NCBI GenBank assembly: GCA_039819165.1
Contig: JBCBSM010000001.1
Coordinates: 1,612,001 to 1,676,000 of the forward strand
Reading direction: 5' to 3'
From: Planctomycetota bacterium
Lineage (GTDB): Bacteria > Planctomycetota > Phycisphaerae > Phycisphaerales > UBA1924
DNA: 64,000 nt
The notes beneath the pieces are model-generated. The model was not told where the DNA came from, did not search any database, and saw nothing but the letters and a program-made list of their open reading frames with translations. Both the position numbers and the translations under genes were made by a program. Of this stretch, positions 1 through 64,000 are shown one piece after another. Every line of letters begins with the position of its first letter. The first letter of the stretch is position 1.

Positions 1-783
1 CTGGCTCTTCTTCTTGCCCTCGGCGGGCTCGTTGATCGGCATCTTGATGAGGTTGTTGCCGCTGGCCATGACCTTGGACATGAGGGCCGAGTACTCGGTG
101 GAGATGTCCTTGTCATCGAAGTGCTTGAACATGCTGAAGCCCAGCACCTCCTCGTACCAGCCGACCCAGTGGTTCATCTTGCCCTCTTCGACGTTGCCCA
201 CGCAGTGGTCGACGAAGCGCAGGCCGCAGGGATTGGCCTTGTTGTACTCGTTGAGGGCGAAGGCCCCGAAGGGCTTGAAGCCCGGGGCGAACGTGCCGCC
301 GTTCTTGATCTCGTCGAGGGCGTACCTGCCGCTGCGGCTGACGAAGCTGTGGCGGGCACGGCCGTAGGTCTTGATGCCGGCGGTGGTGATGCTGCCGTGC
401 TCGTCGTTGCGGGTGACGGGCTCGTAGGCGCTCTCGCCGCCGTTCTTGATGGCCTGCTCGTAGGCGGCCTCGGCGTCGTCGACGGTGAGGGCGACGTCCT
501 TGACGCCGTCGCCGTAGGCGCGCAGCTCGTCCTGGATGGGATGGTCGGCCGTCAGCGGGGTGGTCAGCAGGAAGCGGATGTTGCCCTGGCTCAGCAGGTA
601 CTCGGCGGTGTCGCGGTTGCCGGTGGTCAGGTCGTTGACCTGCTGGACCTGGAAGCCGAAGAGCTGGGCGTAGAAGACGGCGGCCTGCTTGGCGTTGCCG
701 ACGTAGAAGCGGACGTGGTCGATGTCGATCAGGCTCAACGGATCGGTGGCGGTGGCGGCCGAGGTGGTGGCGGCGGTGGTCAT
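1..783 (-). CDS. hppD: 4-hydroxyphenylpyruvate dioxygenase, partial (C-terminus beyond window)
   Basis: Non-heme iron dioxygenase that converts 4-hydroxyphenylpyruvate to homogentisate in tyrosine breakdown. The first 261 residues are visible and the frame is still open at base 1. After a short Ala/Thr-rich start the vicinal-oxygen-chelate fold begins with IDHVRFYVGNAKQAAVFY. The second barrel opens with LRFVDHCVGNV, whose His matches the first iron ligand of HPPDs, followed by HWVGWYEEVLGF. The family is usually about 350-380 residues, so roughly 100 are missing, including the later His and Glu ligands. The ATG at 783 is the first Met in frame. The next gene is divergent, so this is the first gene of its transcript on this side. 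Confidence 0.9.
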   Translation of the reverse strand, partial: MTTAATTSAATATDPLSLIDIDHVRFYVGNAKQAAVFYAQLFGFQVQQVNDLTTGNRDTAEYLLSQGNIRFLLTTPLTADHPIQDELRAYGDGVKDVALTVDDAEAAYEQAIKNGGESAYEPVTRNDEHGSITTAGIKTYGRARHSFVSRSGRYALDEIKNGGTFAPGFKPFGAFALNEYNKANPCGLRFVDHCVGNVEEGKMNHWVGWYEEVLGFSMFKHFDDKDISTEYSALMSKVMASGNNLIKMPINEPAEGKKKSQ

Positions 784-980
784 GGGCGCATCTCCGGGAT
801 CCGGACGCCCGCGGAGTGTGGGCGGCCCCCGCTCGCCGGATCGATTGCCCGGGTCCACGCGTCGGGCCGCCATCGCGGACGCCCGCCGGCCTAGTTTAGC
901 GGTGCCGGAGCGGGTCCTGTTTGCCGGCATCATCCGGCCACCCACCACCATTCGATCGACCACCGCTCCTGGGAGGCCCA

Positions 981-1964
981 TTGCTCTACGCCCCCGGACC
1001 AGCCGAAGCCCCCGCCAGCCTCGAAGAGGCCCTGGGCCCGTCGCTGCTGGAGGTGCTAGGCCGCATGCGGTTGCGGTCGCGGCGGGTGTTCGCGGGCAAG
1101 CTGCCGGGCGAGCGGCGGAGCAAGCGGCGGGGCCAGAGCGTCGAGTTCGACGACTTCCGCGAGTACGTCCGCGGCGACGACCTCCGGCACATCGACTGGA
1201 ACGTGTACGCGCGGCTGGAGCGGCTCTTCCTGAAGCTGTTCCTGGAAGAAGAGGACCTGGCGCTGCACGTTGCCATCGACTGCTCGCGATCGATGGAGGC
1301 CGGCCGGCCCTCCAAGCTGCGGCTCGCCAAGCGGCTGGCCGTGGCGCTGTGCTACGTCGGGCTGAGCAACCAGGATCGCGTGAGCTGCTGGGCGCTGGGC
1401 GTGCCGGGGCGTCAACCGGTGCTCCGCATGCCGCCGGCCCGGGGTCGGGGGTCGGCCCGGCGGCTGGTCGACTTCGTGTACAAGGACGCGGTGCCCCAGG
1501 CCGGCACGCAGCTCGGCGAATCGGCCGACCGCCCGCTGCTGGTGCCCGCGTTGCTGAGGCTGGCTCGGGGACGGGTCGGCAAGGGCGTGATGGTCGTGCT
1601 GAGCGATTTCCTGACCGACGAGGACCTGACGCCCGCGCTCAACGGGCTGGCCTTTGGCCGCGGCGGCGGCTTCGATACGACGCTGGTGCAGGTGCTCTCG
1701 CCCGGCGAGCTCGATCCCGCGGCCGAATCGGGAGAGGGACTGCTGGGCGACGTGCTGCTCAGCGACGTGGAGACCGGCCGCACCGCGGAGGTCACCATCA
1801 CCCCCACGCTCATCAAGCGGTACCGGGCCAAGCTCGACGCCCACAACGAGCGGCTGGCGCGGATGGCCAGCGCCCGCGGCATCGGCGTGATGCAGCTGGC
1901 CAGCGATGCCGACCCCGCGGACGTGCTGACCCGCACGCTGCGGAGCCGCGGCGTCGTCGGCTGA
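981..1964 (+). CDS. DUF58 domain protein (VWA-like)
   Basis: A 327-residue protein of the DUF58 family, which usually sits beside MoxR-type AAA+ ATPases; the biochemical role is unclear. The family core is visible: VEFDDFREYVRGDDLRHIDW at about residues 55-74, then a von Willebrand-like metal-site motif D100-x-S102-x-S104. I chose the TTG at 981 because GGGAGG ends 5 bases upstream; an in-frame TTG at 921 would add 20 Pro-rich residues with no ribosome site. No MoxR gene is adjacent; the ChlI-like ATPase at 25381 is far away. The gene is divergent from hppD. Confidence 0.85.
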   Translation: MLYAPGPAEAPASLEEALGPSLLEVLGRMRLRSRRVFAGKLPGERRSKRRGQSVEFDDFREYVRGDDLRHIDWNVYARLERLFLKLFLEEEDLALHVAIDCSRSMEAGRPSKLRLAKRLAVALCYVGLSNQDRVSCWALGVPGRQPVLRMPPARGRGSARRLVDFVYKDAVPQAGTQLGESADRPLLVPALLRLARGRVGKGVMVVLSDFLTDEDLTPALNGLAFGRGGGFDTTLVQVLSPGELDPAAESGEGLLGDVLLSDVETGRTAEVTITPTLIKRYRAKLDAHNERLARMASARGIGVMQLASDADPADVLTRTLRSRGVVG

Positions 1965-2094
1965 GGGGTTTTTCTTGGATTTCGTGGATTCTCCGTGACG
2001 CGGCCGGGGGGCCGACGCTGTGGCCCTGTCGGCGGGCCGCATCGTCTGGCGGGCCGCCCGGAGGAAGCTACGAGACTTGGGAGAACCCATCGTG

Positions 2095-3204
2095 ATGCAG
2101 ATGACTCGCACCATTGCCATGTCCGCCGCCGCCGTCGCCATCGTTGCCGGCGCCGCGCAGGCCCAGATCACCAGCACGTCCATGGGCACCGATGCCCCGC
2201 CGTCGTCGATCTTCGACTACGACCTGTCGACCGCGTTCGAGTTCCGCGCCTCGGGCACCGAGGTGACGTCGGCCAACGTCGGCGGCTTTCGCAGCGTCGA
2301 CTTCTCGCGGCCCATGACGCTGCACCGCATCGGCGACGGCTGGGCGACCTGGAGCCACGGCTACACCGGCCCGGTGTATTCCAGCCAGGGCGCCAACTCG
2401 GTCCGCCTGTCGTTCGACAGCCGCGAGGTCGGCGCCTTCATCCTGTACGTCGAGCCCAACTCGTTCGGCACGTTCGCCTTCGAGATCGAGGGCGTGGACG
2501 CCGCGGGCCATTCGATCACCTACAACCGCCAGATCGAGGGCTTCGAGGGCGCCCAGGGCTTCGGCTTCGCGGTGCCCCCCGGCCAGTTCATCCGCTCGGT
2601 GCGGGTGGTCAACAGCGACGGCAACGCCGGCGGCTTCGCGGTGGGCGAGTTCTCGTCGGCCGCCGACGCGACGAGCTGCCTGCCCTGGCGGGGCTTCGGC
2701 TTCGGCGGCGTGGGCGACACCATCAGCGAGCGAATCGTCGTGGGCACGCAGTGCGGCCTGCTGAAGGTGACCGATGCCTTCCTGTCGGGCGACCGCTTCC
2801 GCGTCCGCGTCCGCCGCGGCTTCGCCACGGTCGCGACCTTCGACACGAGCGTGCCCACGGAGGGTGACTCGATCGGCGACGACTACGACGGCGCGTACGC
2901 CAGCCGCCGCTTCTCGAGCGGCAGCGTCGAGCTGGACCCCGGCGCGTACACCGTGCAGATCACCGTGCTCGACTCGCCCTTCGGCGCGGGCGGCGCGGCG
3001 CTCAAGCTCGATCCGCGGCCGTGCCCCTACGGCGCATGCCGGGCCGACTTCGACGGCGATGGCGCCCTGACCATCTTCGACTTCCTGGCCTTCCAGAACG
3101 CCTTCGACTCCGGCGACTACTGCGCTGACTTCGACCGCGACACCGAGTTCACGCTCTTCGACTTCCTGGCGTTCCAGAACGAGTTCACGGTGGGCTGCCC
3201 GTAG
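2095..3204 (+). CDS. secreted protein with C-terminal dockerin-like repeats
   Basis: A 369-residue exported protein of unknown function. It opens with a signal peptide (basic MTR, then an Ala/Val-rich core ending AGAAQAQ). The middle looks all-beta and is not assigned to a family. The C-terminus carries two dockerin-like Ca-binding repeats, each an acidic DFDGDG or DFDRD loop followed by LFDFLAFQN or IFDFLAFQN, ending in GCP. This tail style is frequent in Phycisphaerales exported proteins and recurs at 7544-8302. The start is ATG 2095 with GGGAG at 2079-2083; GTG 2092 and ATG 2101 are also possible and would leave the signal peptide intact. A strong hairpin follows at 3282. Confidence 0.75.
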   Translation: MQMTRTIAMSAAAVAIVAGAAQAQITSTSMGTDAPPSSIFDYDLSTAFEFRASGTEVTSANVGGFRSVDFSRPMTLHRIGDGWATWSHGYTGPVYSSQGANSVRLSFDSREVGAFILYVEPNSFGTFAFEIEGVDAAGHSITYNRQIEGFEGAQGFGFAVPPGQFIRSVRVVNSDGNAGGFAVGEFSSAADATSCLPWRGFGFGGVGDTISERIVVGTQCGLLKVTDAFLSGDRFRVRVRRGFATVATFDTSVPTEGDSIGDDYDGAYASRRFSSGSVELDPGAYTVQITVLDSPFGAGGAALKLDPRPCPYGACRADFDGDGALTIFDFLAFQNAFDSGDYCADFDRDTEFTLFDFLAFQNEFTVGCP

Positions 3205-3281
3205 GAGGGGCGGCCGCCGGGAATCGCGACTCGGCTCCCGGGACCCGGGATGCCGGCGTAGACAACCGGGCTCGTTGGGTT

Positions 3282-3315
3282 GCACCCGGGCGGGATCACC
3301 GATCCGCCCGGGTGC
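3282..3315 (+). terminator. strong stem-loop, probable transcription terminator
   Basis: A near-perfect 15-base-pair inverted repeat (GCACCCGGGCGG.ATC against GATCCGCCCGGGTGC, with one bulged G) closes on a 3-base loop at 3298-3300. It lies 78 bases after the secreted-protein stop and 90 bases before the next start. There is no T-run after it, so it would be a U-less terminator or an mRNA-stabilising hairpin. Confidence 0.5.
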
Positions 3316-3404
3316 TCTGCTGCGCCCGCGGGCCCGGGCATTGCGGGGGTGGCGAATCCCGAGCTGTCGATGCCGGATCTCGCGTGCCGGCCGTACCCTG
3401 CTGC

Positions 3405-4049
3405 ATGGACCTAGACACCCGGATCGCCCAGTTCGAGAACATGTGCCGGGAGGACCCGGACAACGACATGGCCCACTTCTCGCTGGGCAACGCCTACGCC
3501 CAGGCGGGCCGCCACGCCGACGCCGCCGCCAGCTACATGCGGTGCATCGAGGTCAACCCGGCGATGAGCAAGGCCTACCAGCTCGCCGGCGAGCAGCTTG
3601 TCGAGGCGGGCAAGACCGACCCCGCCAGGACCGAGGAAGCCGCCGAACTGCTGGCCACGGGCTACACGAGCGCCGCGTCGCGGGGCGACCGCATGCCGAT
3701 GCTCGCGATGGGCAAGCTGCTCGAGCAGATCGGCAGGCCGGTGCCCGAGGTCGAGGTCGAGGACGCCGGCGGCGACAACGGCAACGGCGACTTCGTCTGC
3801 CAGCGGACAGGTCGCAACGGCCACCAGCTGCCCCGCCCGCCCTTCAAGGGGCCCGTCGGCCAGTGGATCTACGAGAACATCAGCAAGGAGACCTGGGACG
3901 CCTGGATCGGCCAGGGCACCAAGGTCATCAACGAGCTGCGGCTGGACCTCAGCCAGGACAAGGACGCCGAGGCCTACGACCAGCACATGTACGAGTTCCT
4001 GGGGCTGGATGAGGGGACGCTGGCGGAGCTGCGGGGTGCGAAGGCCTGA
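3405..4049 (+). CDS. TPR-YggX fusion (Fe(II)-trafficking / oxidative-damage protection domain)
   Basis: A 214-residue protein joining two modules. Residues 1-75 form TPR helices (FSLGNAYAQAGRHADAAASY at 25-44). Residues about 130-203 match the YggX family: Cys132 in FVCQRTG, PPFKGPVGQWIYENISKE, then AW..W..Q.TK.INE.RLDL. Stand-alone YggX proteins are about 90 residues, made only of the second module, and help protect or repair Fe-S proteins. The conserved N-terminal Cys of YggX is kept. ATG 3405 is the first Met directly before the TPR; the open frame extends further upstream without similarity. The fusion suggests that YggX activity is tethered to a partner protein, which is inference. Confidence 0.8.
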   Translation: MDLDTRIAQFENMCREDPDNDMAHFSLGNAYAQAGRHADAAASYMRCIEVNPAMSKAYQLAGEQLVEAGKTDPARTEEAAELLATGYTSAASRGDRMPMLAMGKLLEQIGRPVPEVEVEDAGGDNGNGDFVCQRTGRNGHQLPRPPFKGPVGQWIYENISKETWDAWIGQGTKVINELRLDLSQDKDAEAYDQHMYEFLGLDEGTLAELRGAKA

Positions 4050-4192
4050 TTGGGCACTAGACAATGAGAAATGGGCAATGGCAAGAGTCGGGCAGCCGGG
4101 GCTCGGCATTCGATAGAAAGAGCCGGCGTGTCTTGAACGACCGCGAATGAGCCGCGTCGAGCTGGCCGCAGGTCGATGCACTCCGTTTGCGC

Positions 4193-4208
4193 GAGCCCGT
4201 CCGGGCTC
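4193..4208. terminator. short GC hairpin between convergent genes
   Basis: GAGCCCG and CGGGCTC form a compact inverted repeat between the stops of two convergent genes (4049 plus, 4252 minus). It could act as a bidirectional terminator, but there is no T-run on either side. The rest of 4050-4251 holds no recognisable gene. Confidence 0.25.
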
Positions 4209-4251
4209 CGGCGGCCCCGCCGCCGCGAAGCGGGCAACGCGAGCGCCACAC

Positions 4252-4698
4252 TCAGGTCGCGGGCATCAGCGGCCACCTAGCCAGCTCGTCTACCACGCGC
4301 GAGAGCAGCCCGCGGGTGTCCCCGATGGACGCATTCCGCGGCTCGCTCGGCTTCGCACGGGACTCGACGAGTTCGGCCACCGACGCGGGCCGGGCGGTGT
4401 GCAGCATCCGCATGCTGAAGCGGGCGAAGTGCCGCCGGCGGACGGCGTGCTCGGACACCACGTCGACCTCGAGGTGGCGGTCGTCGGTGAGGATCCGGTC
4501 CATCATCGAGCTGGTCTCGACGGCCGGCCCCTCCAGCACCTGCAGGAAGTGGTCCTCGTCGAACCACAGGCAGCCGGTGATGTCCTGCCAGCGGTTGCGG
4601 AGCATGGCGGGCAGCACGATGTGGGTGACCACGTCGTCGTCGCTCACGCCGTCGGCGCGGCGGCTGATGTAGCAGACCTGGAGGAGAGTGTCGTCCAT
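4252..4698 (-). CDS. BLUF-domain blue-light sensor, stand-alone
   Basis: A 148-residue protein whose residues 4-100 form a BLUF domain, which binds FAD and senses blue light. The flavin network residues are present: Tyr10 (VCYIS), Asn35 (in RNRWQDITG) and Gln53 (FLQVLEG). RHLEVDVV and the final FARFSM, with Met96, also fit. The semi-conserved Trp two positions before that Met is Phe94 here, and GITG is DITG. No output domain follows, so it belongs with the short BLUF proteins (PixD/BlrB type) that signal through a partner. ATG 4698 is the start just before the domain; the frame runs on upstream without similarity. No partner is obvious nearby. Confidence 0.85.
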   Translation of the reverse strand: MDDTLLQVCYISRRADGVSDDDVVTHIVLPAMLRNRWQDITGCLWFDEDHFLQVLEGPAVETSSMMDRILTDDRHLEVDVVSEHAVRRRHFARFSMRMLHTARPASVAELVESRAKPSEPRNASIGDTRGLLSRVVDELARWPLMPAT

Positions 4699-4855
4699 CG
4701 GTTTCCGTCGCTGTTGCTGGCCCTGCACGAAGACGCGGGACACGGCCGGCAGCGGCAGTATGACGGACCGAATTCGGGAAATCAAGGCCGGAAATCGGGG
4801 TCTGCCCGTATGTACTTACGCAGTATCCCCATCGCTTGAGAATCGCATGTGCCCC

Positions 4856-5281
4856 TCAGTCCGACGGCGGCCGGGAGGCCTCGGACGGATCGTGCGCGGC
4901 CGGCCGTGCCTGCCCGCCGAGATGGGCCAGTTCCTGGGCGAGCGCGTAGCCCGTGAGGATCCGCAGCAGCGAGACGCCGCCGAGAATCGCCAGCTGGCTG
5001 AGTTCGGGCCGGATCATCGTCTCGATGATGTCGGCGGCGATGAGCAGCTCGAGGGCGAACAGCAGGTACTGGCCGACGCAGTGCCGCAGGTCGGGCCACC
5101 GAGGGGCGGCCCTACGGCCGGCGACCTCCTGGCGGAGGAACATGCCCAGGCCCACGAGCACGGCCCACACGAGCACTCCGGCGCACGCCACGTTGATGAA
5201 CAGGACGGCCCACTCCAGCACGTGCATCACGGCGTCGTGCAGCGAGAACGCGGCGGCGGCATGCTCGATCGGCTGCGTCAT
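4856..5281 (-). CDS. DUF1622 family membrane protein
   Basis: A 141-residue protein with three or four membrane segments (VLEWAVLFINVACAGVLVWA at about 20-39, YLLFALELLIAADIIETM, LAILGGVSLLRILTGYALAQEL). The E.LIAADII..M motif is the hallmark of DUF1622, whose function is unknown. Its ATG at 5281 overlaps the stop of the upstream DUF2721 gene as ATGA, so the two are translationally coupled. The C-terminus is soluble and rich in Ala and Pro. Confidence 0.75.
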   Translation of the reverse strand: MTQPIEHAAAAFSLHDAVMHVLEWAVLFINVACAGVLVWAVLVGLGMFLRQEVAGRRAAPRWPDLRHCVGQYLLFALELLIAADIIETMIRPELSQLAILGGVSLLRILTGYALAQELAHLGGQARPAAHDPSEASRPPSD

Positions 5282-5835
5282 AATCCCATCCCCTCCCCCA
5301 TGCCGGGCAACGGATGCACCGGGCCGGGGTCGTCCGGCGGCGGGGTGCCGCAGAGCGACTCGACCCGATCGTGCTCGTAGTGGACGGTCTCGAGGATGCG
5401 GGCGACCTCGAGCACGCTGGTGGCCATCGCGCCGAGCATGGCGGCGATGCCCAGCAGGAAGACGATGACCGAGGCGTACAGCAGCACCGCCGACTCGCCG
5501 ACGACATAGGGTGCCGCGAGGCCGAAAACGCTCAGCAGGTTGCAGATGATGGCGGCGAAGAGCTGGATCATGGTCGCGCGGAGCAGCGCGGCGCGGGCGA
5601 TGAGCCGGGTGGTCTGCCGTTCGAGGCCCTCGAGCCGGAGGTTCCGCACGCCCTCGTCCCTGGAGCCGGGCGCGGGATCGTCGCGCCAGACGTCGAGCCG
5701 CTCGCGGTGGAAGGCGCGGATGCGGGCGAGCACCGTGTTCATCCGGGCGGTAGAGGACAGCAGCAGCAGCCCGCAGGCCGGGATGAGGATGGCCGGCGCG
5801 ACCAGGTCCTGGATGATGCCGGTGGCGTCGGTCAT
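5278..5835 (-). CDS. DUF2721 family membrane protein
   Basis: A 185-residue protein. An N-terminal membrane helix (LVAPAILIPACGLLLLSSTARMN) is followed by an Arg-rich amphipathic stretch (LARIRAFHRERLDVW) and two more membrane helices (IQLFAAIICNLLSVFG, AVLLYASVIVFLLGIAAMLGAM). S.TARMN..L.RIR.. is the DUF2721 signature. The function is unknown. ATG 5835 is chosen because the DUF2721 pattern begins right after it; an in-frame upstream extension is Arg-rich and overlaps a strong hairpin. It shares a 4-base overlap with the DUF1622 gene. Confidence 0.7.
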   Translation of the reverse strand: MTDATGIIQDLVAPAILIPACGLLLLSSTARMNTVLARIRAFHRERLDVWRDDPAPGSRDEGVRNLRLEGLERQTTRLIARAALLRATMIQLFAAIICNLLSVFGLAAPYVVGESAVLLYASVIVFLLGIAAMLGAMATSVLEVARILETVHYEHDRVESLCGTPPPDDPGPVHPLPGMGEGMGL

Positions 5836-5840
5836 GGCAG

Positions 5841-5886
5841 CACCGCACGAGCCGGACCTCCGGAGGGTCGCCGGGCTCGTGCGGTG
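5841..5886 (-). promoter_or_regulatory. 13-bp perfect inverted repeat just upstream of DUF2721 start
   Basis: CACCGCACGAGCC at 5841-5853 pairs perfectly with GGCTCGTGCGGTG at 5874-5886. The 20-base interior can pair further (GACC/GGTC). In the minus-strand transcript this hairpin ends 5 bases before the DUF2721 start codon and places the only GGAGG inside the loop. It could be a leader RNA structure controlling translation, or a DNA operator. The remaining bases to 6058 hold no gene. Confidence 0.45.
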
Positions 5887-6058
5887 CATCATTGCCCGCC
5901 GCCGGCGGCGGCGCACAAGGACGATCTAGAGCAAGCCGAGTGAATTCGCAGCACCTCAGGGCGCATTCGAACAGGCCGAAGCCCGCAGGATTCACTCCTG
6001 CGCGGCTTTGGCAAGCGAGTGTGCGGCCGGAGGCCGCTACGGAGCGATCAGGATTGCT

Positions 6059-6808
6059 CTAGGCGTTGACGCCGCCGTCGATGGTGAGCGTCTGCCCGGT
6101 GACGTACTGGCTCTCCGGGCCGGCGAGGAAGGACACGAGGCTGGCAACCTCGTCGGCGGTGCCGTACCGCTTGAGCGCGGTGATGTCCTTCATCATGCCC
6201 GACGCGGGATTCTCGTCCGAATCGGGGTTCATCTCGGTATCGATGGGCCCGGGCTGCACGCAGTTCACGGTGATGCCGCGGCCGGCGAGATCGTGGGCCC
6301 AGCCGCGGGTCAGGCCGGCGACGGCGGCCTTGCTCATCGAGTAGATGGCCGCCCCGGGGAGCATGGCGCGATCGCCCATGCAGCTGCCCGTGGTGATGAT
6401 GCGGCCGCCGTCGCGGAGCTTGGCGGCGGCATGGCGGGTGACGTCGAACACGCCGCGGACGTTGACGCCCACGGTCTTGTCGAAGTCGGCCAGCGTGGCC
6501 TCGTGCAGGCCCTGCAGCTCGAACACGCCCGCGTTGTTGACCAGGATGTCGAGGTCGGGCCCGAAGGCCTGCTCGACGGCCCTGAACATCGACTCGACCG
6601 AGGCGGGGTCCGAGACGTCGCCCTGGACGGCGACGGCCCGGCCGCCGGCGTCGTTGATGTCGGCCGCGACCGATTCGGCCCGGTCCTTGCTGCCCGAGTA
6701 GTTGACGGCCACGGCGGCGCCCCGCTCGGCCAGCCGCTTCGAGATCGCCGCCCCGATGCCCCGCGAGCCCCCGGTGACCAGCGCGACCTTGCCCTCCAGA
6801 TCCTTCAT
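6059..6808 (-). CDS. short-chain dehydrogenase/reductase (SDR)
   Basis: A 249-residue classical NAD(P)-dependent oxidoreductase. It has the cofactor loop TGGSRGIG (12-19), the NNAG motif, and the catalytic triad Ser142, Tyr156, Lys160 (YSMSK), with PGPIDTEMN after it and a C-terminal GQTLTIDGG. It resembles the 3-oxoacyl-ACP reductase/FabG-like group often induced through a neighbouring TetR regulator; the substrate is unknown. ATG 6808 has GGAGG nearby. The gene is divergent from tetR across an AT-rich intergenic region carrying opposed AATGTTCA half-sites, so repression by that TetR is the natural reading. Confidence 0.85.
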   Translation of the reverse strand: MKDLEGKVALVTGGSRGIGAAISKRLAERGAAVAVNYSGSKDRAESVAADINDAGGRAVAVQGDVSDPASVESMFRAVEQAFGPDLDILVNNAGVFELQGLHEATLADFDKTVGVNVRGVFDVTRHAAAKLRDGGRIITTGSCMGDRAMLPGAAIYSMSKAAVAGLTRGWAHDLAGRGITVNCVQPGPIDTEMNPDSDENPASGMMKDITALKRYGTADEVASLVSFLAGPESQYVTGQTLTIDGGVNA

Positions 6809-6872
6809 GGCTGCCTCCAATCGTGGTCTTCGCGGCCGCCGGCCGGCCCCAGCCGGGCGACGCCACGGGGTA

Positions 6873-6900
6873 TTTATAGAATGTTCATTCCAAATAACAA
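6873..6900 (-). promoter_or_regulatory. probable SDR promoter
   Basis: On the minus strand, TTGTTA (6895-6900) and TATAAA (6873-6878) are 16 bases apart. The palindrome GAATGTTCATTC occupies 6879-6890, inside the spacer and directly against the -10 box, as expected for a repressor site. It stands out because the surroundings are strongly GC-rich. Confidence 0.5.
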
Positions 6901-6926
6901 GTTTGCCGCGGCTAAATTTGAACATT
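6879..6926. promoter_or_regulatory. probable TetR operator: two opposed AATGTTCA sites
   Basis: AATGTTCA occurs at 6880-6887, within GAATGTTCATTC, and its reverse complement TGAACATT at 6919-6926. One site sits in the SDR promoter spacer and the other overlaps the -35 box of tetR, so one regulator could control both genes. Assigning it to the adjacent TetR is inference from position and symmetry. Confidence 0.5.
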
Positions 6927-6947
6927 TGCTCCAGAATTTCGTATACT
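6918..6947 (+). promoter_or_regulatory. probable tetR promoter, leaderless transcript
   Basis: TTGAAC (6918-6923) and TATACT (6942-6947) are separated by 18 bases. Transcription should begin near 6953-6955, which coincides with the tetR ATG at 6954. No ribosome site precedes that ATG, which fits a leaderless mRNA. Confidence 0.5.
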
Positions 6948-6953
6948 GGCCCC

Positions 6954-7547
6954 ATGGGACGTGGCCGCCCCCGCAGCTTCGACGAGGATCAGGTGCTCGA
7001 TGCCGCCCTGGAGATGTTCGTGGCCAACGGCTACGACGGCGTCTGCGTGGCGGCCATCTGCGACCGCACGGGCGTCGCGCCGCAGAGCCTGTACAACGCC
7101 TTCGGCGACAAGGCCGCCCTCTACCAGCGGGTGCTCGAGCGGTACGGCGGGCTGACGCACGCCCCGGCCGTCGAGGCGCTGCTGGCCGAGCCCGACCCGC
7201 TTGTGGCGCTGCGGCGCTTCGCCTCGGGCTTCGCGAGGCACGCGAGCACCTGCGACGGCTGCCTGTTCGCCCGCGTGATGGCCGAGGCCGAGCCCGACCG
7301 CGAGGACGCCAAGCTGGCGCAGGCGTCGACGGCGCGCCTCCGCAAGGCCTTGCGCGCGCGGGCCCGGGAGGCCGCCGACGCCGGGCGATTGCCCGATGGT
7401 GCCGACCCGGGCGCCGTGGCCGACACGCTGCTCGCCCTGGCGGTCGGGGTGGCGGTGGTCTCTCGGGGCGGCATGCCGGCCGCGGTCGTCAAGGGCTGCG
7501 TTCGCGAGGGGCTCCGGCTGCTCGGTGATCTCGGTGGATCGGGCTAG
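6954..7547 (+). CDS. TetR/AcrR family transcriptional regulator
   Basis: A 197-residue repressor. The N-terminal helix-turn-helix is clear: RSFDEDQVLDAALEMF, then GVCVAAICDRTGVAPQSLYNAFGDKAALY (about 8-57). The C-terminal domain is ligand-binding, with a CDGCLFARVMAE segment typical of the TetR group often found next to SDR genes. It starts at ATG 6954, directly at the predicted transcription start. Its stop shares CTAG with the stop of the convergent gene at 7544. The likely targets are itself and the divergent SDR. Confidence 0.85.
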   Translation: MGRGRPRSFDEDQVLDAALEMFVANGYDGVCVAAICDRTGVAPQSLYNAFGDKAALYQRVLERYGGLTHAPAVEALLAEPDPLVALRRFASGFARHASTCDGCLFARVMAEAEPDREDAKLAQASTARLRKALRARAREAADAGRLPDGADPGAVADTLLALAVGVAVVSRGGMPAAVVKGCVREGLRLLGDLGGSG

Positions 7548-8302
7548 GCGCAGCCCGCGTCGAAGGCATTCTGGAACGCGAGGAAATCGAAGAGGGTGAG
7601 GCTGCCGTCGCCGTCGAAGTCGGCGGCCGGATCGCCGGCGTCGAAGAGGTTCTGGAACGCCAAGAAGTCGAACAGCGTCAGCTCGCCGTCACCGTCGATG
7701 TCCGCCGGGCAGGCGAAATCGTCGAACATCGCGACGTTATCGAACACCGCGAGGATGCCGTCGAGCTCGCCGGCAACGGTGCCGCCACGGCAGATGAAGC
7801 GCATCTCCGTGAAGGTGCGGCCGGCGATCTCGAGGCGCGCGTGCGCGAAGGGCGCCCCCGAGCCGGGATGGATGAACGTGTCGCTCACGACGACCTCGCC
7901 ATCCAGGATGCCCTCGAGCGAGACCTCGGTGCCCGCCCAGCTCGTGCCGGCGTTGTACCACACGTCGACGCGGGCGGCATTCACGGGCTCGCCGGTGGTC
8001 GCGATCCACTGATGGGTGCGCGTGAAGCCCAGCACGCTGCCGGTCGACCAGCCGCCCGTCGTCATGACGTTGGGGGCCGAGAAGAACGGATCGCCGCCGA
8101 GCGTGCCGCCGCCGGCCGTCGCGGCGAACCGCACCATGCCGCCGCCGGGGAACCAGAGGTTCTCCGAGAAGGTGATGCCGCCATCGGTAAACTCACGTCC
8201 GAGAAAGCCGGCGTCGAAGCCATCGAACGTGGCTTCCTGGGCGACGACGGCGGGCGCGAATGCCAGGACCACCGGCAGCAAGAAGAGGCACTTGGACGAC
8301 AT
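7544..8302 (-). CDS. secreted protein with C-terminal dockerin-like repeats
   Basis: A 252-residue exported protein. The signal peptide is MSSKCLFLLPVVLAFAPAVVAQ. A beta-rich domain of about 170 residues follows, resembling lectin-like or carbohydrate-binding sandwich domains, but I cannot assign a family. The C-terminus has two tandem dockerin-like repeats (ADIDGDGELTLFDFLAFQN and ADFDGDGSLTLFDFLAFQN), ending GCA. The tail is nearly the same as in the protein at 2095-3204 although the bodies differ, so the tail acts as a shared module. ATG 8302 is preceded by GGAGG. Confidence 0.75.
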   Translation of the reverse strand: MSSKCLFLLPVVLAFAPAVVAQEATFDGFDAGFLGREFTDGGITFSENLWFPGGGMVRFAATAGGGTLGGDPFFSAPNVMTTGGWSTGSVLGFTRTHQWIATTGEPVNAARVDVWYNAGTSWAGTEVSLEGILDGEVVVSDTFIHPGSGAPFAHARLEIAGRTFTEMRFICRGGTVAGELDGILAVFDNVAMFDDFACPADIDGDGELTLFDFLAFQNLFDAGDPAADFDGDGSLTLFDFLAFQNAFDAGCA

Positions 8303-8466
8303 GGGGACCCTCCAACAGGCGATGCTCACCGAGGATTCGCCGGCCGACGATCGGGCGTTACGAGATTCCCCTCGCCACCACGGGATTCTGGGTGTGCCCG
8401 CGCAGGCAACCACGAACGGCGCCCCGGCGTGCGCGCGTCGATGCAGGCCTCGGTCTAGGAATTGCC

Positions 8467-9414
8467 ATGTCCAGACACAGGGGCCAATCGGGGCGGTGGG
8501 CACGCCGCTGGCTGATCGCCGCGGGCGTCTACAACCTCGCATGGGGCGCGATCGTCATCGCGCTGCCCAACCTCATCTTCGACGTCGTGGGGATGGAGCC
8601 CCCCCGCTACCCGCAGATCTGGCAGTGCGTGGGCATGATCGTCGGCGTGTACGGCATCGGCTACCTGGCCGCCTCGACCGACTATCGCAGGCACTGGCCC
8701 ATCGTGCTCGTGGGCTTCCTCGGCAAGATCTTCGGCCCCATCGGCTTCGCGGCAGCGGTCGCGAAGGGCGAGCTGCCGCCGGCCTTCGGCGCGACGATCC
8801 TGACCAACGACCTCATCTGGTGGGTGCCCTTCGGCATGATGCTGTGGGACGCCGCCAAGGCCCGGCACGAGCCGGCCGGCGATGCGCCGTCGCTCGACGA
8901 TGCCCTCGCCGCGGCTACCGACCAGCACGGCCGCTCGCTGGCGGACATCACCGAGGAGCGGCCGACGCTGGCGCTGCTCATCCGCCACTCGGGCTGCACG
9001 TTCTGCAAGGAAGGGCTTTCGGACCTCGCGCGGCAGCGGAGCACGATCGAGTCGGCCGGCGTTGGCATCGCGATCGTGGGCATGAGTGCGCCCGAAACGC
9101 TGGCCGAGGTGAGCGGTCGCTACGGCCTGGCCGACGCGCACCTCATCAGCGATCCGGATCGCGACGTCTACCGGGCCCTTGACCTCGGCCGCGGTTCGTT
9201 GGTTCAGCTCTTCGGGCCGCTGGTGTGGTGGCGTGGGCTGCTCGCCACGCTGCGGGGGCACGGAGTGGGCGCCCTCGATGGCGACGGCTTCCAGATGCCC
9301 GGCGCCTTCGTGCTGCACCGGCGGCGCGTGATCCGGGCCTTCCGTCATCGGACGGCGGCGGATCGGCCCGACCTCGCGGCCCTGGCCTGCCAAGCGCCGG
9401 CGGCCACGGCGTGA
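8467..9414 (+). CDS. membrane protein fused to peroxiredoxin-like (AhpC/TSA-2, SelU-type) domain
   Basis: A 315-residue fusion. Residues 1-130 contain about four membrane helices (WLIAAGVYNLAWGAIVIALP, WQCVGMIVGVYGIGYLAAS, IVLVGFLGKIFGPIGFAAAV, DLIWWVPFGMMLWDA). Residues about 155-310 form a thioredoxin-like domain with the redox motif SGCTFCKEGLSDL and a conserved GDGFQMPGAFVL segment near its end. This second half matches the AhpC/TSA-2 group of unknown substrate. The cytoplasmic or external side of the domain is not certain. ATG 8467 is the first strong start; the stop overlaps the next gene as GTGA. Confidence 0.7.
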   Translation: MSRHRGQSGRWARRWLIAAGVYNLAWGAIVIALPNLIFDVVGMEPPRYPQIWQCVGMIVGVYGIGYLAASTDYRRHWPIVLVGFLGKIFGPIGFAAAVAKGELPPAFGATILTNDLIWWVPFGMMLWDAAKARHEPAGDAPSLDDALAAATDQHGRSLADITEERPTLALLIRHSGCTFCKEGLSDLARQRSTIESAGVGIAIVGMSAPETLAEVSGRYGLADAHLISDPDRDVYRALDLGRGSLVQLFGPLVWWRGLLATLRGHGVGALDGDGFQMPGAFVLHRRRVIRAFRHRTAADRPDLAALACQAPAATA

Positions 9415-9833
9415 GCGATTTGCTCCTGCTGGTCCACGCGGCCGCCACGTGGTTCATGGTCGGCCTGATCTGGTTCGTGCAGGTCGTGCACTACCCGCTG
9501 TTCGCGGACGTGGGCGTGGCCGGATGGACCGCCTACGCGGATCGACATCGCAGCCGCACGACACTGGTGGTCGGGCCCGTGATGCTCGTCGAGCTGGCGA
9601 CGGCGGCGGCGATTGCGCTGGATCCGCCCGAGGGCGGCCGCGTGCTCGCGTGGGCCGGGCTCGCGCTCGTCGGGGTCGTCTGGCTCTCGACGGGGCTGGT
9701 GCAGGTGCCGCTGCACGGGCGCGTCGCCGGGGAGCCGGAGCCTCGGCTGATCCGGGCGCTCGTGCTCACGAACTGGCTGCGAACGGCGGCGTGGACGGCC
9801 CGGGGCGTGCTCGCGCTGCTGCTGATTGGTTAG
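9411..9833 (+). CDS. conserved membrane protein, four helices
   Basis: A 140-residue membrane protein with four predicted helices and little else. The first helix holds the pattern HAAATWFMVGLIWFVQVVHYPLF, recognisable from a group of uncharacterised bacterial membrane proteins. A second conserved stretch is VGPVMLVELATAAAIAL. The GTG at 9411 overlaps the stop of the membrane-thioredoxin gene, so both are coupled and may work together. The function is unknown. Confidence 0.65.
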   Translation: MSDLLLLVHAAATWFMVGLIWFVQVVHYPLFADVGVAGWTAYADRHRSRTTLVVGPVMLVELATAAAIALDPPEGGRVLAWAGLALVGVVWLSTGLVQVPLHGRVAGEPEPRLIRALVLTNWLRTAAWTARGVLALLLIG

Positions 9834-9848
9834 CGGTGTTCCGGTTGG

Positions 9849-11201
9849 TTACGCCGTCGAGATCGTGCCCTCGACCGGGCGGTCCTCCAGGGCGAGGGCG
9901 TCGCGGGGACCGGTGACGACCCGCTCGCCGGGCAGCGGGCTGAACCGCGAGCCGGCCAGCTGGATCTTGTGGTTGCCCCGGGGCTTGGGCAGCCTGGTCA
10001 TGACCGCGTAGATGCCCGCCGCCAGCACGAGGTTCACGCCGAGCATGAGGGCGACGTGGGCGATGCCCGTGGGCACGCCGAAGTAGACGGCAATCGCGGT
10101 CGCCACGAGCACGACCAGCGAGATCGGGATCAGGCCCTGCCACGCGGTGCTCATGACCTGGTCGTACCGCATGCGGGGCAGCGTCCAGCGGACGAGCATC
10201 ATGAACAGCACGATGGCCACGACCTTGCCCATGAAGACGCCGATCTTGGCTAGCACCGCCAGCACGCCAGTTGCTTCGGGGCTCGTGAACGGGTCGGCCA
10301 CGCCCGGGATCGCCTGGAAGCCGCCCAGGAACAGCAGGGCGAAGAACGCCGCGCTCGTTGCGAGGTGGGCGTACTCGGCCAGGAAGAACAGCGCGAAGCG
10401 CATCGAGCAGTACTCGGTGTGGAAGCCGCCGACGAGTTCCTGCTCGGCCTCGGCGTTGTCGAAGGGGGCGCGGTTGGCCTCGGCCAGCGCGGCGATGAAG
10501 AAGATGACCGCCGCGATCGGCTGGCTGAGGATGAGCCAGCCGTTCTCCATCTGGTAGCGGATGATGTCCAGCGGCAGCAGGCTGCCCACCAGGACGACGA
10601 CGCACAGCAGGCTGATGCCCAGCGGCAGCTCGTAGGCGATCATCTGGGCCGTCGCCCGCAGCCCGCCCAGGAACGAGTACTTGTTGTTGCTCGCCCAGCC
10701 GCCCAGCGTGACGCCGTAGACGCCCAGCGAGCCGATCGCGACCAGGTAGATCACGCCGACGTTCACCGGCAGGGCGGCGACCTCGACGATGCCGCCCTGG
10801 ACCGTGTGGTTGATGATCGGGATGGTGAAGGTCGGCAGCTCCAGCAGCCCGCCCCAGGGGATGACCGCGAAGCCGATGAGGGCCGGGATGACCACGATGG
10901 CCGGCGCCAGCGTGAACAGCACCTTGTCGACGTTGTGGGGCGTGTAGTCCTCCTTGACGAGGAACTTGAGCCCGTCGGCCAGGGGCTGGCCCAGGCCCAG
11001 CAGCCGCGGCCCCTTGAGGAACTTCAGGAAGGGCAGGCCCAGGTCGAAGCCGGTGCGGTTGGGGCCGATGCGGTCCTGGATGTAGGCGCTGATCTTCCGC
11101 TCGGCGTAGGTGAAGTAGCCGGCGGCCCCGAGGATGACGTGCACCATCACGGCGAAGAGCGTGACGCTGACGAGGAGCTGGGCGGTGAGGAAGTCGAGCA
11201 T
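9849..11201 (-). CDS. nuoH: NADH-quinone oxidoreductase subunit H
   Basis: A 450-residue membrane subunit of respiratory complex I, located at the junction between the peripheral and membrane arms near the quinone site. Diagnostic stretches are YAERKISAYIQDRIGPNRTG near residue 35, GLGQPLADGLKFLVKED, NRAPFDNAEAEQELVGGFHTEY and RYDQ in the last third. It is longer than the usual 325-350 residues because of a membrane-and-soluble C-terminal extension. The gene stands alone: no other nuo gene is beside it, and the next minus-strand gene is an unrelated secreted-like protein. Confidence 0.95.
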   Translation of the reverse strand: MLDFLTAQLLVSVTLFAVMVHVILGAAGYFTYAERKISAYIQDRIGPNRTGFDLGLPFLKFLKGPRLLGLGQPLADGLKFLVKEDYTPHNVDKVLFTLAPAIVVIPALIGFAVIPWGGLLELPTFTIPIINHTVQGGIVEVAALPVNVGVIYLVAIGSLGVYGVTLGGWASNNKYSFLGGLRATAQMIAYELPLGISLLCVVVLVGSLLPLDIIRYQMENGWLILSQPIAAVIFFIAALAEANRAPFDNAEAEQELVGGFHTEYCSMRFALFFLAEYAHLATSAAFFALLFLGGFQAIPGVADPFTSPEATGVLAVLAKIGVFMGKVVAIVLFMMLVRWTLPRMRYDQVMSTAWQGLIPISLVVLVATAIAVYFGVPTGIAHVALMLGVNLVLAAGIYAVMTRLPKPRGNHKIQLAGSRFSPLPGERVVTGPRDALALEDRPVEGTISTA

Positions 11202-11251
11202 GGGGGGCGAGTATATGGCGGCACCGCCGAGGGACCCGACTCGGCCGCGAA

Positions 11252-11929
11252 TCAGGCCGCGTCAGCGAGCCCCAGCTGGACCTGACCAGCCTCGCCCTGG
11301 ATACCTAGTGGCAGGATCGCAGCGGTGCTGTAGGGGCTGACACCGCCAACGCGTTCAGCACGGACGCGGTAGGCCACGCTCGCCACGCCGCTGGGTGTCT
11401 GGGCATCTACGAACGACCGCTCGAAGACCGTGCCAAGGTCGACCCAATCCGTCGTTGAGCCGTCGGCCCCGGTTGTGCGACGCTGGATAGCAAAGGCCGT
11501 GCCGCCCTCGCGGCTGCCCGCGAATCGCAGGTTGGCGCGGCCCTCGCTATCCAGGGTGAGAGCCAGGTCCGTCGGTGCGTCCGGAGGGCCGAGCGGCGTG
11601 GGCTCCTTGGGCGGGGGGATCTCGCCAGCGGCGTAGATCGCGCTGGGCTCCTCGGAGGCCTTCGCGGTGGTCTGGATCTGGCGAACTAGTTCTCGAGCCA
11701 GCGCGACCGCGTCATCGACGCCAGCGTGCCAGGTCACCGTCGCGGCCTTGCTCGCGTTGCGGGCGGCGATAGCTGCGTCATAGGACGTTCGCGCGGCGGA
11801 GACCTTCGTTGCAAACTCAGTAACCTGCTCTACCGTGAGACCGAGTTCGGTCGCGGCCGTCGCCCACGGCACGGCGTGAGCCTCCATGAAGGCGAGGGCA
11901 TCGGTGCGATTGCTGGGCACGACGGGCAT
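11252..11929 (-). CDS. fibronectin type III-like domain protein
   Basis: A 225-residue protein. The N-terminal half is helical and Ala-rich (YDAAIAARNASKAATVTWHAGVDDAVALAREL). The C-terminal half resembles one fibronectin type III fold (GPPDAPTDLALTLDSEGRANL, SYRVRAERVGGVSPYSTAA pattern). I see no signal peptide. ATG 11929 is preceded by GGAG; the frame can extend 26 acidic residues upstream. This architecture often appears as a repeated small gene in Planctomycetes, where it is of unknown function. It ends 50 bases before nuoH on the same strand. Confidence 0.6.
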   Translation of the reverse strand: MPVVPSNRTDALAFMEAHAVPWATAATELGLTVEQVTEFATKVSAARTSYDAAIAARNASKAATVTWHAGVDDAVALARELVRQIQTTAKASEEPSAIYAAGEIPPPKEPTPLGPPDAPTDLALTLDSEGRANLRFAGSREGGTAFAIQRRTTGADGSTTDWVDLGTVFERSFVDAQTPSGVASVAYRVRAERVGGVSPYSTAAILPLGIQGEAGQVQLGLADAA

Positions 11930-12097
11930 TTCGCGTCTCCGGTCCGTGGATGAGATTGGAGCGCAGGCGACGTCCATGCCGCCGGCGTCATCGCCCGCAT
12001 CGTCCACTCAGCAAGCCCACTCCAAGGAATCTCGGCTTGCCGAGCCCCACGCGAGGCATCCTCATTGACGCAATAGAGCGCCCCGGGGACAAGCCCG

Positions 12098-14749
12098 CTA
12101 CGGCGCCGGCGGGGTGCGGTTGGTTGCCGGTGGGTTGGTCGGGTGGATCAGCGACTCGAAGTCGGTGTAGAGGAACGCGTGGTGGGTCGATCTCGGACCT
12201 GCGTCGTCGACCAAGTCCTGAGCGACTAGGCCTCGGTGGCCCGAGCCGGTGCCCGGCACCGCCAGGTGCTGGTTGTAGATGTAGCGCGTCGGCATCGCGA
12301 ACTCATCGAACTTGAGATGAGGCCAGTCCGGCCGGAGGAAGCCGTTGCCGCAGTCGCTATCCCTGCAGAACTGGATCTCGTGGGCCGCACAGGGGCTGCC
12401 ATCTTCTCCATCATTCGAGCACTCTGGCTGCGACGCTTCACTGAAGTCGCACTTCCTGCACTTGATTCCGGGCGTCACCTGCTCCGTGTAGTTGCCGTCC
12501 CAGTCGTTGAACTCCGGACAGGTGTACGAGGTGTTCATGGCGAACGGCGTGTGGTATCCCCACAGGAGATTGTCTGCGATCTGCCAACCCGTGAACGTTG
12601 GTATGTAGGTCTGGTCTGCAAACTGCGACTTGCCGTCCGTGTAGATGCCTCGCTTCCCGTCGACGGACACTGCCGGATCCTGGAAGACGACGTTCGCCCC
12701 AACTCGCGATAGATCGCCATCCCGCATGAGCACGATCCCGGCCATATCGTCCAGTAAGAGCGTGGCGTTCCGCACGATGTTGTGATTGATGCGGATGCCG
12801 CGAGATTGCGGGCGGTTCAGTGCCGGGTTGTCACCGGGCGTGAAACCGGAGCTGATCGCCTCCGCGGGCGTCTCGTTGAAGTAGTTGTAGTGGATGTACG
12901 AGCAGTCGTCCGGGCACGCGAACGTGGGCGGGTCGGTCTCGGCCGCCGTCCATCCGCTGAACACCGCCGGACTCGACAGGAAGGTCTGCCCGACGTGGTA
13001 GACGAAGTTGTCCGCGATGTCGAACCTCCTGGGCACCTCGGCGAGCGACTGTGACACAAGATGGCAGTTGTTCGATTGAAGATTGAGGCGGCACGCCACG
13101 ATTGCGCTGGCACCCACGTCGAACATCTCGTTCTGCCGCACCTGGTGATCCGCGCCGTTCTCCATCACGACGGCGCTCCCCCCGGTGTGCGCGACGCGGC
13201 AGCGCCGGATCTCGATGTTGCTGCCATTAACGATCCGGATGGCGCCGTCGAGTCGGTATCGCAGGTCCGGGTCGGCGAGGGTCTGGTCCGCGCACGCCGC
13301 GGCGGGGGGTTTCGTTCGATAGAACTCGAAGCTCCGCATGCGCTCGAACCAGCCCAGGAGCGGGTAGTCGACCTTTGCCAGATCGACCTGGCTGCGATTG
13401 ACCAGAGAGAAGTCGCAGCCGCTCATGCCGCCGCAGTCTACCTCCACTACCTTCTGGCCGCCGAGCAAATCGCTGAACGGCTGTGGCCTCGGCAACTCCT
13501 GGTGGGTATGAGCGAAATTGAGCTGGACAAACTGCACGTGGGATGCGCCGTCTAGCACGAACAACTGCGGAGCATACGGGATGACGATCGTCGTGTTGGC
13601 GACTTCCGAGTGCGGGCCGGGCGGTACCTGGGCACCGGGGAGAATCACCCAGAGTCGATCGTCGGGGTATCCGGGAGCCGCGGGGTCACCGCTCTGCTGC
13701 GGGTTGAACCACCATTCGTAGGGCTCGTCCATGAACTCCTTGGCATTCTCAAGGTAGATCTCGGTCGCGTACCGGCACACGCTGGTGTCGTCCTCGTACA
13801 CGAATACGCCAATCTGCTCGGGCACGCCGAGCATGTCATGCAAGCGGATGTAGGTCGTCCCGGATGCCGGGTCCGGGTCAATCTCGCGGACGTACTGACG
13901 GTGCGATATCCACGACCCTGCGTTGCGCATAACGCATTCGGTGCCTCGGTATGGCGTGTATGCCCGTGGGCCGGAGTCTGGCTCGGGGAACAGGTGCGCC
14001 GCCGAAAGGGCATATTCGTTCATGGCCTTGTCGGCCTCGGTCACGGTGTCGCCCAGCTCGGGTAGATCGTAGATGGGACCATCGATGCGCGCGAAGCCGG
14101 ACGTGAGCGGAAGGTCGCCCTCGTCCGGTTCGCGCGCACGGGTCGCGCGTGCATTGTCGATGTACAGGTCGCGCGGCATGAGCGGGTCCTTGAAGTCCGT
14201 CGTCGCCCATCCGGACGGCAGCGTCTGGGTCCACCACCGGTCACCGCCGGCGGGGGACTGCGTCGTCCAGTCCGTGAGTTCGATGCCGCCCGAGATCAAC
14301 ACACTCTCGTAGTTGCCCGCACTCGGGCTGTACGCCCGGTAGATCACCGGATAGTCCTCGGCCCCCGAGTCCATTGCCGTAAATTCGAGTGGTTCCGGCA
14401 GCGGATTGGTGGAGTTTGTCGTGGCCGGCGGGTATGTGCCTGCTCGGATGTCGACGCGGATGTGGTACTCCAGCGGGGAGCACGTGGCCTTTATGTTGCG
14501 GACGAGATTCCGGGCGTCTGCGATCGTCTCCACCGGACGATCAATGCGATTCATGTGGTACATCCAGGGCACGGGAATGGAGCCCTGGGCCGGCTGCGCT
14601 GCGGCATCGACATAGAAAACGACGGTATCGTCCTTTGCCGGACACTGGAGGCACTCCGACTCGGTTGCCAGCGTGTTCCCGGCAGCAATGCACATCGTGC
14701 ACCATGCGAACGCACACTTGTTTCGTCTCGACGGTTTTCTACGCATCAT
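12098..14749 (-). CDS. large secreted right-handed beta-helix protein
   Basis: An 883-residue protein with a weak, Cys-containing signal-like N-terminus (MMRRKPSRRNKCAFAWCTM). The region YHIRVDIRAGTYPP, a long middle with repeated short N/D-rich turns (GSNIEIRRCRVAHTGGSAVV, ADHQVRQNEMFDVGASAI) and RINHNIVRNATLL match the parallel beta-helix/pectate-lyase-like fold, often a polysaccharide-acting or adhesive surface protein. No catalytic triad can be named. ATG 14749 has AGGAG 8 bases upstream. The bases are visibly less GC-biased than in flanking genes, suggesting acquisition. Confidence 0.7.
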   Translation of the reverse strand: MMRRKPSRRNKCAFAWCTMCIAAGNTLATESECLQCPAKDDTVVFYVDAAAQPAQGSIPVPWMYHMNRIDRPVETIADARNLVRNIKATCSPLEYHIRVDIRAGTYPPATTNSTNPLPEPLEFTAMDSGAEDYPVIYRAYSPSAGNYESVLISGGIELTDWTTQSPAGGDRWWTQTLPSGWATTDFKDPLMPRDLYIDNARATRAREPDEGDLPLTSGFARIDGPIYDLPELGDTVTEADKAMNEYALSAAHLFPEPDSGPRAYTPYRGTECVMRNAGSWISHRQYVREIDPDPASGTTYIRLHDMLGVPEQIGVFVYEDDTSVCRYATEIYLENAKEFMDEPYEWWFNPQQSGDPAAPGYPDDRLWVILPGAQVPPGPHSEVANTTIVIPYAPQLFVLDGASHVQFVQLNFAHTHQELPRPQPFSDLLGGQKVVEVDCGGMSGCDFSLVNRSQVDLAKVDYPLLGWFERMRSFEFYRTKPPAAACADQTLADPDLRYRLDGAIRIVNGSNIEIRRCRVAHTGGSAVVMENGADHQVRQNEMFDVGASAIVACRLNLQSNNCHLVSQSLAEVPRRFDIADNFVYHVGQTFLSSPAVFSGWTAAETDPPTFACPDDCSYIHYNYFNETPAEAISSGFTPGDNPALNRPQSRGIRINHNIVRNATLLLDDMAGIVLMRDGDLSRVGANVVFQDPAVSVDGKRGIYTDGKSQFADQTYIPTFTGWQIADNLLWGYHTPFAMNTSYTCPEFNDWDGNYTEQVTPGIKCRKCDFSEASQPECSNDGEDGSPCAAHEIQFCRDSDCGNGFLRPDWPHLKFDEFAMPTRYIYNQHLAVPGTGSGHRGLVAQDLVDDAGPRSTHHAFLYTDFESLIHPTNPPATNRTPPAP

Positions 14750-15396
14750 GTTGCTCTCCTATTGACCAGAGTCGATGCGAACTGATTTAAACAAACCGTG
14801 CTACGCATTCCCTCTAAAATACCTAGACTGCCGGCAAGATGCAAGACGAAATGCACCAGTTCAAGTCCGCCGATCGCACCCCGCCCGGCCGTCGCTCGTA
14901 ACTCCGCAATCTCCAAACATGCTGGTCTGGCGACCGGCGCATTCGGCAAACAGTTCTGATACGCCGGCGGCAGTAGGATGAAGCGATCAGGGATGGGCTT
15001 GGATCGTCAGCCGAGTCCAAGCGGCCGCCAGCAAGGGACTTGCAGCTGCCAGACAGGCAGTATTGGCCAACAGCCGACGCCTAGCGGCCGCAACAACAGT
15101 GCCCGCGGCCCGTCGCTCGGCAGCAACACCAGACCGGGCTTCGAATCGGCGTGTATGCCGAGCAGCACCAGCGGCTCTGGCCAGGGCGCCGAGCCGCAAT
15201 GCAATCCACCTCCGGCGTTCAGCTAGGCGTGAACAGACCCGGAGGCAGCATTTGTTGCGCGTGGTCCGAGAATGCGATGAACGAGGATACCACCACACTC
15301 CCGTTGACCTGCACAGACATCTGAACCCTAACAAACAACTCGCAGCAGTGTTCCGAAGGAACCTGGCATGCAGCTTCACAGCGATCACGTCCGCCG
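14750..15396. other. gap of about 650 bases without a recognisable gene
   Basis: No open frame here has a ribosome site or a recognisable family. The stretch lies between the divergent beta-helix gene and a sulfotransferase lacking its N-terminus. It may contain eroded sequence from that gene's 5' part, but in the three plus frames I do not find the expected P-loop motif (PKSGT or PRSGT). Confidence 0.5.
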
Positions 15397-16176
15397 ATGA
15401 TGGCTGGGCGGCTAGCGATACAGGACGAGGACTGCAACTGGGTCAAGGGGGTAAGCGGCGTGGTCGCCGAGCTGTACCACTACACCGACAAGGTGAAATC
15501 GGGAGAACTGACCGACGCCGAGGCACTCGCGTTGCTGCGTAGCCGGCGGGCGAGCAGGGAGGCCGCGGACCGGCCCAGCCCGCCGCTGGTCGTCAAGACG
15601 CACGAGCCGTGGAGCGTCGGGCACCCGTTCGCCGGCGAATCGTCGAACGCGGTGCTGCTCGTGCGCAATCCTCGCGACATGCTCATCAGCGCCATCAACT
15701 ACCGGCGGTTGCAGGGCGATGCCGAGCTCGACGCCGAGGCGTTCGCCCGCGAGTTCATCGAGCACGGCACGTCCAAGAAGTGGATCCGACGGGGCTACGG
15801 CCCCTGGTTCGAGCACTACCGCTCGTGGACCGAGCAGCGGGACGTTCCCGTCCACGTCGTCCGCTACGAGACGCTGAAGACCGAGCCGGTCGAGGCGCTG
15901 ATGGAGCTGGGCGGCTTCCTCGGGCTTGCCATAGGCGAAGAGGCGGCGGCGCGGGCCGTAGAACGCAGTTCGATGGAGAACCTCCGCAAGCGAGAGGTCG
16001 AGGCCCGGGGCCAGGGCGAGCTGAGCCAATACAAGGAAGGCTACTTCTTCATCAACCAGGGGCGATCCGCGCAATCGCTCGATGACATCGCCCCCGGACT
16101 GGATGCGGCCTTCGACGCCCGGTACGAGCGCGAACTCGCCGAGATGGGCTACGGCCGCCAGCCCGCCCGCAGCTAG
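15397..16176 (+). CDS. sulfotransferase domain, N-terminally truncated
   Basis: A 259-residue frame with the second half of a PAPS-dependent sulfotransferase: VVKTHEPWS, then LLVRNPRDMLISAINYR (3'-phosphate site), HYRSWTEQRDVPVHVVRYETLKTEP and RKREVEARGQGELS. The 5'-phosphosulfate-binding P-loop (PKSGTTW type), normally within the first 20 residues, is absent and no in-frame codons upstream supply it (stop at 15322). There is no ribosome site at 15397. It is therefore probably a decayed gene or one with a misplaced start, and unlikely to be active. Confidence 0.6.
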   Translation: MMAGRLAIQDEDCNWVKGVSGVVAELYHYTDKVKSGELTDAEALALLRSRRASREAADRPSPPLVVKTHEPWSVGHPFAGESSNAVLLVRNPRDMLISAINYRRLQGDAELDAEAFAREFIEHGTSKKWIRRGYGPWFEHYRSWTEQRDVPVHVVRYETLKTEPVEALMELGGFLGLAIGEEAAARAVERSSMENLRKREVEARGQGELSQYKEGYFFINQGRSAQSLDDIAPGLDAAFDARYERELAEMGYGRQPARS

Positions 16177-16923
16177 CTAGACGGCCGCCGGCTGCATCCC
16201 CTCGGCGACGAGGTCGGCGGCCAGGCGGGCCCGCGCCGCCTCCCACAGAGCGAGATCGTGCTGATTGTGCCGCAGGATGAGGTCGATCGTCTCGGCATCT
16301 TGGTCGTCCGCCCGTGGCCGCTCGGGTGTCCGGTTTTTCTCGGGAATAGCCGACAGCGACCAGCCCTCGGCCTCCCGAAGCAGCCGCTCGAAATCGGCCA
16401 TCTGCTCGACGATGCCCACGCGGTCGACCCTGGCAAGGTTCGCGAGCGCTGCACGCCCCATGGCATCGTCGATCCCGCCGAACGGCGGGTGGTGCTCCCG
16501 TGGCTGTTCGTTGAACAGCCGCGTCTGCATGTTGTCGAGCTCGATGTTGCGGCCCTGGCGGATGAAGTCGGCCAGCGACATGTCCGCGTGGAAGCCCGTG
16601 CGGTGGACGTAGTGCTCCGGCTTGCGAAGCACGTAATAGAAAAAAGAGAGCACCCTATCGACCGGATGCCGCAGCACGGACATGTACGTCGCGGGGGTCG
16701 ATAGATAGGCGTGGTTGCCGAAGAACTGGTGGCCCAGCAGCACGTCGGCTTGATCTCGCTCGTCCTGCGGCAGCGCCTGCCACGCGCGCAGCTCGTCGAG
16801 CCCGCCCTCGAACCGCTGGATGGTGGCGCCGGCGTACTGATCGCGCACCACGGCCCGGATCGACGTGCCGCCGGCCTTGAAGACGTGCAGGAAGATGAGC
16901 GGCTTCTTGAGGCGAGCTGGCAT
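16177..16923 (-). CDS. sulfotransferase family 2 protein
   Basis: A 248-residue enzyme of the heparan-sulfate-sulfotransferase-like group (Sulfotransfer_2). The PAPS loop is FLHVFKAGGTSIRAVVRDQY at residues 11-30, the 3'-phosphate site is VLRHPVDRVLSFFYYVLR, and GRNIELDNMQTRLF lies between. It presumably transfers sulfate to a glycan hydroxyl. ATG 16923 has AGGAG 6 bases upstream. It lies 8 bases after a paralogous gene (16932-17741) on the same strand, so they form an operon. Stops of this gene and the truncated sulfotransferase abut. Confidence 0.85.
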   Translation of the reverse strand: MPARLKKPLIFLHVFKAGGTSIRAVVRDQYAGATIQRFEGGLDELRAWQALPQDERDQADVLLGHQFFGNHAYLSTPATYMSVLRHPVDRVLSFFYYVLRKPEHYVHRTGFHADMSLADFIRQGRNIELDNMQTRLFNEQPREHHPPFGGIDDAMGRAALANLARVDRVGIVEQMADFERLLREAEGWSLSAIPEKNRTPERPRADDQDAETIDLILRHNQHDLALWEAARARLAADLVAEGMQPAAV

Positions 16924-16931
16924 CTGTGCTC

Positions 16932-17741
16932 CTAGCGATTGGCCGTTGCAAAGATCCGGGGTCCCAGCGGATTCTCGAGCCGCTGCTCGAACAGGCGGAT
17001 CGCATCCCCATACAACGCGAGATCCAGCTCGTTCTGGCGTTCGATGGCCCGCCGCGTCTCGCCGTCGAGGTCGTCCGCGGCCGGGCGACCGGGCGCCACC
17101 CGCGCCGAGGTGTAGGAGCCCACCCACCACCCGTACCGCCGCTCGACGAGGCCGGCGAACTCGTCGAACCGCTCGGTCAGCCCGACGGCATCGAACTGGT
17201 CCAGGTTGGCCCGAGCGCTGGCGAGCATCGCCTCGTCGACCTCGCCAAACCGCGGCCGGGCATCCGCATCGCGGTTGAGCGCCCGGACCTGGAAATTGTC
17301 GAGCTCGATGCACCCCCGTTGCTCCAGCAGCTCGCGGAGCGATACGTCGGCCGTGAACCCCGTCCGGTACAGATAGTGGTCCGGGGTGCGGAGCACGTGG
17401 TGGTAGAAGGACAGCACCCGATCGACGGGGTGCCGCAGCAGGGTCACGTAGGTCGCGGGCCGCGACAGCAGGTCGTGCAGACCGAAATTGATGTGGCCGC
17501 GCAGGTAGTCGTATGAGTCTCGCTCCGCCTGCGGCCGCTCGGCGAACTCCGCGACATCCTTCAAGCCTCGCTTGAATCCGTGCGTCACTTCGAGCGTGTA
17601 GTTCTTGTTGAGGATCCGCCCAAGAGTGGTTCCGGCCGTCTTCTGGATGTGGTGGAGGATCACCGGGCGAGGCCAGCGGGACGGATCCGCCGTGATATGC
17701 CGGACGTGGGTGCCCTGTCGCATGGATCCGGTGGTGCTCAC
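16932..17741 (-). CDS. sulfotransferase family 2 protein, paralogue
   Basis: A 269-residue paralogue of the next gene. The PAPS loop is LHHIQKTAGTTLGRILNK (about 29-46), the 3'-phosphate site TLLRHPVDRVLSFYHHVLR, and GCIELDNFQVRALN lies further on. Both genes share R.GFH/TADVSL and the FxxxERRYG-like tail. ATG 17741 is 27 bases from the GTG of the divergent glycosyltransferase, leaving almost no room for separate promoters. Together with the glycosyltransferase and ABC ATPase across the divergence, it points to sulfated glycan synthesis. Confidence 0.85.
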   Translation of the reverse strand: MSTTGSMRQGTHVRHITADPSRWPRPVILHHIQKTAGTTLGRILNKNYTLEVTHGFKRGLKDVAEFAERPQAERDSYDYLRGHINFGLHDLLSRPATYVTLLRHPVDRVLSFYHHVLRTPDHYLYRTGFTADVSLRELLEQRGCIELDNFQVRALNRDADARPRFGEVDEAMLASARANLDQFDAVGLTERFDEFAGLVERRYGWWVGSYTSARVAPGRPAADDLDGETRRAIERQNELDLALYGDAIRLFEQRLENPLGPRIFATANR

Positions 17742-17768
17742 GCGGCGCTCCGATTGCTATATTGACCG

Positions 17769-19667
17769 GTGCTCCTGATCTCCCGCGAGTACCCCCCCTT
17801 CGTCGGCGGGGGCATCGGCACCTACACCGTCCGCATGGCGCGGACGCTCGCGGCCGCCGGGCGTGCCGCGACCGTGGTCACGGTAGGCCACGATGCCGAG
17901 CCGACCCGCGAGCACGCCGGCGGCATCGCCGTGGTGCGGCTGCCGTTCATCGCCCTGGGTAACGCCGGCGGCGGGTCCAAGCTGGAGGGGTCCGAACTGG
18001 AGGGGGCCGAGCCGGACTGGTCCGCGCCGCATCCGGCCATCCGGACGCCGGCCACCCTGGCGGCCTTCTGGGCCTTCCACCGCGAGAGCGTGTTCGCCAT
18101 GCAGATCCGCGAGCACCTGCCCGCGCTGCTGGACGAGTTCGAGCCGGAGGCCATCGAGGCCCCCGACACCGGGGCGGCGCTGTGGTTCATCCTCAACGAC
18201 CGGCGGCTGGGCCGCGGGCCGCTGGCCGAGCGTGGCGTCGACGGCCCGCCGGTGATCGTCCACCTGCACAGCCCGACGGCGTGGATCGAGGAACTCCAGG
18301 GTGGCCCGCAGCCGGGGCGGGCCGCGGCCGAATTGCGATCGATGGAGCGGGACGTGCTCCGCTGGGCCGACGGCGTCGCGAGCCCGTCGCGGATGCTCGC
18401 CGAATGGACGGCCGCGTGGGAGCCGGCGGTCGAAGGCCGGGTGTGCGTGACGCCGTACCCGCTCGGGCGGCCCGTCGACGCCGAAGCACCGCGGGCCAGC
18501 GGCGACGCGGCGTTGTTCGTGGGCCGGATGGAGCGGCGCAAGGGCTTCGGCACGCTCACCGAGGCGATCGCGATGCTCCGATCCGCCGACCGCTCGTGCC
18601 CGGTCGTCCGCGTCGCCGGCCGGGATACCGAGGACTGGGTCACCGGCGGCCCATTCGGCAACAAGGTGCTTGCGCGGCTTGGGCTCGGGGGCGACGCGAT
18701 CGAGTTGCTGGGAGAGCTTGAGTCTGCTGCGCTGGCTGCCGAGAGGACTCGGTGCCCGATCGCGCTGGTACCCAGCCCGAACGACAACTTCCCCAACACC
18801 TGCATGGAAGCCATGGCGGCGGGCCAGATCGTCGTTGCGGCCAATGCGGGCGGCATGGCCGAGATGATCGAGGACGGCACCAGCGGCGTGCTGTTCGCAC
18901 CGGGCGATGCCGCGAGCCTGGCCGACGCGATCGAGCGTGCGGCCACCATGGCCGCGGGGCAGCGCGACGCGATGGCCGCCGCCGCCCGTCATCGCATCGC
19001 GACGCTGTGCGAGGACGCCCGCGTGCTCGCCCGCCGCACCGAGCACGCCGCCGGGTGCCGGCCGCGCTTGCCGACGCCCGCCCCGGACCGCAACGTAGCG
19101 ATCATCAACGCCAGCAGGGCGAGCGAGCCGCAGCACGAGCAACTGCGGGCGGCCCTCCGAGCGAACGCCGGCGTCGACGCCGTCATCCCTTGGACCTCGA
19201 GGACCAACGCGGACGGCGAGGCCGTGGAGGCCTGCTCGACGCCCGCCGCCGACCGCGCCGAGCTGCTCCCCGCCCACGCGGGCCCCATCGCCACGACGCT
19301 CGCCCTCGCCGAGCGGCTGCCCGGGGCGGCACGAGTCGACGCGGGCTGGATCGCCGCCGACTCGACCGCCGCGCTGCGGTGGCTGCTCGATCAGGGTGCG
19401 CGGGTCGCGGTGCTGCCCGAGGTTGTCGTCGGTTCGGCGGGCGATGCGGACGACCGGCCGGGCGTACCCGTCGTGCAGCGGCTGGGCGAGCTGGAGGGCC
19501 TGGCCAACGCCCGCTGGCACGAGATCGACGCGGTGCGCCGCCGGGCCGACGCGCTGGCCGCCGACCTCGAGCGCACGCGGCGCGAGCTGGCCGAGATCCG
19601 GTCGAGCCGGGCGTACGGCCTCGCGCGGCGGCTGAGCGCGCTCCGCCGCCGGCTGCTGGGCGGCTAG
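17769..19667 (+). CDS. glycosyltransferase family 4, extended C-terminus
   Basis: A 632-residue glycosyltransferase. The N-terminus SREYPPFVGGGIGTYTVRMARTL is the GT4 acceptor-side motif. The donor domain has ALFVGRMERRKGFGTLTEAI, then P.NDNFPNTCMEAMAAGQIVVAANAGGMAEMI and DGTSGVLFAPGD, which contains the E-x7-E-type nucleotide-sugar site. After about residue 420 follow 210 residues of a second domain with an unassigned Rossmann-like pattern, ending in a coiled coil (RRRADALAADLERTRRELAEI). GTG 17769 is the only start before the motif. Upstream regulatory space is shared with the divergent sulfotransferase. Confidence 0.8.
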   Translation: MLLISREYPPFVGGGIGTYTVRMARTLAAAGRAATVVTVGHDAEPTREHAGGIAVVRLPFIALGNAGGGSKLEGSELEGAEPDWSAPHPAIRTPATLAAFWAFHRESVFAMQIREHLPALLDEFEPEAIEAPDTGAALWFILNDRRLGRGPLAERGVDGPPVIVHLHSPTAWIEELQGGPQPGRAAAELRSMERDVLRWADGVASPSRMLAEWTAAWEPAVEGRVCVTPYPLGRPVDAEAPRASGDAALFVGRMERRKGFGTLTEAIAMLRSADRSCPVVRVAGRDTEDWVTGGPFGNKVLARLGLGGDAIELLGELESAALAAERTRCPIALVPSPNDNFPNTCMEAMAAGQIVVAANAGGMAEMIEDGTSGVLFAPGDAASLADAIERAATMAAGQRDAMAAAARHRIATLCEDARVLARRTEHAAGCRPRLPTPAPDRNVAIINASRASEPQHEQLRAALRANAGVDAVIPWTSRTNADGEAVEACSTPAADRAELLPAHAGPIATTLALAERLPGAARVDAGWIAADSTAALRWLLDQGARVAVLPEVVVGSAGDADDRPGVPVVQRLGELEGLANARWHEIDAVRRRADALAADLERTRRELAEIRSSRAYGLARRLSALRRRLLGG

Positions 19668-19734
19668 GCCCCCGCGGGTGCTCGCTCTACGATCGGCCGT
19701 GGATGCCGCACACAACGAGCACACGACCGACGCA

Positions 19735-21123
19735 ATGCCCGAGCAGTTCGACGCGGGCGGCTGCATCGTCGAGTGCCGGGGCATCAGCAAGCGGTTCAAG
19801 ATGTACCGCAACCCGTGGCACCGCGCGGCCGAGTGGGCCACCTTGAATCGAGCGAGCCTGCATCGCGACTTCTGGGCCGTGCGGGACGTGTCCTTCGAGC
19901 TGCAGCGCGGCGAGTGCCTGGGCATCGTCGGCCGCAACGGCTCGGGCAAGAGCACGCTGCTCAAGCTGGTCACCGGCGTCAGCGTGGCGACCGAGGGCCA
20001 CGCCGAGATCCACGGCCGGGTGCTGAGCCTCATCGAGCTGGGCGCGGGCCTCAACAAGGAGCTCACGGGCCGGCAGAACGTGTTCAACATGGCCCGGCTG
20101 CTGAACTTCCCGCCAGGATTCGCAAAGGATCGCATCGACGCCATCGAGGCCTTCGCCGAGATCGGCGACTTCTTCGATCGGCCGACCAAGACCTACAGCT
20201 CGGGCATGACGGTGCGGCTGACCTTCAGCATCTTCCAGTCCTTCGAGCCCGAGGTGCTCGTGGTCGACGAGGCCCTCAGCGTGGGCGACGTGTTCTTCGT
20301 GCAGAAGTGCAGCCGTCGGATCCAGGAGATGCTCGACGCCGGCACGACGATGCTCTTCGTCAGCCACAGCCCGGGCGCGGTGACCAACCTGTGCAGCCGG
20401 GCCATCCTGCTCGAGCGGGGCCGCGTGACCTTCGACGGCGAGCCCGAGGACACCATCGCCCGCTATCACGACAGCCTGCGGCGGGGCGACCAGCCGGCCA
20501 AGCCAGCCGCGCCGACCCGAGCCGCCGCAGCTCGACAGGACGCGTCGAATCCGCCGGCCGAGACCGACCACGCCGCCGCGACGCGCGAACACTCGGTGCT
20601 CCACGGCACGCAGCACCGGCGGCACGGCGAGGGCGGCATCCGCATCGAGGCCTGCCGCCTGACCAACGCCGACGACCAGGACCGTACCGTCTTTGGCGTG
20701 GGCGACACGCTCCGGCTGCGGATGCTGCTGCGAGCGGATCGCGCCGTCCCCGCCCCGCGGGCCGGCCTGCGCATCTTCGATCGCTACGGCGTGCAGGTCT
20801 TCGGGCAGGGCACCATGCAGCAAGGCACCGACGTGCCACCCCTGGAGGCCGGCGACGAGCTGCTGCTGACCTTCGACCTCACGCTCGACGTCTCGCCGGG
20901 CGACTACACGCTGGGCGTATCCACCAGCGAGCCCAGCGGCGACGGCGATCCGCAGGGCGCGATCTTCCACGACCACATCAACGGGCTGGGGCCGATCCGC
21001 GTCAAGCACCCGCCGATGACGCCGTTGCCCTTCCTCGGGCTCGCGCGGCTGCCGATGTCGGTCTCGTGCGAACGCCTGCACGCAAACCCGGGCGTCGCCT
21101 CGCACGCCGGGGCGTCCGCGTGA
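19735..21123 (+). CDS. polysaccharide ABC exporter ATP-binding protein (Wzt-like) with C-terminal carbohydrate-binding domain
   Basis: A 462-residue Wzt/TagH-type ATPase energising export of a finished glycan. Walker A is GRNGSGKST (67-75), the signature is the Wzt-typical YSSGM near 155, and Walker B is VLVVDEAL near 175. After about residue 290 a beta-sandwich domain begins (RIEACRLTNADDQDRTVFGVGD, GDYTLGVSTSEP), as in Wzt proteins that bind their own glycan. No permease (Wzm) is present in the visible neighbourhood. ATG 19735 is used; GTG 19678 and 19699 are alternatives. The stop overlaps the following sulfotransferase as GTGA. Confidence 0.85.
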   Translation: MPEQFDAGGCIVECRGISKRFKMYRNPWHRAAEWATLNRASLHRDFWAVRDVSFELQRGECLGIVGRNGSGKSTLLKLVTGVSVATEGHAEIHGRVLSLIELGAGLNKELTGRQNVFNMARLLNFPPGFAKDRIDAIEAFAEIGDFFDRPTKTYSSGMTVRLTFSIFQSFEPEVLVVDEALSVGDVFFVQKCSRRIQEMLDAGTTMLFVSHSPGAVTNLCSRAILLERGRVTFDGEPEDTIARYHDSLRRGDQPAKPAAPTRAAAARQDASNPPAETDHAAATREHSVLHGTQHRRHGEGGIRIEACRLTNADDQDRTVFGVGDTLRLRMLLRADRAVPAPRAGLRIFDRYGVQVFGQGTMQQGTDVPPLEAGDELLLTFDLTLDVSPGDYTLGVSTSEPSGDGDPQGAIFHDHINGLGPIRVKHPPMTPLPFLGLARLPMSVSCERLHANPGVASHAGASA

Positions 21124-21962
21124 GCCAGCCCGGCGAACCCGGCCGCATCGCCTTCCTCACCGGCTGCGGTCGCTCGGGCACGACCATCCTCGGCCGGCTG
21201 ATCAACGCGGCGCCGAGCGTGCGGTACCTCAACGATCAATTCGACCTGTGGATCGGCCCCTTCCCGCGATGCGATGCGTGGGGCCTGCATCCCGATGCAA
21301 GAGAGTCCGGCCCGATCGAGCTCACCGAAGCCGACGCCGATCCGGCGGGCATCGACGCATTCTGGCGGGGCATCGAGGCCGAGCGGGGCAATGCACCCCT
21401 CGTCCTCGAGAAGGTTGCGCTCAACAACTTCCGGCTGCGCTTCCTGCGGGCGATAGCGCCCGACGCCCGCATCGTCAGCATCGTGCGGCACGGCGTGGAG
21501 GTGGCACGCTCCATCGGCCGCCGCATCGAATGCGGGCAGTGGTACGGCGACGGCGACCGCAAGTGGCACGCGCTGCAGGACCTCGCGAGGGCGCGCGGGC
21601 TCGGCGACCTGCTGCCGCACTGCGCAACGCCGACGGAGCGGGGCCTGCTCGAGTGGCGGCTGAGCGTGGAGGTCGCGGCCGAGCACCTCGCCGCGATTGG
21701 CAATGATCGCGTGCTGCGGGTGCACTACGAGGACCTGCTCGCCGACCCGGACGCAACAATGGCGGCCATCGCCGGCCACCTGGGCATCCCGTCCGACGCG
21801 GAGCACATGCAGCGGAAGGCCCGCGAACTGCTGGGTCGGCAGAATCCGTCGCACGCCGAGCTGCATCCGCCCCGCGAGGCCGAACGCATCGCGGGTGGGG
21901 CGCTGCGCGCCCTCGGCTACGAGCTGGAGGCGCCCGATTGCGGGGCTATGCTCGCCCCGTGA
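21120..21962 (+). CDS. sulfotransferase
   Basis: A 280-residue enzyme. The PAPS loop is GCGRSGTTILGRLINAAP (about 15-32) and the 3'-phosphate site IVRHGVEVARSIGRRI. An internal LEKVALNNFRLRFL and RVLRVHYEDLLADPD are typical of the Sulfotransfer_3 group. It starts with GTG overlapping the wzt stop and ends overlapping the next gene's GTG, so it is translationally linked to both and probably modifies the exported glycan. Confidence 0.85.
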   Translation: MSQPGEPGRIAFLTGCGRSGTTILGRLINAAPSVRYLNDQFDLWIGPFPRCDAWGLHPDARESGPIELTEADADPAGIDAFWRGIEAERGNAPLVLEKVALNNFRLRFLRAIAPDARIVSIVRHGVEVARSIGRRIECGQWYGDGDRKWHALQDLARARGLGDLLPHCATPTERGLLEWRLSVEVAAEHLAAIGNDRVLRVHYEDLLADPDATMAAIAGHLGIPSDAEHMQRKARELLGRQNPSHAELHPPREAERIAGGALRALGYELEAPDCGAMLAP

Positions 21963-23818
21963 GCGACCGGCCGATCCTGATCCTCGGCGTGCCCCGCTCG
22001 GGCACCACGCTGCTGCGGACGCTGCTCGACGCGCACCCGCGGATCGCCTGCGGCCCCGAGACGCCGTGGCTCGCCGAGCACCAGAGGGCGAGCGTGCTCG
22101 GGCTCGTGCGCTTCATGCGGGACGACGAGACGGGCTACTGCCGCTCCTACGGGCAGGATCCGTCCGTGGTGCTCGCCGCGGCGCGCGGCTTCGTGCACGA
22201 AGTGATGGCGGCCTACGCGAAGTCGCGCGGCAAGCGGCGCTGGGCCGAGAAGACCCCCAACAACCTGCTGCACCTCGACGAATTGGCCGGCCTGCTGCCC
22301 GAGGCGCAGTACGTGTGGATCACGCGCGCGCCGCTGGACGTGGCACACTCGACGACGAGCGTCCCCGAGCATCGCAAGCGGGTCGGCTCGATCTACAACG
22401 AGAAGCTCCGGCTGGACCGGCGTGTCGTCACGACGTCGACCCCGCTGGCGGCGATGCTGCGGTGGGCGAGCTGGAACCGCCGCATCGAGCGCTTCCTGGA
22501 AGGCCGCGAGCACCACACGATGACCTACGAGCGTCTGGTGCAGGACCCCGCCGGCGAGCTGCGCCGCCTGTGCGCGCACCTGGGCGAGGACTTCGACGAC
22601 GCCACGCTCCGCTACGAGCCGGGCCGCCACGACCTGCCAAGCTGGGAATGGGGCAGCGCCGACGTGGCCGAGCACGCCTCGATCAGCACCAGCCGCATCG
22701 GCGTGGGCTGGCGGGAGCTCTCATCCGAGCTGCGGAGCGGGCTCGCGCCCATCGCCGCGTTGTGGTCGCCCGATGACGTGCCCGCGCCCGCCGAGGTTGC
22801 GCCGCACGAGCCGACCTGTCCACGAACCGCTCGGTCCATCGGCACCCAGCTGCGCACGCTCGCGAACGGCCTCGGCATGGATGCGCTCGATGACGACGAC
22901 GAGGCCCTAGGCATGCAGCTCCTCGACGCGGCTCGACGGCGAGGCGGTAACGCTCCGGCCGCCGCAGCACTCGCACTCCGCTATGCGGGCGTGCCCGTCC
23001 GGTGCGACGGTCCCTGCTTGGGCCCCGCGCTCGAGAGGCTCGATCTCATCGAGCCCGACAACGACCGCGTGGCGGCGCACGCGAGCGCCGCCCCACCGGC
23101 TGCGCACGCCCGTCTTGCATCGCTCGACGAGTTGCGGTCGGAGCCATTCGCGGGCTTCATGGCGGTGCTCAACGCCTTCGCCGCCGAGCACGGCCTCCGC
23201 GAATTCACGACGTGGTCGAAGATCTGGGAGTACCCATGGTTGTGGTGGAACGCCGTTCGGCCGCTGCCGCTCGCGGGGCTCCGCGTCGTCGACCTGGGCA
23301 GCGAACTGAGCCCCATGCCCTGGTGGCTGGCATGCCGGGGCGCTCGGGTCACGATGATCGAGACCACTCGCGGCATCGAGCCCAGGTGGACCAAGCTCCG
23401 GGACGCGCTGCGGGTGCCCATCGACTGGCACTTCACCGACGACGAGCGCATCCCGATCGGTGACGGCGAGGCCGACCTCGTCACGAGCCTGAGCGTCATC
23501 GAGCACCAGCCCGACAAGAAGGCGGCGCTCGACGAGGCGGCCCGCGTGCTACGCCCCGGCGGCGTGCTCGCGCTGTCCTTCGACATCTGCGAGCCCGACA
23601 TGGACATGGCCTTCCCCGAGTGGAACGGCCGTGCGCTCACGATGGCCCAGTTCGAGCGGGACATCTGGCGGCACCCGGCGTTCTCGCCCGGCTGCGACAT
23701 CGCCTGGAATACCGGCGACATCCCGGCCTACTTCGAGTGGCACAAGACCACCGCCGAGCACCACACGTACGTCACGGGCGCAGCGGTCCTGCGGCGATGC
23801 GAACATCCGACCGGCTAG
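21959..23818 (+). CDS. sulfotransferase-methyltransferase fusion
   Basis: A 619-residue two-enzyme protein. Residues 1-280 are a Sulfotransfer_3-type domain: ILGVPRSGTTLLRTLLDAHP (about 7-26), WAEKTPNNLLHLDEL, ITRAPLDVAHSTTS and MTYERLVQDPAGELRRL. Residues about 300-615 form a class I SAM methyltransferase: LRVVDLGSELSPMPWWLA (motif I), DDERIPIGDGEADLVTSLSVIEHQ (post-I) and LDEAARVLRPGGVLALSFDI (motif III). The Gly-rich loop is DLGSELSP rather than DxGxGxG. GTG 21959 overlaps the previous stop. The fusion suggests sulfation and O-methylation of one glycan unit. Confidence 0.8.
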   Translation: MSDRPILILGVPRSGTTLLRTLLDAHPRIACGPETPWLAEHQRASVLGLVRFMRDDETGYCRSYGQDPSVVLAAARGFVHEVMAAYAKSRGKRRWAEKTPNNLLHLDELAGLLPEAQYVWITRAPLDVAHSTTSVPEHRKRVGSIYNEKLRLDRRVVTTSTPLAAMLRWASWNRRIERFLEGREHHTMTYERLVQDPAGELRRLCAHLGEDFDDATLRYEPGRHDLPSWEWGSADVAEHASISTSRIGVGWRELSSELRSGLAPIAALWSPDDVPAPAEVAPHEPTCPRTARSIGTQLRTLANGLGMDALDDDDEALGMQLLDAARRRGGNAPAAAALALRYAGVPVRCDGPCLGPALERLDLIEPDNDRVAAHASAAPPAAHARLASLDELRSEPFAGFMAVLNAFAAEHGLREFTTWSKIWEYPWLWWNAVRPLPLAGLRVVDLGSELSPMPWWLACRGARVTMIETTRGIEPRWTKLRDALRVPIDWHFTDDERIPIGDGEADLVTSLSVIEHQPDKKAALDEAARVLRPGGVLALSFDICEPDMDMAFPEWNGRALTMAQFERDIWRHPAFSPGCDIAWNTGDIPAYFEWHKTTAEHHTYVTGAAVLRRCEHPTG

Positions 23819-25302
23819 TGAGGCTTGTGCCACAGGCCGCAGCACCAGCAGTGCTCGTCGGCCGCGGGCTGGACGCTCTCGACGGCCTCGAACGGCACCA
23901 GCGGGTGCCACGAGACGCCGCCGTAGCGGATGAACGCCAGCGGCTCGACGGGCAGCAGCCCCCGCACGTCGTTCCCCAAGAGTCCCGGGATCGCACCGAG
24001 CAGGGCCGCATCGTCGGCGTCGGTCGATCCCTCGAGCGATCGCACCCAGTCCATCGCGTCGGCATCGACGATCCAGTCGTGGTCCTGGCTGAGCTGCTGG
24101 TCGATGAGCGACGCAAGCCTGCCGCAGTAGCCCCGCAGCGTCGCACCGCACGGCGCAATCTCCGCCGACACGACCAGCACCCCGCCGGCACGCAGCGACG
24201 CCCAGGCCGCCGACGCGACGCCGGCGGGATCGTCGGAGCGATGCAGCGCGGCCCTCAGATGGATCAGGTCGTGCGGCCCGTCCCGGGACTCGGTGGTGCG
24301 CACGCCCGGCAGGACGGTCCCGGGAGGCACGCGCCAGCGGCGGCGAATCAGCCGGGGTGGCGACGGCAGCGATTGCAGCGCCGCACGGAGCGGCGCGTTG
24401 TGGAAGCCCGCGGACGCTTCGAGAGGGCGAGGCTCGGCGGCCGATGCCGGCTCGGTATCCGCCCAGAGCGATCGCAGCCGGCGGAGCACGGGCCCGCTGA
24501 GCGCGAGCTTGCGGCGCATGCCCTCGATCTCGCGCGCGGCTCGATCGCGCTCGGAGGCGCCCGTGATGTCATCCAGGAACGGCTCGCCGAACTCGATGAG
24601 CGACGCCACGATGCATCGGTTGTCGGCCGTCTTCTGCTCGTCGTGCGCGCGCATGCACGCCACGCGGTGCTCGATGGACTCGAACCGCGCGCCGGCGCGG
24701 AGCAGCGTCAACCACAGCTCGTGGTCCATCGTGAAATGGTTGGCGTCATTCAGCCCTCCCACCGCCCGGAAGCACGCGAGCCGGAAGAACGCCTCGGGCT
24801 GGACGATCAGCCGACCGTTGAACCAGCCGCTGCGCAGCCTCAGCAGGCCGGCGGCGTCGATCGGCTCGGGCGGCCTCGGTTCGAAGATCGTCTCGCCATC
24901 CCGAACGAATCGGCAGCGGCCCACGAGCACGTCGGGCGCGTCGGCGTCGCGGAGCCGGCCGAGCATGGGCGCGAGGGCGCCCTCCTCCAGCCAATCGTCG
25001 GCGTTGAGCCAGGTCGCGAACTCGCCGCGGGCGTGGTGCAGCAGGCCCGCGTTGATCGCCGCGCTCTGGCCGCCATCGGGCTCGCTCTGCCAATGCGCCA
25101 GGTGAGCCGCACGCTCGAGCAGGCCGACGGTGGCGTCCGTGCTGCCGCCATCCATGACGATGTGCTCGACCGAGCCGGGCTCGCCGAACTCGGCATCGAC
25201 CCGGGCGATCTCCCGGCGGACCGAGTCGAGGCACTCGCCGAGGTAGCGACCCTGGTTGAGCGACGGCGTCACGATGGACAGGAGCGGCGTTGCGGCGGGC
25301 AC
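23815..25302 (-). CDS. GT2 glycosyltransferase with methyltransferase-like C-terminal domain
   Basis: A 495-residue protein. Residues 1-230 form a family 2 glycosyltransferase: LSIVTPSLNQGRYLGECLDS, VMDGGSTD (50-56), NADDWL (100-105, the metal site) and DHELWLTLLRAGA. Residues about 320-480 contain a pattern of the second half of SAM methyltransferases: DLIHLRAALHRSDD then SLRAGGVLVVSAEI. The Gly-rich SAM-binding motif is not seen, so this half may be degenerate. It is convergent with the sulfotransferase-methyltransferase gene, sharing the stop bases CTAG. Confidence 0.75.
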   Translation of the reverse strand: MPAATPLLSIVTPSLNQGRYLGECLDSVRREIARVDAEFGEPGSVEHIVMDGGSTDATVGLLERAAHLAHWQSEPDGGQSAAINAGLLHHARGEFATWLNADDWLEEGALAPMLGRLRDADAPDVLVGRCRFVRDGETIFEPRPPEPIDAAGLLRLRSGWFNGRLIVQPEAFFRLACFRAVGGLNDANHFTMDHELWLTLLRAGARFESIEHRVACMRAHDEQKTADNRCIVASLIEFGEPFLDDITGASERDRAAREIEGMRRKLALSGPVLRRLRSLWADTEPASAAEPRPLEASAGFHNAPLRAALQSLPSPPRLIRRRWRVPPGTVLPGVRTTESRDGPHDLIHLRAALHRSDDPAGVASAAWASLRAGGVLVVSAEIAPCGATLRGYCGRLASLIDQQLSQDHDWIVDADAMDWVRSLEGSTDADDAALLGAIPGLLGNDVRGLLPVEPLAFIRYGGVSWHPLVPFEAVESVQPAADEHCWCCGLWHKPH

Positions 25303-25380
25303 GCCCGACGGTAGGTGCGGAATCGCCCTGCCCCGACGCCCCGCCGGGTTCCGGACCCACCGCTCCCGCTACGCTGCGCC

Positions 25381-26802
25381 ATGGAGAGCACCCGACCGAG
25401 CACCCTGGCCGACCTCCGAAACGCCGGCTGGTGCTCCAAGAGCGTGAAGGACGAGATCCGCGGCAACATGCTGGCGGCCCTGGAGCGAGGCGACGATCTC
25501 TTCCCGGGGATTGTGGGCTACGACGACACGGTGGTCCCCGAGATCGTCAACGCCGTGCTCGCGGGCCACGACGTGCTGTTCCTGGGCGAGAAGGGCCAGG
25601 CCAAGAGCCGGCTGATGCGGATGCTCGCCCGCTTCCTGGACGACGCGGTGCCCTACCTCGACATCCCGGGCTGCCCGGTGCACGAGGATCCGTGCGCCCC
25701 GATCACCGCCCGGGGCAGAGCGGTGCTCGCCGAGCAGGACGCCGCCGGCGTGCCCATCGCATGGTGGCCTAGGGAGGAGCGCTACGCCGAGCGGCTGGCG
25801 CCCGGCACGAAGTTCGCCGACGTCATCGGCGAGATCGATCCCGCCAAGCTCGTCGCCGGCGCCTCGCTCGATACCGAGGACGCGCTCAGCTTCGGGCTCA
25901 TCCCCCGCATGCACCGCGGCATCTTCGCGATGAACGAGCTGCCCGACCTCGACGACCTCGTGCAGGTCGGGCTGTTCAACATCCTCGAGGAGCGGGACGT
26001 GCAGATCCGCGGCGTGCCGATCTCCTTCGAGGTCGACGTATTCATCCTCTTCAGCGCCAATCCCAGCACCTACAACCGCTCGGGCAAGGTCATCCCGCAG
26101 CTCAAGGACCGCATCGGCAGCACGATTCGTACGCACTATCCCCGGGAGCGGGACCTGGGCATCGACATCATGGAGCAGGAGGCCGCCGCCGACCTCGCCA
26201 AGCTCGACGACGCCGTCCCCCTGGTGGTCCCCCGCTTCATGAAGGAGATCGTCGAGCAGGTGTCGATCGCGGCCCGCGGCAGCAACTACGTGGACCACGA
26301 ATCGGGCGTCAGCGCCCGCTTCAGCGTGGCGAACTACCGCACGATGGTCGCCAGCGCCCGCCAGCGGGCGCTGCGGCTCGGCGAAGACAAGGCCGTCCCC
26401 CGCATCAGCGATCTCGCGCACATCCGCGCCAGCGCGACGGGCAAGCTCGAGCTGGACATGATGGGCGCCCACCAGATGAACGAGCAGCAGGCCCTCGACG
26501 CGATCGTGGCCGAGGCCATCCAGACCGTCTTCGCCGAGTACGTCACCGAGCACGGCCTGGCGGAGATCGGCGAGATCTTCGCCAAGGGCGTCCGCATCGA
26601 GGTGGGCGACATGCTGCCCAGCGAGCACTACGCCTCGCTGCTGGAGCGCGTGCCGCCGGTGTGGGACAAGGCCTTCGAGGTCAACGCCAGCGAGAACCCC
26701 GCCGTCCGCGCAAGCTGCGTGGAGTTCGTGCTCGCGGGGCTGTACGCCACCGATGTCATCAGCCGCAGCGAGCGGCACGGGCGGCTGGAGTACGAGTTCT
26801 AG
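25381..26802 (+). CDS. AAA+ ATPase of the ChlI/RavA (magnesium chelatase-like) group
   Basis: A 473-residue protein. The Walker A variant is [14 protein letters not shown] (about 67-80) after [11 protein letters not shown]. Further on are [32 protein letters not shown] and [13 protein letters not shown], the helix-2 insert and sensor pattern of ChlI-type ATPases. Such proteins usually work with a VWA or DUF58 partner; none is adjacent here, and the only DUF58 gene in view is at 981. Walker A has Q-A-K instead of G-S-K. ATG 25381 is the only in-frame start before the similarity. The gene is divergent from the GT2 fusion. Confidence 0.75.
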
Positions 26803-26814
26803 GGCGATCCGGGC

Positions 26815-27756
26815 TCAGCCCTCGAACCGCACGCCCTGCCGCGTGCGGTCCACGCTGAGTGACAGCACGTCGGGCCGCGCATAGTGGCCGCTGGCGTCGA
26901 AGTTCTGTCGCTCGCGGCGGACCATCGCGGGGTCGAGGTCGGCGTACACGATCTCCTCGCGGCCGACGACGGGCTCGACGACCCACGTCCCGTCGGGGGC
27001 GGCGACGCATGAGCCCCCGTTGCAGTAGAGGCCGCCCGGCGCGTCCTTGTCGGCCCACTGCTCGCGGTGCGGCACGCCGGGGGGCACGTCCTTGGGCCCG
27101 ATGATCGCGCCGGCCGACACGACGTAGCTGCGGCCCTCGCGGGCGACGAAGCGGGTGATGTCCCGGGTCAGGCCGTCCGAGCCGGGCCAGATGGCGACCC
27201 GGAGCGTCTCGCCCTGGGCGTAGAGCGACGCCCGCGCCAGCGGCATCCAGTTCTCCCAGCAGTTGAGCGCCCCCATGGTGAAGGGCCCGACCTCGTGCAC
27301 GCGGAGGCCGTGGCCGTCGCCTGCGCCCCAGGCGAGCCGTTCCTCGTAGGTCGGCACCAGCTTGCGGTGCACCGAGGCGACGCCCCCGCGATCATCGATC
27401 ACCACGGCGCTGCAGTAGATCGTCTGGCCGCCCCGCGACCGCGGCCGCTCGGCCAGGCCCATGACGACATGCGTGCCCGCCCGCCGCGCGGCGTCGCGCA
27501 CGGGGTCGAGCTGGCCGTCCTCGATGCACACCGCCTGGTCGAGGTACGCCGCGTGCAGGTCCTTGACGTCGCCGGCATCGAAGCGGGCGCCGTCCATCCG
27601 GCTGAGCCACAGGGGGTAGGCCGGCAGGAAGGTCTCGCCGAAGGCAACGAGCGCCGCGCCGCCGCGGCCGGCTTCGACGATGGCGTCGGCGGCCCTGCGG
27701 GTCGTGGCGTCGCGATCGAGCACGACCGGGGCAATCTGGGCGATGGCGATCTTCAT
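26815..27756 (-). CDS. nitrilase-family carbon-nitrogen hydrolase
   Basis: A 313-residue enzyme with the complete nitrilase triad: Glu41 (FGETFLPAYP), Lys132 (VHRKLVPTYEE) and Cys166 (MGALNCWENWMP). The additional Glu139 fits. CWENWMP and HRKLVPTYEERL are the signatures of true nitrilases rather than amidases. The substrate is not predictable. ATG 27756 is the first Met. It is 20 bases downstream of the TIM-barrel gene on the same strand, so the two could be an operon. Confidence 0.85.
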   Translation of the reverse strand: MKIAIAQIAPVVLDRDATTRRAADAIVEAGRGGAALVAFGETFLPAYPLWLSRMDGARFDAGDVKDLHAAYLDQAVCIEDGQLDPVRDAARRAGTHVVMGLAERPRSRGGQTIYCSAVVIDDRGGVASVHRKLVPTYEERLAWGAGDGHGLRVHEVGPFTMGALNCWENWMPLARASLYAQGETLRVAIWPGSDGLTRDITRFVAREGRSYVVSAGAIIGPKDVPPGVPHREQWADKDAPGGLYCNGGSCVAAPDGTWVVEPVVGREEIVYADLDPAMVRRERQNFDASGHYARPDVLSLSVDRTRQGVRFEG

Positions 27757-27776
27757 GGGCAACTCATAGTCCGCCG

Positions 27777-28517
27777 CTACCCCGCCGTCGCGGGAGACGC
27801 ACGCCACGCCGCCAGCCCGCTCAAGGCCGCCTCCGCAGGATCCACCAGCATCCGCGTATCGAGCACCAGGGGAGCATCCGGAGCCGACACCGCCAGCGCG
27901 GCGGCGTACGCGTCGACGTCGAGCCGCCCGCCCGCGGACCCCAGCGGCGCCCGGCCCAGCGTGCCCGCGTCGCTCAGCCGGGCGTGCGCGAGCCTGGGTC
28001 CCAGCGACGCCACCACGGCAACGGGGTCGGCCCCCGCGAGGATCGCCATCGCCGGGTCGAGGCCGACATCGCCAGCTTCGGGCGCGGGCCAGGCGTGATC
28101 GGCGACGCGGACGTCGTGCCGCTCGGCCGCCGCCCGGATCGCCGCCATCGCGTCGGCGTCGGGCTCGGTGGGGAGCGCGACGCACGCCGCCGGCGTGGCC
28201 CGCACGAGGCCCGCCAGCTCGCGCGCGAACGAGATGGCATCGATCACCGCGGCCGTCGCGCGGTCGATGTGCTCGCGGGTGGCGAAGTGCTCGGGCGGGA
28301 TCCATAGGTCGACGCCGCTGCACGCGACCTCGTGCCGGCGGAGCAACGCCGCGACGTCCCGCCGCGCGGACCGATCCAGATCCCGCGGCCGGGTCTGGGG
28401 GTGCGTCGCGTCGAGCTGGACGGCGCGGAAGCCCGCGGCGGAGGCCCAGGCCACGCGATCGCGGGCGTCGGCGTCGCGGAAGGCGCACAGGGCCAGGCTC
28501 GGCGGCTGGGCGTTCAC
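27777..28517 (-). CDS. TIM-barrel (xylose isomerase/AP endonuclease-like) protein
   Basis: A 246-residue protein with the family pattern of sugar-phosphate isomerase/epimerase-like proteins: GFRAVQLDATHP near the start, HEVACSGVDLWIPPEHF, and ADHAW, GDVGLDPAMAIL and ARLSDAG toward the end. Metal ligands are only partly recognisable, so the enzymatic class is uncertain. It starts with GTG at 28517, and the adjacent divergent gene begins at 28563. It lies directly upstream of the nitrilase. Confidence 0.6.
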   Translation of the reverse strand: MNAQPPSLALCAFRDADARDRVAWASAAGFRAVQLDATHPQTRPRDLDRSARRDVAALLRRHEVACSGVDLWIPPEHFATREHIDRATAAVIDAISFARELAGLVRATPAACVALPTEPDADAMAAIRAAAERHDVRVADHAWPAPEAGDVGLDPAMAILAGADPVAVVASLGPRLAHARLSDAGTLGRAPLGSAGGRLDVDAYAAALAVSAPDAPLVLDTRMLVDPAEAALSGLAAWRASPATAG

Positions 28518-28562
28518 CCGATGTTCTAGGCTCCGCGACGTGCCCGGCGACTAGCGTGTGGC

Positions 28563-29213
28563 ATGTCGTCCAGCAGGCAGCCCGTCCGCCTCGAGGCCAT
28601 CCAGGTCGCCGCCTGGGCGGCGTGGTCGGGCGCGCTGCTCGTCACGGGGGCAACGGCCTACTTCGTCTTCACGCTGCTCAAGCAGCTCGACCCGCAGCTG
28701 CCCGCGTACGCCGCCTACGAGGGCGAGCACTGGAAGCTGCTGGGCGGCTTCGTGGCCGAGCGGCTATTCGTTGGGGCCGACGTCGTGGGCTTCCTGGCGA
28801 TCGTGGTCGGCGGGCTCGCGTTCGCGGTCGCGTGCTGGCGGGGCAACCCCCCCGCGCGGAGCTGGGTGGCGGCGCTGCGGGCGCTGGCCATCCTCGCGAT
28901 GGTCGGCCTCATGACCTTCCGCTTCGCCTACCTCGATCCCGCGATGCAGGCCGACCTCGACGCGTACCGCGCCGCCGCCGCGGCGGGCGAGACCGAGGCC
29001 GCGCTGCAGATCCAGGCCCGCTACGACGGCCGGCACTCGACCGCGAGCACCGTGATGGTGGCCTCGCTCGTTACGGCGATCGCGGCGTTCGGCTTCACGC
29101 TCGCCACCAGCCGCCGGGTGCTCTCCGGCGAGGTGCGGGAGCGTGAGGCCGCCCCGGCGGCGAGTCCCTCGGGCCTCCAGGAGCCCGCGCTGCTCAAGGG
29201 CCGGCGGCCGTGA
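28563..29213 (+). CDS. conserved membrane protein, four helices
   Basis: A 216-residue membrane protein not assigned to a named family. Four helices are evident (AWSGALLVTGATAYFVFTLL, FLAIVVGGLAFAVACW, ALRALAILAMVGLMTFRFAYL, TVMVASLVTAIAAFGFTLA) with an extramembrane Ala/Glu-rich loop between the third and fourth and a soluble C-terminus. ATG 28563; the stop overlaps the start of nth as GTGA, so they are co-translated. Confidence 0.6.
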   Translation: MSSSRQPVRLEAIQVAAWAAWSGALLVTGATAYFVFTLLKQLDPQLPAYAAYEGEHWKLLGGFVAERLFVGADVVGFLAIVVGGLAFAVACWRGNPPARSWVAALRALAILAMVGLMTFRFAYLDPAMQADLDAYRAAAAAGETEAALQIQARYDGRHSTASTVMVASLVTAIAAFGFTLATSRRVLSGEVREREAAPAASPSGLQEPALLKGRRP

Positions 29214-29956
29214 GCGCGACGGCCGCGGTCCGCACGCCGGCGAATCCGAGGCGGCTGCGTGATCTGCCCTTCGAGGTGCCGAGCGTGACGCGGGCGCAGA
29301 AGGATCGTGCCCGCCGGATCGCCGCCGCCCTCGCCGAGCGATACCCCGACGCCGTCTGCGCCCTGGACTTCTCGGCCCCCCACGAATTGGTCGTGGCGAC
29401 CATCCTGTCGGCCCAGGCCACCGACGTGGGCGTCAACAAGGCCACGCCCGAGCTGTTCCGGGCCTTCCCCACGCCCGCCGACTACGCAGACGCCACACCC
29501 AAGCAGATCGAGGGCTACGTCCGCTCGATCGGGCTGTACCGCAACAAGGCGAAGGCCATCCACGCGGCGATGGCGTCGGTGGTCGAGGACTTCGGCGGCG
29601 AGGTGCCCCGCACCATGGACGAGCTGCTCACGCTGCGGGGCGTCGCGCGCAAGACCGCCAACGTGGTGCTCGGCAACGCCTTCGGCATCAACGTCGGCTT
29701 CGTGGTCGACACCCACATCGAGCGGCTCAGCAAGCGGCTGGGCCTCGCGCCCCAGGACGCAACCGTGACCATGGTCGAGCGCTATCTGATCGCCCACTTC
29801 CCGCGGGACCAGTGGGCCGACCTGAGCCACCGCATCATCTACCACGGGCGACAGGCGTGCAAGGCGCGGGGCTGGCTGTGCGAGCACGACGCCATCTGCC
29901 GGGCGTACTGCGTCAACGGCCGGGCCAATCGGCGGCATGGCTATTGGGACGAGTAG
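29210..29956 (+). CDS. nth: endonuclease III (DNA glycosylase/AP lyase)
   Basis: A 248-residue base-excision repair enzyme removing oxidised pyrimidines. The helix-hairpin-helix with catalytic Lys148 (LLTLRGVARKTANVVL) and the catalytic Asp167 (VVDTHIERLSKRLG) are present. Four C-terminal cysteines are C217, C224, C230 and C234, giving spacing x6, x5, x3 instead of the usual x6, x2, x5 of the [4Fe-4S] loop, so cluster binding may differ. GTG 29210 overlaps the preceding stop. A tRNA gene follows on the opposite strand. Confidence 0.9.
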   Translation: MSATAAVRTPANPRRLRDLPFEVPSVTRAQKDRARRIAAALAERYPDAVCALDFSAPHELVVATILSAQATDVGVNKATPELFRAFPTPADYADATPKQIEGYVRSIGLYRNKAKAIHAAMASVVEDFGGEVPRTMDELLTLRGVARKTANVVLGNAFGINVGFVVDTHIERLSKRLGLAPQDATVTMVERYLIAHFPRDQWADLSHRIIYHGRQACKARGWLCEHDAICRAYCVNGRANRRHGYWDE

Positions 29957-30013
29957 GCTGCTGATTGGAGGGGTCGCCCCGCTCCGGGGCGACGCCGGGT
30001 GGCCAGGAAGAAG

Positions 30014-30087
30014 CGAGCCCGCCGCGATTCGAACGCGGAACCTCTGGCTTCGGAGGCCAGCGCTCTATCCAATTGAGCTACGGGCTC
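30014..30087 (-). tRNA. tRNA-Arg (anticodon CCG)
   Basis: On the minus strand a complete cloverleaf is readable. The acceptor stem is GAGCCCG with CGGGCTC (30081-30087 with 30015-30021), the anticodon stem CTGGC/GCCAG encloses loop CTCCGAA with anticodon CCG, and the T arm CCGCG/CGCGG encloses TTCGAAT. Base 30014 is the discriminator. CCA is not encoded. It decodes CGG. Confidence 0.95.
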
Positions 30088-30151
30088 GACGGGAGCATCA
30101 CACTCCTTCGAGCGGCGGCAGGACCGAGAACCGAGCCCGGCCGCCGGGGGC

Positions 30152-31450
30152 ATGGTAACGTCAGGGCTCGTGCCAAGCAAACCCGACAGCCCGGCTCCGG
30201 CCGCCGGCGGCGTGCGGCCCGCGCCGTTGTGGGCCGTGCTCGCCTTCACCTTCCTCGCGAGCGCCGGCACGGGGGTGGCCACCACGGGCGTGCCCTTCCT
30301 GGCCGAGAGCGCCTACGGCTTCGGCGAGATCCCCATCTTCGTGCTCGCCGCGCTCTACGGCGCGGTGTACGTGCCCGGTGCGTTGCTCGTCGGGCCCGCG
30401 CTGCGGCGGGCGGCACGCCGGCACGCATGGCTGACGACCCGCCGCCTGCTGGCGGCGCTGACCCTCGCCCTGGGCCTGTTTGCGGCGCTGCCGCTGCTGA
30501 CGAGGCCGGCCGAGGGCGAGGCCGGCACGCTGGCGGGCACCTGGGCCATCTGGCTGCTGGCGATCGCCAACGGGCTGCTCAGCGGCGCGAGCTGGCCGAT
30601 CGTCGAGAGCTACCTCAGCGGCGGACGTCGGGGCGAGCGGCTCAGGCACGCGACGGGCCTGTTCAACATCACCTGGAGCTCGAGCCTCGTCGCCACACTC
30701 ATCGCGCTGGGGCCCTTCGTGCATGGCCGCCCGCTCGAGGCCCTCGCCGCGATGCTGCCGGTCTACGCCGCCTGCGCGATCCTGACGCTCTGGATGGGCC
30801 GCGAGCCGGCGCGCAGCCTGCCCGACGAGCACCCCACGCGGCCGGCTGCCTATCGCAGGCTGCTGGCGGTCTTCCGCGTGCAGCTGCCCGCGAGCTTCCT
30901 GCTGCTGGCGGTGCTCGAGCCGGTGGCGCCCTTCCTGATGGCCCGCGTAGGCATCGAAGATCCGTGGGCGGCCCCGGCGGCGGCGATCTGGCTGGCGACC
31001 CGGCTGGCGACCTTCGTCGTCTTCGCCCGCTGGGGGGGCTGGCACGGCCGCTGGCGGACGCCCATCCTCGCCGCGGCGCTCATGCTGCTGGGCTTCGCGG
31101 GCGTCACCATCGGCCCGACGCTGGACGCCGCCGCCGGCCGCACGCTGCTGCTGGGCGGGCTGGCGGTGCTGGGCTGCGGCGTGGGCATGGTCTACGCGGC
31201 GGCGCTCTACTACGCAATGGAGGTCGGCGACGCCGAGATCGACGCCGGCGGCCGGCACGAGGCCTTCATCGGGTTGGGCTACACCGCCGGGCCGGTGCTG
31301 GGCGTGCTGGCCTACGTCGTGGCCGCGCCACGGGGGCCGCTGGCGGCGAGCCCGACGCTGCTGCTCCTGGGCCTGGTGGGGTCCATCATGATCGTGCTGT
31401 GTTTGGGGTCCGTCGCGTGGGCCTGCCGATCGTCCCGCGGGCCCGAATAG
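30152..31450 (+). CDS. major facilitator superfamily transporter
   Basis: A 432-residue protein with about twelve membrane helices, beginning with WAVLAFTFLASAGTGVATTGVPFLAES. The loop between helices 2 and 3 is basic (RRAARRHAWLTTRR), as in MFS antiporters. Further helices include AIWLLAIANGLLSGASWPIVESYL and VYAAALYYAMEVG. The substrate is unknown. ATG 30152 is the first start; GTG 30170 is possible. A cytoplasmic Pro/Ala-rich tail precedes the first helix. No linked operon partner is evident. Confidence 0.8.
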   Translation: MVTSGLVPSKPDSPAPAAGGVRPAPLWAVLAFTFLASAGTGVATTGVPFLAESAYGFGEIPIFVLAALYGAVYVPGALLVGPALRRAARRHAWLTTRRLLAALTLALGLFAALPLLTRPAEGEAGTLAGTWAIWLLAIANGLLSGASWPIVESYLSGGRRGERLRHATGLFNITWSSSLVATLIALGPFVHGRPLEALAAMLPVYAACAILTLWMGREPARSLPDEHPTRPAAYRRLLAVFRVQLPASFLLLAVLEPVAPFLMARVGIEDPWAAPAAAIWLATRLATFVVFARWGGWHGRWRTPILAAALMLLGFAGVTIGPTLDAAAGRTLLLGGLAVLGCGVGMVYAAALYYAMEVGDAEIDAGGRHEAFIGLGYTAGPVLGVLAYVVAAPRGPLAASPTLLLLGLVGSIMIVLCLGSVAWACRSSRGPE

Positions 31451-31669
31451 CCGGCGACCTGGGGCCATCCACCTTGGTCACTAGGAGACATCCGAGAACG
31501 AATGGGGTGTCTTTTTCGAATACCGAAGCGGCGATGACGGTATAACCATCCCCGGCAGTCCTTGTTTTGCGGGATCCGGAGCGCTCCGCATCGCCGAGCG
31601 GCCGATCCCCGAACGATCGGCGGATGCAGCCGCCGGGATATCCGGGCGGCCGAGACAACAGGAGGCAGC

Positions 31670-33994
31670 ATGCCAAGGCACCGAGCCAGGACCACCGCGA
31701 CGATCGTGGCCGCAGTTGGACTCTTCGCGTCCGCGACGCTCGGGACGGCCCTGCTGCCGGCGGCCTCCACGAGTTCGATCGACCACATCTCGACCGAACG
31801 CGCGTCGCTCGAATCCGAGTGGTCCCAGGACCTCTGGGATGCGGCCTCCGCGGGCGACGCCCGGGCCTTCCGCACGCTACTCGACGCCGCCGCCGAGGCC
31901 TTCGACGATCCGACGCTCGCGCTCTCCGCCGAGGCGCTCTCGCAGCGCTTCCTGGAGCGGGACGACGCCCGCGCCGTGCTCATCGCCGAGCAGCGGCAGG
32001 AGCTGGCGGAGCACTGGGGGGCCTTCCAGGAGGCCGACCAAACCGAGGACCGCGAGTTGGCGCTGCTCGATGGCCTTGGCGCTGCGATCACGCTGCACAT
32101 GCTGACCGGCAACGACGCGTCGGTGCTCGGAGAGGCCACCGTGCGGGACCTGGTGGCCGCGGCCGAAGCATCGGCCGCGCTCGCCGAGGGCGAGCGGCGG
32201 TGGTTCCAGGCCGCCGAGCTGTACGACCGGCTGCACGGGCTCTACGAGTTCGACGCCCGCTACCTGGACGACCGCACGCGGGCGATCAAGCGTCTGGCCC
32301 TCGTCGCGATCTACGCGCCCAAGCGCAACCACGAGCTGCGCAGCGAGCGGCTCGTCGCCGCGGGTGAGGATCCGCTGCCGCCGTTCAACCCGTCGGGCGT
32401 CTCGGTGGACGAGCGGCTAGACGGCATCAAGTCGCGGATGGTCGAGTACGCGCTCGCGCTCTCGGATGCGCGGCACGTCGAGGGCACGCCCTACCGCGAC
32501 CTGATGATCTCGGGCATCCGGGCCCTGCAGCTGCTCGTGGACACGAGCGACCTGTACGAGAGCTTCCCGCAGCTGCAGGATGCCGAGAACCGCGCGACGT
32601 ACCGCGGCGTGCTCGAGCGGCAGCTGGTCGAACTCCGCGACGCGCCGGCCATCGGCCCCCGCAGCGTCCGCACCCTCATCGACCGCGTGCAGGAGTGGAA
32701 CCGCCAGACCATCGCCTTGCCCGACGAGTTGATCCTCCGCGTGTTCGGCGATGGCGCGATGGCGGCCCTGGACGAGTACTCCGAGATCATCTGGCCCGAC
32801 GACGTCACGCAGTTCGAGCGGAGCACGCGAGGCAACTTCAGCGGCATCGGCGTCTCGATCCACATGAACGAGCGCCGCGAGATCGAGGTCGTGACGCCGC
32901 TGGACGGCACGCCCGCGCAGCGGGCCGGCGTCCGCGCCGAGGACGTCGTCGTCGGCGTCAACGGCGAGCGGACCTACGGCTTCACGCTCAACCAGGCGGT
33001 CGAGAAGATCACCGGCCCGAAGAGCACGCCCGTGGACATCACGGTGCGGCGGGGCGAGGGCGACGACGCCGAGGAGATCACCTACACGATCGTCCGCGAC
33101 ACCGTCGAGCTCAAGACCGTCAAGGGCTGGGAGCGGATTGACGCCACCGACGACAACTGGAACTGGATGATCGACGCCCAGCGGGGCATCGGCTACGTCC
33201 GGCTCACGGGCTTCACCGAGAACACCACCGCCGACTTTGGCCGCGCCATCACCGAGATGCAGCGGGCCGGGCTGCAGGGCCTGATCCTCGACCTGCGGTT
33301 CAACCGCGGCGGGCTGCTCGACCAGGCGGTCGAGATCACCAGCCGCTTCGTGGATTACGCCGACGGCCGCAACGCCTACGGCCGCGTCGTGGTGTCCACC
33401 CGCAACAACAACGGCGACCGCCAGACGCAGAGTCCGCCCGAGCGGCTGATCAACCGCCCCAGCCCGCTGCCCAAGCTGCCCGTGGTGGTGCTCATCAACG
33501 AGGGATCGGCCTCGGCCAGCGAGATCGTGGCGGGCGCGATCCAGGACTACACCGAGGCGTCGGCGGCGCGGGCCATCATCCTGGGCCAGACGACCTACGG
33601 CAAGGGCAGCGTGCAGAACGTGCTGGCGATCGACACCGGGCCATCGCCGCGGGCCCTCATGAAGCTCACGACGCAGTACTACGTGCTGCCCGGCGGGCGG
33701 ATGATCCACCGCCGACCCGGCCGCGAGGAGCACGGCGTGACGCCCGATCTGGCCGTCCAGATGCTGCCCGAGAGGGTGGCCGAGAGCCTGCGGCTCCGCC
33801 AGGAGGCCGACGTGCTGGTGCTCGACGAGAACGGCGACATCCCCGCGCCGGAGGACCGGGCCGACCCGGATGCGCTGATCAGCGAGGGGCTGGACCTGCA
33901 GCTCCACGCCGCCCTGGTGCTTCTGCAGAGCCAGACCAAGCCGACGACGGCTGCGGCCATGCTCGACCAGCCCGAGGATCGGCGGACGCCCTGA
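31670..33994 (+). CDS. S41-family carboxy-terminal processing protease
   Basis: A 774-residue exported protease. A signal-like helix (TTATIVAAVGLFASATLGTALLPAAS) leads a long helical region; a PDZ domain follows at about 395-465 (GTPAQRAGVRAEDVVVGVNG). The catalytic core has LILDLRFNRGGLLDQAV, then the Ser/Lys dyad: Ser615 in GSASASEIVAG, Lys645 in TYGKGSVQ, with Gln649. The Ser-to-Lys distance is 30, about five residues longer than in E. coli Prc. ATG 31670 has GGAGG 4 bases upstream, which fixes the start over an upstream in-frame alternative. It probably trims or degrades envelope proteins. Confidence 0.85.
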   Translation: MPRHRARTTATIVAAVGLFASATLGTALLPAASTSSIDHISTERASLESEWSQDLWDAASAGDARAFRTLLDAAAEAFDDPTLALSAEALSQRFLERDDARAVLIAEQRQELAEHWGAFQEADQTEDRELALLDGLGAAITLHMLTGNDASVLGEATVRDLVAAAEASAALAEGERRWFQAAELYDRLHGLYEFDARYLDDRTRAIKRLALVAIYAPKRNHELRSERLVAAGEDPLPPFNPSGVSVDERLDGIKSRMVEYALALSDARHVEGTPYRDLMISGIRALQLLVDTSDLYESFPQLQDAENRATYRGVLERQLVELRDAPAIGPRSVRTLIDRVQEWNRQTIALPDELILRVFGDGAMAALDEYSEIIWPDDVTQFERSTRGNFSGIGVSIHMNERREIEVVTPLDGTPAQRAGVRAEDVVVGVNGERTYGFTLNQAVEKITGPKSTPVDITVRRGEGDDAEEITYTIVRDTVELKTVKGWERIDATDDNWNWMIDAQRGIGYVRLTGFTENTTADFGRAITEMQRAGLQGLILDLRFNRGGLLDQAVEITSRFVDYADGRNAYGRVVVSTRNNNGDRQTQSPPERLINRPSPLPKLPVVVLINEGSASASEIVAGAIQDYTEASAARAIILGQTTYGKGSVQNVLAIDTGPSPRALMKLTTQYYVLPGGRMIHRRPGREEHGVTPDLAVQMLPERVAESLRLRQEADVLVLDENGDIPAPEDRADPDALISEGLDLQLHAALVLLQSQTKPTTAAAMLDQPEDRRTP

Positions 33995-34184
33995 CCGCGG
34001 ACGACCTGACCGCGGACCGCACCATCGGCGACGGCTCGAAACAACCGCCGGCCACGGGCGAATGGGCCCGGGGCCGGCGTTACACTTGGAGCCGCGGCGT
34101 CGCAACGGCGCGGATCGAGCCCGCCCAGCCCGCACCCGGCGAACGCGCGCCGCGTGCGACCCGTGCACGAGAGGAATCGGCCCC

Positions 34185-35285
34185 ATGGCGCAAGCAGCTA
34201 CGACCGCCCCGCCCGCCGGCAGCAAGCGAGCCGTCGATGCCCTGCCCGACGAGACGCTGCTGGGCTGGCTCCGCAGCATGCAGCTGATCCGCGAGTTCGA
34301 GACGCGGACCCAGCAGGCGTACCAGGCCGCCAAGATCGGTGGCTTCTGCCACATCTACTCGGGCCAGGAGGCCTGCGCCGTCGGCACCATCGGCTGCACC
34401 AACCCCGATGATCCGGTCATCACCGCCTACCGCGACCACGGGCACGCGCTCGCCCGGGGGATGACCGCCCGGGCGTGCATGGCCGAGATGTTCGGCAAGA
34501 TCGACGGCTGCGCGAAGGGCAAGGGCGGCTCGATGCACATGTTCGATAGGCCCAACCACCTGTACGGCGGGCACGGCATCGTCGGCGCGCAGACGCCGCT
34601 GGGCGCGGGCCTGGCCTTCGCCGCGAAGTACGAGTGGGAGGTGCTCGGCACGGGATCCAAGAAGGTCTGCCTGTGCTACCTGGGCGACGGCGCCGTCGAC
34701 CAGGGCGCCTTTCACGAGGCCCTCAATCTCTCGGCGCTCTACGGCCTGCCGGTGATCTACATCATCGAGAACAACGGCTACTCGATGGGTACGGCCATCG
34801 GACGGCACACCGCCAACCACGAGAACCTCATCGAGCGGGGCAAGAGCTACGGCATCCACTCGGTGAAGATCGACGGGCTGGATATCCGCGACGTGTACGA
34901 CGAGTTCAAGCCCGTCGTCGATGCCTGCCGCGAGGAGCAGAAGCCCGCCTTCGTCGACCTGCACACCTACCGGTACCAGGGCCACTCGATGAGCGACCCG
35001 CAGAAGTACCGGACCAAGGACGAGGTCGAGGAGTTCAAGAACAAGGACTCCATCGCCGCCCTGCTCGACCACCTGATGAACGACCGCGACGCCATCGACG
35101 AGGACGCCTGGAAGGCGATGCGGACCGAGATCCGCGACGAGGTGAAGGACGCCATCGACTTCGCCGAGCAGGCCGAGGCACCGGGCGTCGAGGCGGAGCT
35201 GTATTCGGACGTGTTCGTGTACCCTCAGCCCCAACTCAGCCCGAACAGGGAATATACCAGGGGCGCCCCCAACCCGCTGCTCTAA
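34185..35285 (+). CDS. pdhA: pyruvate dehydrogenase E1 component, alpha subunit
   Basis: A 366-residue thiamine-diphosphate enzyme subunit that decarboxylates pyruvate. The TPP/Mg site runs from GDG (167-169) to ENN near 197 (LGDGAVDQGAFHEALNL, IENNGYSMGTAIGR). YRYQGHSMSDP near 265 is the conserved segment carrying the regulatory serines in E1-alpha. Length and patterns fit the alpha2beta2 form. No E1-beta or E2 gene is adjacent, so the rest of the complex is encoded elsewhere. ATG 34185 has an AGAGGA site upstream; a hairpin follows 9 bases after the stop. Confidence 0.9.
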   Translation: MAQAATTAPPAGSKRAVDALPDETLLGWLRSMQLIREFETRTQQAYQAAKIGGFCHIYSGQEACAVGTIGCTNPDDPVITAYRDHGHALARGMTARACMAEMFGKIDGCAKGKGGSMHMFDRPNHLYGGHGIVGAQTPLGAGLAFAAKYEWEVLGTGSKKVCLCYLGDGAVDQGAFHEALNLSALYGLPVIYIIENNGYSMGTAIGRHTANHENLIERGKSYGIHSVKIDGLDIRDVYDEFKPVVDACREEQKPAFVDLHTYRYQGHSMSDPQKYRTKDEVEEFKNKDSIAALLDHLMNDRDAIDEDAWKAMRTEIRDEVKDAIDFAEQAEAPGVEAELYSDVFVYPQPQLSPNREYTRGAPNPLL

Positions 35286-35293
35286 CCCTCTGC

Positions 35294-35316
35294 GATCCGC
35301 GGGTCTAGCGCGGATC
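35294..35316 (+). terminator. stem-loop after pdhA, probable terminator
   Basis: GATCCGCG (35294-35301) pairs perfectly with CGCGGATC (35309-35316) around a 7-base loop, 9 bases after the pdhA stop. No T-run follows. Confidence 0.4.
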
Positions 35317-35647
35317 CAACGGGCCCGCCGGCCAATCCAACCACAGCCGCCGTCGCATCGACGGTCGTGATCCGCTGGACACGACCGGTACGCTTGGGCC
35401 TTGCTGGGGATGGACCGGCACGCGCGTGCCGGCGACCGCACACGCACCCCGGCGGGCGCGCACGAGGCGACGCCCGCAGACACCACTCGATTACGGGACC
35501 ACATCGGATGCGGCGTCGGATGTCCGGCTTAGCGCAGATGGTGCGCCTGGGCGACAACGGATTCTGGGGGGGCGAGCTTGGTTTTTTGCCCACTCCAGGC
35601 CCAAAACCGATGATCGAGTGTCGTTCTGGGGATGCTGGAGGAACCTG
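35317..35647. other. 330-base intergenic region with a perfect 18-bp palindrome
   Basis: No gene is recognisable. CCGGCACGCGCGTGCCGG at 35415-35432 is a perfect palindrome that could be an operator of the beta-helix gene or a stem without loop. A GGAGG at 35637-35641 belongs to the next gene. A T-run at 35582-35587 is part of the leader. Confidence 0.45.
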
Positions 35648-38017
35648 ATGCTCGACCGACGACGGAACACGAAGCGGACGCTTGTGCTGGCGTCCATGGC
35701 CGCCATGACGCCCATGCTGCTGGCGGACCAGGACAACCGCGCACAGGACCGCGAACGGGCCGCCGAGAGGCCGAATGCCGCGCCGCTCTACAGCGGCGCC
35801 AGAACGAACGCCCAATTCCGGGCCGCCCTGCGAGAAGCGGCCCTGCAGAACCGCGAGGCCCGGATCTGGCAGTTGGCCGGGCCGAGCCGCATCGCCGTGG
35901 GCCCGGGCCGATCGATCCCCGCGGCTCCGCTCTCGAGCGTGCGGCGGCAGTACACCGACCGGGAACTCCGCGAGCTCATCGCCGCCCACATGAAGGGTGG
36001 CGGCCGCGGCGGACCGCAGACCCCCGGCGGGTCCACTGGTGGTCCGGGTAGCGGCCCAAGTGGCGGAACCGGTGGCGAACCGGGCGGGGGCTCGACCATC
36101 TCGCACCCCTCGCTAGGCAAGTTCCAGCTCATCGCCAGTCCCGGCGGGCCGTCCGTGACGCTGACGCCCATCGGCCCGGGCGTGACGCCGACGACGGTCA
36201 GCGTGCCGCCGCTGGATCCCACGGTGCCGATCGATCCCACCGATCCGCCGCCGAGCTCGCCCAAGAGCGGCGGGCCGGTTGCGCCCCCGGTGGACCCTGG
36301 CGGCAGCCCGGGCGGCGGCGACCCCGGCGGCGGCCCGCCGCCGCCACCGCCGGACCCGGGCACGGTCCCGGTGCTCACGCCGGGCGGGGGCTTCTCGGGC
36401 CCGACGGCGACACCGGGGCCCGTGGGTTCACCCGGCGATGCCGGATACGACGCCCGTGCCATCGCACGCTGGGACGTCGTTCCGTTCCAGAAGTTCGATG
36501 GGGTCTTCTACGTCGGCGTGGTCGCGTTCCACATCAACGGCATCGATCGCGTGGAGTTCAGCGCCGATGGAGGCCCCTGGACGCCCTCCACCAGCATGAC
36601 GCTCAACCCGCGGACGGGCGTGTGGGAGTACATGGCCGCGCTGGACGCATCGCTCTTCGATGATGGGCCCGTAGAGGTGCGGGCGAGGGTCATCCCGCGG
36701 GACGCGGGGCAGGCGCGGGTTCTCGCCGGAAACAACCTGCAGGTGACCCACGGCGGCCACTCGCTCTTCCTGCATGCGGACGCTTCGGGCGTGATGCGGG
36801 ATCGAGTCAGCTGGGTCGATCCGACGAGTGGCAGCGACGCCAACGACGGGCTCACGGAGGCGACCGCCAAGAAGACGATCGACGGCGGCCTGCGCGCGCT
36901 GGACTCTGCATTTGGTGCCATCGACGGCGGAACGGTCTACCTCCTTGAAGGAACGCACGACTGGTACTCGCGCAACGGCACCCTCCCGGACCCGGAGACC
37001 GCGATGGTCACCATCGCCGCGGCCCCCGGTCTCGATCCGAGCCAGGTCATCCTGGGCGACGTTGCGAGCGTGAGCGGGCGCGAACTCCGCGTCGACAAGG
37101 TGCACCTCAGCGGCCTGACCATCCAGCAGGTGCCCGGCGACACGTCATCGGCGTCGCATCCGACGCAGCTCTGGGTTGAAGACTGCGTTGCCGAAGGCGG
37201 CGGCCTGACGTCCTTGCACAACATTCCGAGCGCCGCGGAGTGGCAACTGGGTCTCTACATCACCGATACGCAGATCCGCAACGCACGCGTGGGCGTCAAG
37301 ACCAACGCTCGCTTCATCCGAAACGTGAGCGCCTCGCGGCTTGGAGAGGACGCGTTTACGAACGTGCTGATGATCCTGAACTCGACCGCCAGCGAGCTCG
37401 TGAAGGGCGCTGCGAGCTACCACGCCGACGTCGTTCAGTACACGGAGTCCCAGGAAAACACGATCGTGTATGGCCTGGAAGCGGTGGATCAGCAAGCGCA
37501 GACGATCTTCTCCCGCGGCGACGAGAGCCACGACAACGCGGCCTTCGTGAACGTGCTCATCGAGGGTGGGCATGCCGGAACCGGCCTCCTGGGCCAATGG
37601 ATCCGAAACTCGAACCACGTGCTCTTCTGGAACACGACGCTGGTCGGTACGCCGTTCTGGTTCCGTTCCGGCGATCCGTCGGGTGGCAGCCGGCCCGTCA
37701 CCAATCTGAGCATTCGCAATTCGGTCTTCGAAGAGGTGTCCTATCCTGGTTCCGGCTATCCCGAGGGCAGCGTGGCATTCCAGAACAGCCACTTCCTCAA
37801 CAGCGGGCCGCTCGGATCTGGGGCAACGAGTGGAGGCTCGTATGAGACGCTCTTCCTGAATCCGTCGGGCAACGACTTCTCGCCGCGATCGGGGGGCGTG
37901 CTCGACGCGCGAATCGTCCAGCCGCTCACTCCGGCAGATGCCCGGAATCAGCCGATACCGGTTGGTGGCTCGATCGGATCGCTCCAGCCGAGCTCCGATC
38001 CACCGGGCGGCGATTGA
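35648..38017 (+). CDS. secreted Gly/Pro-rich beta-helix protein
   Basis: A 789-residue protein with an N-terminal basic-hydrophobic signal (RRRNTKRTLVLASMAAMTPMLLAD). A disordered linker of about residues 115-255 is extremely rich in Gly and Pro, including runs such as PPPPPP. After a beta-sandwich part (GVFYVGVVAFHINGIDRVEFS) comes a right-handed beta-helix-like region opened by WVDPTSGSDANDGLTEATAKKTIDGGL, a hallmark of secreted polysaccharide-acting beta-helices. ATG 35648 has GGAGG 6 bases upstream. Position at the head of the exopolysaccharide genes suggests a surface or matrix role. Confidence 0.7.
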   Translation: MLDRRRNTKRTLVLASMAAMTPMLLADQDNRAQDRERAAERPNAAPLYSGARTNAQFRAALREAALQNREARIWQLAGPSRIAVGPGRSIPAAPLSSVRRQYTDRELRELIAAHMKGGGRGGPQTPGGSTGGPGSGPSGGTGGEPGGGSTISHPSLGKFQLIASPGGPSVTLTPIGPGVTPTTVSVPPLDPTVPIDPTDPPPSSPKSGGPVAPPVDPGGSPGGGDPGGGPPPPPPDPGTVPVLTPGGGFSGPTATPGPVGSPGDAGYDARAIARWDVVPFQKFDGVFYVGVVAFHINGIDRVEFSADGGPWTPSTSMTLNPRTGVWEYMAALDASLFDDGPVEVRARVIPRDAGQARVLAGNNLQVTHGGHSLFLHADASGVMRDRVSWVDPTSGSDANDGLTEATAKKTIDGGLRALDSAFGAIDGGTVYLLEGTHDWYSRNGTLPDPETAMVTIAAAPGLDPSQVILGDVASVSGRELRVDKVHLSGLTIQQVPGDTSSASHPTQLWVEDCVAEGGGLTSLHNIPSAAEWQLGLYITDTQIRNARVGVKTNARFIRNVSASRLGEDAFTNVLMILNSTASELVKGAASYHADVVQYTESQENTIVYGLEAVDQQAQTIFSRGDESHDNAAFVNVLIEGGHAGTGLLGQWIRNSNHVLFWNTTLVGTPFWFRSGDPSGGSRPVTNLSIRNSVFEEVSYPGSGYPEGSVAFQNSHFLNSGPLGSGATSGGSYETLFLNPSGNDFSPRSGGVLDARIVQPLTPADARNQPIPVGGSIGSLQPSSDPPGGD

Positions 38018-38036
38018 GGCTCTAGGGGAGCGCAGC

Positions 38037-39323
38037 GTGCATATCGGCGTCTTTGGTGCCGCTCCCGACACCAGCAACCATGGAGTCACGGCACTCGGTC
38101 GCTCGAGTGCCGTTTCTCTGCGCTCCCGATTGCCCGACCTGCCCGTCGTCCTCTTTGACAACTCCAGCACGAGCGCAGCGCCCGACCACGATGGAATCGG
38201 CCGCTGCGGGGCCCGCACGAGCCGTCGCGTGTGGGATGCCCACACCTGGGCCCGCATACGCCTGGCGATGCGTGTGCCATTCCCGCCCAATCCTGCCGCC
38301 TCGCTGCTGAAGCGGGCCATCGCCTTCTGCGACATCTCGGGCGGGGACAGCTTCACCGACCTCTATGGCCCCTGGCGCTATCTGTCGATCAACCAGCCCA
38401 AGAACTTCGCGCTGAAGCACCGCATACCCCTGATTCTGTTGCCGCAGACGTACGGTCCATTCCAGGACTCCGCGTTGCGCGACGACGCAAGCCGGCTCTG
38501 CCGAGGCGCCGCCCGGGCCTGGGCCCGCGACGCGCGATCGTTCGAAATCCTGAAGGACCTGCTGGGCGACGCCTTCGACCCCGAAAAGCACAAGCTGGGC
38601 GTAGACGTCGCCTTCCTGCTGCCCAAGGCGGAACCACCCGAAGAGGCTCTTCCCGACGCGCTCCTCGCCGCCGTGACCAATGGCCTGCCCCTGATCGGCG
38701 TCAACATCAGCGGGTTGATCTACAACGACCCCGCCGCCGCTCGGGACCGCTACGGCTTCAAGGCCGACTATCGCGAGCTGGCCGTGGCCCTCGTGCGATG
38801 GCTTCTTGAGCAGGACGACGGCGACGTGGTGCTGGTCCCCCACGTCCTGGCCCCGCGGGGACTGGCCGAGAGCGACCCGGCGGCCAACGACGCCGTCGTC
38901 CGGGAACTGGCCGCAATGGCCGGGGGCCGGCTGCACGTGCTGCCCCCGACGCTGGACGCCAGCCAGACCAAGTGGGTGATATCCCGATGCTCATGGTTCT
39001 GTGGCACCCGAATGCACGCCACCATCGCGGCGCTCTCAAGCGGCGTCTCCACCGCGACGACAAGCTATAGCGATAAGGCCCGGGGCGTGTTCGAGGGGTG
39101 TGGCATGGGCGAGGCGGTGATCGACCCGCGACGACTGGACACCCATGCCTCGCTCGAAGCGATCCAGTCGGTGTATCTGCGCCGCCAGGAGCTGGGGCAA
39201 GAGCTGGCCCGGGGCCTCCCCCCCGTGCTGCGCACGGCCGAGTGGCAGATGGACGAGATCGCCGAGTGCATCCGTGGGCTGGCCGCCGCGTGCGAGGCAT
39301 CGAGCGCGGCGGGCCGCGGCTGA
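38037..39323 (+). CDS. polysaccharide pyruvyl transferase family protein
   Basis: A 428-residue enzyme probably attaching pyruvate ketals to a glycan. It shows the family core: HIGVFGAAPDTSNHGVTALG at the start, SGGDSFTDLYGPW, IPLILLPQTYGPFQD, and late CGTRMHATIAALSSGVSTATTSYSDKARGVFE, the His/Ser-containing donor site. The GTG start at 38037 has AGGGGAG at 38024-38030. It lies 20 bases after the beta-helix gene and is followed by a hairpin. Confidence 0.85.
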   Translation: MHIGVFGAAPDTSNHGVTALGRSSAVSLRSRLPDLPVVLFDNSSTSAAPDHDGIGRCGARTSRRVWDAHTWARIRLAMRVPFPPNPAASLLKRAIAFCDISGGDSFTDLYGPWRYLSINQPKNFALKHRIPLILLPQTYGPFQDSALRDDASRLCRGAARAWARDARSFEILKDLLGDAFDPEKHKLGVDVAFLLPKAEPPEEALPDALLAAVTNGLPLIGVNISGLIYNDPAAARDRYGFKADYRELAVALVRWLLEQDDGDVVLVPHVLAPRGLAESDPAANDAVVRELAAMAGGRLHVLPPTLDASQTKWVISRCSWFCGTRMHATIAALSSGVSTATTSYSDKARGVFEGCGMGEAVIDPRRLDTHASLEAIQSVYLRRQELGQELARGLPPVLRTAEWQMDEIAECIRGLAAACEASSAAGRG

Positions 39324-39370
39324 CCGATGGCCGGGGCCGCACCAGCCCGACCGGAGCCACGCCGAAACAG

Positions 39371-39395
39371 GCCATGGATGGGCCGCCTCCATGGC
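39371..39395 (+). terminator. stem-loop after pyruvyl transferase, possible terminator
   Basis: GCCATGGA (39371-39378) and TCCATGGC (39388-39395) pair perfectly around a 9-base loop, 47 bases after the stop. There is no T-run. Confidence 0.35.
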
Positions 39396-39732
39396 GCCCC
39401 CGGCTTGCAGCACCAAGGCCGCTTCGGCTCCCCGCCACGTTATCGGCAGCAACGGGGACCGCTCGGCCTGCCGCGGAGTGATCCAGGTAGTCGAGTCGGA
39501 TCCGGGCAACACGTTCCTCAGGCGCTATCGGCTGTTCCCGCAGCTCCATGCGGACCGCGGCGGCGTCGTACGCTCGGGGCATCACACCAAGATACCAGCG
39601 GATTGCCCGATGCGATTGTCCAGCCCGAACCGGTCGCGCCACGCTCTCTTCAACACGACGGCAACGTCCGCTGGGCGATTCCATGTGCATCCCCTTGGAC
39701 AAGACGCTATTTGAGCGAAAGAGGCCGATGAC
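39396..39732. other. 337 bases without a recognisable gene
   Basis: I see no protein motif or ribosome-site-supported start on either strand. It separates the pyruvyl transferase from the next glycosyltransferase and probably carries the latter's promoter, though no clear -35/-10 pair stands out. Confidence 0.4.
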
Positions 39733-40953
39733 GTGCCGAACCTAGTACGGGAGTCTGGCAGTAGCCCAGGGCACCGCAGCCTCTGCGTGGTCGCTCCCAG
39801 GCTCGGCGAACGCTCCCAGGTCTGGATCGACCGGCAGATTCGAGGCTTTGAGGCATTCCGCCCGGCCATCCTGACCTGGCCGACCCCCAATTCAGACGCT
39901 CCGCAAGAGCATCCCGTGCCGATTGAATGCCTCCCGTTTCCGAAGGAACCGAACGACGGCCGGGGTCGGTGGCTGTGGCGAACCCGAAACGCCGGCTCGG
40001 GCAACTTCTTCGGTACGAGGGGCGGGGAACGACGCCAGATCTGCAGGTTCTTGAGGAACCACGACGTCGAGGTCATGCTGGCACACTTCGGCCATATTGC
40101 GTTGCGGGTCCTGCCTGCCGCACGCGACCTTGGCATTCCCGTCGTAGCCCACTTTCACGGATTGGACATCACCTCGAGTCTCAACAACCGTTGGTACAGG
40201 TGGAGCCTGAAGAACAAGATCTGCGATTTCGCCGAGGTCGTCTGCGTCGGTTCTCACCAGCGGGATCGACTGATCCGAATGGGTGCTCCTGAAGACAGGA
40301 TTCACCTGATTCCCTGCGGCGTACCGGTGGCGGACTTTCCCTTTGTCGATCGCGTTGCCCGGGGCGACTGCGTCACGCTTCTATTTGTCGGGCGCCTCGT
40401 GCCGTGGAAGGGCGTGCAGGTCGTGCTCCGTGCGCTCTCTGCACTCGATGACGACCTGCCGGCCTGGGAGTTCCGGATCGTCGGCACTGGACCCCAGCAA
40501 GGCGAACTCCAAGAACTCGCCGGGGCGTTGGGTCTCTCGGATCGAGTACGCTTCCTCGGCTCTCTCGATTCGAGCGAAGTCAATCGACAGATGGCCGGCA
40601 CGGACATCTTCGTGCATCATTCGTTGACATCTCCGGACGGGTGGGTTGAGGGCTTCGGCGTGTCGGTTGCAGAAGCCGCCTCGACGGGCCTTCCCGTTGT
40701 CGCGTCCCGGAGCGGCGGCATATGCGACCAAGTTCGCGAGGGCGAGACGGGCATCCTGACCGAGGAGAACGACGTGCAGGCCACGGCGAGGGCGATCTCG
40801 ACGCTGATGAGGGATGGGGACCTGCGGCTGCGCATGGGCGCGGCTGGGGCGACGCGAATGCGGGACGTGTTCGATACGCAGGGCCAAGTCCGGAAGCTGG
40901 AGTCGGTCCTTCTTCGCGCAGCCTCAAGCAACTCCGATACAGGGCACCGGTGA
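39733..40953 (+). CDS. glycosyltransferase family 4
   Basis: A 406-residue GT-B enzyme. Acceptor side: AHFGHIALRVLPAARDLGIPVVAHFHGLD. Donor side: LLFVGRLVPWKGVQVVLRAL, IVGTGPQQGELQELAGALGLSDRVRFLG, and the catalytic E-x7-E zone EGFGVSVAEAASTGLPVVASRSGGI. It transfers a sugar from an NDP or undecaprenol-linked donor during repeat-unit assembly. GTG 39733 is the first plausible start; no strong ribosome site is seen. It precedes the GT2 gene by 16 bases. Confidence 0.85.
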   Translation: MPNLVRESGSSPGHRSLCVVAPRLGERSQVWIDRQIRGFEAFRPAILTWPTPNSDAPQEHPVPIECLPFPKEPNDGRGRWLWRTRNAGSGNFFGTRGGERRQICRFLRNHDVEVMLAHFGHIALRVLPAARDLGIPVVAHFHGLDITSSLNNRWYRWSLKNKICDFAEVVCVGSHQRDRLIRMGAPEDRIHLIPCGVPVADFPFVDRVARGDCVTLLFVGRLVPWKGVQVVLRALSALDDDLPAWEFRIVGTGPQQGELQELAGALGLSDRVRFLGSLDSSEVNRQMAGTDIFVHHSLTSPDGWVEGFGVSVAEAASTGLPVVASRSGGICDQVREGETGILTEENDVQATARAISTLMRDGDLRLRMGAAGATRMRDVFDTQGQVRKLESVLLRAASSNSDTGHR

Positions 40954-40969
40954 TAGCGTGGGGTCAGCC

Positions 40970-41803
40970 ATGATCGACATCCTGATGATCACCTACAACC
41001 GAGCCCCGTACACGCGGCTGTCGCTCTCGCGTCTCCTCGAGACCTGCGATGAGTCGGTCCGCGTCTGGATCTGGCAGAACGGCAGCGATCCCGAGACGCT
41101 CGAGGTTGTCTCGGGGTTCCGCGACCACCCGCGTGTCTTTCGCTTCCGCCATAGCGAGGAGAACCGCAAGCTTCGTGACCCCACCAACTGGCTCCTCTCG
41201 GAATCGGACGGCGAGTTCGTGTCCAAGGTGGACGACGATTGCCTGGTTCCCGTGAACTGGCTCGAGGTGCTCCGCAAGGCCCACGAAGACGAGCCAAGAC
41301 TCGGAGCGATCGGTTGCTGGAGGTTCATGCCGGAGGACTTCCGCCCCGAGCTTGCCCAGAAGAAGATCAGGGAGTTTCGCGGCACGCACAAGATCCTGGT
41401 GCACCCATGGGTGGAGGGAAGCGGTTTTCTGCTGAAGCGTGATTGCGTGCGAAGGATCGGTCTTCTACGCGAGAAGGAATCGGGGATCACCGGCTACCTC
41501 ACGCGCGTCGCCCTCGCGGGCTGGACGAACGGGTGGTACTACCCATTCCTCTGGCAGGAACACATGGACGACCCGCGGGCACCGCACACCCTCATCCGGA
41601 CCGATGACGACCTGCAGAAGTTCCTGCCCCTGTCTGCCCGGAACTTTGGTGCAACCACGGTGCAGGCCTGGGATGCCCGGTTGCGCCGGTCGGCCGAAGA
41701 GCTTCAGAGGCTGCCATCAAGTCCCCGATACTACGCCCCGTGGCGGGCAGCTCTGCGACGTCGCGTGCGACGCGTCCTCCCTTCATCCAACAGGACGAAA
41801 TAG
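40970..41803 (+). CDS. glycosyltransferase family 2-like protein
   Basis: A 277-residue protein with an N-terminal GT-A fold: IDILMITYNRAPYTRLSLSRL, then FVSKVDDDCLVPVNWLE, where DDD is the metal site. It lacks membrane segments and ends in a basic stretch. The C-terminal domain GSGFLLKRDCVRRIGLLR fits an acceptor-binding side. ATG 40970. It belongs to a run of closely spaced glycan genes. Confidence 0.75.
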   Translation: MIDILMITYNRAPYTRLSLSRLLETCDESVRVWIWQNGSDPETLEVVSGFRDHPRVFRFRHSEENRKLRDPTNWLLSESDGEFVSKVDDDCLVPVNWLEVLRKAHEDEPRLGAIGCWRFMPEDFRPELAQKKIREFRGTHKILVHPWVEGSGFLLKRDCVRRIGLLREKESGITGYLTRVALAGWTNGWYYPFLWQEHMDDPRAPHTLIRTDDDLQKFLPLSARNFGATTVQAWDARLRRSAEELQRLPSSPRYYAPWRAALRRRVRRVLPSSNRTK

Positions 41804-41810
41804 CGACACG

Positions 41811-43088
41811 ATGAAGCTTCCCGTGCTCACAATTGACCAAGTGTGCTCCATGCAGCTCTGCACGGGATGCGGAGCGTGCGCGGCGGTGGAGCCCGAGCGT
41901 TTCCGCATGGGCGACGCGGTCGAGTTCGGGCGCAGGCCCTTCCTGGTCGAGGGAGCGGCCGAGGAAACCGGCGACGCGCTGCGCGTGTGCCCGGGGGCCA
42001 GCCTGCAACACTCGTTCGGCGCGGGCGACGCCGAGCTCGTCCACGAGCTGACCGACGCGTGGGGCCCGGTGTACGAGGTGTGGGAGGGCTTCGCCAGTGA
42101 TGCCGAGATCCGACACGCGGGCTCCAGCGGCGGCGCGGCCACGGCCCTGGCGCTCTACGCGATCGAGCGGGGGGGAATGGGCGGCGTGCTGCACACCGCG
42201 ACACGCAGGGACAAGGCTTATCTGAACGAGACGGTGTACAGCACGGAAAGAACTTCGCTCCTGGAACACACCGGTTCGCGGTACGCGCCGGCCAGCCCGT
42301 GCGACTCGCTGCACCGCATCGAGGATGCCGAGAAGCCAAGCGTCTTCATAGGCAAGCCGTGCGACGCCGCGGCGGTCCAGCGCGCACGCAGCCTCCGTCC
42401 GATGCTCGATCAGAATCTGGGCCTGGTCATAGCCTTCTTCTGCGCCGGAGCGCCCTCCACGAGGGGCACGCTCGAACTGCTCAAGAACGTAGGCGTGGAC
42501 GATCCCGAGACGGTCACGTCTCTACGGTATAGGGGCAAGGGCTGGCCGGGAATGTGGACCGTGACGTGGACCGACAGCGAGGGCAGGGAGTGCACCGAGC
42601 AGCGGACCTACGCCGAGAGCTGGGACTTCCTGCAGCGATACCGGCAATGGCGCTGCTACATCTGCCCCGACCACACGGGCGAGTTTGCCGACGTGGCCGT
42701 AGGCGACCCCTGGTACCGCCCGGTGCAGCCCGGCGAACCGGGCAAGTCTCTCATCATTGCCAGGACCAGCCGCGGCCGCGACATCGTGCACGCGGCTGCC
42801 GCGGCCGGCTACATCACGCTGGAGACCAACGATCCGACGCTGCTGCCCCGATCGCAGCCCAACCTTCTGAAGACGCGAGGCGGCCTGTGGGCGCGGCTGC
42901 TGGTGCTGCGAGCCATGGGGGCGGCCGTGCCCCGCTACCGCGGCTTCGAGTTGTTTCGATATTGGTGGAGCGAGTTGAGCGGCCTCTCGAAGTTGAGATC
43001 CTTCACCGGCACCGCGAAGCGCGTGATTCGCAAGCACCTACGGCATCCTATTGAGATCACCGAGGATCGCGACTCCGGAACACCATGA
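41811..43088 (+). CDS. FrhB/coenzyme F420 hydrogenase beta-like Fe-S protein
   Basis: A 425-residue protein of the FrhB/FdhB family. A ferredoxin-like Cys set (C17, C20, C23 in LCTGCGAC, with C60-Pro) begins the protein. Then come AGSSGGAATALALYA, SVFIGKPCDAAAVQRA and YICPDHTGEFADVAVGDPW, the family's late CxxC-containing motif. Related proteins occur in many polysaccharide clusters where they may reduce sugars or flavins; the role is not established here. ATG 41811; the stop overlaps the next gene as ATGA. Confidence 0.8.
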   Translation: MKLPVLTIDQVCSMQLCTGCGACAAVEPERFRMGDAVEFGRRPFLVEGAAEETGDALRVCPGASLQHSFGAGDAELVHELTDAWGPVYEVWEGFASDAEIRHAGSSGGAATALALYAIERGGMGGVLHTATRRDKAYLNETVYSTERTSLLEHTGSRYAPASPCDSLHRIEDAEKPSVFIGKPCDAAAVQRARSLRPMLDQNLGLVIAFFCAGAPSTRGTLELLKNVGVDDPETVTSLRYRGKGWPGMWTVTWTDSEGRECTEQRTYAESWDFLQRYRQWRCYICPDHTGEFADVAVGDPWYRPVQPGEPGKSLIIARTSRGRDIVHAAAAAGYITLETNDPTLLPRSQPNLLKTRGGLWARLLVLRAMGAAVPRYRGFELFRYWWSELSGLSKLRSFTGTAKRVIRKHLRHPIEITEDRDSGTP

Positions 43089-44473
43089 CCAGTATGTTGG
43101 CCAGCATCGCGTCCGACCCGACAACACCGCAACGCGCGTGGCAGGATACCACGTTCGTCCATCCGATGGCCCTGGTCGTGCTGGGCATTCTCTCGCTGTG
43201 GATGTTTCTAGCCCCGCGCCGCACGGCAATCGTGCCATTCATTATCCTCATCTGCTTCATACCGTCCGCGCAACGCATCGCCGTGCTTGGCGCCGACTTT
43301 ACCCTGCTTCGTCTCATGGCGCTCGTCGGCTTGGCACGCGTCTTGTGCCGCAGCGAATTGCTCGCGATGCGTTTCAATCGCATCGATGGCGTGTACGCCA
43401 CGTGGGTCGTTGCCGCGTCCGTCGTGTACGTGCTCCAGCAGGCCCAAGCGAGCGCCGTGGTCTACGTGCTCGGCCAATCGGTGGACACGCTGGGCGCCTA
43501 CTTCGTCGCCCGTGTCATGATCCAGAACATGGACGATTTCCGGGCGTTCGCCAGGGGCGTCGCGCTCATCGCCATTCCCGTTTGTGTGCTCTTCGCGTTC
43601 GAGCTCTCGACGCAGCGCAACCTCTTTGCCTATTTCGGTGGCGTCCGGGAGATCACGTGGATCCGCGACGGCAGGCTCCGATGCCAGGGTGCATTCTCCC
43701 ATCCCATCCTGGCGGGGGTCTTCTGGGCGGCCATCGGCGCGCTCACGCTGGGTGGTGCGTTGGCGCGGCAGGCCAAGCCGATGGATCGCTGGATCTTCGC
43801 CGCGGGCACCTTGTCGGCGGTCTTCATCATCGTGGCTTCGGCCTCCAGCACGCCCGTGCTCGGATTTGCCGCGGGCGTGTTCTTCTGGCTCTGGTGGCCC
43901 GCTCGCGGGCTGATGCGGTACGCCTTCATCGCAACGCCGTTCGTGCTTGCCGGGCTGCACATGGTCATGCAGGCCCCGGTGTGGCATCTCATCAGCCGCG
44001 TCTCGGCAGTCGGCGGATCAACCGGCTGGCATCGCTACCACCTGATCGACAGAGCAATCCACCGCTTCCCCGAGTGGATGCTGCTCGGCACTCCTTCCAC
44101 GGGGCATTGGGGATGGGGCCTGTTTGACGTCACGAATCAGTACATACTCGAGGGCGTGCGCGGCGGCATGTGGCGGCTCGGGCTCTTCATCGCGCTGATC
44201 TACCTGGTCGGACGCTCCATCGCCAATGCTCAGGCCAGGGCGCGCAACAAGGCGGATCGGATGCTCCTGTGGGGCATTGGCGCCTCCGTTTTCGTGCACT
44301 GCGTTTGCTTCATCGGCGTCAGCTACTTCGGCCAGATCCAATATCTCTGGTACATAACGCTGGCCATTGGAGCCAGCATGGCCGATCCGGCATTCTTTGG
44401 CAAGCCCAAGAACCCACCGGTTCGCTCGCCACGGCCTGCACCAAGAGCTCCGCAACCCGATGTCGCGCCATGA
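43085..44473 (+). CDS. O-antigen polymerase/ligase-like membrane protein (Wzy-like)
   Basis: A 462-residue protein with about eleven membrane helices. A large loop with WHRYHLIDRAIHRFPEWMLLGTPSTGHWGWGLFD near residues 315-348 fits the periplasmic loop of O-antigen ligase/polymerase-type proteins. Position between Fe-S, GT2 and deacetylase genes and ahead of a flippase supports a Wzy-like role. The C-terminus is Pro/Ala-rich and soluble. Both start and stop overlap neighbouring genes by four bases (ATGA). Confidence 0.65.
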   Translation: MTSMLASIASDPTTPQRAWQDTTFVHPMALVVLGILSLWMFLAPRRTAIVPFIILICFIPSAQRIAVLGADFTLLRLMALVGLARVLCRSELLAMRFNRIDGVYATWVVAASVVYVLQQAQASAVVYVLGQSVDTLGAYFVARVMIQNMDDFRAFARGVALIAIPVCVLFAFELSTQRNLFAYFGGVREITWIRDGRLRCQGAFSHPILAGVFWAAIGALTLGGALARQAKPMDRWIFAAGTLSAVFIIVASASSTPVLGFAAGVFFWLWWPARGLMRYAFIATPFVLAGLHMVMQAPVWHLISRVSAVGGSTGWHRYHLIDRAIHRFPEWMLLGTPSTGHWGWGLFDVTNQYILEGVRGGMWRLGLFIALIYLVGRSIANAQARARNKADRMLLWGIGASVFVHCVCFIGVSYFGQIQYLWYITLAIGASMADPAFFGKPKNPPVRSPRPAPRAPQPDVAP

Positions 44474-45417
44474 ATCCACTGTGCTCCATCCTTATCATCA
44501 GCTACAACACCCGCGAGATGACGCTTGCGTGCGTGCGATCGGTGTTCGAGCAGGCGGAGACCGACGCATTCGAGGTGATCGTGCTCGACAACGCGTCGAA
44601 TGACGGCTCGGACGAGGCGCTCGCCGACGAGTTCGGTGATCGCATCCGGCTGATCGAGTCGAGCGAGAATGTCGGATTTGCTGGTGGGAATAACGAGGCG
44701 GCCAGGCACGCCCGCGGCGAATACCTGCTCCTGCTCAACCCCGACACGGTGGTGCTCGACCACGCCATCGATCGGCTCCTCGACTTCGCCAACGCGCATC
44801 CGGACGCACGCATCTGGGGTTGCCGCACGGTGTATGCGGATGGTTCGCTGAATCCGGGATCGTGCTGGGGCCGGCAGACTCTGTGGAGCTTGCTGTCCCG
44901 CGTCGTCGGGCTCACCACATTGTTCCCGCGATCACGGGTGCTCAACCCCGAAGCCATCGGCGGGTGGGACCGGCGAGATACGCGTAGCGTCGATATCGTC
45001 ACCGGGTGCTGCTTGCTCATCAAGGCGGAGTTCTGGAATGCGCTCGGCGGCTTCAATCTGGACTACTTCATGTACGGCGAGGAGGCCGACCTGTGCTATC
45101 GGGCGCGCAGGCTCGGGGCCAATCCCATGATCACGCCCACTGCCCAGATCGTGCACCACGGAGGCGCATCCGAAACCGTGCGGGCGGACAAGCTCAAGCG
45201 ACTGCTCGCCGCAAAGGCCCTGCTGATCCGCCACCACTTTCGCCCCGCGCACCGATCCCTGGGACTCGTGCTGCTCGCCTGCTGGCCGCTATCACGCTGG
45301 CTTGCCCACCGCGTGGCCGCGTTCGCGCGGCCGTCATCGAAGCTCTCCGCACAGGTGTGGCGCACCGTCTGGGTTTCGCGAAGAACATGGATACGGGGCG
45401 CGTTCGAGCGTGCCTAG
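44470..45417 (+). CDS. glycosyltransferase family 2 (WbbL-type)
   Basis: A 315-residue enzyme of the rhamnosyltransferase-like GT2 group. It has CSILIISYNTREMTLACVRS, VLDNASNDGSDE, FAGGNNEAARHARGEYLLLLNPDT, GCCLLIKAEFWNALGGFNLDYFMYGEEADLCYR and GGASETVRADK in order. The C-terminus has the pattern WPLSR, VWR.VW..RR.W.RG, which recurs in a truncated copy at 51178-51549. ATG 44470 overlaps the previous stop. Confidence 0.85.
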   Translation: MNPLCSILIISYNTREMTLACVRSVFEQAETDAFEVIVLDNASNDGSDEALADEFGDRIRLIESSENVGFAGGNNEAARHARGEYLLLLNPDTVVLDHAIDRLLDFANAHPDARIWGCRTVYADGSLNPGSCWGRQTLWSLLSRVVGLTTLFPRSRVLNPEAIGGWDRRDTRSVDIVTGCCLLIKAEFWNALGGFNLDYFMYGEEADLCYRARRLGANPMITPTAQIVHHGGASETVRADKLKRLLAAKALLIRHHFRPAHRSLGLVLLACWPLSRWLAHRVAAFARPSSKLSAQVWRTVWVSRRTWIRGAFERA

Positions 45418-45438
45418 CGCGAGCCGAGTACACGAGCC

Positions 45439-46389
45439 ATGGCGCTGATCCCACGGATTGTCCTCTACCACGACGTCTGCTCGGACCCCGGTGATGCGGT
45501 CCGGGGCCTCGGCGTCAGCACGCCCGTGGAGCTGTTCCGGGAACACATCGAGTGGTTCTGCGAGCACTACACGCCTATTTCGCTTGCCCAGCTCCGCTCC
45601 GGCGAACTCGATCTCATTGCAACCAGGAAACGCCCACCGCTCCTGATTACCTTCGATGACTGCTATCGGAGCGTCCCGCGTGTTGCCGGGCCGATCCTGA
45701 AGAAGCTCGGAGTTCCGGCATTGTTCTTCGTGAATAGCGCCCCAATCGTAGATCGGCGTCCGCTGCTCGATAACTTGCTGTGCTTGATCGCGGCATGCCG
45801 AGGCCTGCGGACGGCGTCATCGTTCGTGGCGCCGGATTCCGCGCCCGCCGAGACCATCGGCGAATTAGTCGGGGCAAGGGTGTCGGGCCTCTCCTACGGA
45901 TCTCGGCAGTCGCTGATCGATCGATTGGTGGGTGCCGCCGCGATCGCCGAAGCACGGGCCATCATGGACTCGGACGTCTATTGCGACCTCCAAGACCTCG
46001 CCGCGTGCAAGGATTACGGGATCGATCTTGGCAACCACACGCACAGCCACCCCCACATGCGATGTCTCGATGCCGCGGACTTCGACCTCGAAATAGGGAC
46101 GCCGGGAAAACTGGTGCATACGGAGCTATCGGGATACGCCGACGCGTTCAGCGTCCCGTATGGCTCCCGCGAGGACGCCACGCCCGCCATCCTTGATTCC
46201 CTGGATAGGCAGGGCGTACGCGATGTCTTCCTCGTGCATTCGGTGCGCAATCGCGCCGCGCCCACGGCGGGTGCGTGGTACCGCACGAGCCTGGTCCGTG
46301 ATCCCGTCTCAAGCCTGAGGAAGCGGATCGAGTGGCTTCCCAGGATTCGGCAGTGCCGCGATGCCATCCGAAAGGGCGCGCACCGATGA
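45439..46389 (+). CDS. polysaccharide deacetylase
   Basis: A 316-residue NodB-type metal-dependent deacetylase. Motif 1 is TFDD (71-74), motif 2 is HTHSH (200-204), and SVPYGSRED is motif 3. It removes N- or O-acetyl groups from a glycan or peptidoglycan. No signal peptide is seen, so it may act in the cytoplasm on a lipid-linked precursor. ATG 45439; the stop overlaps the formyltransferase start as ATGA. Confidence 0.85.
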   Translation: MALIPRIVLYHDVCSDPGDAVRGLGVSTPVELFREHIEWFCEHYTPISLAQLRSGELDLIATRKRPPLLITFDDCYRSVPRVAGPILKKLGVPALFFVNSAPIVDRRPLLDNLLCLIAACRGLRTASSFVAPDSAPAETIGELVGARVSGLSYGSRQSLIDRLVGAAAIAEARAIMDSDVYCDLQDLAACKDYGIDLGNHTHSHPHMRCLDAADFDLEIGTPGKLVHTELSGYADAFSVPYGSREDATPAILDSLDRQGVRDVFLVHSVRNRAAPTAGAWYRTSLVRDPVSSLRKRIEWLPRIRQCRDAIRKGAHR

Positions 46390-47192
46390 CGACCCAACCG
46401 GTCCAGACGGTGGTGCTGCTCACGCGCGATGGTCTCGAGCACCGTTACGTGGCCGCGAAGCTGCGTGAGGTGTGCCCGGAGCTGGTCATCATCCTCGAGT
46501 CCGGCGGGCCGTCTCGGCGCTGGCATCGATTCGCCAAGCTGCCCCTTCGTGTCCAGGTGTCTCGGCTATGCCGCAAGTGCCTGCTGAAGCTTCTTCGGGA
46601 TGCTCCGCGGCGAGAGGCCGTCCTGCGGTCCCGGCTGGGTTCCGATTGCTCGGACAGCCTTGCGGATGTCGCGGCCTCGTCCGTCCAGTCGTGGCGGGGG
46701 CAGCCCGCGACTACCGCGGTCCAGCGGCTCGGCCCCGACCTGCTCCTGGTGTACGGAACCTCGATCGTCCCCGATGTTGTCCTGGGGCACGCCCGGGTGA
46801 TTGCACTGAACATGCACACCGGCGTGTCGCCTCGGTACCGGGGTGCGGATTGTGCATTCTGGCCCCTGGCGAACAGGGAGCCCCAGTGGCTCGGCGCGAG
46901 CGTTCACCAGTGCACCTCGAGGCTCGATGGCGGCCGCTTATTCGAGACCTCTCGCGCCAATCTGGAGCGGGTCTCGTGCGTCCACTCGGCCTTTGCCGAG
47001 TGCGTGATAGCCGGATCGCAGATCTACGCGCAGGTCGTCGGGCAACTCGTGGCTGGAGAGCAGGTGTCCTCGATCGAGCAGGATCTCGCAACCGGCAGGG
47101 AGTACAGATCCTTCATGCGGGGCCTGAGTGCCGAAGTCAGAGCGCGGATCTTTGTTCGGTCGCTGCGCACCGGGCGGCGTGCAGCGAGATGA
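46386..47192 (+). CDS. formyltransferase-family protein (sugar N-formyltransferase-like)
   Basis: A 268-residue enzyme. The formyltransferase triad fits Asn142 and His144 (LNMHTGVSPRYRG) with Asp182 (SRLDGG). It lacks the N-terminal length of tRNA-fMet transferases and sits in a glycan cluster, so a sugar amine is a likely acceptor. Its coupling by ATGA to a deacetylase is meaningful: deacetylation would expose the amine to be formylated (inference). Confidence 0.75.
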   Translation: MTTQPVQTVVLLTRDGLEHRYVAAKLREVCPELVIILESGGPSRRWHRFAKLPLRVQVSRLCRKCLLKLLRDAPRREAVLRSRLGSDCSDSLADVAASSVQSWRGQPATTAVQRLGPDLLLVYGTSIVPDVVLGHARVIALNMHTGVSPRYRGADCAFWPLANREPQWLGASVHQCTSRLDGGRLFETSRANLERVSCVHSAFAECVIAGSQIYAQVVGQLVAGEQVSSIEQDLATGREYRSFMRGLSAEVRARIFVRSLRTGRRAAR

Positions 47193-47669
47193 AGGCGTCC
47201 GAGCAGTGCAGGTACGGGCAGCGTGGTGCCCGTGGCCTCCGAGAATATCCCTGAGCGCCCGCGCGCCCGGAGCACACCACTCCGGATAGAGAACCATGGC
47301 GTCGACCGAATTCGCGTGCGTCGCGGTCCGACCGATCTCAACTCCTGGTTTGTGCCGACCAATTCCGAACGTCGGTGCGGCTGGTCCGACCTCGTGGCTC
47401 GGGAGCTTTCGTGGCTGGTCCCGGCCACTTCACGCATCCTCATCTGCAAAGAACGCTTCAAGCCTGGAGCCACATGTTTGGTATCTGTCCTCGGTCTAGT
47501 CGCCCCGGAGCGGGATCGATGATCGTCCGGTCCGATGATCCTGCGAACCGCGGCGGCGACCGATAGAAGCTCAGCGGACGCCCGGGGCTCTCGGTCTATG
47601 CTCCGGCGGGGCGGAGCGGGAGAGTTTTGGGAGACTCGGGGCGCGACCGCGGCTGCAGAGAGCGACTCC
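47193..47669. other. 477-base region without a recognisable gene; one weak hairpin
   Basis: CCGGAG/CTCCGG at 47267-47272 and 47280-47285 forms a 6-bp stem with a 7-base loop 75 bases after the formyltransferase stop and may terminate transcription. The rest shows no motif. A new promoter for the flippase gene is expected here but I cannot place it. Confidence 0.35.
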
Positions 47670-49301
47670 GTGACCGGCGATGCCTCCCCCCAAGCCATGC
47701 CTCCCGCTCCCGTCGCGCCGGCGGCCGTTGATCGCTTCGGCCCGTCGCTGTCCGCCACCGATCGCAAGGCCGATCTGAATCGCCGTGCCGCCCGAGGCGG
47801 CGTGGTCACGCTCTCGGGCCAGGCGCTGCGGCTGATCGTCCAGATCGGTTCGACGATGGTGCTCGCGCGGCTGCTCACCCCGGGCGACTTCGGCTTGGTC
47901 GCGATGGGGCTGACGGCCACGAGCTTCGCGATGGTCTTCAAGGACGCAGGCCTGAGCATCGCGACCATCCAGCGGGCCGAGGTCTCCCACGAACAGATCT
48001 CGAACCTCTTCTGGGCCAACGTGGTGATCTCGGCGGCGCTTATGCTGGTGGTGGCGGCGCTCTCGCCGCTCGTGGCGATGTTCTACCAGCAACCCGCCCT
48101 CATCGGCGTGACCACCGGGCTGTCCCTCGTGTTCGTGTTCGGCGGTCTGGCCGTGCAGCACAAGGCCATATTGACCCGGCAGATGCGCTTCGGTGCGCTC
48201 ACGGGCGTGGTGATCGGCTCGCAGGCGGGCGGGGTTGCCGTCGCGATCGCCATGGCGATCGCCGGCTTTGGCTACTGGTCGCTGGTCGGCCTGGCGGTGG
48301 GACAGGCCGCCGTCGAGTGCGTGCTGGTCTGGCTGCTGTGCGATTGGAAGCCCGGCCGCCCGCAGCGGGGCGTGGGCACCAAGTCGATGATCCACTTCGG
48401 TAGCTTCCTGACGGCCTTCAACGTGCTGAATTATGCAACTCGGAACGCCGACAACGTGATGCTGGGCGCCATCTGGGGCGCCTCGCAGTTGGGGATCTAC
48501 AGCAAGGCCTACGCGCTGCTGCTGCTGCCGCTGCGGCAGATCAACGCGCCGATCGCGTCGGTTTCCGTACCGGCGCTCAGCCGGCTGCAGGACGAGCCCG
48601 AGGCGTTCCGGCAGTTCTACCAGCGTATGGTCCGGCTCATCTCGTACGCCACGATGCCGCTCGTCGTCGTGCTCGCGGTGCTGGCCGAGGAGATCACCGG
48701 CGTCGTGCTCGGGCCGGGCTGGGAGGAGAGCGCGGTGGTGTTCCGCGTGCTGGCGTTCTTCGGCGTGGTGCAGTCCGTGTCGGTCACGACGGGCTGGGTG
48801 CTTACGTCCCTGGGCAATTCTCGCCGCATGTTCGAGTGGAACGTCATTGGCACGCCGACGATCGTCATCGCGTTCGCGCTCGGCCTGCCGTACGGGGCGT
48901 ACGGCGTGGCGCTGGCCGCCACGATCGCCGCGCTGGTGCTGTCGGTGCCGCAGATCTTCTACGCGTTCCGGGGCACGCCGGCGTCGATGGCCGATATCGT
49001 GCGGGCCTCGGGCCCGCCGCTGATCCTGGCGATGGCGATCTTCGGCACCGGCGAGACGGCCCGGCGGCTGGCGGCGCCGCACGTCGCGGAGATTGCCGCG
49101 TCGATCGCCTCTTCGACGCAGGCCATCACCTTGCCCGTCGGGATCCTCCGCCACGGACTCTCCTCGATCATCGTCGGCGTGGTGGCGGCGGGCCTCATGG
49201 GCCTGTGGTTCGCGCTGCTGCCCTCGGCGCGGGAGGAGGTCGGCATGGCCGTCCGCATGCTCCGCAAGCGAAAGAGCCCCGCCGGAGGAGATGTCCCGTG
49301 A
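47670..49301 (+). CDS. polysaccharide flippase (Wzx/MOP family)
   Basis: A roughly 543-residue transporter with about 12-14 helices. The signature of the MATE/Wzx group is at the start of the membrane part: [44 protein letters not shown], and later [46 protein letters not shown]. It flips lipid-linked repeat units across the membrane. The start is uncertain: GTG 47670 is used, with ATG 47697 and ATG 47598 also in frame. The stop overlaps the acetyltransferase start as GTGA. Confidence 0.85.
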
Positions 49302-50002
49302 TCGCCGCCGCCCTGCGCTCGGCCCGCCGGATGCTGCTGCCCTCGGAGCTGCGGCGGCAGATGGCCATCCGCCGCATGCGGCGGGAGCACGGCGTGCACT
49401 TCTCGGGCGTCGACGGTCCAGTCGTGATCCGCCGCACGACGTTCGCCCGGCATTGCCGCTTGGCGACGCCGGTGCACCTGCAGGGGTGCACGCTGGGCCA
49501 GTACTCGTATGTCGAGCCGTACTGCCGGATCACCGACACCGACATCGGCGCCTTCGTCTCGATCGCGCCGTTCGGCATCATCGGCCCGCCGTCGCACCCC
49601 ATCGATCGTGTTTCGACGCACCCGGCGTTCTACCTCGCCAACGATCGACTGGCGTACGACTTCGTCGAAACGCCCAGCGACCCGTCGGCCGGCGAGCGCA
49701 CGCGGATCGGCAGCGACGTGTGGATCGGCGCCCACGTGGTCGCCCGCCGCGGCGTCACCATCGGCCACGGCGCCATCATCGGGGCGGGGGCGGTCGTCGT
49801 CCGCGACGTACCGCCGTACGCCATCGCGGGCGGGGTGCCGGCACGGGTCATCCGACTGCGGTTCGACGAGCGGACGATCGAGCGGCTGCTGGAACTGGAA
49901 TGGTGGAACAAGGAGCCGGCGTGGCTGCGGGAGCACGCGTCGGAGTTCGTGCGCGGACCATCGGCGTTGTTCGACGCCCTCGGAGCCGGCACGGGGGACT
50001 AG
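49298..50002 (+). CDS. hexapeptide-repeat acyltransferase (CatB/xenobiotic acetyltransferase-like)
   Basis: A 234-residue left-handed beta-helix enzyme. The repeats [42 protein letters not shown] and [47 protein letters not shown] are characteristic; the His in SHPID is the usual catalytic residue. It probably O-acetylates a sugar. GTG 49298 has GGAGGAG 8 bases upstream and overlaps the flippase stop. Confidence 0.85.
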
Positions 50003-50037
50003 CGCACCGTGGTGCAGGGGGACGAACCTTGGGCCAG

Positions 50038-50994
50038 ATGTACTACCGAAGCGTCGCCGACATGAACGAGGTCATCCTCCGCGGGCTGCCGCGCATACCC
50101 CAGGAGATCGACCTCGTCGTCGGCATCCCGCGGAGCGGCCTGCTGGCGGCCAACATGGTGTCGCTCTACATGAATCGCCCGCTGACCGACCTCAAGGGGC
50201 TGGAGGAGGGCCGGTTGCTCGGCAAGGGCAAGCGCCGCATCCCGGGCTACGACGACATCGCCATCGAGAACGCCAAGCGCATCTTGGTCGTGGACGACTG
50301 CGTCAGCCAGGGCACCGAGATGAACCGGGCCCGCGAGTACATCCGCGGGCTGGGCCTGGCCGACAAGGCGATCTTCCTGACGGTGTTCAGCTTCCCCGAG
50401 CACCCCGAGGCCGCCGACATCGTGCTGCAGGAGATCCCAAGGCCCATGTGCTTCCAGTGGTCCTTCCTGCACACGCGCGAGCTGGCGGCGTTCGCGTTGG
50501 ATATCGACGGGCTCATCTGCCGGGACGCGACAAAGGAAGAGGACGACGACGGCGAGCGATACCTGCGATTCCTCGAGCACGCCGACCCTCTGCTGCTGCC
50601 CACCATGCCCGTCGGCTGGCTGGTAACCAGCCGGCTGGAAAAGTACCGCCCCCAGACCGAGGCGTGGATGCGGCGGCACAACGTCGAGTACGACAAGCTC
50701 ATCATGCTCGACGTGCCCACCAAGGCCGATCGCGAGCGGCCCGGATTCCACGCGCAGTACAAGGCCGACGCCTACAAGGCCATCGACGCCAAGCTGTTCG
50801 TCGAGAGCTCGGCGGGCCTCGCCGACGAGATCGCCCGCCTATCGGGCAAGCCGGCGATGTGCCTGACGAGCAATCGCGTCATTGGCTCGCCCGAGATGGA
50901 GAGACGCGAGGCGGCAATGCTCCGCCGGCGACACCTGATCCGGCGGATGAGATCGCGAATCAAGCGGACCGTGCTCGGCCGCGGACGGCGCTAG
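50038..50994 (+). CDS. phosphoribosyltransferase-HAD fusion
   Basis: A 318-residue protein with a phosphoribosyltransferase-type N-terminus (EIDLVVGIPRSGLLAANMVSLYMN, and the PRPP loop VVDDCVSQGTEM at 84-95). A HAD-like part follows from about residue 150 (FALDIDGLICRD, with Asp155 and Asp157). The combination has no clear single function; in glycan clusters it may process nucleotide or sugar-phosphate intermediates. ATG 50038 is used; TTG 50029, preceded by GGGGGA, is an alternative. Confidence 0.7.
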   Translation: MYYRSVADMNEVILRGLPRIPQEIDLVVGIPRSGLLAANMVSLYMNRPLTDLKGLEEGRLLGKGKRRIPGYDDIAIENAKRILVVDDCVSQGTEMNRAREYIRGLGLADKAIFLTVFSFPEHPEAADIVLQEIPRPMCFQWSFLHTRELAAFALDIDGLICRDATKEEDDDGERYLRFLEHADPLLLPTMPVGWLVTSRLEKYRPQTEAWMRRHNVEYDKLIMLDVPTKADRERPGFHAQYKADAYKAIDAKLFVESSAGLADEIARLSGKPAMCLTSNRVIGSPEMERREAAMLRRRHLIRRMRSRIKRTVLGRGRR

Positions 50995-51106
50995 GCCGGC
51001 TACCCCCAACCGGATGCACGCAGGCAGTATGGACGCCAGGATCGAGCAATATTCGGCGTTGGCACACGCGTTCGTCGCGTCGCACCAGGCCGGTCCCGGC
51101 TGGGCC

Positions 51107-51142
51107 CGGCGGGCGCGGCGGGCGCGGCGGGCGCGGCGGGCG
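51107..51142. repeat. four perfect copies of a 9-base tandem repeat (CGGCGGGCG)
   Basis: Four identical units lie back to back in the gene-poor stretch between the HAD fusion and the GT2 remnant. A GC-rich tandem of this kind suggests slippage. No protein-coding meaning is evident. Confidence 0.7.
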
Positions 51143-51177
51143 TGGATCGAACGCGTGAGCAATGATCCGAGGCCGGC

Positions 51178-51549
51178 ATGCGATCGGACTGGCCGGTGAC
51201 CTCCATCCGGCCGATGCCCAGCCAGCCCCCCATGATCTCCATCATGATCGCCAGCTCCAGCTCGAAGAAGATGGCGACCGCGTGCCTGCGGTCGACCTTC
51301 GAGCAAACCGCGTTGACGCCGCCCGACTCCATCGTCCTCGCCAGCCCGTTGTGCCGGCGGCGGGTGTCGCCGTGGGCCTTGGCCTCCATCGCCGCGTGGC
51401 CCCTGTCGAGGCTGATCGCGATCACGCTCACGAGGCCGCTCGGCCGCGGCGGTGAGGCGCCGCCCGTGTGGCGAGAGGTCTGGGCGGTGCGGCGAGACTG
51501 GCTCCGCGGATACGCCGCGGCGGCGCCGAGCACCGGAGCACCATCGTGA
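51178..51549 (+). pseudogene. C-terminal remnant of a GT2 (WbbL-type) glycosyltransferase
   Basis: The last 45 residues show the same pattern (A.WPLSR, VWR.VW..RR.W.RG) as the C-terminus of the GT2 at 44470-45417, whereas the GT-A catalytic part is missing. The frame ends in GTGA overlapping the ALG14 start, as a real operon gene would. An in-frame stop at 51163 cuts the frame just upstream. It is best read as a deleted GT2 whose 3' end still couples to ALG14. I could not find the missing part in the other frames nearby. Confidence 0.4.
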
Positions 51550-52016
51550 GCGGCCCTCCCACGCCGGCAGGGCCACGCGTGCTCGCGATCGCCTCGGGCG
51601 GCGGGCACTGGGTGCAGCTGCTGCGGCTGCGGCCGGCGTGGGAGGGCTGCCGCGTGACGTACGTGAGCGTCCGCCCGGGCTACGCCGACGACGTGCCGGG
51701 TGAGCGATTCAGGACCATCAACGACGCCACGCGGTGGGACAAGCTGGGCCTGGTGCAGATGGCCATCCGCCTCGCCTGGATCATGCTGCGCGTGCGGCCG
51801 CACGCCGTGGTCTCGACCGGCGCGGCTCCGGGCTATTTCGCCATCCGCCTGGGCAGGCTGCTCGGCGCCCGCACGATCTGGATCGACAGCATCGCCAACG
51901 TCGAGGAGATGTCGATGACCGGGCAGCTCGTCCGCCGGCACGCAACGCTCTGGCTGACGCAGTGGCCGCACCTGGCGAGCGCGGACGGCCCGGCGCACGA
52001 GGGATCGGTGCTGTGA
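51546..52016 (+). CDS. ALG14/PssD-like glycosyltransferase subunit
   Basis: A 156-residue membrane-anchoring half of a split GT. LAIASGGGHWVQLLRLRPAW near the start is the ALG14 family signature, with RPHAVVSTGAAPGYFAIRLGRLLGARTIWIDSIAN after it. Together with the next gene it forms a two-part glycosyltransferase as in PssD/PssE. GTG 51546 and its own stop both overlap neighbours. Confidence 0.8.
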   Translation: MSGPPTPAGPRVLAIASGGGHWVQLLRLRPAWEGCRVTYVSVRPGYADDVPGERFRTINDATRWDKLGLVQMAIRLAWIMLRVRPHAVVSTGAAPGYFAIRLGRLLGARTIWIDSIANVEEMSMTGQLVRRHATLWLTQWPHLASADGPAHEGSVL

Positions 52017-52495
52017 TCTTCGTGACGGTGGGCGCACAGATGGCCTTCGACCGCCTGGTGGAGGCCGTCGATGAGTGGGCGGGCGCGACCGGCCGCGGGG
52101 ACGTCTTCGCCCAGATCGGCCCGACCGACCTGGAGCCCCGGCACGTGCCCTTCGAGCGTTTCCTCGAGCCGCCGGCGTTCCGGGCCAAGGCCGAGGCCGC
52201 CACGGTGATCGTCGCCCACGCGGGCATGGGCTCGATCCTGACGGCGCTGACCATGGGCACGCCGATCCTGGTCATGCCGAGGCGGGGCGATCTCCGCGAG
52301 ACCCGCAACGACCACCAGGTCGCGACCGCGAGGCGGCTGGGCGAGATGGGCCGCGTCGCCGTCGCGATGGACGAGGCCGAGCTCCGCCGGCGGCTGGACG
52401 CCATCGACGAGCTGGCCGACGGCGGCCGCATCGGAGCCCACGCCGAGGACGCGCTGCTCCGGGCCATCCGAGCCGAGATTCTCGGGCGAACCTGA
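52013..52495 (+). CDS. ALG13/PssE-like glycosyltransferase catalytic subunit
   Basis: A 160-residue GT28 C-terminal-type domain: IFVTVGAQMAFDRLVEAVDEW at the start and VIVAHAGMGSILTALTMGTPILVMPR, the nucleotide-sugar site. It pairs with the overlapping ALG14-like gene, the two giving one complete enzyme. GTG 52013 overlaps the previous stop. Confidence 0.8.
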   Translation: MIFVTVGAQMAFDRLVEAVDEWAGATGRGDVFAQIGPTDLEPRHVPFERFLEPPAFRAKAEAATVIVAHAGMGSILTALTMGTPILVMPRRGDLRETRNDHQVATARRLGEMGRVAVAMDEAELRRRLDAIDELADGGRIGAHAEDALLRAIRAEILGRT

Positions 52496-52624
52496 GCCCC
52501 CCGGCGATCGTCTGACGCGGGCGTTCCATACCGTTTCAAGACGGGTCGCGGAGGGGCCGACCGGGGTGTTGGGCTCGCCCCGTGGGCCGACGCTCGGGGC
52601 ACGCCAACGGGAGAAAAGCCGAAC

Positions 52625-53989
52625 ATGGGCAGCAGCACACTTTCGGAATCGGCGGCCGGCGAGCTGCACGAGCGGATCCGCAGCAACGCGGCGCTGGTGG
52701 GCGTTATCGGCCTGGGCTACGTCGGACTGCCGCTGGCGTCAAGCTTGCACCAGGGCGGCCTGCCCGTGCTGGGCTTCGATGTCGATCCCGAGAAGATCGA
52801 CGCGCTCGGCCGCGGCGAGAACTACCTCCGCCACCTCGGCGACCAGATGACCGCCGACCTCGCCGCCAGCGAGCGGTTCGCGGCCACCGCCGACTTCGCC
52901 CGGCTCGGCGAGGCCGACGCCGTCATCGTGTGCCTCCCCACGCCGCTGGGCCAGCACCACGAGCCCGACCTCAGCTACGTCGTGCAGGCGGGCGAGCAGA
53001 TCGGCCGCACGCTGCGGGCGGGGCAGCTCATCCTGCTCGAGTCCACGACCTATCCCGGCACCACGCGGGGCGAGTTCCTCGAGGCGATCCAGAAGACCGC
53101 CGCCGATCGCGGCGTCGATCTCGTGTGCGGGCGGGACTACTTCGTGGCCTACTCCCCCGAGCGGGAGGACCCGGGCCGCACCAGCCACACGACGAGCACC
53201 ATCCCCAAGCTGGTCGGCGGGCTGGACGAGGGCTCGACCGACCTGGCGATGGCGCTGTACGCCAAGGGCATCGAGAACCTGCACCGGGTCGACAGCGCCG
53301 AGATCGCCGAGGCCGCCAAGCTGCTCGAGAACATCTTCCGGGCGGTCAACATCGCGATGGTCAACGAGATGAAGCTCATCCTCACCAAGATGGGCATCGA
53401 CGTGTGGAAGGTCATCGAGGCGGCCAGCACCAAGCCCTTCGGGTTCATGCCCTTCTTCCCCGGCCCGGGGCTGGGCGGCCACTGCATCCCGATCGATCCG
53501 TTCTACCTGACGTGGAAGGCCCGCGAGTTCGGCCACGTCACGCGGTTCATCGAGCTGGCGGGCGAGATCAACCACGCCATGCCGGCCTACGTCGTCGATC
53601 GCACCGCCACCGCCCTCAACCAGAAGGGCAAGCCGCTGCACGGCTCCAAGGTGCTGGTGCTGGGGCTGAGCTACAAGCCCGACGTCGACGACACACGTGA
53701 GAGCCCGTCCTTCGAGGTCATCGAGCTGCTCCGCGAGCGGGGCGCCACGGTCGACTACAGCGATCCGCACGTGCCGAGGACCGTGCCCGTCCGCAAGCAC
53801 GACCTGCAGATGGAGTCGGTCGAGCTGACGCCGGGCGCGATCGCCTCGTACGATGCGGTGCTCGTCGTCACGAACCACGCCGCCTTCAACTATGCCGCCA
53901 TCGCCGAGCACGCCGCACTCGTGGTCGATTCCCGCAACGCGATGGCCGACCACGAGGCCGCCCTGGGCGACCGGCTGGTGAAGGCCTAG
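52625..53989 (+). CDS. nucleotide-sugar dehydrogenase (UDP-sugar 6-dehydrogenase)
   Basis: A 454-residue NAD-dependent enzyme that oxidises a UDP-hexose or UDP-HexNAc to the uronic acid. The cofactor site is VIGLGYVGLP (27-36), and the catalytic Cys287 is in GPGLGGHCIPIDPFYLTWKA. LGLSYKPDVDDTRESPSFEVIELL is the late signature. The WbpA/UDP-GlcNAc versus UDP-glucose specificity cannot be told from motifs. ATG 52625; GGGAG lies 13 bases upstream. A 129-base gap separates it from ALG13. Confidence 0.9.
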   Translation: MGSSTLSESAAGELHERIRSNAALVGVIGLGYVGLPLASSLHQGGLPVLGFDVDPEKIDALGRGENYLRHLGDQMTADLAASERFAATADFARLGEADAVIVCLPTPLGQHHEPDLSYVVQAGEQIGRTLRAGQLILLESTTYPGTTRGEFLEAIQKTAADRGVDLVCGRDYFVAYSPEREDPGRTSHTTSTIPKLVGGLDEGSTDLAMALYAKGIENLHRVDSAEIAEAAKLLENIFRAVNIAMVNEMKLILTKMGIDVWKVIEAASTKPFGFMPFFPGPGLGGHCIPIDPFYLTWKAREFGHVTRFIELAGEINHAMPAYVVDRTATALNQKGKPLHGSKVLVLGLSYKPDVDDTRESPSFEVIELLRERGATVDYSDPHVPRTVPVRKHDLQMESVELTPGAIASYDAVLVVTNHAAFNYAAIAEHAALVVDSRNAMADHEAALGDRLVKA

Positions 53990-53999
53990 CCCCGCACGC

Positions 54000-55268
54000 A
54001 TGGACCGGTCGGCACCCGACCGCAGCAGCCCCATGAGCCAGACGGCCCCGGCACGCACGCTCGATGCAGCCCCCGCGGTCGATCGCGGCGACACCTCGCC
54101 CGCGGTCCGCACCTTCGACGGCGTTCTCTGCTTCGGCGGCGTCGACTGGTGGTACCACAACCGGGGCCACTACGACCTGCAGATGATGCGGGAGCTGAGC
54201 GCCTCGATGCCCGTGGTGTACGTCAACTCCATCGGCATGCGGGTGCCCAGGCCGGGCAAGGGCGGCATGTTCGCCAGGCGGGTGGCCCGCAAGCTGAAGA
54301 GCTTCAGCCGCGGGCTGGTCCGCGTCCGCGAGCGGTTCTGGGTGCTCAGCCCGGTGGTCGCGCCCGCGGGCCTCGGGGCGGGAGCGAACGCCGCCGCGCT
54401 GACGCTGCAGGTCCGCCGCGCCGCCCGCCGTGCGGGCATCGAGCGGCCGCTGGTCTGGGTCGCCTGCCCGCCCGCGGAGCCCGTGGTCGATCGGCTCGAG
54501 CCCGCCGGCGTGGTCTACCAGCGGACCGATCGCTTCGAGGAGTTCCGCGGCGTCGACCGGGCCCGCATCGCGGCGTTCGACGTGGCCCTCAAGGACCGCG
54601 CGGACGCCACGCTGTTCTGCTCGTCGTGGCTGATGGAACAGGAACGCGACCAGCCGCGGGCCGCCGTGTTCGTCGATCACGGCGTGGACGCCGATCGCTT
54701 CGAGGACGCCGGCAGCAGCGGCGACGGCCCCGCCGACACCGCCGCGCTGCCCCGGCCGCTGGTGGGCTTCGTGGGCGGCATCGACGCCCACACCTTCGAT
54801 CCCGAGCTGTTCGTCGAAACGGCCCGTGCGCTGCCCGACGCGACGTTCATGCTGGTCGGCGCATGCTCGCTGCCCGAGGGCTGGTGCCCGCTGGACAACG
54901 TCCACCTGCTGGGCCAGCGGCCCTACGACGAGGTCGCCGGCTACATGGCGGCGGCCGACGCGCTCATCATGCCCTGGAACCAGAGCGAGTGGATCCGGGC
55001 GTGCAATCCGGTGAAGCTCAAGGAATACCTCGCCGTCGGCCGCCCGATCGTGAGCACGCCCTTCCCCGAGCTGGCCCGCTACGGGGAGCTGGTCCGGGTG
55101 GCGTCGACGCCCACCGAGTTCGCCGCGCAGATCCGGCGGGCGCTCGACGAGCCGCACGACGCGGCGCCGGGCCGCGACCTGGTGCGGGAACAGACGTGGA
55201 CCGCCAAGGCCGACGCGGTGCTCGACGCCCTGGAGCTCCGCGGCCTGCAGCCGGAGGCGGCGCGATGA
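54000..55268 (+). CDS. glycosyltransferase (GT4-like)
   Basis: A 422-residue GT-B protein. The N-terminal side has FGGVDWWYHNRGHYDLQMMREL and the donor side has PRPLVGFVGGIDAHTFDPELFVE, VHLLGQRPYDEVAGYMAAADALIMPW and CNPVKLKEYLAVGRPIVSTPFPEL, the conserved donor loop. It fits exopolysaccharide glycosyltransferases found beside exosortase genes. ATG 54000 is first; ATG 54033 is possible. The stop overlaps the exosortase start as ATGA. Confidence 0.8.
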   Translation: MDRSAPDRSSPMSQTAPARTLDAAPAVDRGDTSPAVRTFDGVLCFGGVDWWYHNRGHYDLQMMRELSASMPVVYVNSIGMRVPRPGKGGMFARRVARKLKSFSRGLVRVRERFWVLSPVVAPAGLGAGANAAALTLQVRRAARRAGIERPLVWVACPPAEPVVDRLEPAGVVYQRTDRFEEFRGVDRARIAAFDVALKDRADATLFCSSWLMEQERDQPRAAVFVDHGVDADRFEDAGSSGDGPADTAALPRPLVGFVGGIDAHTFDPELFVETARALPDATFMLVGACSLPEGWCPLDNVHLLGQRPYDEVAGYMAAADALIMPWNQSEWIRACNPVKLKEYLAVGRPIVSTPFPELARYGELVRVASTPTEFAAQIRRALDEPHDAAPGRDLVREQTWTAKADAVLDALELRGLQPEAAR

Positions 55269-56188
55269 CCGCCATCGGCACGGCACCCGCCGAGCACGAT
55301 CGTCCAGCGGAACCGCGTCGCGGCCGCACCGTGGCGTGGCTGGCCGCGTTGCTGCCGCTGGCGGTGCTGGCGGCGCTGCCGGCGTGGCACAACATCGCGG
55401 GCCTGGCGACGCGGAGCGCCGAGTACTCGCACATGCTGCTGGTCCCGCCGCTGGCGGTCTTTCTGCTGTGGCAGCGTCGCAGCCGGCTGGCGGCCGCACC
55501 AGTTCGTGCGTCGATGCTCGGCGTCGCGATGGCGGCGCTGGGCGTGGCGATGGACTTCGCGGGCTTCGCGTCGCAGATCGATCTGCTCAGCCACCTGGGC
55601 ATGGTGATGCTGCTGGTGGCCCCCGTGGTCGCGGTGCTGGGCTGGCGATGGCCCCTGGCGGCGCTGCCGGCCTTTGGCGTGCTGCTCTTCCTGATCCCCG
55701 TGCCCGGGCGGCTCCGCCAGCAGATCGCCCTGCCGCTGCAGGACGCCTCGGCCGGCATCACCCGCGTGCTGCTGGACATCTTCGGCGTGCCCGTGACGCA
55801 GGCGGGCAACGTGCTCCAGATCAACGGCGTGGACGTCGCCGTCGCCGAGGCGTGCAACGGCATGCGGATGGTGCTGGCGCTGGCGCTGGTGGCCTACGCC
55901 TTCGTCTTCACCGTCAACCTCAGGCCCTGGGCCAAGATCGCCGTGCTGGCCGCCAGCCCGCTCATCGCGGTGGTCGTCAACGTCGTCCGCCTCGTGCCCA
56001 CGACGCTGTTCTACGGCTATGCGGACCGCGACGTCGCCGACGCCGCCCACGACATCAGCGGCTGGCTGGTGCTGGGCGTGGCGCTGGGCATCCTGTGGAC
56101 GCTGCTCGCGTTGGCCCGGTGGCTCGAGCTGCCCATCGAGAATCGCGCATCGCATTCCACCGAACCTCGGAGCCCCGCCACGCGATAG
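55265..56188 (+). CDS. exosortase
   Basis: A 307-residue membrane transpeptidase that recognises short C-terminal sorting tags and anchors or releases the tagged proteins. About eight helices are visible. The catalytic residues are Cys197 (AEACNGMRM), Arg242 (VVRLVP) and His262 (AHDISGW). EACNGMR with VPTTLFYGY is a clear exosortase signature. It is followed by an EpsI-like gene, as in the XrtA-type systems. ATG 55265 overlaps the preceding GT stop. Confidence 0.9.
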   Translation: MTAIGTAPAEHDRPAEPRRGRTVAWLAALLPLAVLAALPAWHNIAGLATRSAEYSHMLLVPPLAVFLLWQRRSRLAAAPVRASMLGVAMAALGVAMDFAGFASQIDLLSHLGMVMLLVAPVVAVLGWRWPLAALPAFGVLLFLIPVPGRLRQQIALPLQDASAGITRVLLDIFGVPVTQAGNVLQINGVDVAVAEACNGMRMVLALALVAYAFVFTVNLRPWAKIAVLAASPLIAVVVNVVRLVPTTLFYGYADRDVADAAHDISGWLVLGVALGILWTLLALARWLELPIENRASHSTEPRSPATR

Positions 56189-56198
56189 GCACAGCACC

Positions 56199-56915
56199 AT
56201 GCCGCGATCCGCCGCCCTCCATCTCGCCCCGCTGCTCACCGCCCTCGTGCTGGCGGGGATGGCCGCGTATTCGCTGGCGTCGATCGATGCGGGCGGCAGC
56301 TCGGAGGCCTACTTCGCCCGCGTGCGGACCGCCATCGACGATCTGCCGACCCGCATCGGGGGGTACATCGGCGAGGATCGACCCGCGCTGCCGGCGGCCG
56401 TCGAGATGCTCCGCCCCAACCGGCTGCTGCAGCGCGAGTACGTCGACCCGCTCTCGGGGCGGTCCTTCTCCGTGCTGATCGTCCACTGCGGCGACGTCCG
56501 CGACATGATGGGCCACTACCCCCCCATCTGCTACCCCAGCAACGGCTGGTCGGTGGACGAGGCGGAGGTCGGGGGCATCGCCCGCCCGGGCAACGCGGGT
56601 CCGATACCGGTGACCACCTACCGCGTCAGCCGGGATGCCGGCCGCGGCGGCACCCGGGCGGCGAAGACGGTCACCAACACCTTCGTGGTGCCCCGCCGCG
56701 ACGATCCGCTGGGCCCCGACGACGCCACGCTCGATCGCGTCACGCGGACGCGGTGGAGTTCGGGGCTCGGGGCGGCCCAGATCCAGGTGATCACCGATGC
56801 AACGATGACCGAGGAAGAACGCGGGGAGATCGAGCGGCTGGTCGCCGCCGAGCTTGGTGGGGTGATCGCGGCGATCGCCTCGGTGGATCGCTCCGCGGGA
56901 GGGCGAGATCGGTGA
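56199..56915 (+). CDS. exosortase-associated EpsI-like protein (DUF3485)
   Basis: A 238-residue exported or membrane-anchored protein. One N-terminal helix (LHLAPLLTALVLAGMAAYSLA) is followed by a globular domain with the DUF3485 core: MMGHYPPICYPSNGWSV (103-119), preceded by a second Cys at 97. EpsI is often fused to or beside exosortases and is thought to process or help the sorting step. ATG 56199 is 10 bases after the exosortase stop; it overlaps the next gene as GTGA. Confidence 0.85.
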   Translation: MPRSAALHLAPLLTALVLAGMAAYSLASIDAGGSSEAYFARVRTAIDDLPTRIGGYIGEDRPALPAAVEMLRPNRLLQREYVDPLSGRSFSVLIVHCGDVRDMMGHYPPICYPSNGWSVDEAEVGGIARPGNAGPIPVTTYRVSRDAGRGGTRAAKTVTNTFVVPRRDDPLGPDDATLDRVTRTRWSSGLGAAQIQVITDATMTEEERGEIERLVAAELGGVIAAIASVDRSAGGRDR

Positions 56916-59122
56916 GCCGGGATCGCGCCAGCCTGGACGTGTGGGACGACGACGACGCGTCGCCGGGTGGCTCGCATGCGCCCAACCCGCTGCTGCTGGT
57001 GCACCGGGCGCTCCGGGGCCGCTACGTGCTCGCGGGCGTCATCGGGCTGTGCCTGGCGGTCCCGGGCGCGCTCGCCGGGTACCGGGCGAAGGCGCCGGTC
57101 TACACGAGCACCGGGGTGGTTACCATCGACCCCAACCAGCCGGTGATCGTCAGCGCCAGCGAGGAGAACTCGACGATCCCCGCGTTCGACTCCTTCCTGA
57201 ACTCGCAGTCCCGCATCATCCAGAGCCCGCGGATCCTGCAGAACGCCGCCGACGAGCTGGCCACGCAGGGCAAGTGGCCCGCGGGGCTGGAGGGCCGCGG
57301 CGCGCTGCAGTCGGCTCTGCAGGTGTCGGTGCCCCGCGGCAGCCGCGACATCGTGGTCAGCATCACCGACACGAATCCCACGCGGGCCCGCAACGCCGCC
57401 CAGGCGGTGCTGGCGACCTACATGGACATCGTGGTCAGCCAGCTGAACTCCGAAACCGAGCGGACCAACGCCTTCCGCGAGGAGCTGATGGCCGGCTACG
57501 AGGCCCAGCGCAACCGGCTGCTCGGCGAGGCGCAGCAGGCGATCGCCGAACGGGGCATCGCGGATCTCGACCAGCGGCGACGCTTCGTCCAGGAGCAGAT
57601 CGAGAATCTCGACCGCGAGATCCAGGCGTTGCAGACCCAGCTTCCGCCCGAGGCCGCCGAGGGCGACGCCGCGGTGGACGACGGCCAGATCGATGATCCA
57701 TCGGAGGACGTCGAGGCCGGCTCCGGGGTCACACCCGGCGACCAGCCGGTCGATTCGTCAATCCCGCAGCTCACCGTCGAGGACTACGCCCGCATCGACT
57801 CCCAACTCGCCGAATTGCTCGCCGAGCGGCGCAGCTCCGAGCGGCAGATCGAGCTGCTCTCCTCCCGCGTGGGGCCTTCGCACCGCGACCTGCTGATGGC
57901 CCGCGACGAATTCGATGCCGTCCAGGACCGCATCGACGCCCGCATCGAGATGCTGGGCGAGATCGGAATCGATCTGGCGACGGGCGTCGCGGGCGGTGGT
58001 GCGACGCTCGATCCCACCGAGCGACTCGCCGCCCTGCAGCAACAGCGCAACGCGCAGAGGGAGTCGGCCCGCGATCTCGGAACGCTCGCAATCAACGTCG
58101 AGAAGCTCCGCCAGCAGGCCGCCTTCGCCGACCAGCAGTACAACTCCGCCAAGGCGCTCGCCGAGACGGCCCGCATCCGGCAGGATGCCCGCATCCCGGG
58201 CCGCATCTTCATTTCGCAAGACGCCGCCCAGCCGCTGGGGCCCTCGAGGGACCGCCGCAAGCCGCTGGCGGCCCTGGGCGCCGCCGGCGGCATAGGGCTC
58301 TCGTTTGCGGCCTTCGCGGGCCTGGGCTTCCTGCGCCCCCGCTACCGCTATGTGGCCGACCTCGAGGACGAATCCCGCGCGCCGCCCGTGCTGGGCCTGG
58401 TGCCCATGGTCGAGGACGGCCGCATCGACCACGACGAGGCCGCACAGGCCGGCGTGCACCAGATCCGCAGCCTGCTGGAGTCCGACGACGCCGGGCCCCG
58501 CGGCCGGGTGGTGGTCATCACCAGCGCCACGGCCGCGGAGGGCAAGAGCACCCTGGCGGCCGCGATCGCGTCGTCGATGTCCCGCGCCGGCCGCCGGACG
58601 CTGCTGCTCGACGCCGACCTCGTGGGCCGAGGGCTCACGTCCAGGCTCGATGCCTCGGGCCTCGCGGGCCTGAGCGATCGGGTTTCCAACCCGAACGCCA
58701 ATGGCGAGGTGCACGAGGTGCAGGGCCGCGAGAACCTCTTCCTCATGCCCGCGGGCTGCGTCGACGGATTCTGCGCCGAGCGGCTGTCGGGCAAGATCAT
58801 GCAGGGCATCATCGAATCGCTCCGCGGACAATTCGAGACCATCGTGGTGGATACCGGGCCGATACTCGGCAGCCTCGAGGCCAACGCCGTGGTGCCCACG
58901 TGCGACCAGGTGGTGCTCGTGATCAGCCGGGGCCAGGACATCCGCCTGGTCAAGGCGGCGATCGATCGGCTCCGCCGCTTCGGCGCGAAGCACGTCGGCC
59001 TGGTATTCAATCGCGCGGCCCGGGTAGACATCGAGCGCAGCACGAGCGTCGCCTCGCTCAGCATCCGCTCGCGGATGGCGTCGCGGCAGGCGCAGGCGCC
59101 CTCGCTCTCCGCGGGGGCCTAA
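56912..59122 (+). CDS. Wzc-like chain-length/export protein with tyrosine-kinase-type ATPase domain
   Basis: A 736-residue protein. Membrane helices at about 39-57 and 451-470 flank a large coiled-coil periplasmic part (Wzz domain). The C-terminal cytoplasmic ATPase has Walker A SATAAEGKST (about 536-545), A' LLLDADLVGRG and B ETIVVDTGPILG near 648. The C-terminus ends in Ala/Ser without the Tyr cluster normally phosphorylated in Wzc, so autokinase regulation through a tail is unlikely. It controls polymer length and export. GTG 56912 overlaps EpsI. Confidence 0.85.
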   Translation: MSRDRASLDVWDDDDASPGGSHAPNPLLLVHRALRGRYVLAGVIGLCLAVPGALAGYRAKAPVYTSTGVVTIDPNQPVIVSASEENSTIPAFDSFLNSQSRIIQSPRILQNAADELATQGKWPAGLEGRGALQSALQVSVPRGSRDIVVSITDTNPTRARNAAQAVLATYMDIVVSQLNSETERTNAFREELMAGYEAQRNRLLGEAQQAIAERGIADLDQRRRFVQEQIENLDREIQALQTQLPPEAAEGDAAVDDGQIDDPSEDVEAGSGVTPGDQPVDSSIPQLTVEDYARIDSQLAELLAERRSSERQIELLSSRVGPSHRDLLMARDEFDAVQDRIDARIEMLGEIGIDLATGVAGGGATLDPTERLAALQQQRNAQRESARDLGTLAINVEKLRQQAAFADQQYNSAKALAETARIRQDARIPGRIFISQDAAQPLGPSRDRRKPLAALGAAGGIGLSFAAFAGLGFLRPRYRYVADLEDESRAPPVLGLVPMVEDGRIDHDEAAQAGVHQIRSLLESDDAGPRGRVVVITSATAAEGKSTLAAAIASSMSRAGRRTLLLDADLVGRGLTSRLDASGLAGLSDRVSNPNANGEVHEVQGRENLFLMPAGCVDGFCAERLSGKIMQGIIESLRGQFETIVVDTGPILGSLEANAVVPTCDQVVLVISRGQDIRLVKAAIDRLRRFGAKHVGLVFNRAARVDIERSTSVASLSIRSRMASRQAQAPSLSAGA

Positions 59123-59182
59123 CGCCGGGCGCGCGAGAATCGCCCGCAAAGAGACCGCCAGCAGCCACGGAGGTGCCCGGAC

Positions 59183-62100
59183 ATGCACAGGCGAACCAGG
59201 CGTCGGCTCATCGTCTTGGCCGTCATCGCCGCCGCGGGCGGCGCCGTGGGGGCCGGCGGCTACGTCGCGCTCAACATGCAGCGGGCCCGCATCGCCGAGC
59301 GATCGCTCGCCGACGGCATGGCGGCCTACCGGGACAAGGACTACACCAACGCCGTCCGCCAGCTGGGCACCCACTACCGCTACGACAAGCAGAACGTCGA
59401 GGCATTGCTGGCCTTCGCCGACGCCCGCCGCCGCGTGCCCGCCCCGAACGGCGCCCACCTGACGACGGCCGTCGCCATCGCCCAGCGGGCGCTGGTGCTC
59501 GACCCCGGCAACGCCGAGGCGCGGCGGACGCTGCTCGAGCTCTACGCCGAGATGGGCTTCAACAGCGAGTTGGTCGAGGTCGCCGGCGAGATGCTCGCAG
59601 AAGATCCGGCGGATGAGCAGGCCGCCCGGCTGCGGATCGCCGCGCTGCTATCCATGGGCCGCGACGCGCCCGCCCTCGATGCCGCCCGCCAGCTCCGCGA
59701 CGCCCGGGGCGGCGACATCGATGGGCACGAGAGCGTCATCATCGTCATGAACCAGACCGGCGCCTCCACCGGCGAGCTGCGCACCTACCTCCAGCAAGAG
59801 GTCGCCCCCGAGCACGCCGGCACCGCGGGCTTCGCGGTGCTCGCCGCGGGCATCGAGAGCGACGGTGGTTCGCCGGGCAATGCCGGAGCCATCCTGCGGG
59901 AAGCCGCCGAGAGCCAACCCGAGTCGGGCGCCGCGGCCGCCACGCTGCTCGACGCCATCGAGCACATCGCCGCCATCCGCCGTGACTTCGAGCTGTACCA
60001 GTTCTCGGAGGAGCGGCTGTCGGCCTGGCTCGAGGATCCCGAGCTCGCGGGGGGGCTCTACGAGACGGCCGCGGGCCGTGCGTGGCGGCGGGGCGACGCC
60101 AGCGCCGCCCACGAGCTGGTGATGGTGGCGCAGGCCAACGGCAACCCAACACCCGGCGTGCTGGGCTGGGGCGCGCTGGCGGCGATCGACCTGCAGCTGG
60201 ATGCCTCCGCCGTGCGCGAGCTTCTGGGCAACGCCGACACGCCGGAGGCCGCCTACTGGCGGCGGCTCGTCGATGCCTATGCCCTCGCGACCGACGGCCC
60301 CGAAGCCCGGAGCCTGCTGCCCGAGGGGGCCGAGCTGGTCAACGCCCGCGGCTCCGGTTCGGCGGCGATGTTCCACATCGCGCAGCTCGACGCCGCCGCG
60401 GGCCGCATGGCCCGGGCGATCGCACGGCTCGAGGTGCTCCAGACCCAGCCGGGCTGGCGACGGGCGCGTCTCGTGCTGGCACGGGCCTACCTCGCCCAGC
60501 AGCAGCCCGGCCGCGCACTGTCGCTCTTCTCGCTGGACCCCGAACTCCTCGGGCTGGCGGGGGCCGACGCGATCTTCGGCGATGCTCTCGCGAGCGCGGT
60601 CGAGGCCTCGCCCGACCCGTCGCAGTTCGACCCCTCGCTGCTCGAGCAGGAGCTGCAGCAGGCGCCCGACAGCGCCGTCGTGCTGGCGGCCTCCGCCCGC
60701 GTCGCCCTGGCCCAGGGCGAGATCGCGCGCGGCACCGATCTGATCGCCCGATTGCTCGAGGCCGACCCCCGCGGCGCGGCCGTGTCCATCGTCCGCCTCG
60801 CGCAGCCGCTGCGGACCATCGACGGGTCGCTGGCCGACCGGCTCATCGAGCACGTGGCCGGCAACGCCGACTCCCCGCAGGACGTGCAGGCGGCGGCCTT
60901 CGACTACGTGCTCCGAGGCCGGGCCGCCGACGCCCGCGCACTCATCGATCGCGTGGCCGCCCTGGGGCTCGAGGCCGACCCCATCGAGTGGGCGCTGGTG
61001 CGCCTCCGCATCGCGGATCTCGCGGGCACGCCCGAGGACCTGGCCCGCATTGCGGCGCTCTCCGAGCGGCACGCCGGCAGCCCCCGGGTCCAGCTCGCGG
61101 TGCTGGAGGGCGCCAACACCTGGACCGACCCGGCGCTGATCGCCGAGGCGATCCGGCGGCTCGAGGACGCGGACGGGCCGGCGCAGACCGAGGCGCTCGT
61201 GTTCAGCGCAAGGCTGCAGCTCGACCAGGACGACTCGCCCGAGGCCGCCGAAGCGGTCGCCGGTCTGCTCGCCCCGTACACGGGCACCCCAGCCGGCAAG
61301 CGGGACACCAACGCGATGCTCCTGGCCGCCGAGGCCTTCGAGCGGATGGGCGAGCCCGCCCGCGCCGTGGAAGCGCTGGCCTTCGCGGCCGATGGCGACG
61401 ATCCCGCCCGGGCGCTGCCCGTGCTGATCGAGCGGCTGCAGGCGCGGGGCGCGCGCGAGGAAGCCGGACGCCGGCTGCAGCAGTTCCTGGCCCTCGGAGC
61501 GCTCGCCGAGCCCTCGCGGCGGGCGCTCATCGGCCTGCTGGGCCGCCAGGGCATGGTCGACGAGGCCCGGGCGCTCGCGGCCGAGCTGGCGAGCAGCGGA
61601 CAGACCCGCGACATCCTCGCGGCGGGGATCGTGACGCGGCCGGCGTCGGGCGGCGCGCCGCTCTCGGGCGCCGAGGAGGCCGCCGTCGCCGCCGCCGCCA
61701 CGCCCGGCGAGACGCTGCTGGCGGCGCGGCTGCTGGCGCGCGTCGAACGCCAGGAGGACTGCCTGCGGCTTGTGGCAACGCTGCCCGAACAGTCCGAGGC
61801 CGGCCAGCGGGCCTTGATCGCCGCCGACTTCCTCGAACGATTCGGCCGCACCGACGAGGCGATCCAGACCCTCGTGGCGCACGCCCGCAGCGATGGCGGC
61901 GTCGAGGCCTGGGTGCGGGCGGGCCTCCTCCTGGTGGGCAACGGCCGGCAGGACGAGGCTCGCACGATGCTGTCCGAGGCCCGCACGGCGCTGCCCGACG
62001 AGGCCTCGATCGGCGAACTGCTCGCCGCGCTCGAACCGGCGACCACGCCGACGCGGCGGCTCTCGCTCTTCACCGCCGCCGCCGGCCGACAGGACGCCGC

Positions 62101-63373
62101 CGCCCGGGGCATCGGCGAGCTGGGCGCCATCTGCGAGCGCTACAACGCCAACGAAATCGACCTGGCCGGATTCGCCGACGCCCTCGCGTCCCTGACGAAT
62201 CGACGCGGGGACGTCTACCTGGCGTGGCGGCTCTTGGTGCAGGCCCGGCTCGAACTCGAGCAATTCCAGGCGGCCGCGGGCGCCGCCCGCCGCGCGGCGG
62301 CGGCGCTGCCCGGCGATCCGAGGCCCGCGGGGCAGGCGGCCCTGCTCTTCTACCAGATCGGCTCCCCGGACGACGCGGTCACGATGGCCCGCCAGTGGAA
62401 GGAGCGGGCCAGCGGCGACGCCGACCAGCTCCAGGCCGACATCATCATCGCGGGAAGCAGGCTCACGGCCGGGCAACCCGCCGAGGCGATCGCCCTGCTC
62501 GGCCCGCGTCGCGCGACGCTCGAAGCCAGGCCCGACGTCTACACGAGGGGCCTGCTCGTGCTCGCCGAGGCGCACGCGTCCGTCGGAGACATCGCCGTCA
62601 CCGACGCCATCATGCGGCCGCTCGCCGAGGGCGAACCGTGGTGGGCCAACCGGCTCGTCTCGATGGCGCCGCTCGCGCTGCCCGCATCGGCCGCCACCCC
62701 GGTCGACGCCGACCGCGCTGGGGTCGCGCTGGGCTGGCTCCGCGACTTCGGCCCGGCCGTGGCCGAGGACGCCGCGGGAGCGCTCGTGCTCGCGTCGGCG
62801 TGGCTGCAATTCGTCGGCCGCGCCGCGGGTGACGAGCCCGAGGACCGGATCGGGTCGCTGCTGTCCGAGGTCCGCGGGACGAGCCGCGAGTCGTGGCAGC
62901 TCAACACGCTGGTTGCCCAGCTGCGAACGGACCAGGGCCGCTACGAAGAAGCCCTGGAGCGATACGAAGCGGCCCTGGGCCTGGCCGACCCGCCACCGCC
63001 CGTGCTGCTCAACAACATCGCCGACCTGCTGAGCGCTCATCTGGGCCAGCACGAGCGGGCCATCGGCTTCGCCCGCCGGGCCGTCGAGGCCATCGGCGAC
63101 CAGTCCGGGCTGCGCCAGCCGCTCTACGACACGCTCGGGGAAGCTTTTTTGCGGAGCGGCCAGGCCGACCGGGCGCTCGAGACCTTCGAGACTGCGCTGG
63201 CCTTCGACTCGGGGGCCCCGGGCCTGCGATTGGGCCGCGCACGAGCGCTCGCCGCCCTGGGTCGAAACGCCGAAGCCGAGGCCGAATTGCGACCGCTCTT
63301 GGGCCGCTCGGACTTGTCCGCGGACGAGCAATCCGCCGCGGGGCGACTCGCCGACGAACTCGGCATGCGCTAG
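59183..63373 (+). CDS. large TPR-repeat protein (exosortase/EPS-system-associated)
   Basis: A 1396-residue protein. One N-terminal membrane helix (residues 8-27, after a basic start) anchors a long tail of TPR-like helical repeats (for example DKDYTNAVRQLGTHYRYDKQNVEALLAFADARRR and DRALETFETALAFDSGAPGL). Exosortase/EPS loci often carry such a giant TPR protein (PrsT-like), usually thought to scaffold polymer export; no enzyme motif is visible. ATG 59183 follows 60 bases after the Wzc stop. Its third-codon bias keeps a very long frame open on the other strand. Confidence 0.75.
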   Translation: MHRRTRRRLIVLAVIAAAGGAVGAGGYVALNMQRARIAERSLADGMAAYRDKDYTNAVRQLGTHYRYDKQNVEALLAFADARRRVPAPNGAHLTTAVAIAQRALVLDPGNAEARRTLLELYAEMGFNSELVEVAGEMLAEDPADEQAARLRIAALLSMGRDAPALDAARQLRDARGGDIDGHESVIIVMNQTGASTGELRTYLQQEVAPEHAGTAGFAVLAAGIESDGGSPGNAGAILREAAESQPESGAAAATLLDAIEHIAAIRRDFELYQFSEERLSAWLEDPELAGGLYETAAGRAWRRGDASAAHELVMVAQANGNPTPGVLGWGALAAIDLQLDASAVRELLGNADTPEAAYWRRLVDAYALATDGPEARSLLPEGAELVNARGSGSAAMFHIAQLDAAAGRMARAIARLEVLQTQPGWRRARLVLARAYLAQQQPGRALSLFSLDPELLGLAGADAIFGDALASAVEASPDPSQFDPSLLEQELQQAPDSAVVLAASARVALAQGEIARGTDLIARLLEADPRGAAVSIVRLAQPLRTIDGSLADRLIEHVAGNADSPQDVQAAAFDYVLRGRAADARALIDRVAALGLEADPIEWALVRLRIADLAGTPEDLARIAALSERHAGSPRVQLAVLEGANTWTDPALIAEAIRRLEDADGPAQTEALVFSARLQLDQDDSPEAAEAVAGLLAPYTGTPAGKRDTNAMLLAAEAFERMGEPARAVEALAFAADGDDPARALPVLIERLQARGAREEAGRRLQQFLALGALAEPSRRALIGLLGRQGMVDEARALAAELASSGQTRDILAAGIVTRPASGGAPLSGAEEAAVAAAATPGETLLAARLLARVERQEDCLRLVATLPEQSEAGQRALIAADFLERFGRTDEAIQTLVAHARSDGGVEAWVRAGLLLVGNGRQDEARTMLSEARTALPDEASIGELLAALEPATTPTRRLSLFTAAAGRQDAAARGIGELGAICERYNANEIDLAGFADALASLTNRRGDVYLAWRLLVQARLELEQFQAAAGAARRAAAALPGDPRPAGQAALLFYQIGSPDDAVTMARQWKERASGDADQLQADIIIAGSRLTAGQPAEAIALLGPRRATLEARPDVYTRGLLVLAEAHASVGDIAVTDAIMRPLAEGEPWWANRLVSMAPLALPASAATPVDADRAGVALGWLRDFGPAVAEDAAGALVLASAWLQFVGRAAGDEPEDRIGSLLSEVRGTSRESWQLNTLVAQLRTDQGRYEEALERYEAALGLADPPPPVLLNNIADLLSAHLGQHERAIGFARRAVEAIGDQSGLRQPLYDTLGEAFLRSGQADRALETFETALAFDSGAPGLRLGRARALAALGRNAEAEAELRPLLGRSDLSADEQSAAGRLADELGMR

Positions 63374-63446
63374 CCGGGCGGCACGCGGGCGGACGGAAAC
63401 GACAGAGCTAATTTCCGATAAAGTCCGCCCCAAGCGTGAGCTGCGC

Positions 63447-63476
63447 TTGCTCTTTCTCGTTCCTGGGTGATAGTAT
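63447..63476 (+). promoter_or_regulatory. probable promoter of the secreted-protein gene
   Basis: TTGCTC (63447-63452) and TAGTAT (63471-63476) are 18 bases apart in a more AT-rich stretch after the TPR gene stop. Transcription would begin around 63483, directly at the first leader hairpin. Confidence 0.4.
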
Positions 63477-63480
63477 TTTG

Positions 63481-63552
63481 GGACTGGTAGGGAAGTTGGG
63501 ACCCGACCAGTCCGAAGGGAACGGAGAACCGACCCCGCCTTCTACCGGGGTC
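63481..63552 (+). promoter_or_regulatory. two leader hairpins upstream of the secreted-protein gene
   Basis: GGACTGGT (63481-63488) pairs with ACCAGTCC (63506-63513) and GACCCCG (63531-63537) with CGGGGTC (63546-63552), each perfectly. They occupy the 5' leader before the GAGGGAG ribosome site at 63559-63565. They may stabilise the mRNA or control its translation. Confidence 0.45.
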
Positions 63553-63573
63553 CGACGAGAGGGAGTCTGAGAA

Positions 63574-64000
63574 ATGAAGCGTGTTGCATGTGGCGTGCTC
63601 GCCGCATTTGCTGGCGTGGCCTCGGCGGAGATCATCACGCTCGACCTCGGTGCGGGCAGCCGCCACAACCCGCTGCCCGGTGCCACCGGCGCCACTGGTA
63701 CGGGCTTCGCGTCCGAGTACATCCGCGGCGGCGAATTCGTGATCTCGGGCCTGTTCTCGCATGATCCGTTCAGCTCCTTCTGCCTAGAGCTCAACGAGAC
63801 CATTGCCGGCGGCACCAGCTACATCGCGTCGGTCGACACCGCCGCGGTCAAGGGCGGCGTCGGCGGTCCCAGTCCCGATCCGCTGAGCAACGAGACCGCC
63901 GCGCTCTACCGCGAGTTTGCCCGCGGCAACCTGACCGCTGACGACGGCGAGTCGCTCGTCAACTTCCACAACGCCCTCCAGGATGCCTTCTGGTTCCTCG
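63574..64000 (+). CDS. secreted protein, partial (C-terminus beyond window)
   Basis: The first 142 residues are visible. A short signal peptide (KRVACGVLAAFAGVASAE) leads a beta-rich domain containing FCLELNETIAGG and DPFSSFCLELN, a pattern seen in PEP-CTERM-type exported proteins. The C-terminal sorting tag, if any, is beyond the edge. ATG 63574 follows GAGGGAG by 8 bases. Lying right after the exosortase/EpsI/TPR genes, it could be a substrate of the sorting system, which cannot be tested here. Confidence 0.55.
   Translation, partial: MKRVACGVLAAFAGVASAEIITLDLGAGSRHNPLPGATGATGTGFASEYIRGGEFVISGLFSHDPFSSFCLELNETIAGGTSYIASVDTAAVKGGVGGPSPDPLSNETAALYREFARGNLTADDGESLVNFHNALQDAFWFL

Follow-up and report, generated by a model that had tools for sequence, protein, structure and literature searches.

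The window, that is, the whole stretch of 64,000 nucleotides that was analysed, probably holds the core of an ABC exporter of a sulfated glycan whose ATPase (Wzt) carries a carbohydrate-binding domain (CBD). Its permease gene (wzm) is displaced but is likely still the partner, and a fusion of a sulfotransferase (ST) with a methyltransferase (MT), here called ST3b-MT, most likely modifies the terminal sugar of the chain.

Pfam searches of the window found five ST domains within 8.4 kb, alongside a GT4 glycosyltransferase and a Wzt ATPase with a CBD (Table 1), in agreement with the initial annotation, which had placed five such domains in about 8 kb around these two genes. The 3.14-Mb genome has 11 ST places above the cut-off, 5 of which lie in this one span. 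Since none of 200,000 uniform random placements (a null that ignores operons) put 5 of 11 in 8.4 kb, and the core is also kept in relatives, this clustering is not chance. The two Sulfotransfer_2 enzymes, to which the Pfam cut-off of 22 bits was applied, are indeed paralogous (43% identity). The presence of two Sulfotransfer_3 copies was likewise borne out, but the second additionally carries a fused MT; the truncated copy is truncated as described but belongs to a different family from the other STs (PF00685). The last 4 bases of Wzt are also the first of ST3a, and an alternative Wzt start is possible at 19678.

Table 1. Features of the sulfotransferase-exporter locus (positions in the window)
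Feature	Position	Strand	Assignment
ST1	15397-16176	+	Sulfotransfer_1 (PF00685), E 9.4e-22; profile matched from position 60 only
ST2a	16177-16923	-	Sulfotransfer_2, E 4.9e-05, 24 bits
ST2b	16932-17741	-	Sulfotransfer_2, E 6.4e-08, 33.5 bits
GT4 glycosyltransferase	17769-19667	+	Pfam; first gene of core operon
Wzt	19699-21123	+	ABC_tran, E 4.4e-18; Wzt_C, E 2.5e-21
ST3a	21120-21962	+	Sulfotransfer_3, E 7.9e-23
ST3b-MT	21959-23818	+	Sulfotransfer_3, E 2.6e-33, fused C-terminally to class I methyltransferase
GT2 glycosyltransferase	23815-25302	-	Pfam; synteny with relatives
Putative former wzm site	25303-25380		GT2/MoxR junction; synteny with G096, G107, G128

The comparison with related genomes, proposed as a check, revealed that GT4, Wzt and ST3b-MT occur together in all seven genus genomes searched (counts in relatives are from tblastn, because our gene caller missed genes in some of them). 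The remaining STs are less constant. ST3a is present in five of the seven genomes and missing in two, and none of the six other genus stretches yielded the tandem ST2a/ST2b pair; the only solved-structure match of ST2b at E ≤0.01 is heparan sulfate 6-O-sulfotransferase 3 (E 4.3e-9). ST1 lacks the N-terminal PAPS loop that is present in its homologues (L163, L164, L166), and no trace of this loop was found anywhere in 12000-16200. Hence, it was rejected as a working enzyme and is probably a dead remnant. Given the loss of this loop and the patchy distribution of the ST2 pair and ST3a, the proposal of a polymer sulfated at several positions is weakened, ST3b-MT being the only ST kept in all seven genomes. 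An APS kinase is also encoded in the genome.

Regarding the exporter, Wzt combines an ABC ATPase with a C-terminal Wzt_C domain, the single Wzt_C match in the whole genome. The CBD-type Wzm-Wzt O-antigen exporter of Aquifex aeolicus (PDB 7k2t, 8dku) reads a methylated terminal sugar, according to the available part of PMC9445017. Wzt and the separate Wzm described below have as best matches the two halves of this one solved transporter, and Foldseek aligned both Wzt domains to it (in the Wzt model, built from 14 sequences, 52 residues have pLDDT <50). Unlike in A. aeolicus, Wzt is followed by an ST-MT fusion, the permease is encoded elsewhere, and the Trp of the CBD pocket (residue numbering from the available part of PMC9445017) is not conserved in the profile alignment. 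The pocket was inspected for a possible sign of an anionic cap: reading the alignments by eye, this Trp seems to face a His in our Wzt, but basic residues are also found there beside MT-MT proteins.

As the initial annotation stated, no permease adjoins Wzt inside the window. The genome has four ABC2_membrane places, three of which have an ATPase gene alongside (from gene lists; those in L072, L074 and L075 match the Wzt ATPase). The fourth, a Wzm-type ABC-2 permease found by following the suggestion to look for one, lies about 186 kb away, outside the window, at C1:1819518-1820288 of the host genome G000 (L073:11518-12288), and no ATPase was found near it in the 20-kb stretch L073. In BLAST, it shares 52-54% identity with the Wzm located after ST3b in G026 and G034, and 25-31% with seven other Wzms of the family (among the putative Wzm genes adjoining Wzt in other genera, those of L060 and L063 were scanned with Pfam and five more compared by BLAST alone). 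Its orthologues in G001-G006 (59-66% identity) are also outside the 20-kb stretch around Wzt. The genes wzm and wzt, usually adjacent, thus lie apart in each of the seven genus genomes, and the same is true of one other genus. In the Wzm tree the genus groups with G026 and G034 (support 90/85), and in the Wzt tree these three group together with G096 and G128 (91/92). Furthermore, GT2 homologues matched over nearly their whole length are found in the corresponding loci of G096, G107 and G128, divergent to Wzm, and wzm may once have stood at the GT2/MoxR junction of the host. The separate Wzm is thus the likely partner of Wzt. The idea that Wzt borrows a permease was rejected, since an ATPase-less Wzm with its nearest compared kin beside ST3b exists and the other three permeases have an ATPase gene beside them.

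The association of ST3b-MT with the exporter extends beyond the genus. MT-fusion genes (E <1e-40) were found in 9 of 120 family genomes and the separate type of Wzm (at least 41% identity) in 12, with both in 8; by genus, the co-occurrence is 5/5 among 74 genera (Fisher p 1.3e-6, with thresholds set after the tables were seen and with related genomes). Running counter to this, four genomes (G096, G128, G067, G139) have the separate type of Wzm and no ST3b-MT alignment match at E 1e-20, and G014 has ST-MT without the separate type of Wzm (assembly of 460 contigs, 88% complete). With tblastn, the MT domain was not found in G034, nor GT4 in the G026 stretch. Scanning named genomes turned up 31 relatives of ST3b-MT, 27 of them with Wzm or Wzt at most 4 kb away (21 of 24 outside the family of the host); for L156, which gave no MT match, the distance was taken from ST3b.

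In these relatives, the N-terminal partner of the MT domain varies, being a sulfotransferase, a pyruvyltransferase, a second methyltransferase or none (partner types were assigned by frame reading, with no Pfam scan, in L133, L134, L146, L151, L154 and L160, and in 8 of the 10 second-MT loci). The pyruvyl version stands in the corresponding locus of one genus of the host's family, and ST-MT or related fusions adjoin Wzm/Wzt in other phyla too. Eight Verrucomicrobiota loci that have Wzm together with an MT-MT protein (L142-L145, L147, L149, L153, L157) gave no Wzt match of at least 60 bits, and neither did the CBD part of L138 nor L140, L148, L150 and L154. In ST3b itself, the PRSGTT loop, which we take to be the PAPS loop, is invariant in all eight alignment rows, and the fold matches sulfotransferases; by its N-terminal loop and predicted fold, it belongs with the PAPS-dependent sulfotransferases.

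Some features are shared with known polysaccharide systems. In the WbdD-type chain terminators of E. coli and Klebsiella, as far as the available part of PMC11231755 describes them, a two-activity protein with a methyltransferase stands next to a CBM-type exporter, as does ST3b-MT. However, ST3b-MT has a sulfotransferase instead of a kinase, and its predicted model (9 sequences, 42 residues with pLDDT <50) shows no coiled-coil ruler and no helix longer than 22 residues; when eight proteins were crudely scored for heptads, it came out lowest, and GT4 and GT2 highest. Judging from this model, it was not classed as WbdD-type and is only a candidate terminator. In the O-antigen locus of Aeromonas salmonicida, wzm and wzt are separated and an ST-domain gene directly follows wzt, as in our case, but there the separation is due to genes inserted inside one locus, whereas here wzm is elsewhere in the genome; the available part of PMC4483657 contains no mention of an MT fusion of that ST gene. 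The sulfated capsule cluster of Cobetia marina, with a reported product structure (available part of PMC11766843), also joins ST genes to an ABC exporter, which is a KpsETMD group 3 capsule transporter instead of a CBD-type Wzt. No description of an ST-MT fusion adjoining Wzt was found in the available parts of the literature searched.

Considering these data, GT4 and GT2 would build a surface glycan on the cytoplasmic side, to which sulfate would be added from PAPS by ST3b in every genus member seen, with ST3a and the ST2 enzymes as additions. ST3b-MT would modify the terminal sugar with sulfate and O-methyl, the CBD would read the modified end, and the glycan would then be exported through a two-part Wzm-Wzt ABC-2 transporter towards its presumed final attachment. 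In a bolder reading, ST3b-MT is a candidate cap enzyme that writes a terminal cap checked by the CBD. More tentatively, it could represent a modular family of capping enzymes, in which a conserved MT beside Wzm-Wzt takes exchangeable partner domains, so that the chemical nature of the end tag used for export would change from species to species; the tag of the window would be sulfate plus O-methyl. To our knowledge, this would be the first export cap known to carry sulfate. Mann et al. in 2019 (Glycobiology) reportedly took a census of cap chemistries, in which some of these caps may already be predicted.

The proposal of an export module for a sulfated glycan is supported by the linkage of ST, GT and Wzt genes across genera and by the fusions beside Wzm/Wzt in other phyla. 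A variant of it, which has a substantial chance of being right even if somewhat below even, is that ST3b and ST3a place sulfate on the sugars of the repeat units all along the chain instead of at its end. Sulfate would then be a decoration only, and the CBD would read another mark, such as an O-methyl added by the MT domain. The presence of several STs per locus and the variable ST2/ST3a content resemble backbone decoration, and an MT domain without ST adjoins Wzt in other phyla; nevertheless, a terminal tag is the better fit to a protein beside Wzm/Wzt in which one domain is exchanged (ST, pyruvyl or MT). On the other hand, tyrosylprotein sulfotransferases are the solved structures that ST3b matches best, both in sequence and in fold, so its target may be a protein. 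That the ST3 enzymes act on tyrosine residues of some secreted protein or peptide, with the glycan genes as mere neighbours, is nonetheless improbable, given the constant linkage of ST3b with GT4 and Wzt, and also with Wzm in other genera and phyla, and a weak match (60 bits against a cut-off of 500) to NoeE, the Nod-factor sulfotransferase.

Two further explanations are about as improbable. The STs could serve a separate polysaccharide locus, exosortase-linked and of flippase type, which occupies about 38-59 kb of the window, starts about 13 kb off and has a flippase, an exosortase and a UDP-sugar dehydrogenase, but the six other genus stretches hold ST3b-MT with Wzt, and no gene of the exosortase locus was matched there. 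The separation of wzm and wzt throughout the genus would also suit a Wzt paired with another permease and a separate Wzm with a different job; against this, the adjoining ATPases of the other three permeases, the broadly congruent Wzm and Wzt trees and the co-occurrence favour the separate Wzm as partner.

If the reading of a sulfated terminal cap is right, the "cap and check" principle known from polysaccharide export would extend to sulfate, and the varying partners of the MT would provide a natural domain-swap series for testing how the CBD reads the cap. Moreover, a Wzt without an adjoining permease need not be an orphan, as its partner may lie elsewhere and can be found via relatives, and these genes would be candidates for the biosynthesis and export of planctomycete sulfated glycans.

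The five sulfotransferase (ST) places of the window lie with two glycosyltransferase genes (GT4, GT2) around wzt, which encodes an exporter ATPase with a C-terminal carbohydrate-binding domain (CBD). The initial annotation regarded this region as the best candidate for a sulfated-glycan export module, and this core idea is judged sound. The source genome G000 (3,143,350 bases, 35 contigs) holds 11 ST places over the cut-off, from three Pfam families, and none of 200,000 uniform random placements, a null that ignores operons, brought five within 8.4 kb. Wzt/ST3a and ST3a/ST3b-MT share 4-base overlaps, as in translationally coupled genes.

Genes of the sulfotransferase and exporter locus (window coordinates)
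Feature	Position	Strand	Basis
ST1	15397-16176	+	Pfam domain
ST2a	16177-16923	-	Pfam domain
ST2b	16932-17741	-	Pfam domain
GT4	17769-19667	+	Pfam domain
Wzt	19699-21123	+	Pfam domain
ST3a	21120-21962	+	Pfam domain
ST3b-MT (Sulfotransfer_3 domain fused to a class I methyltransferase, MT)	21959-23818	+	Pfam domain
GT2	23815-25302	-	Pfam domain

Concerning the conservation of this locus, GT4, Wzt and ST3b-MT were found in all seven genus genomes (the window's and G001-G006) and ST3a in five (missing in G003 and G005), while ST2 and GT2 had no match in the six other genus stretches (tblastn, E 1e-4). Further away in the family, the gene row of G026 is Wzt, ST3a, a sub-threshold sulfotransferase-like gene, ST3b-MT and Wzm (the ABC-2 permease), with GT4 absent from the stretch; that of G034 is ST2, GT4, Wzt, ST3a, ST3b and Wzm, with no MT found with its ST3b. 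Where relatives have named records, these are MAGs from the Phycisphaeraceae or the Phycisphaerae.

ST1 is taken for a probable dead remnant. Its Pfam profile match starts only at position 60, and the N-terminal loop of full-length homologues (L163, L164, L166), SYPRSGNTW or SYPKSGNTW, is absent from it and left no trace across 12000-16200. ST1 homologues occur in three of the six other genus genomes (E 1e-15), none of them in the stretches around Wzt. Upstream, 12098-14749 encodes a large protein whose beta-helix match is weak and below threshold; it adjoins a stretch with no called gene (14750-15396) that ends at the truncated ST1, a possible recombination junction.

As no permease lies beside Wzt, the initial annotation suggested that it may borrow one; the best answer to this riddle is a partner gene located elsewhere. 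G000 has four ABC2_membrane places, and an ABC ATPase gene adjoins three of them (L072, L074, L075; gene lists and matches to the Wzt ATPase). The fourth is a 256-aa Wzm at C1:1819518-1820288, about 186 kb from Wzt; its 20-kb stretch (L073) contains nothing that matches the Wzt ATPase. This Wzm is 52-54% identical to the ST3b-adjacent Wzm of G026 and G034 and 25-31% to seven other family Wzms. Its orthologues (59-66%) in G001-G006 all lie beyond the 20-kb stretches around Wzt: 2.2 Mb away on the same contig in G004, and on different contigs of draft assemblies in G001, G002, G003, G005 and G006. A 129-aa gene without Pfam match (L073:11132-11521) is near this wzm in 7/7 genus genomes and shares a 4-base overlap with it in G000.

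The G098 module is also split, with ST2, GT4, Wzt, an MT fusion and ST3a on L204 and Wzm on another contig. In G107, contig C202 carries Wzt-ST3a-ST3b-MT and ends inside the MT, and C82 carries an MT end, GT2 (-) and Wzm (+); GT2 and Wzm are also divergent neighbours in G096 and G128. Since GT2 in the window is convergent to ST3b-MT with a MoxR-like gene next, 25303-25380 is likely the former place of wzm.

Wzm and Wzt trees, with 28 proteins each, were compared. In the Wzm tree the genus groups with G026 and G034 (90/85); in the Wzt tree all of these group together with G096 and G128 (91/92). Several forks of the trees stay open, and the branches of G137, uL139 and G009 are long. MT fusions of the ST3b-MT kind (E below 1e-40) occur in 9 of 120 family genomes, that of G098 being of pyruvyl type, and the separate-Wzm type (identity 41% or more) in 12, eight of which have both. 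By genus, the co-occurrence is 5/5 among 74 genera (p 1.3e-6), with thresholds picked after the tables were seen and related genomes that are not independent. Against the pairing, G014 has the ST-MT without this Wzm type, and G096, G128, G067 and G139 have the Wzm with no ST3b-MT alignment match at E 1e-20. The end of Wzt in G067 is overlapped by a frame of 1,041 aa that matches ST3b distantly; a match of this kind occupies the equivalent position in G139.

Regarding sulfation, APS kinase is present, the only solved-structure match of ST2b at E 0.01 or better is heparan sulfate 6-O-sulfotransferase 3 (E 4.3e-9), and the nearest folds are tyrosylprotein sulfotransferases for ST3b and RebM-like methyltransferases for the MT part; none of these proves a glycan acceptor. 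As to what the glycan may be attached to, Wzy_C (ligase or polymerase type) has two places over the cut-off and one under in G000. Roughly 0.6 kb separates the latter (C1:2292996-2294545, L077) from a sulfotransferase match within a frame of 733 aa; this is a possible second sulfated-glycan locus. In the window, another glycan locus (38130-59122) encodes a pyruvyltransferase, an FrhB-like protein, a flippase (Polysacc_synt), a UDP-sugar dehydrogenase, a GT, the exosortase EpsH and an AAA/ParA-type protein that is presumably Wzc-like. The proteins at 2119-3204 and 7544-8302 resemble each other near the C-terminus around FQNxFxxGC, and this stretch also finds matches in the relatives' loci L054, L056 and L057; we guess it to be a shared sorting tail.

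The best profile and structure match of Wzt is the full-length A. aeolicus Wzt, with both domains covered (model residues 23-449, Z 30.8, 362 aligned); the rmsd of 11.5 would reflect domain arrangement. The first match of the separate Wzm is the permease of the same transporter. The A. aeolicus CBD is described as binding a methylated terminal sugar (PMC9445017), and in Klebsiella/E. coli exporters of CBM type the CBM is described as reading the cap, uncapped chains not being exported (PMC11231755).

The ST3b-MT alignment found 31 loci in named bacterial genomes, seven of which (L130-L132, L135, L150, L152, L156) belong to the window's family and were already in the family comparisons. In 27 of the 31, and in 21/24 outside the family, Wzm or Wzt is matched at 60 bits or more no further than 4 kb from the MT domain (from ST3b in L156). 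No such match was found within 4 kb in L140, L148, L150 and L154, the last three being contigs of 3.0-5.2 kb. L140 has a 3,935-aa frame (7391-19198) with an MT domain and GT2-like parts, and no Wzm/Wzt match in its stretch. Eight Verrucomicrobiota loci (L142-L145, L147, L149, L153, L157) have Wzm and an MT-MT protein with Wzt unmatched in the stretch, possibly another separated exporter; L147 has a Sulfotransfer_1-like gene between its Wzm and MT-MT genes.

The partner of the MT domain varies. It is a sulfotransferase in the family loci L130-L132, L135, L150 and L152 and in two Verrucomicrobiota (L141, L159; Pfam-scanned), PS_pyruv_trans in L136-L139 (Pfam-scanned) and L134 (frame reading), and a second methyltransferase in L143 and L158 (Pfam-scanned) and eight more (frame reading). 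Frame reading showed no N-terminal partner in L133, L146, L151, L154 and L160, and the L148 gene is cut by the contig end. On the MT tree the partner label requires 7 changes, versus a shuffled mean of 17.5. The most telling case is G098, in the window's own family, whose corresponding locus has a PS_pyruv_trans-MT fusion, placed between Wzt and ST3a; in the window ST3b-MT follows ST3a.

As general chemistry makes the methylation of sulfate esters improbable, the methyl acceptor would be a hydroxyl or some other group. ST3b-MT is not classed as WbdD-type because its predicted model shows no coiled-coil ruler. A protein that accompanies exporters and in which a single group-transfer domain can be exchanged would match the expectation for a capping enzyme. 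This exchangeable enzyme accompanying Wzt, missed in the initial annotation, is the most interesting part of the locus.
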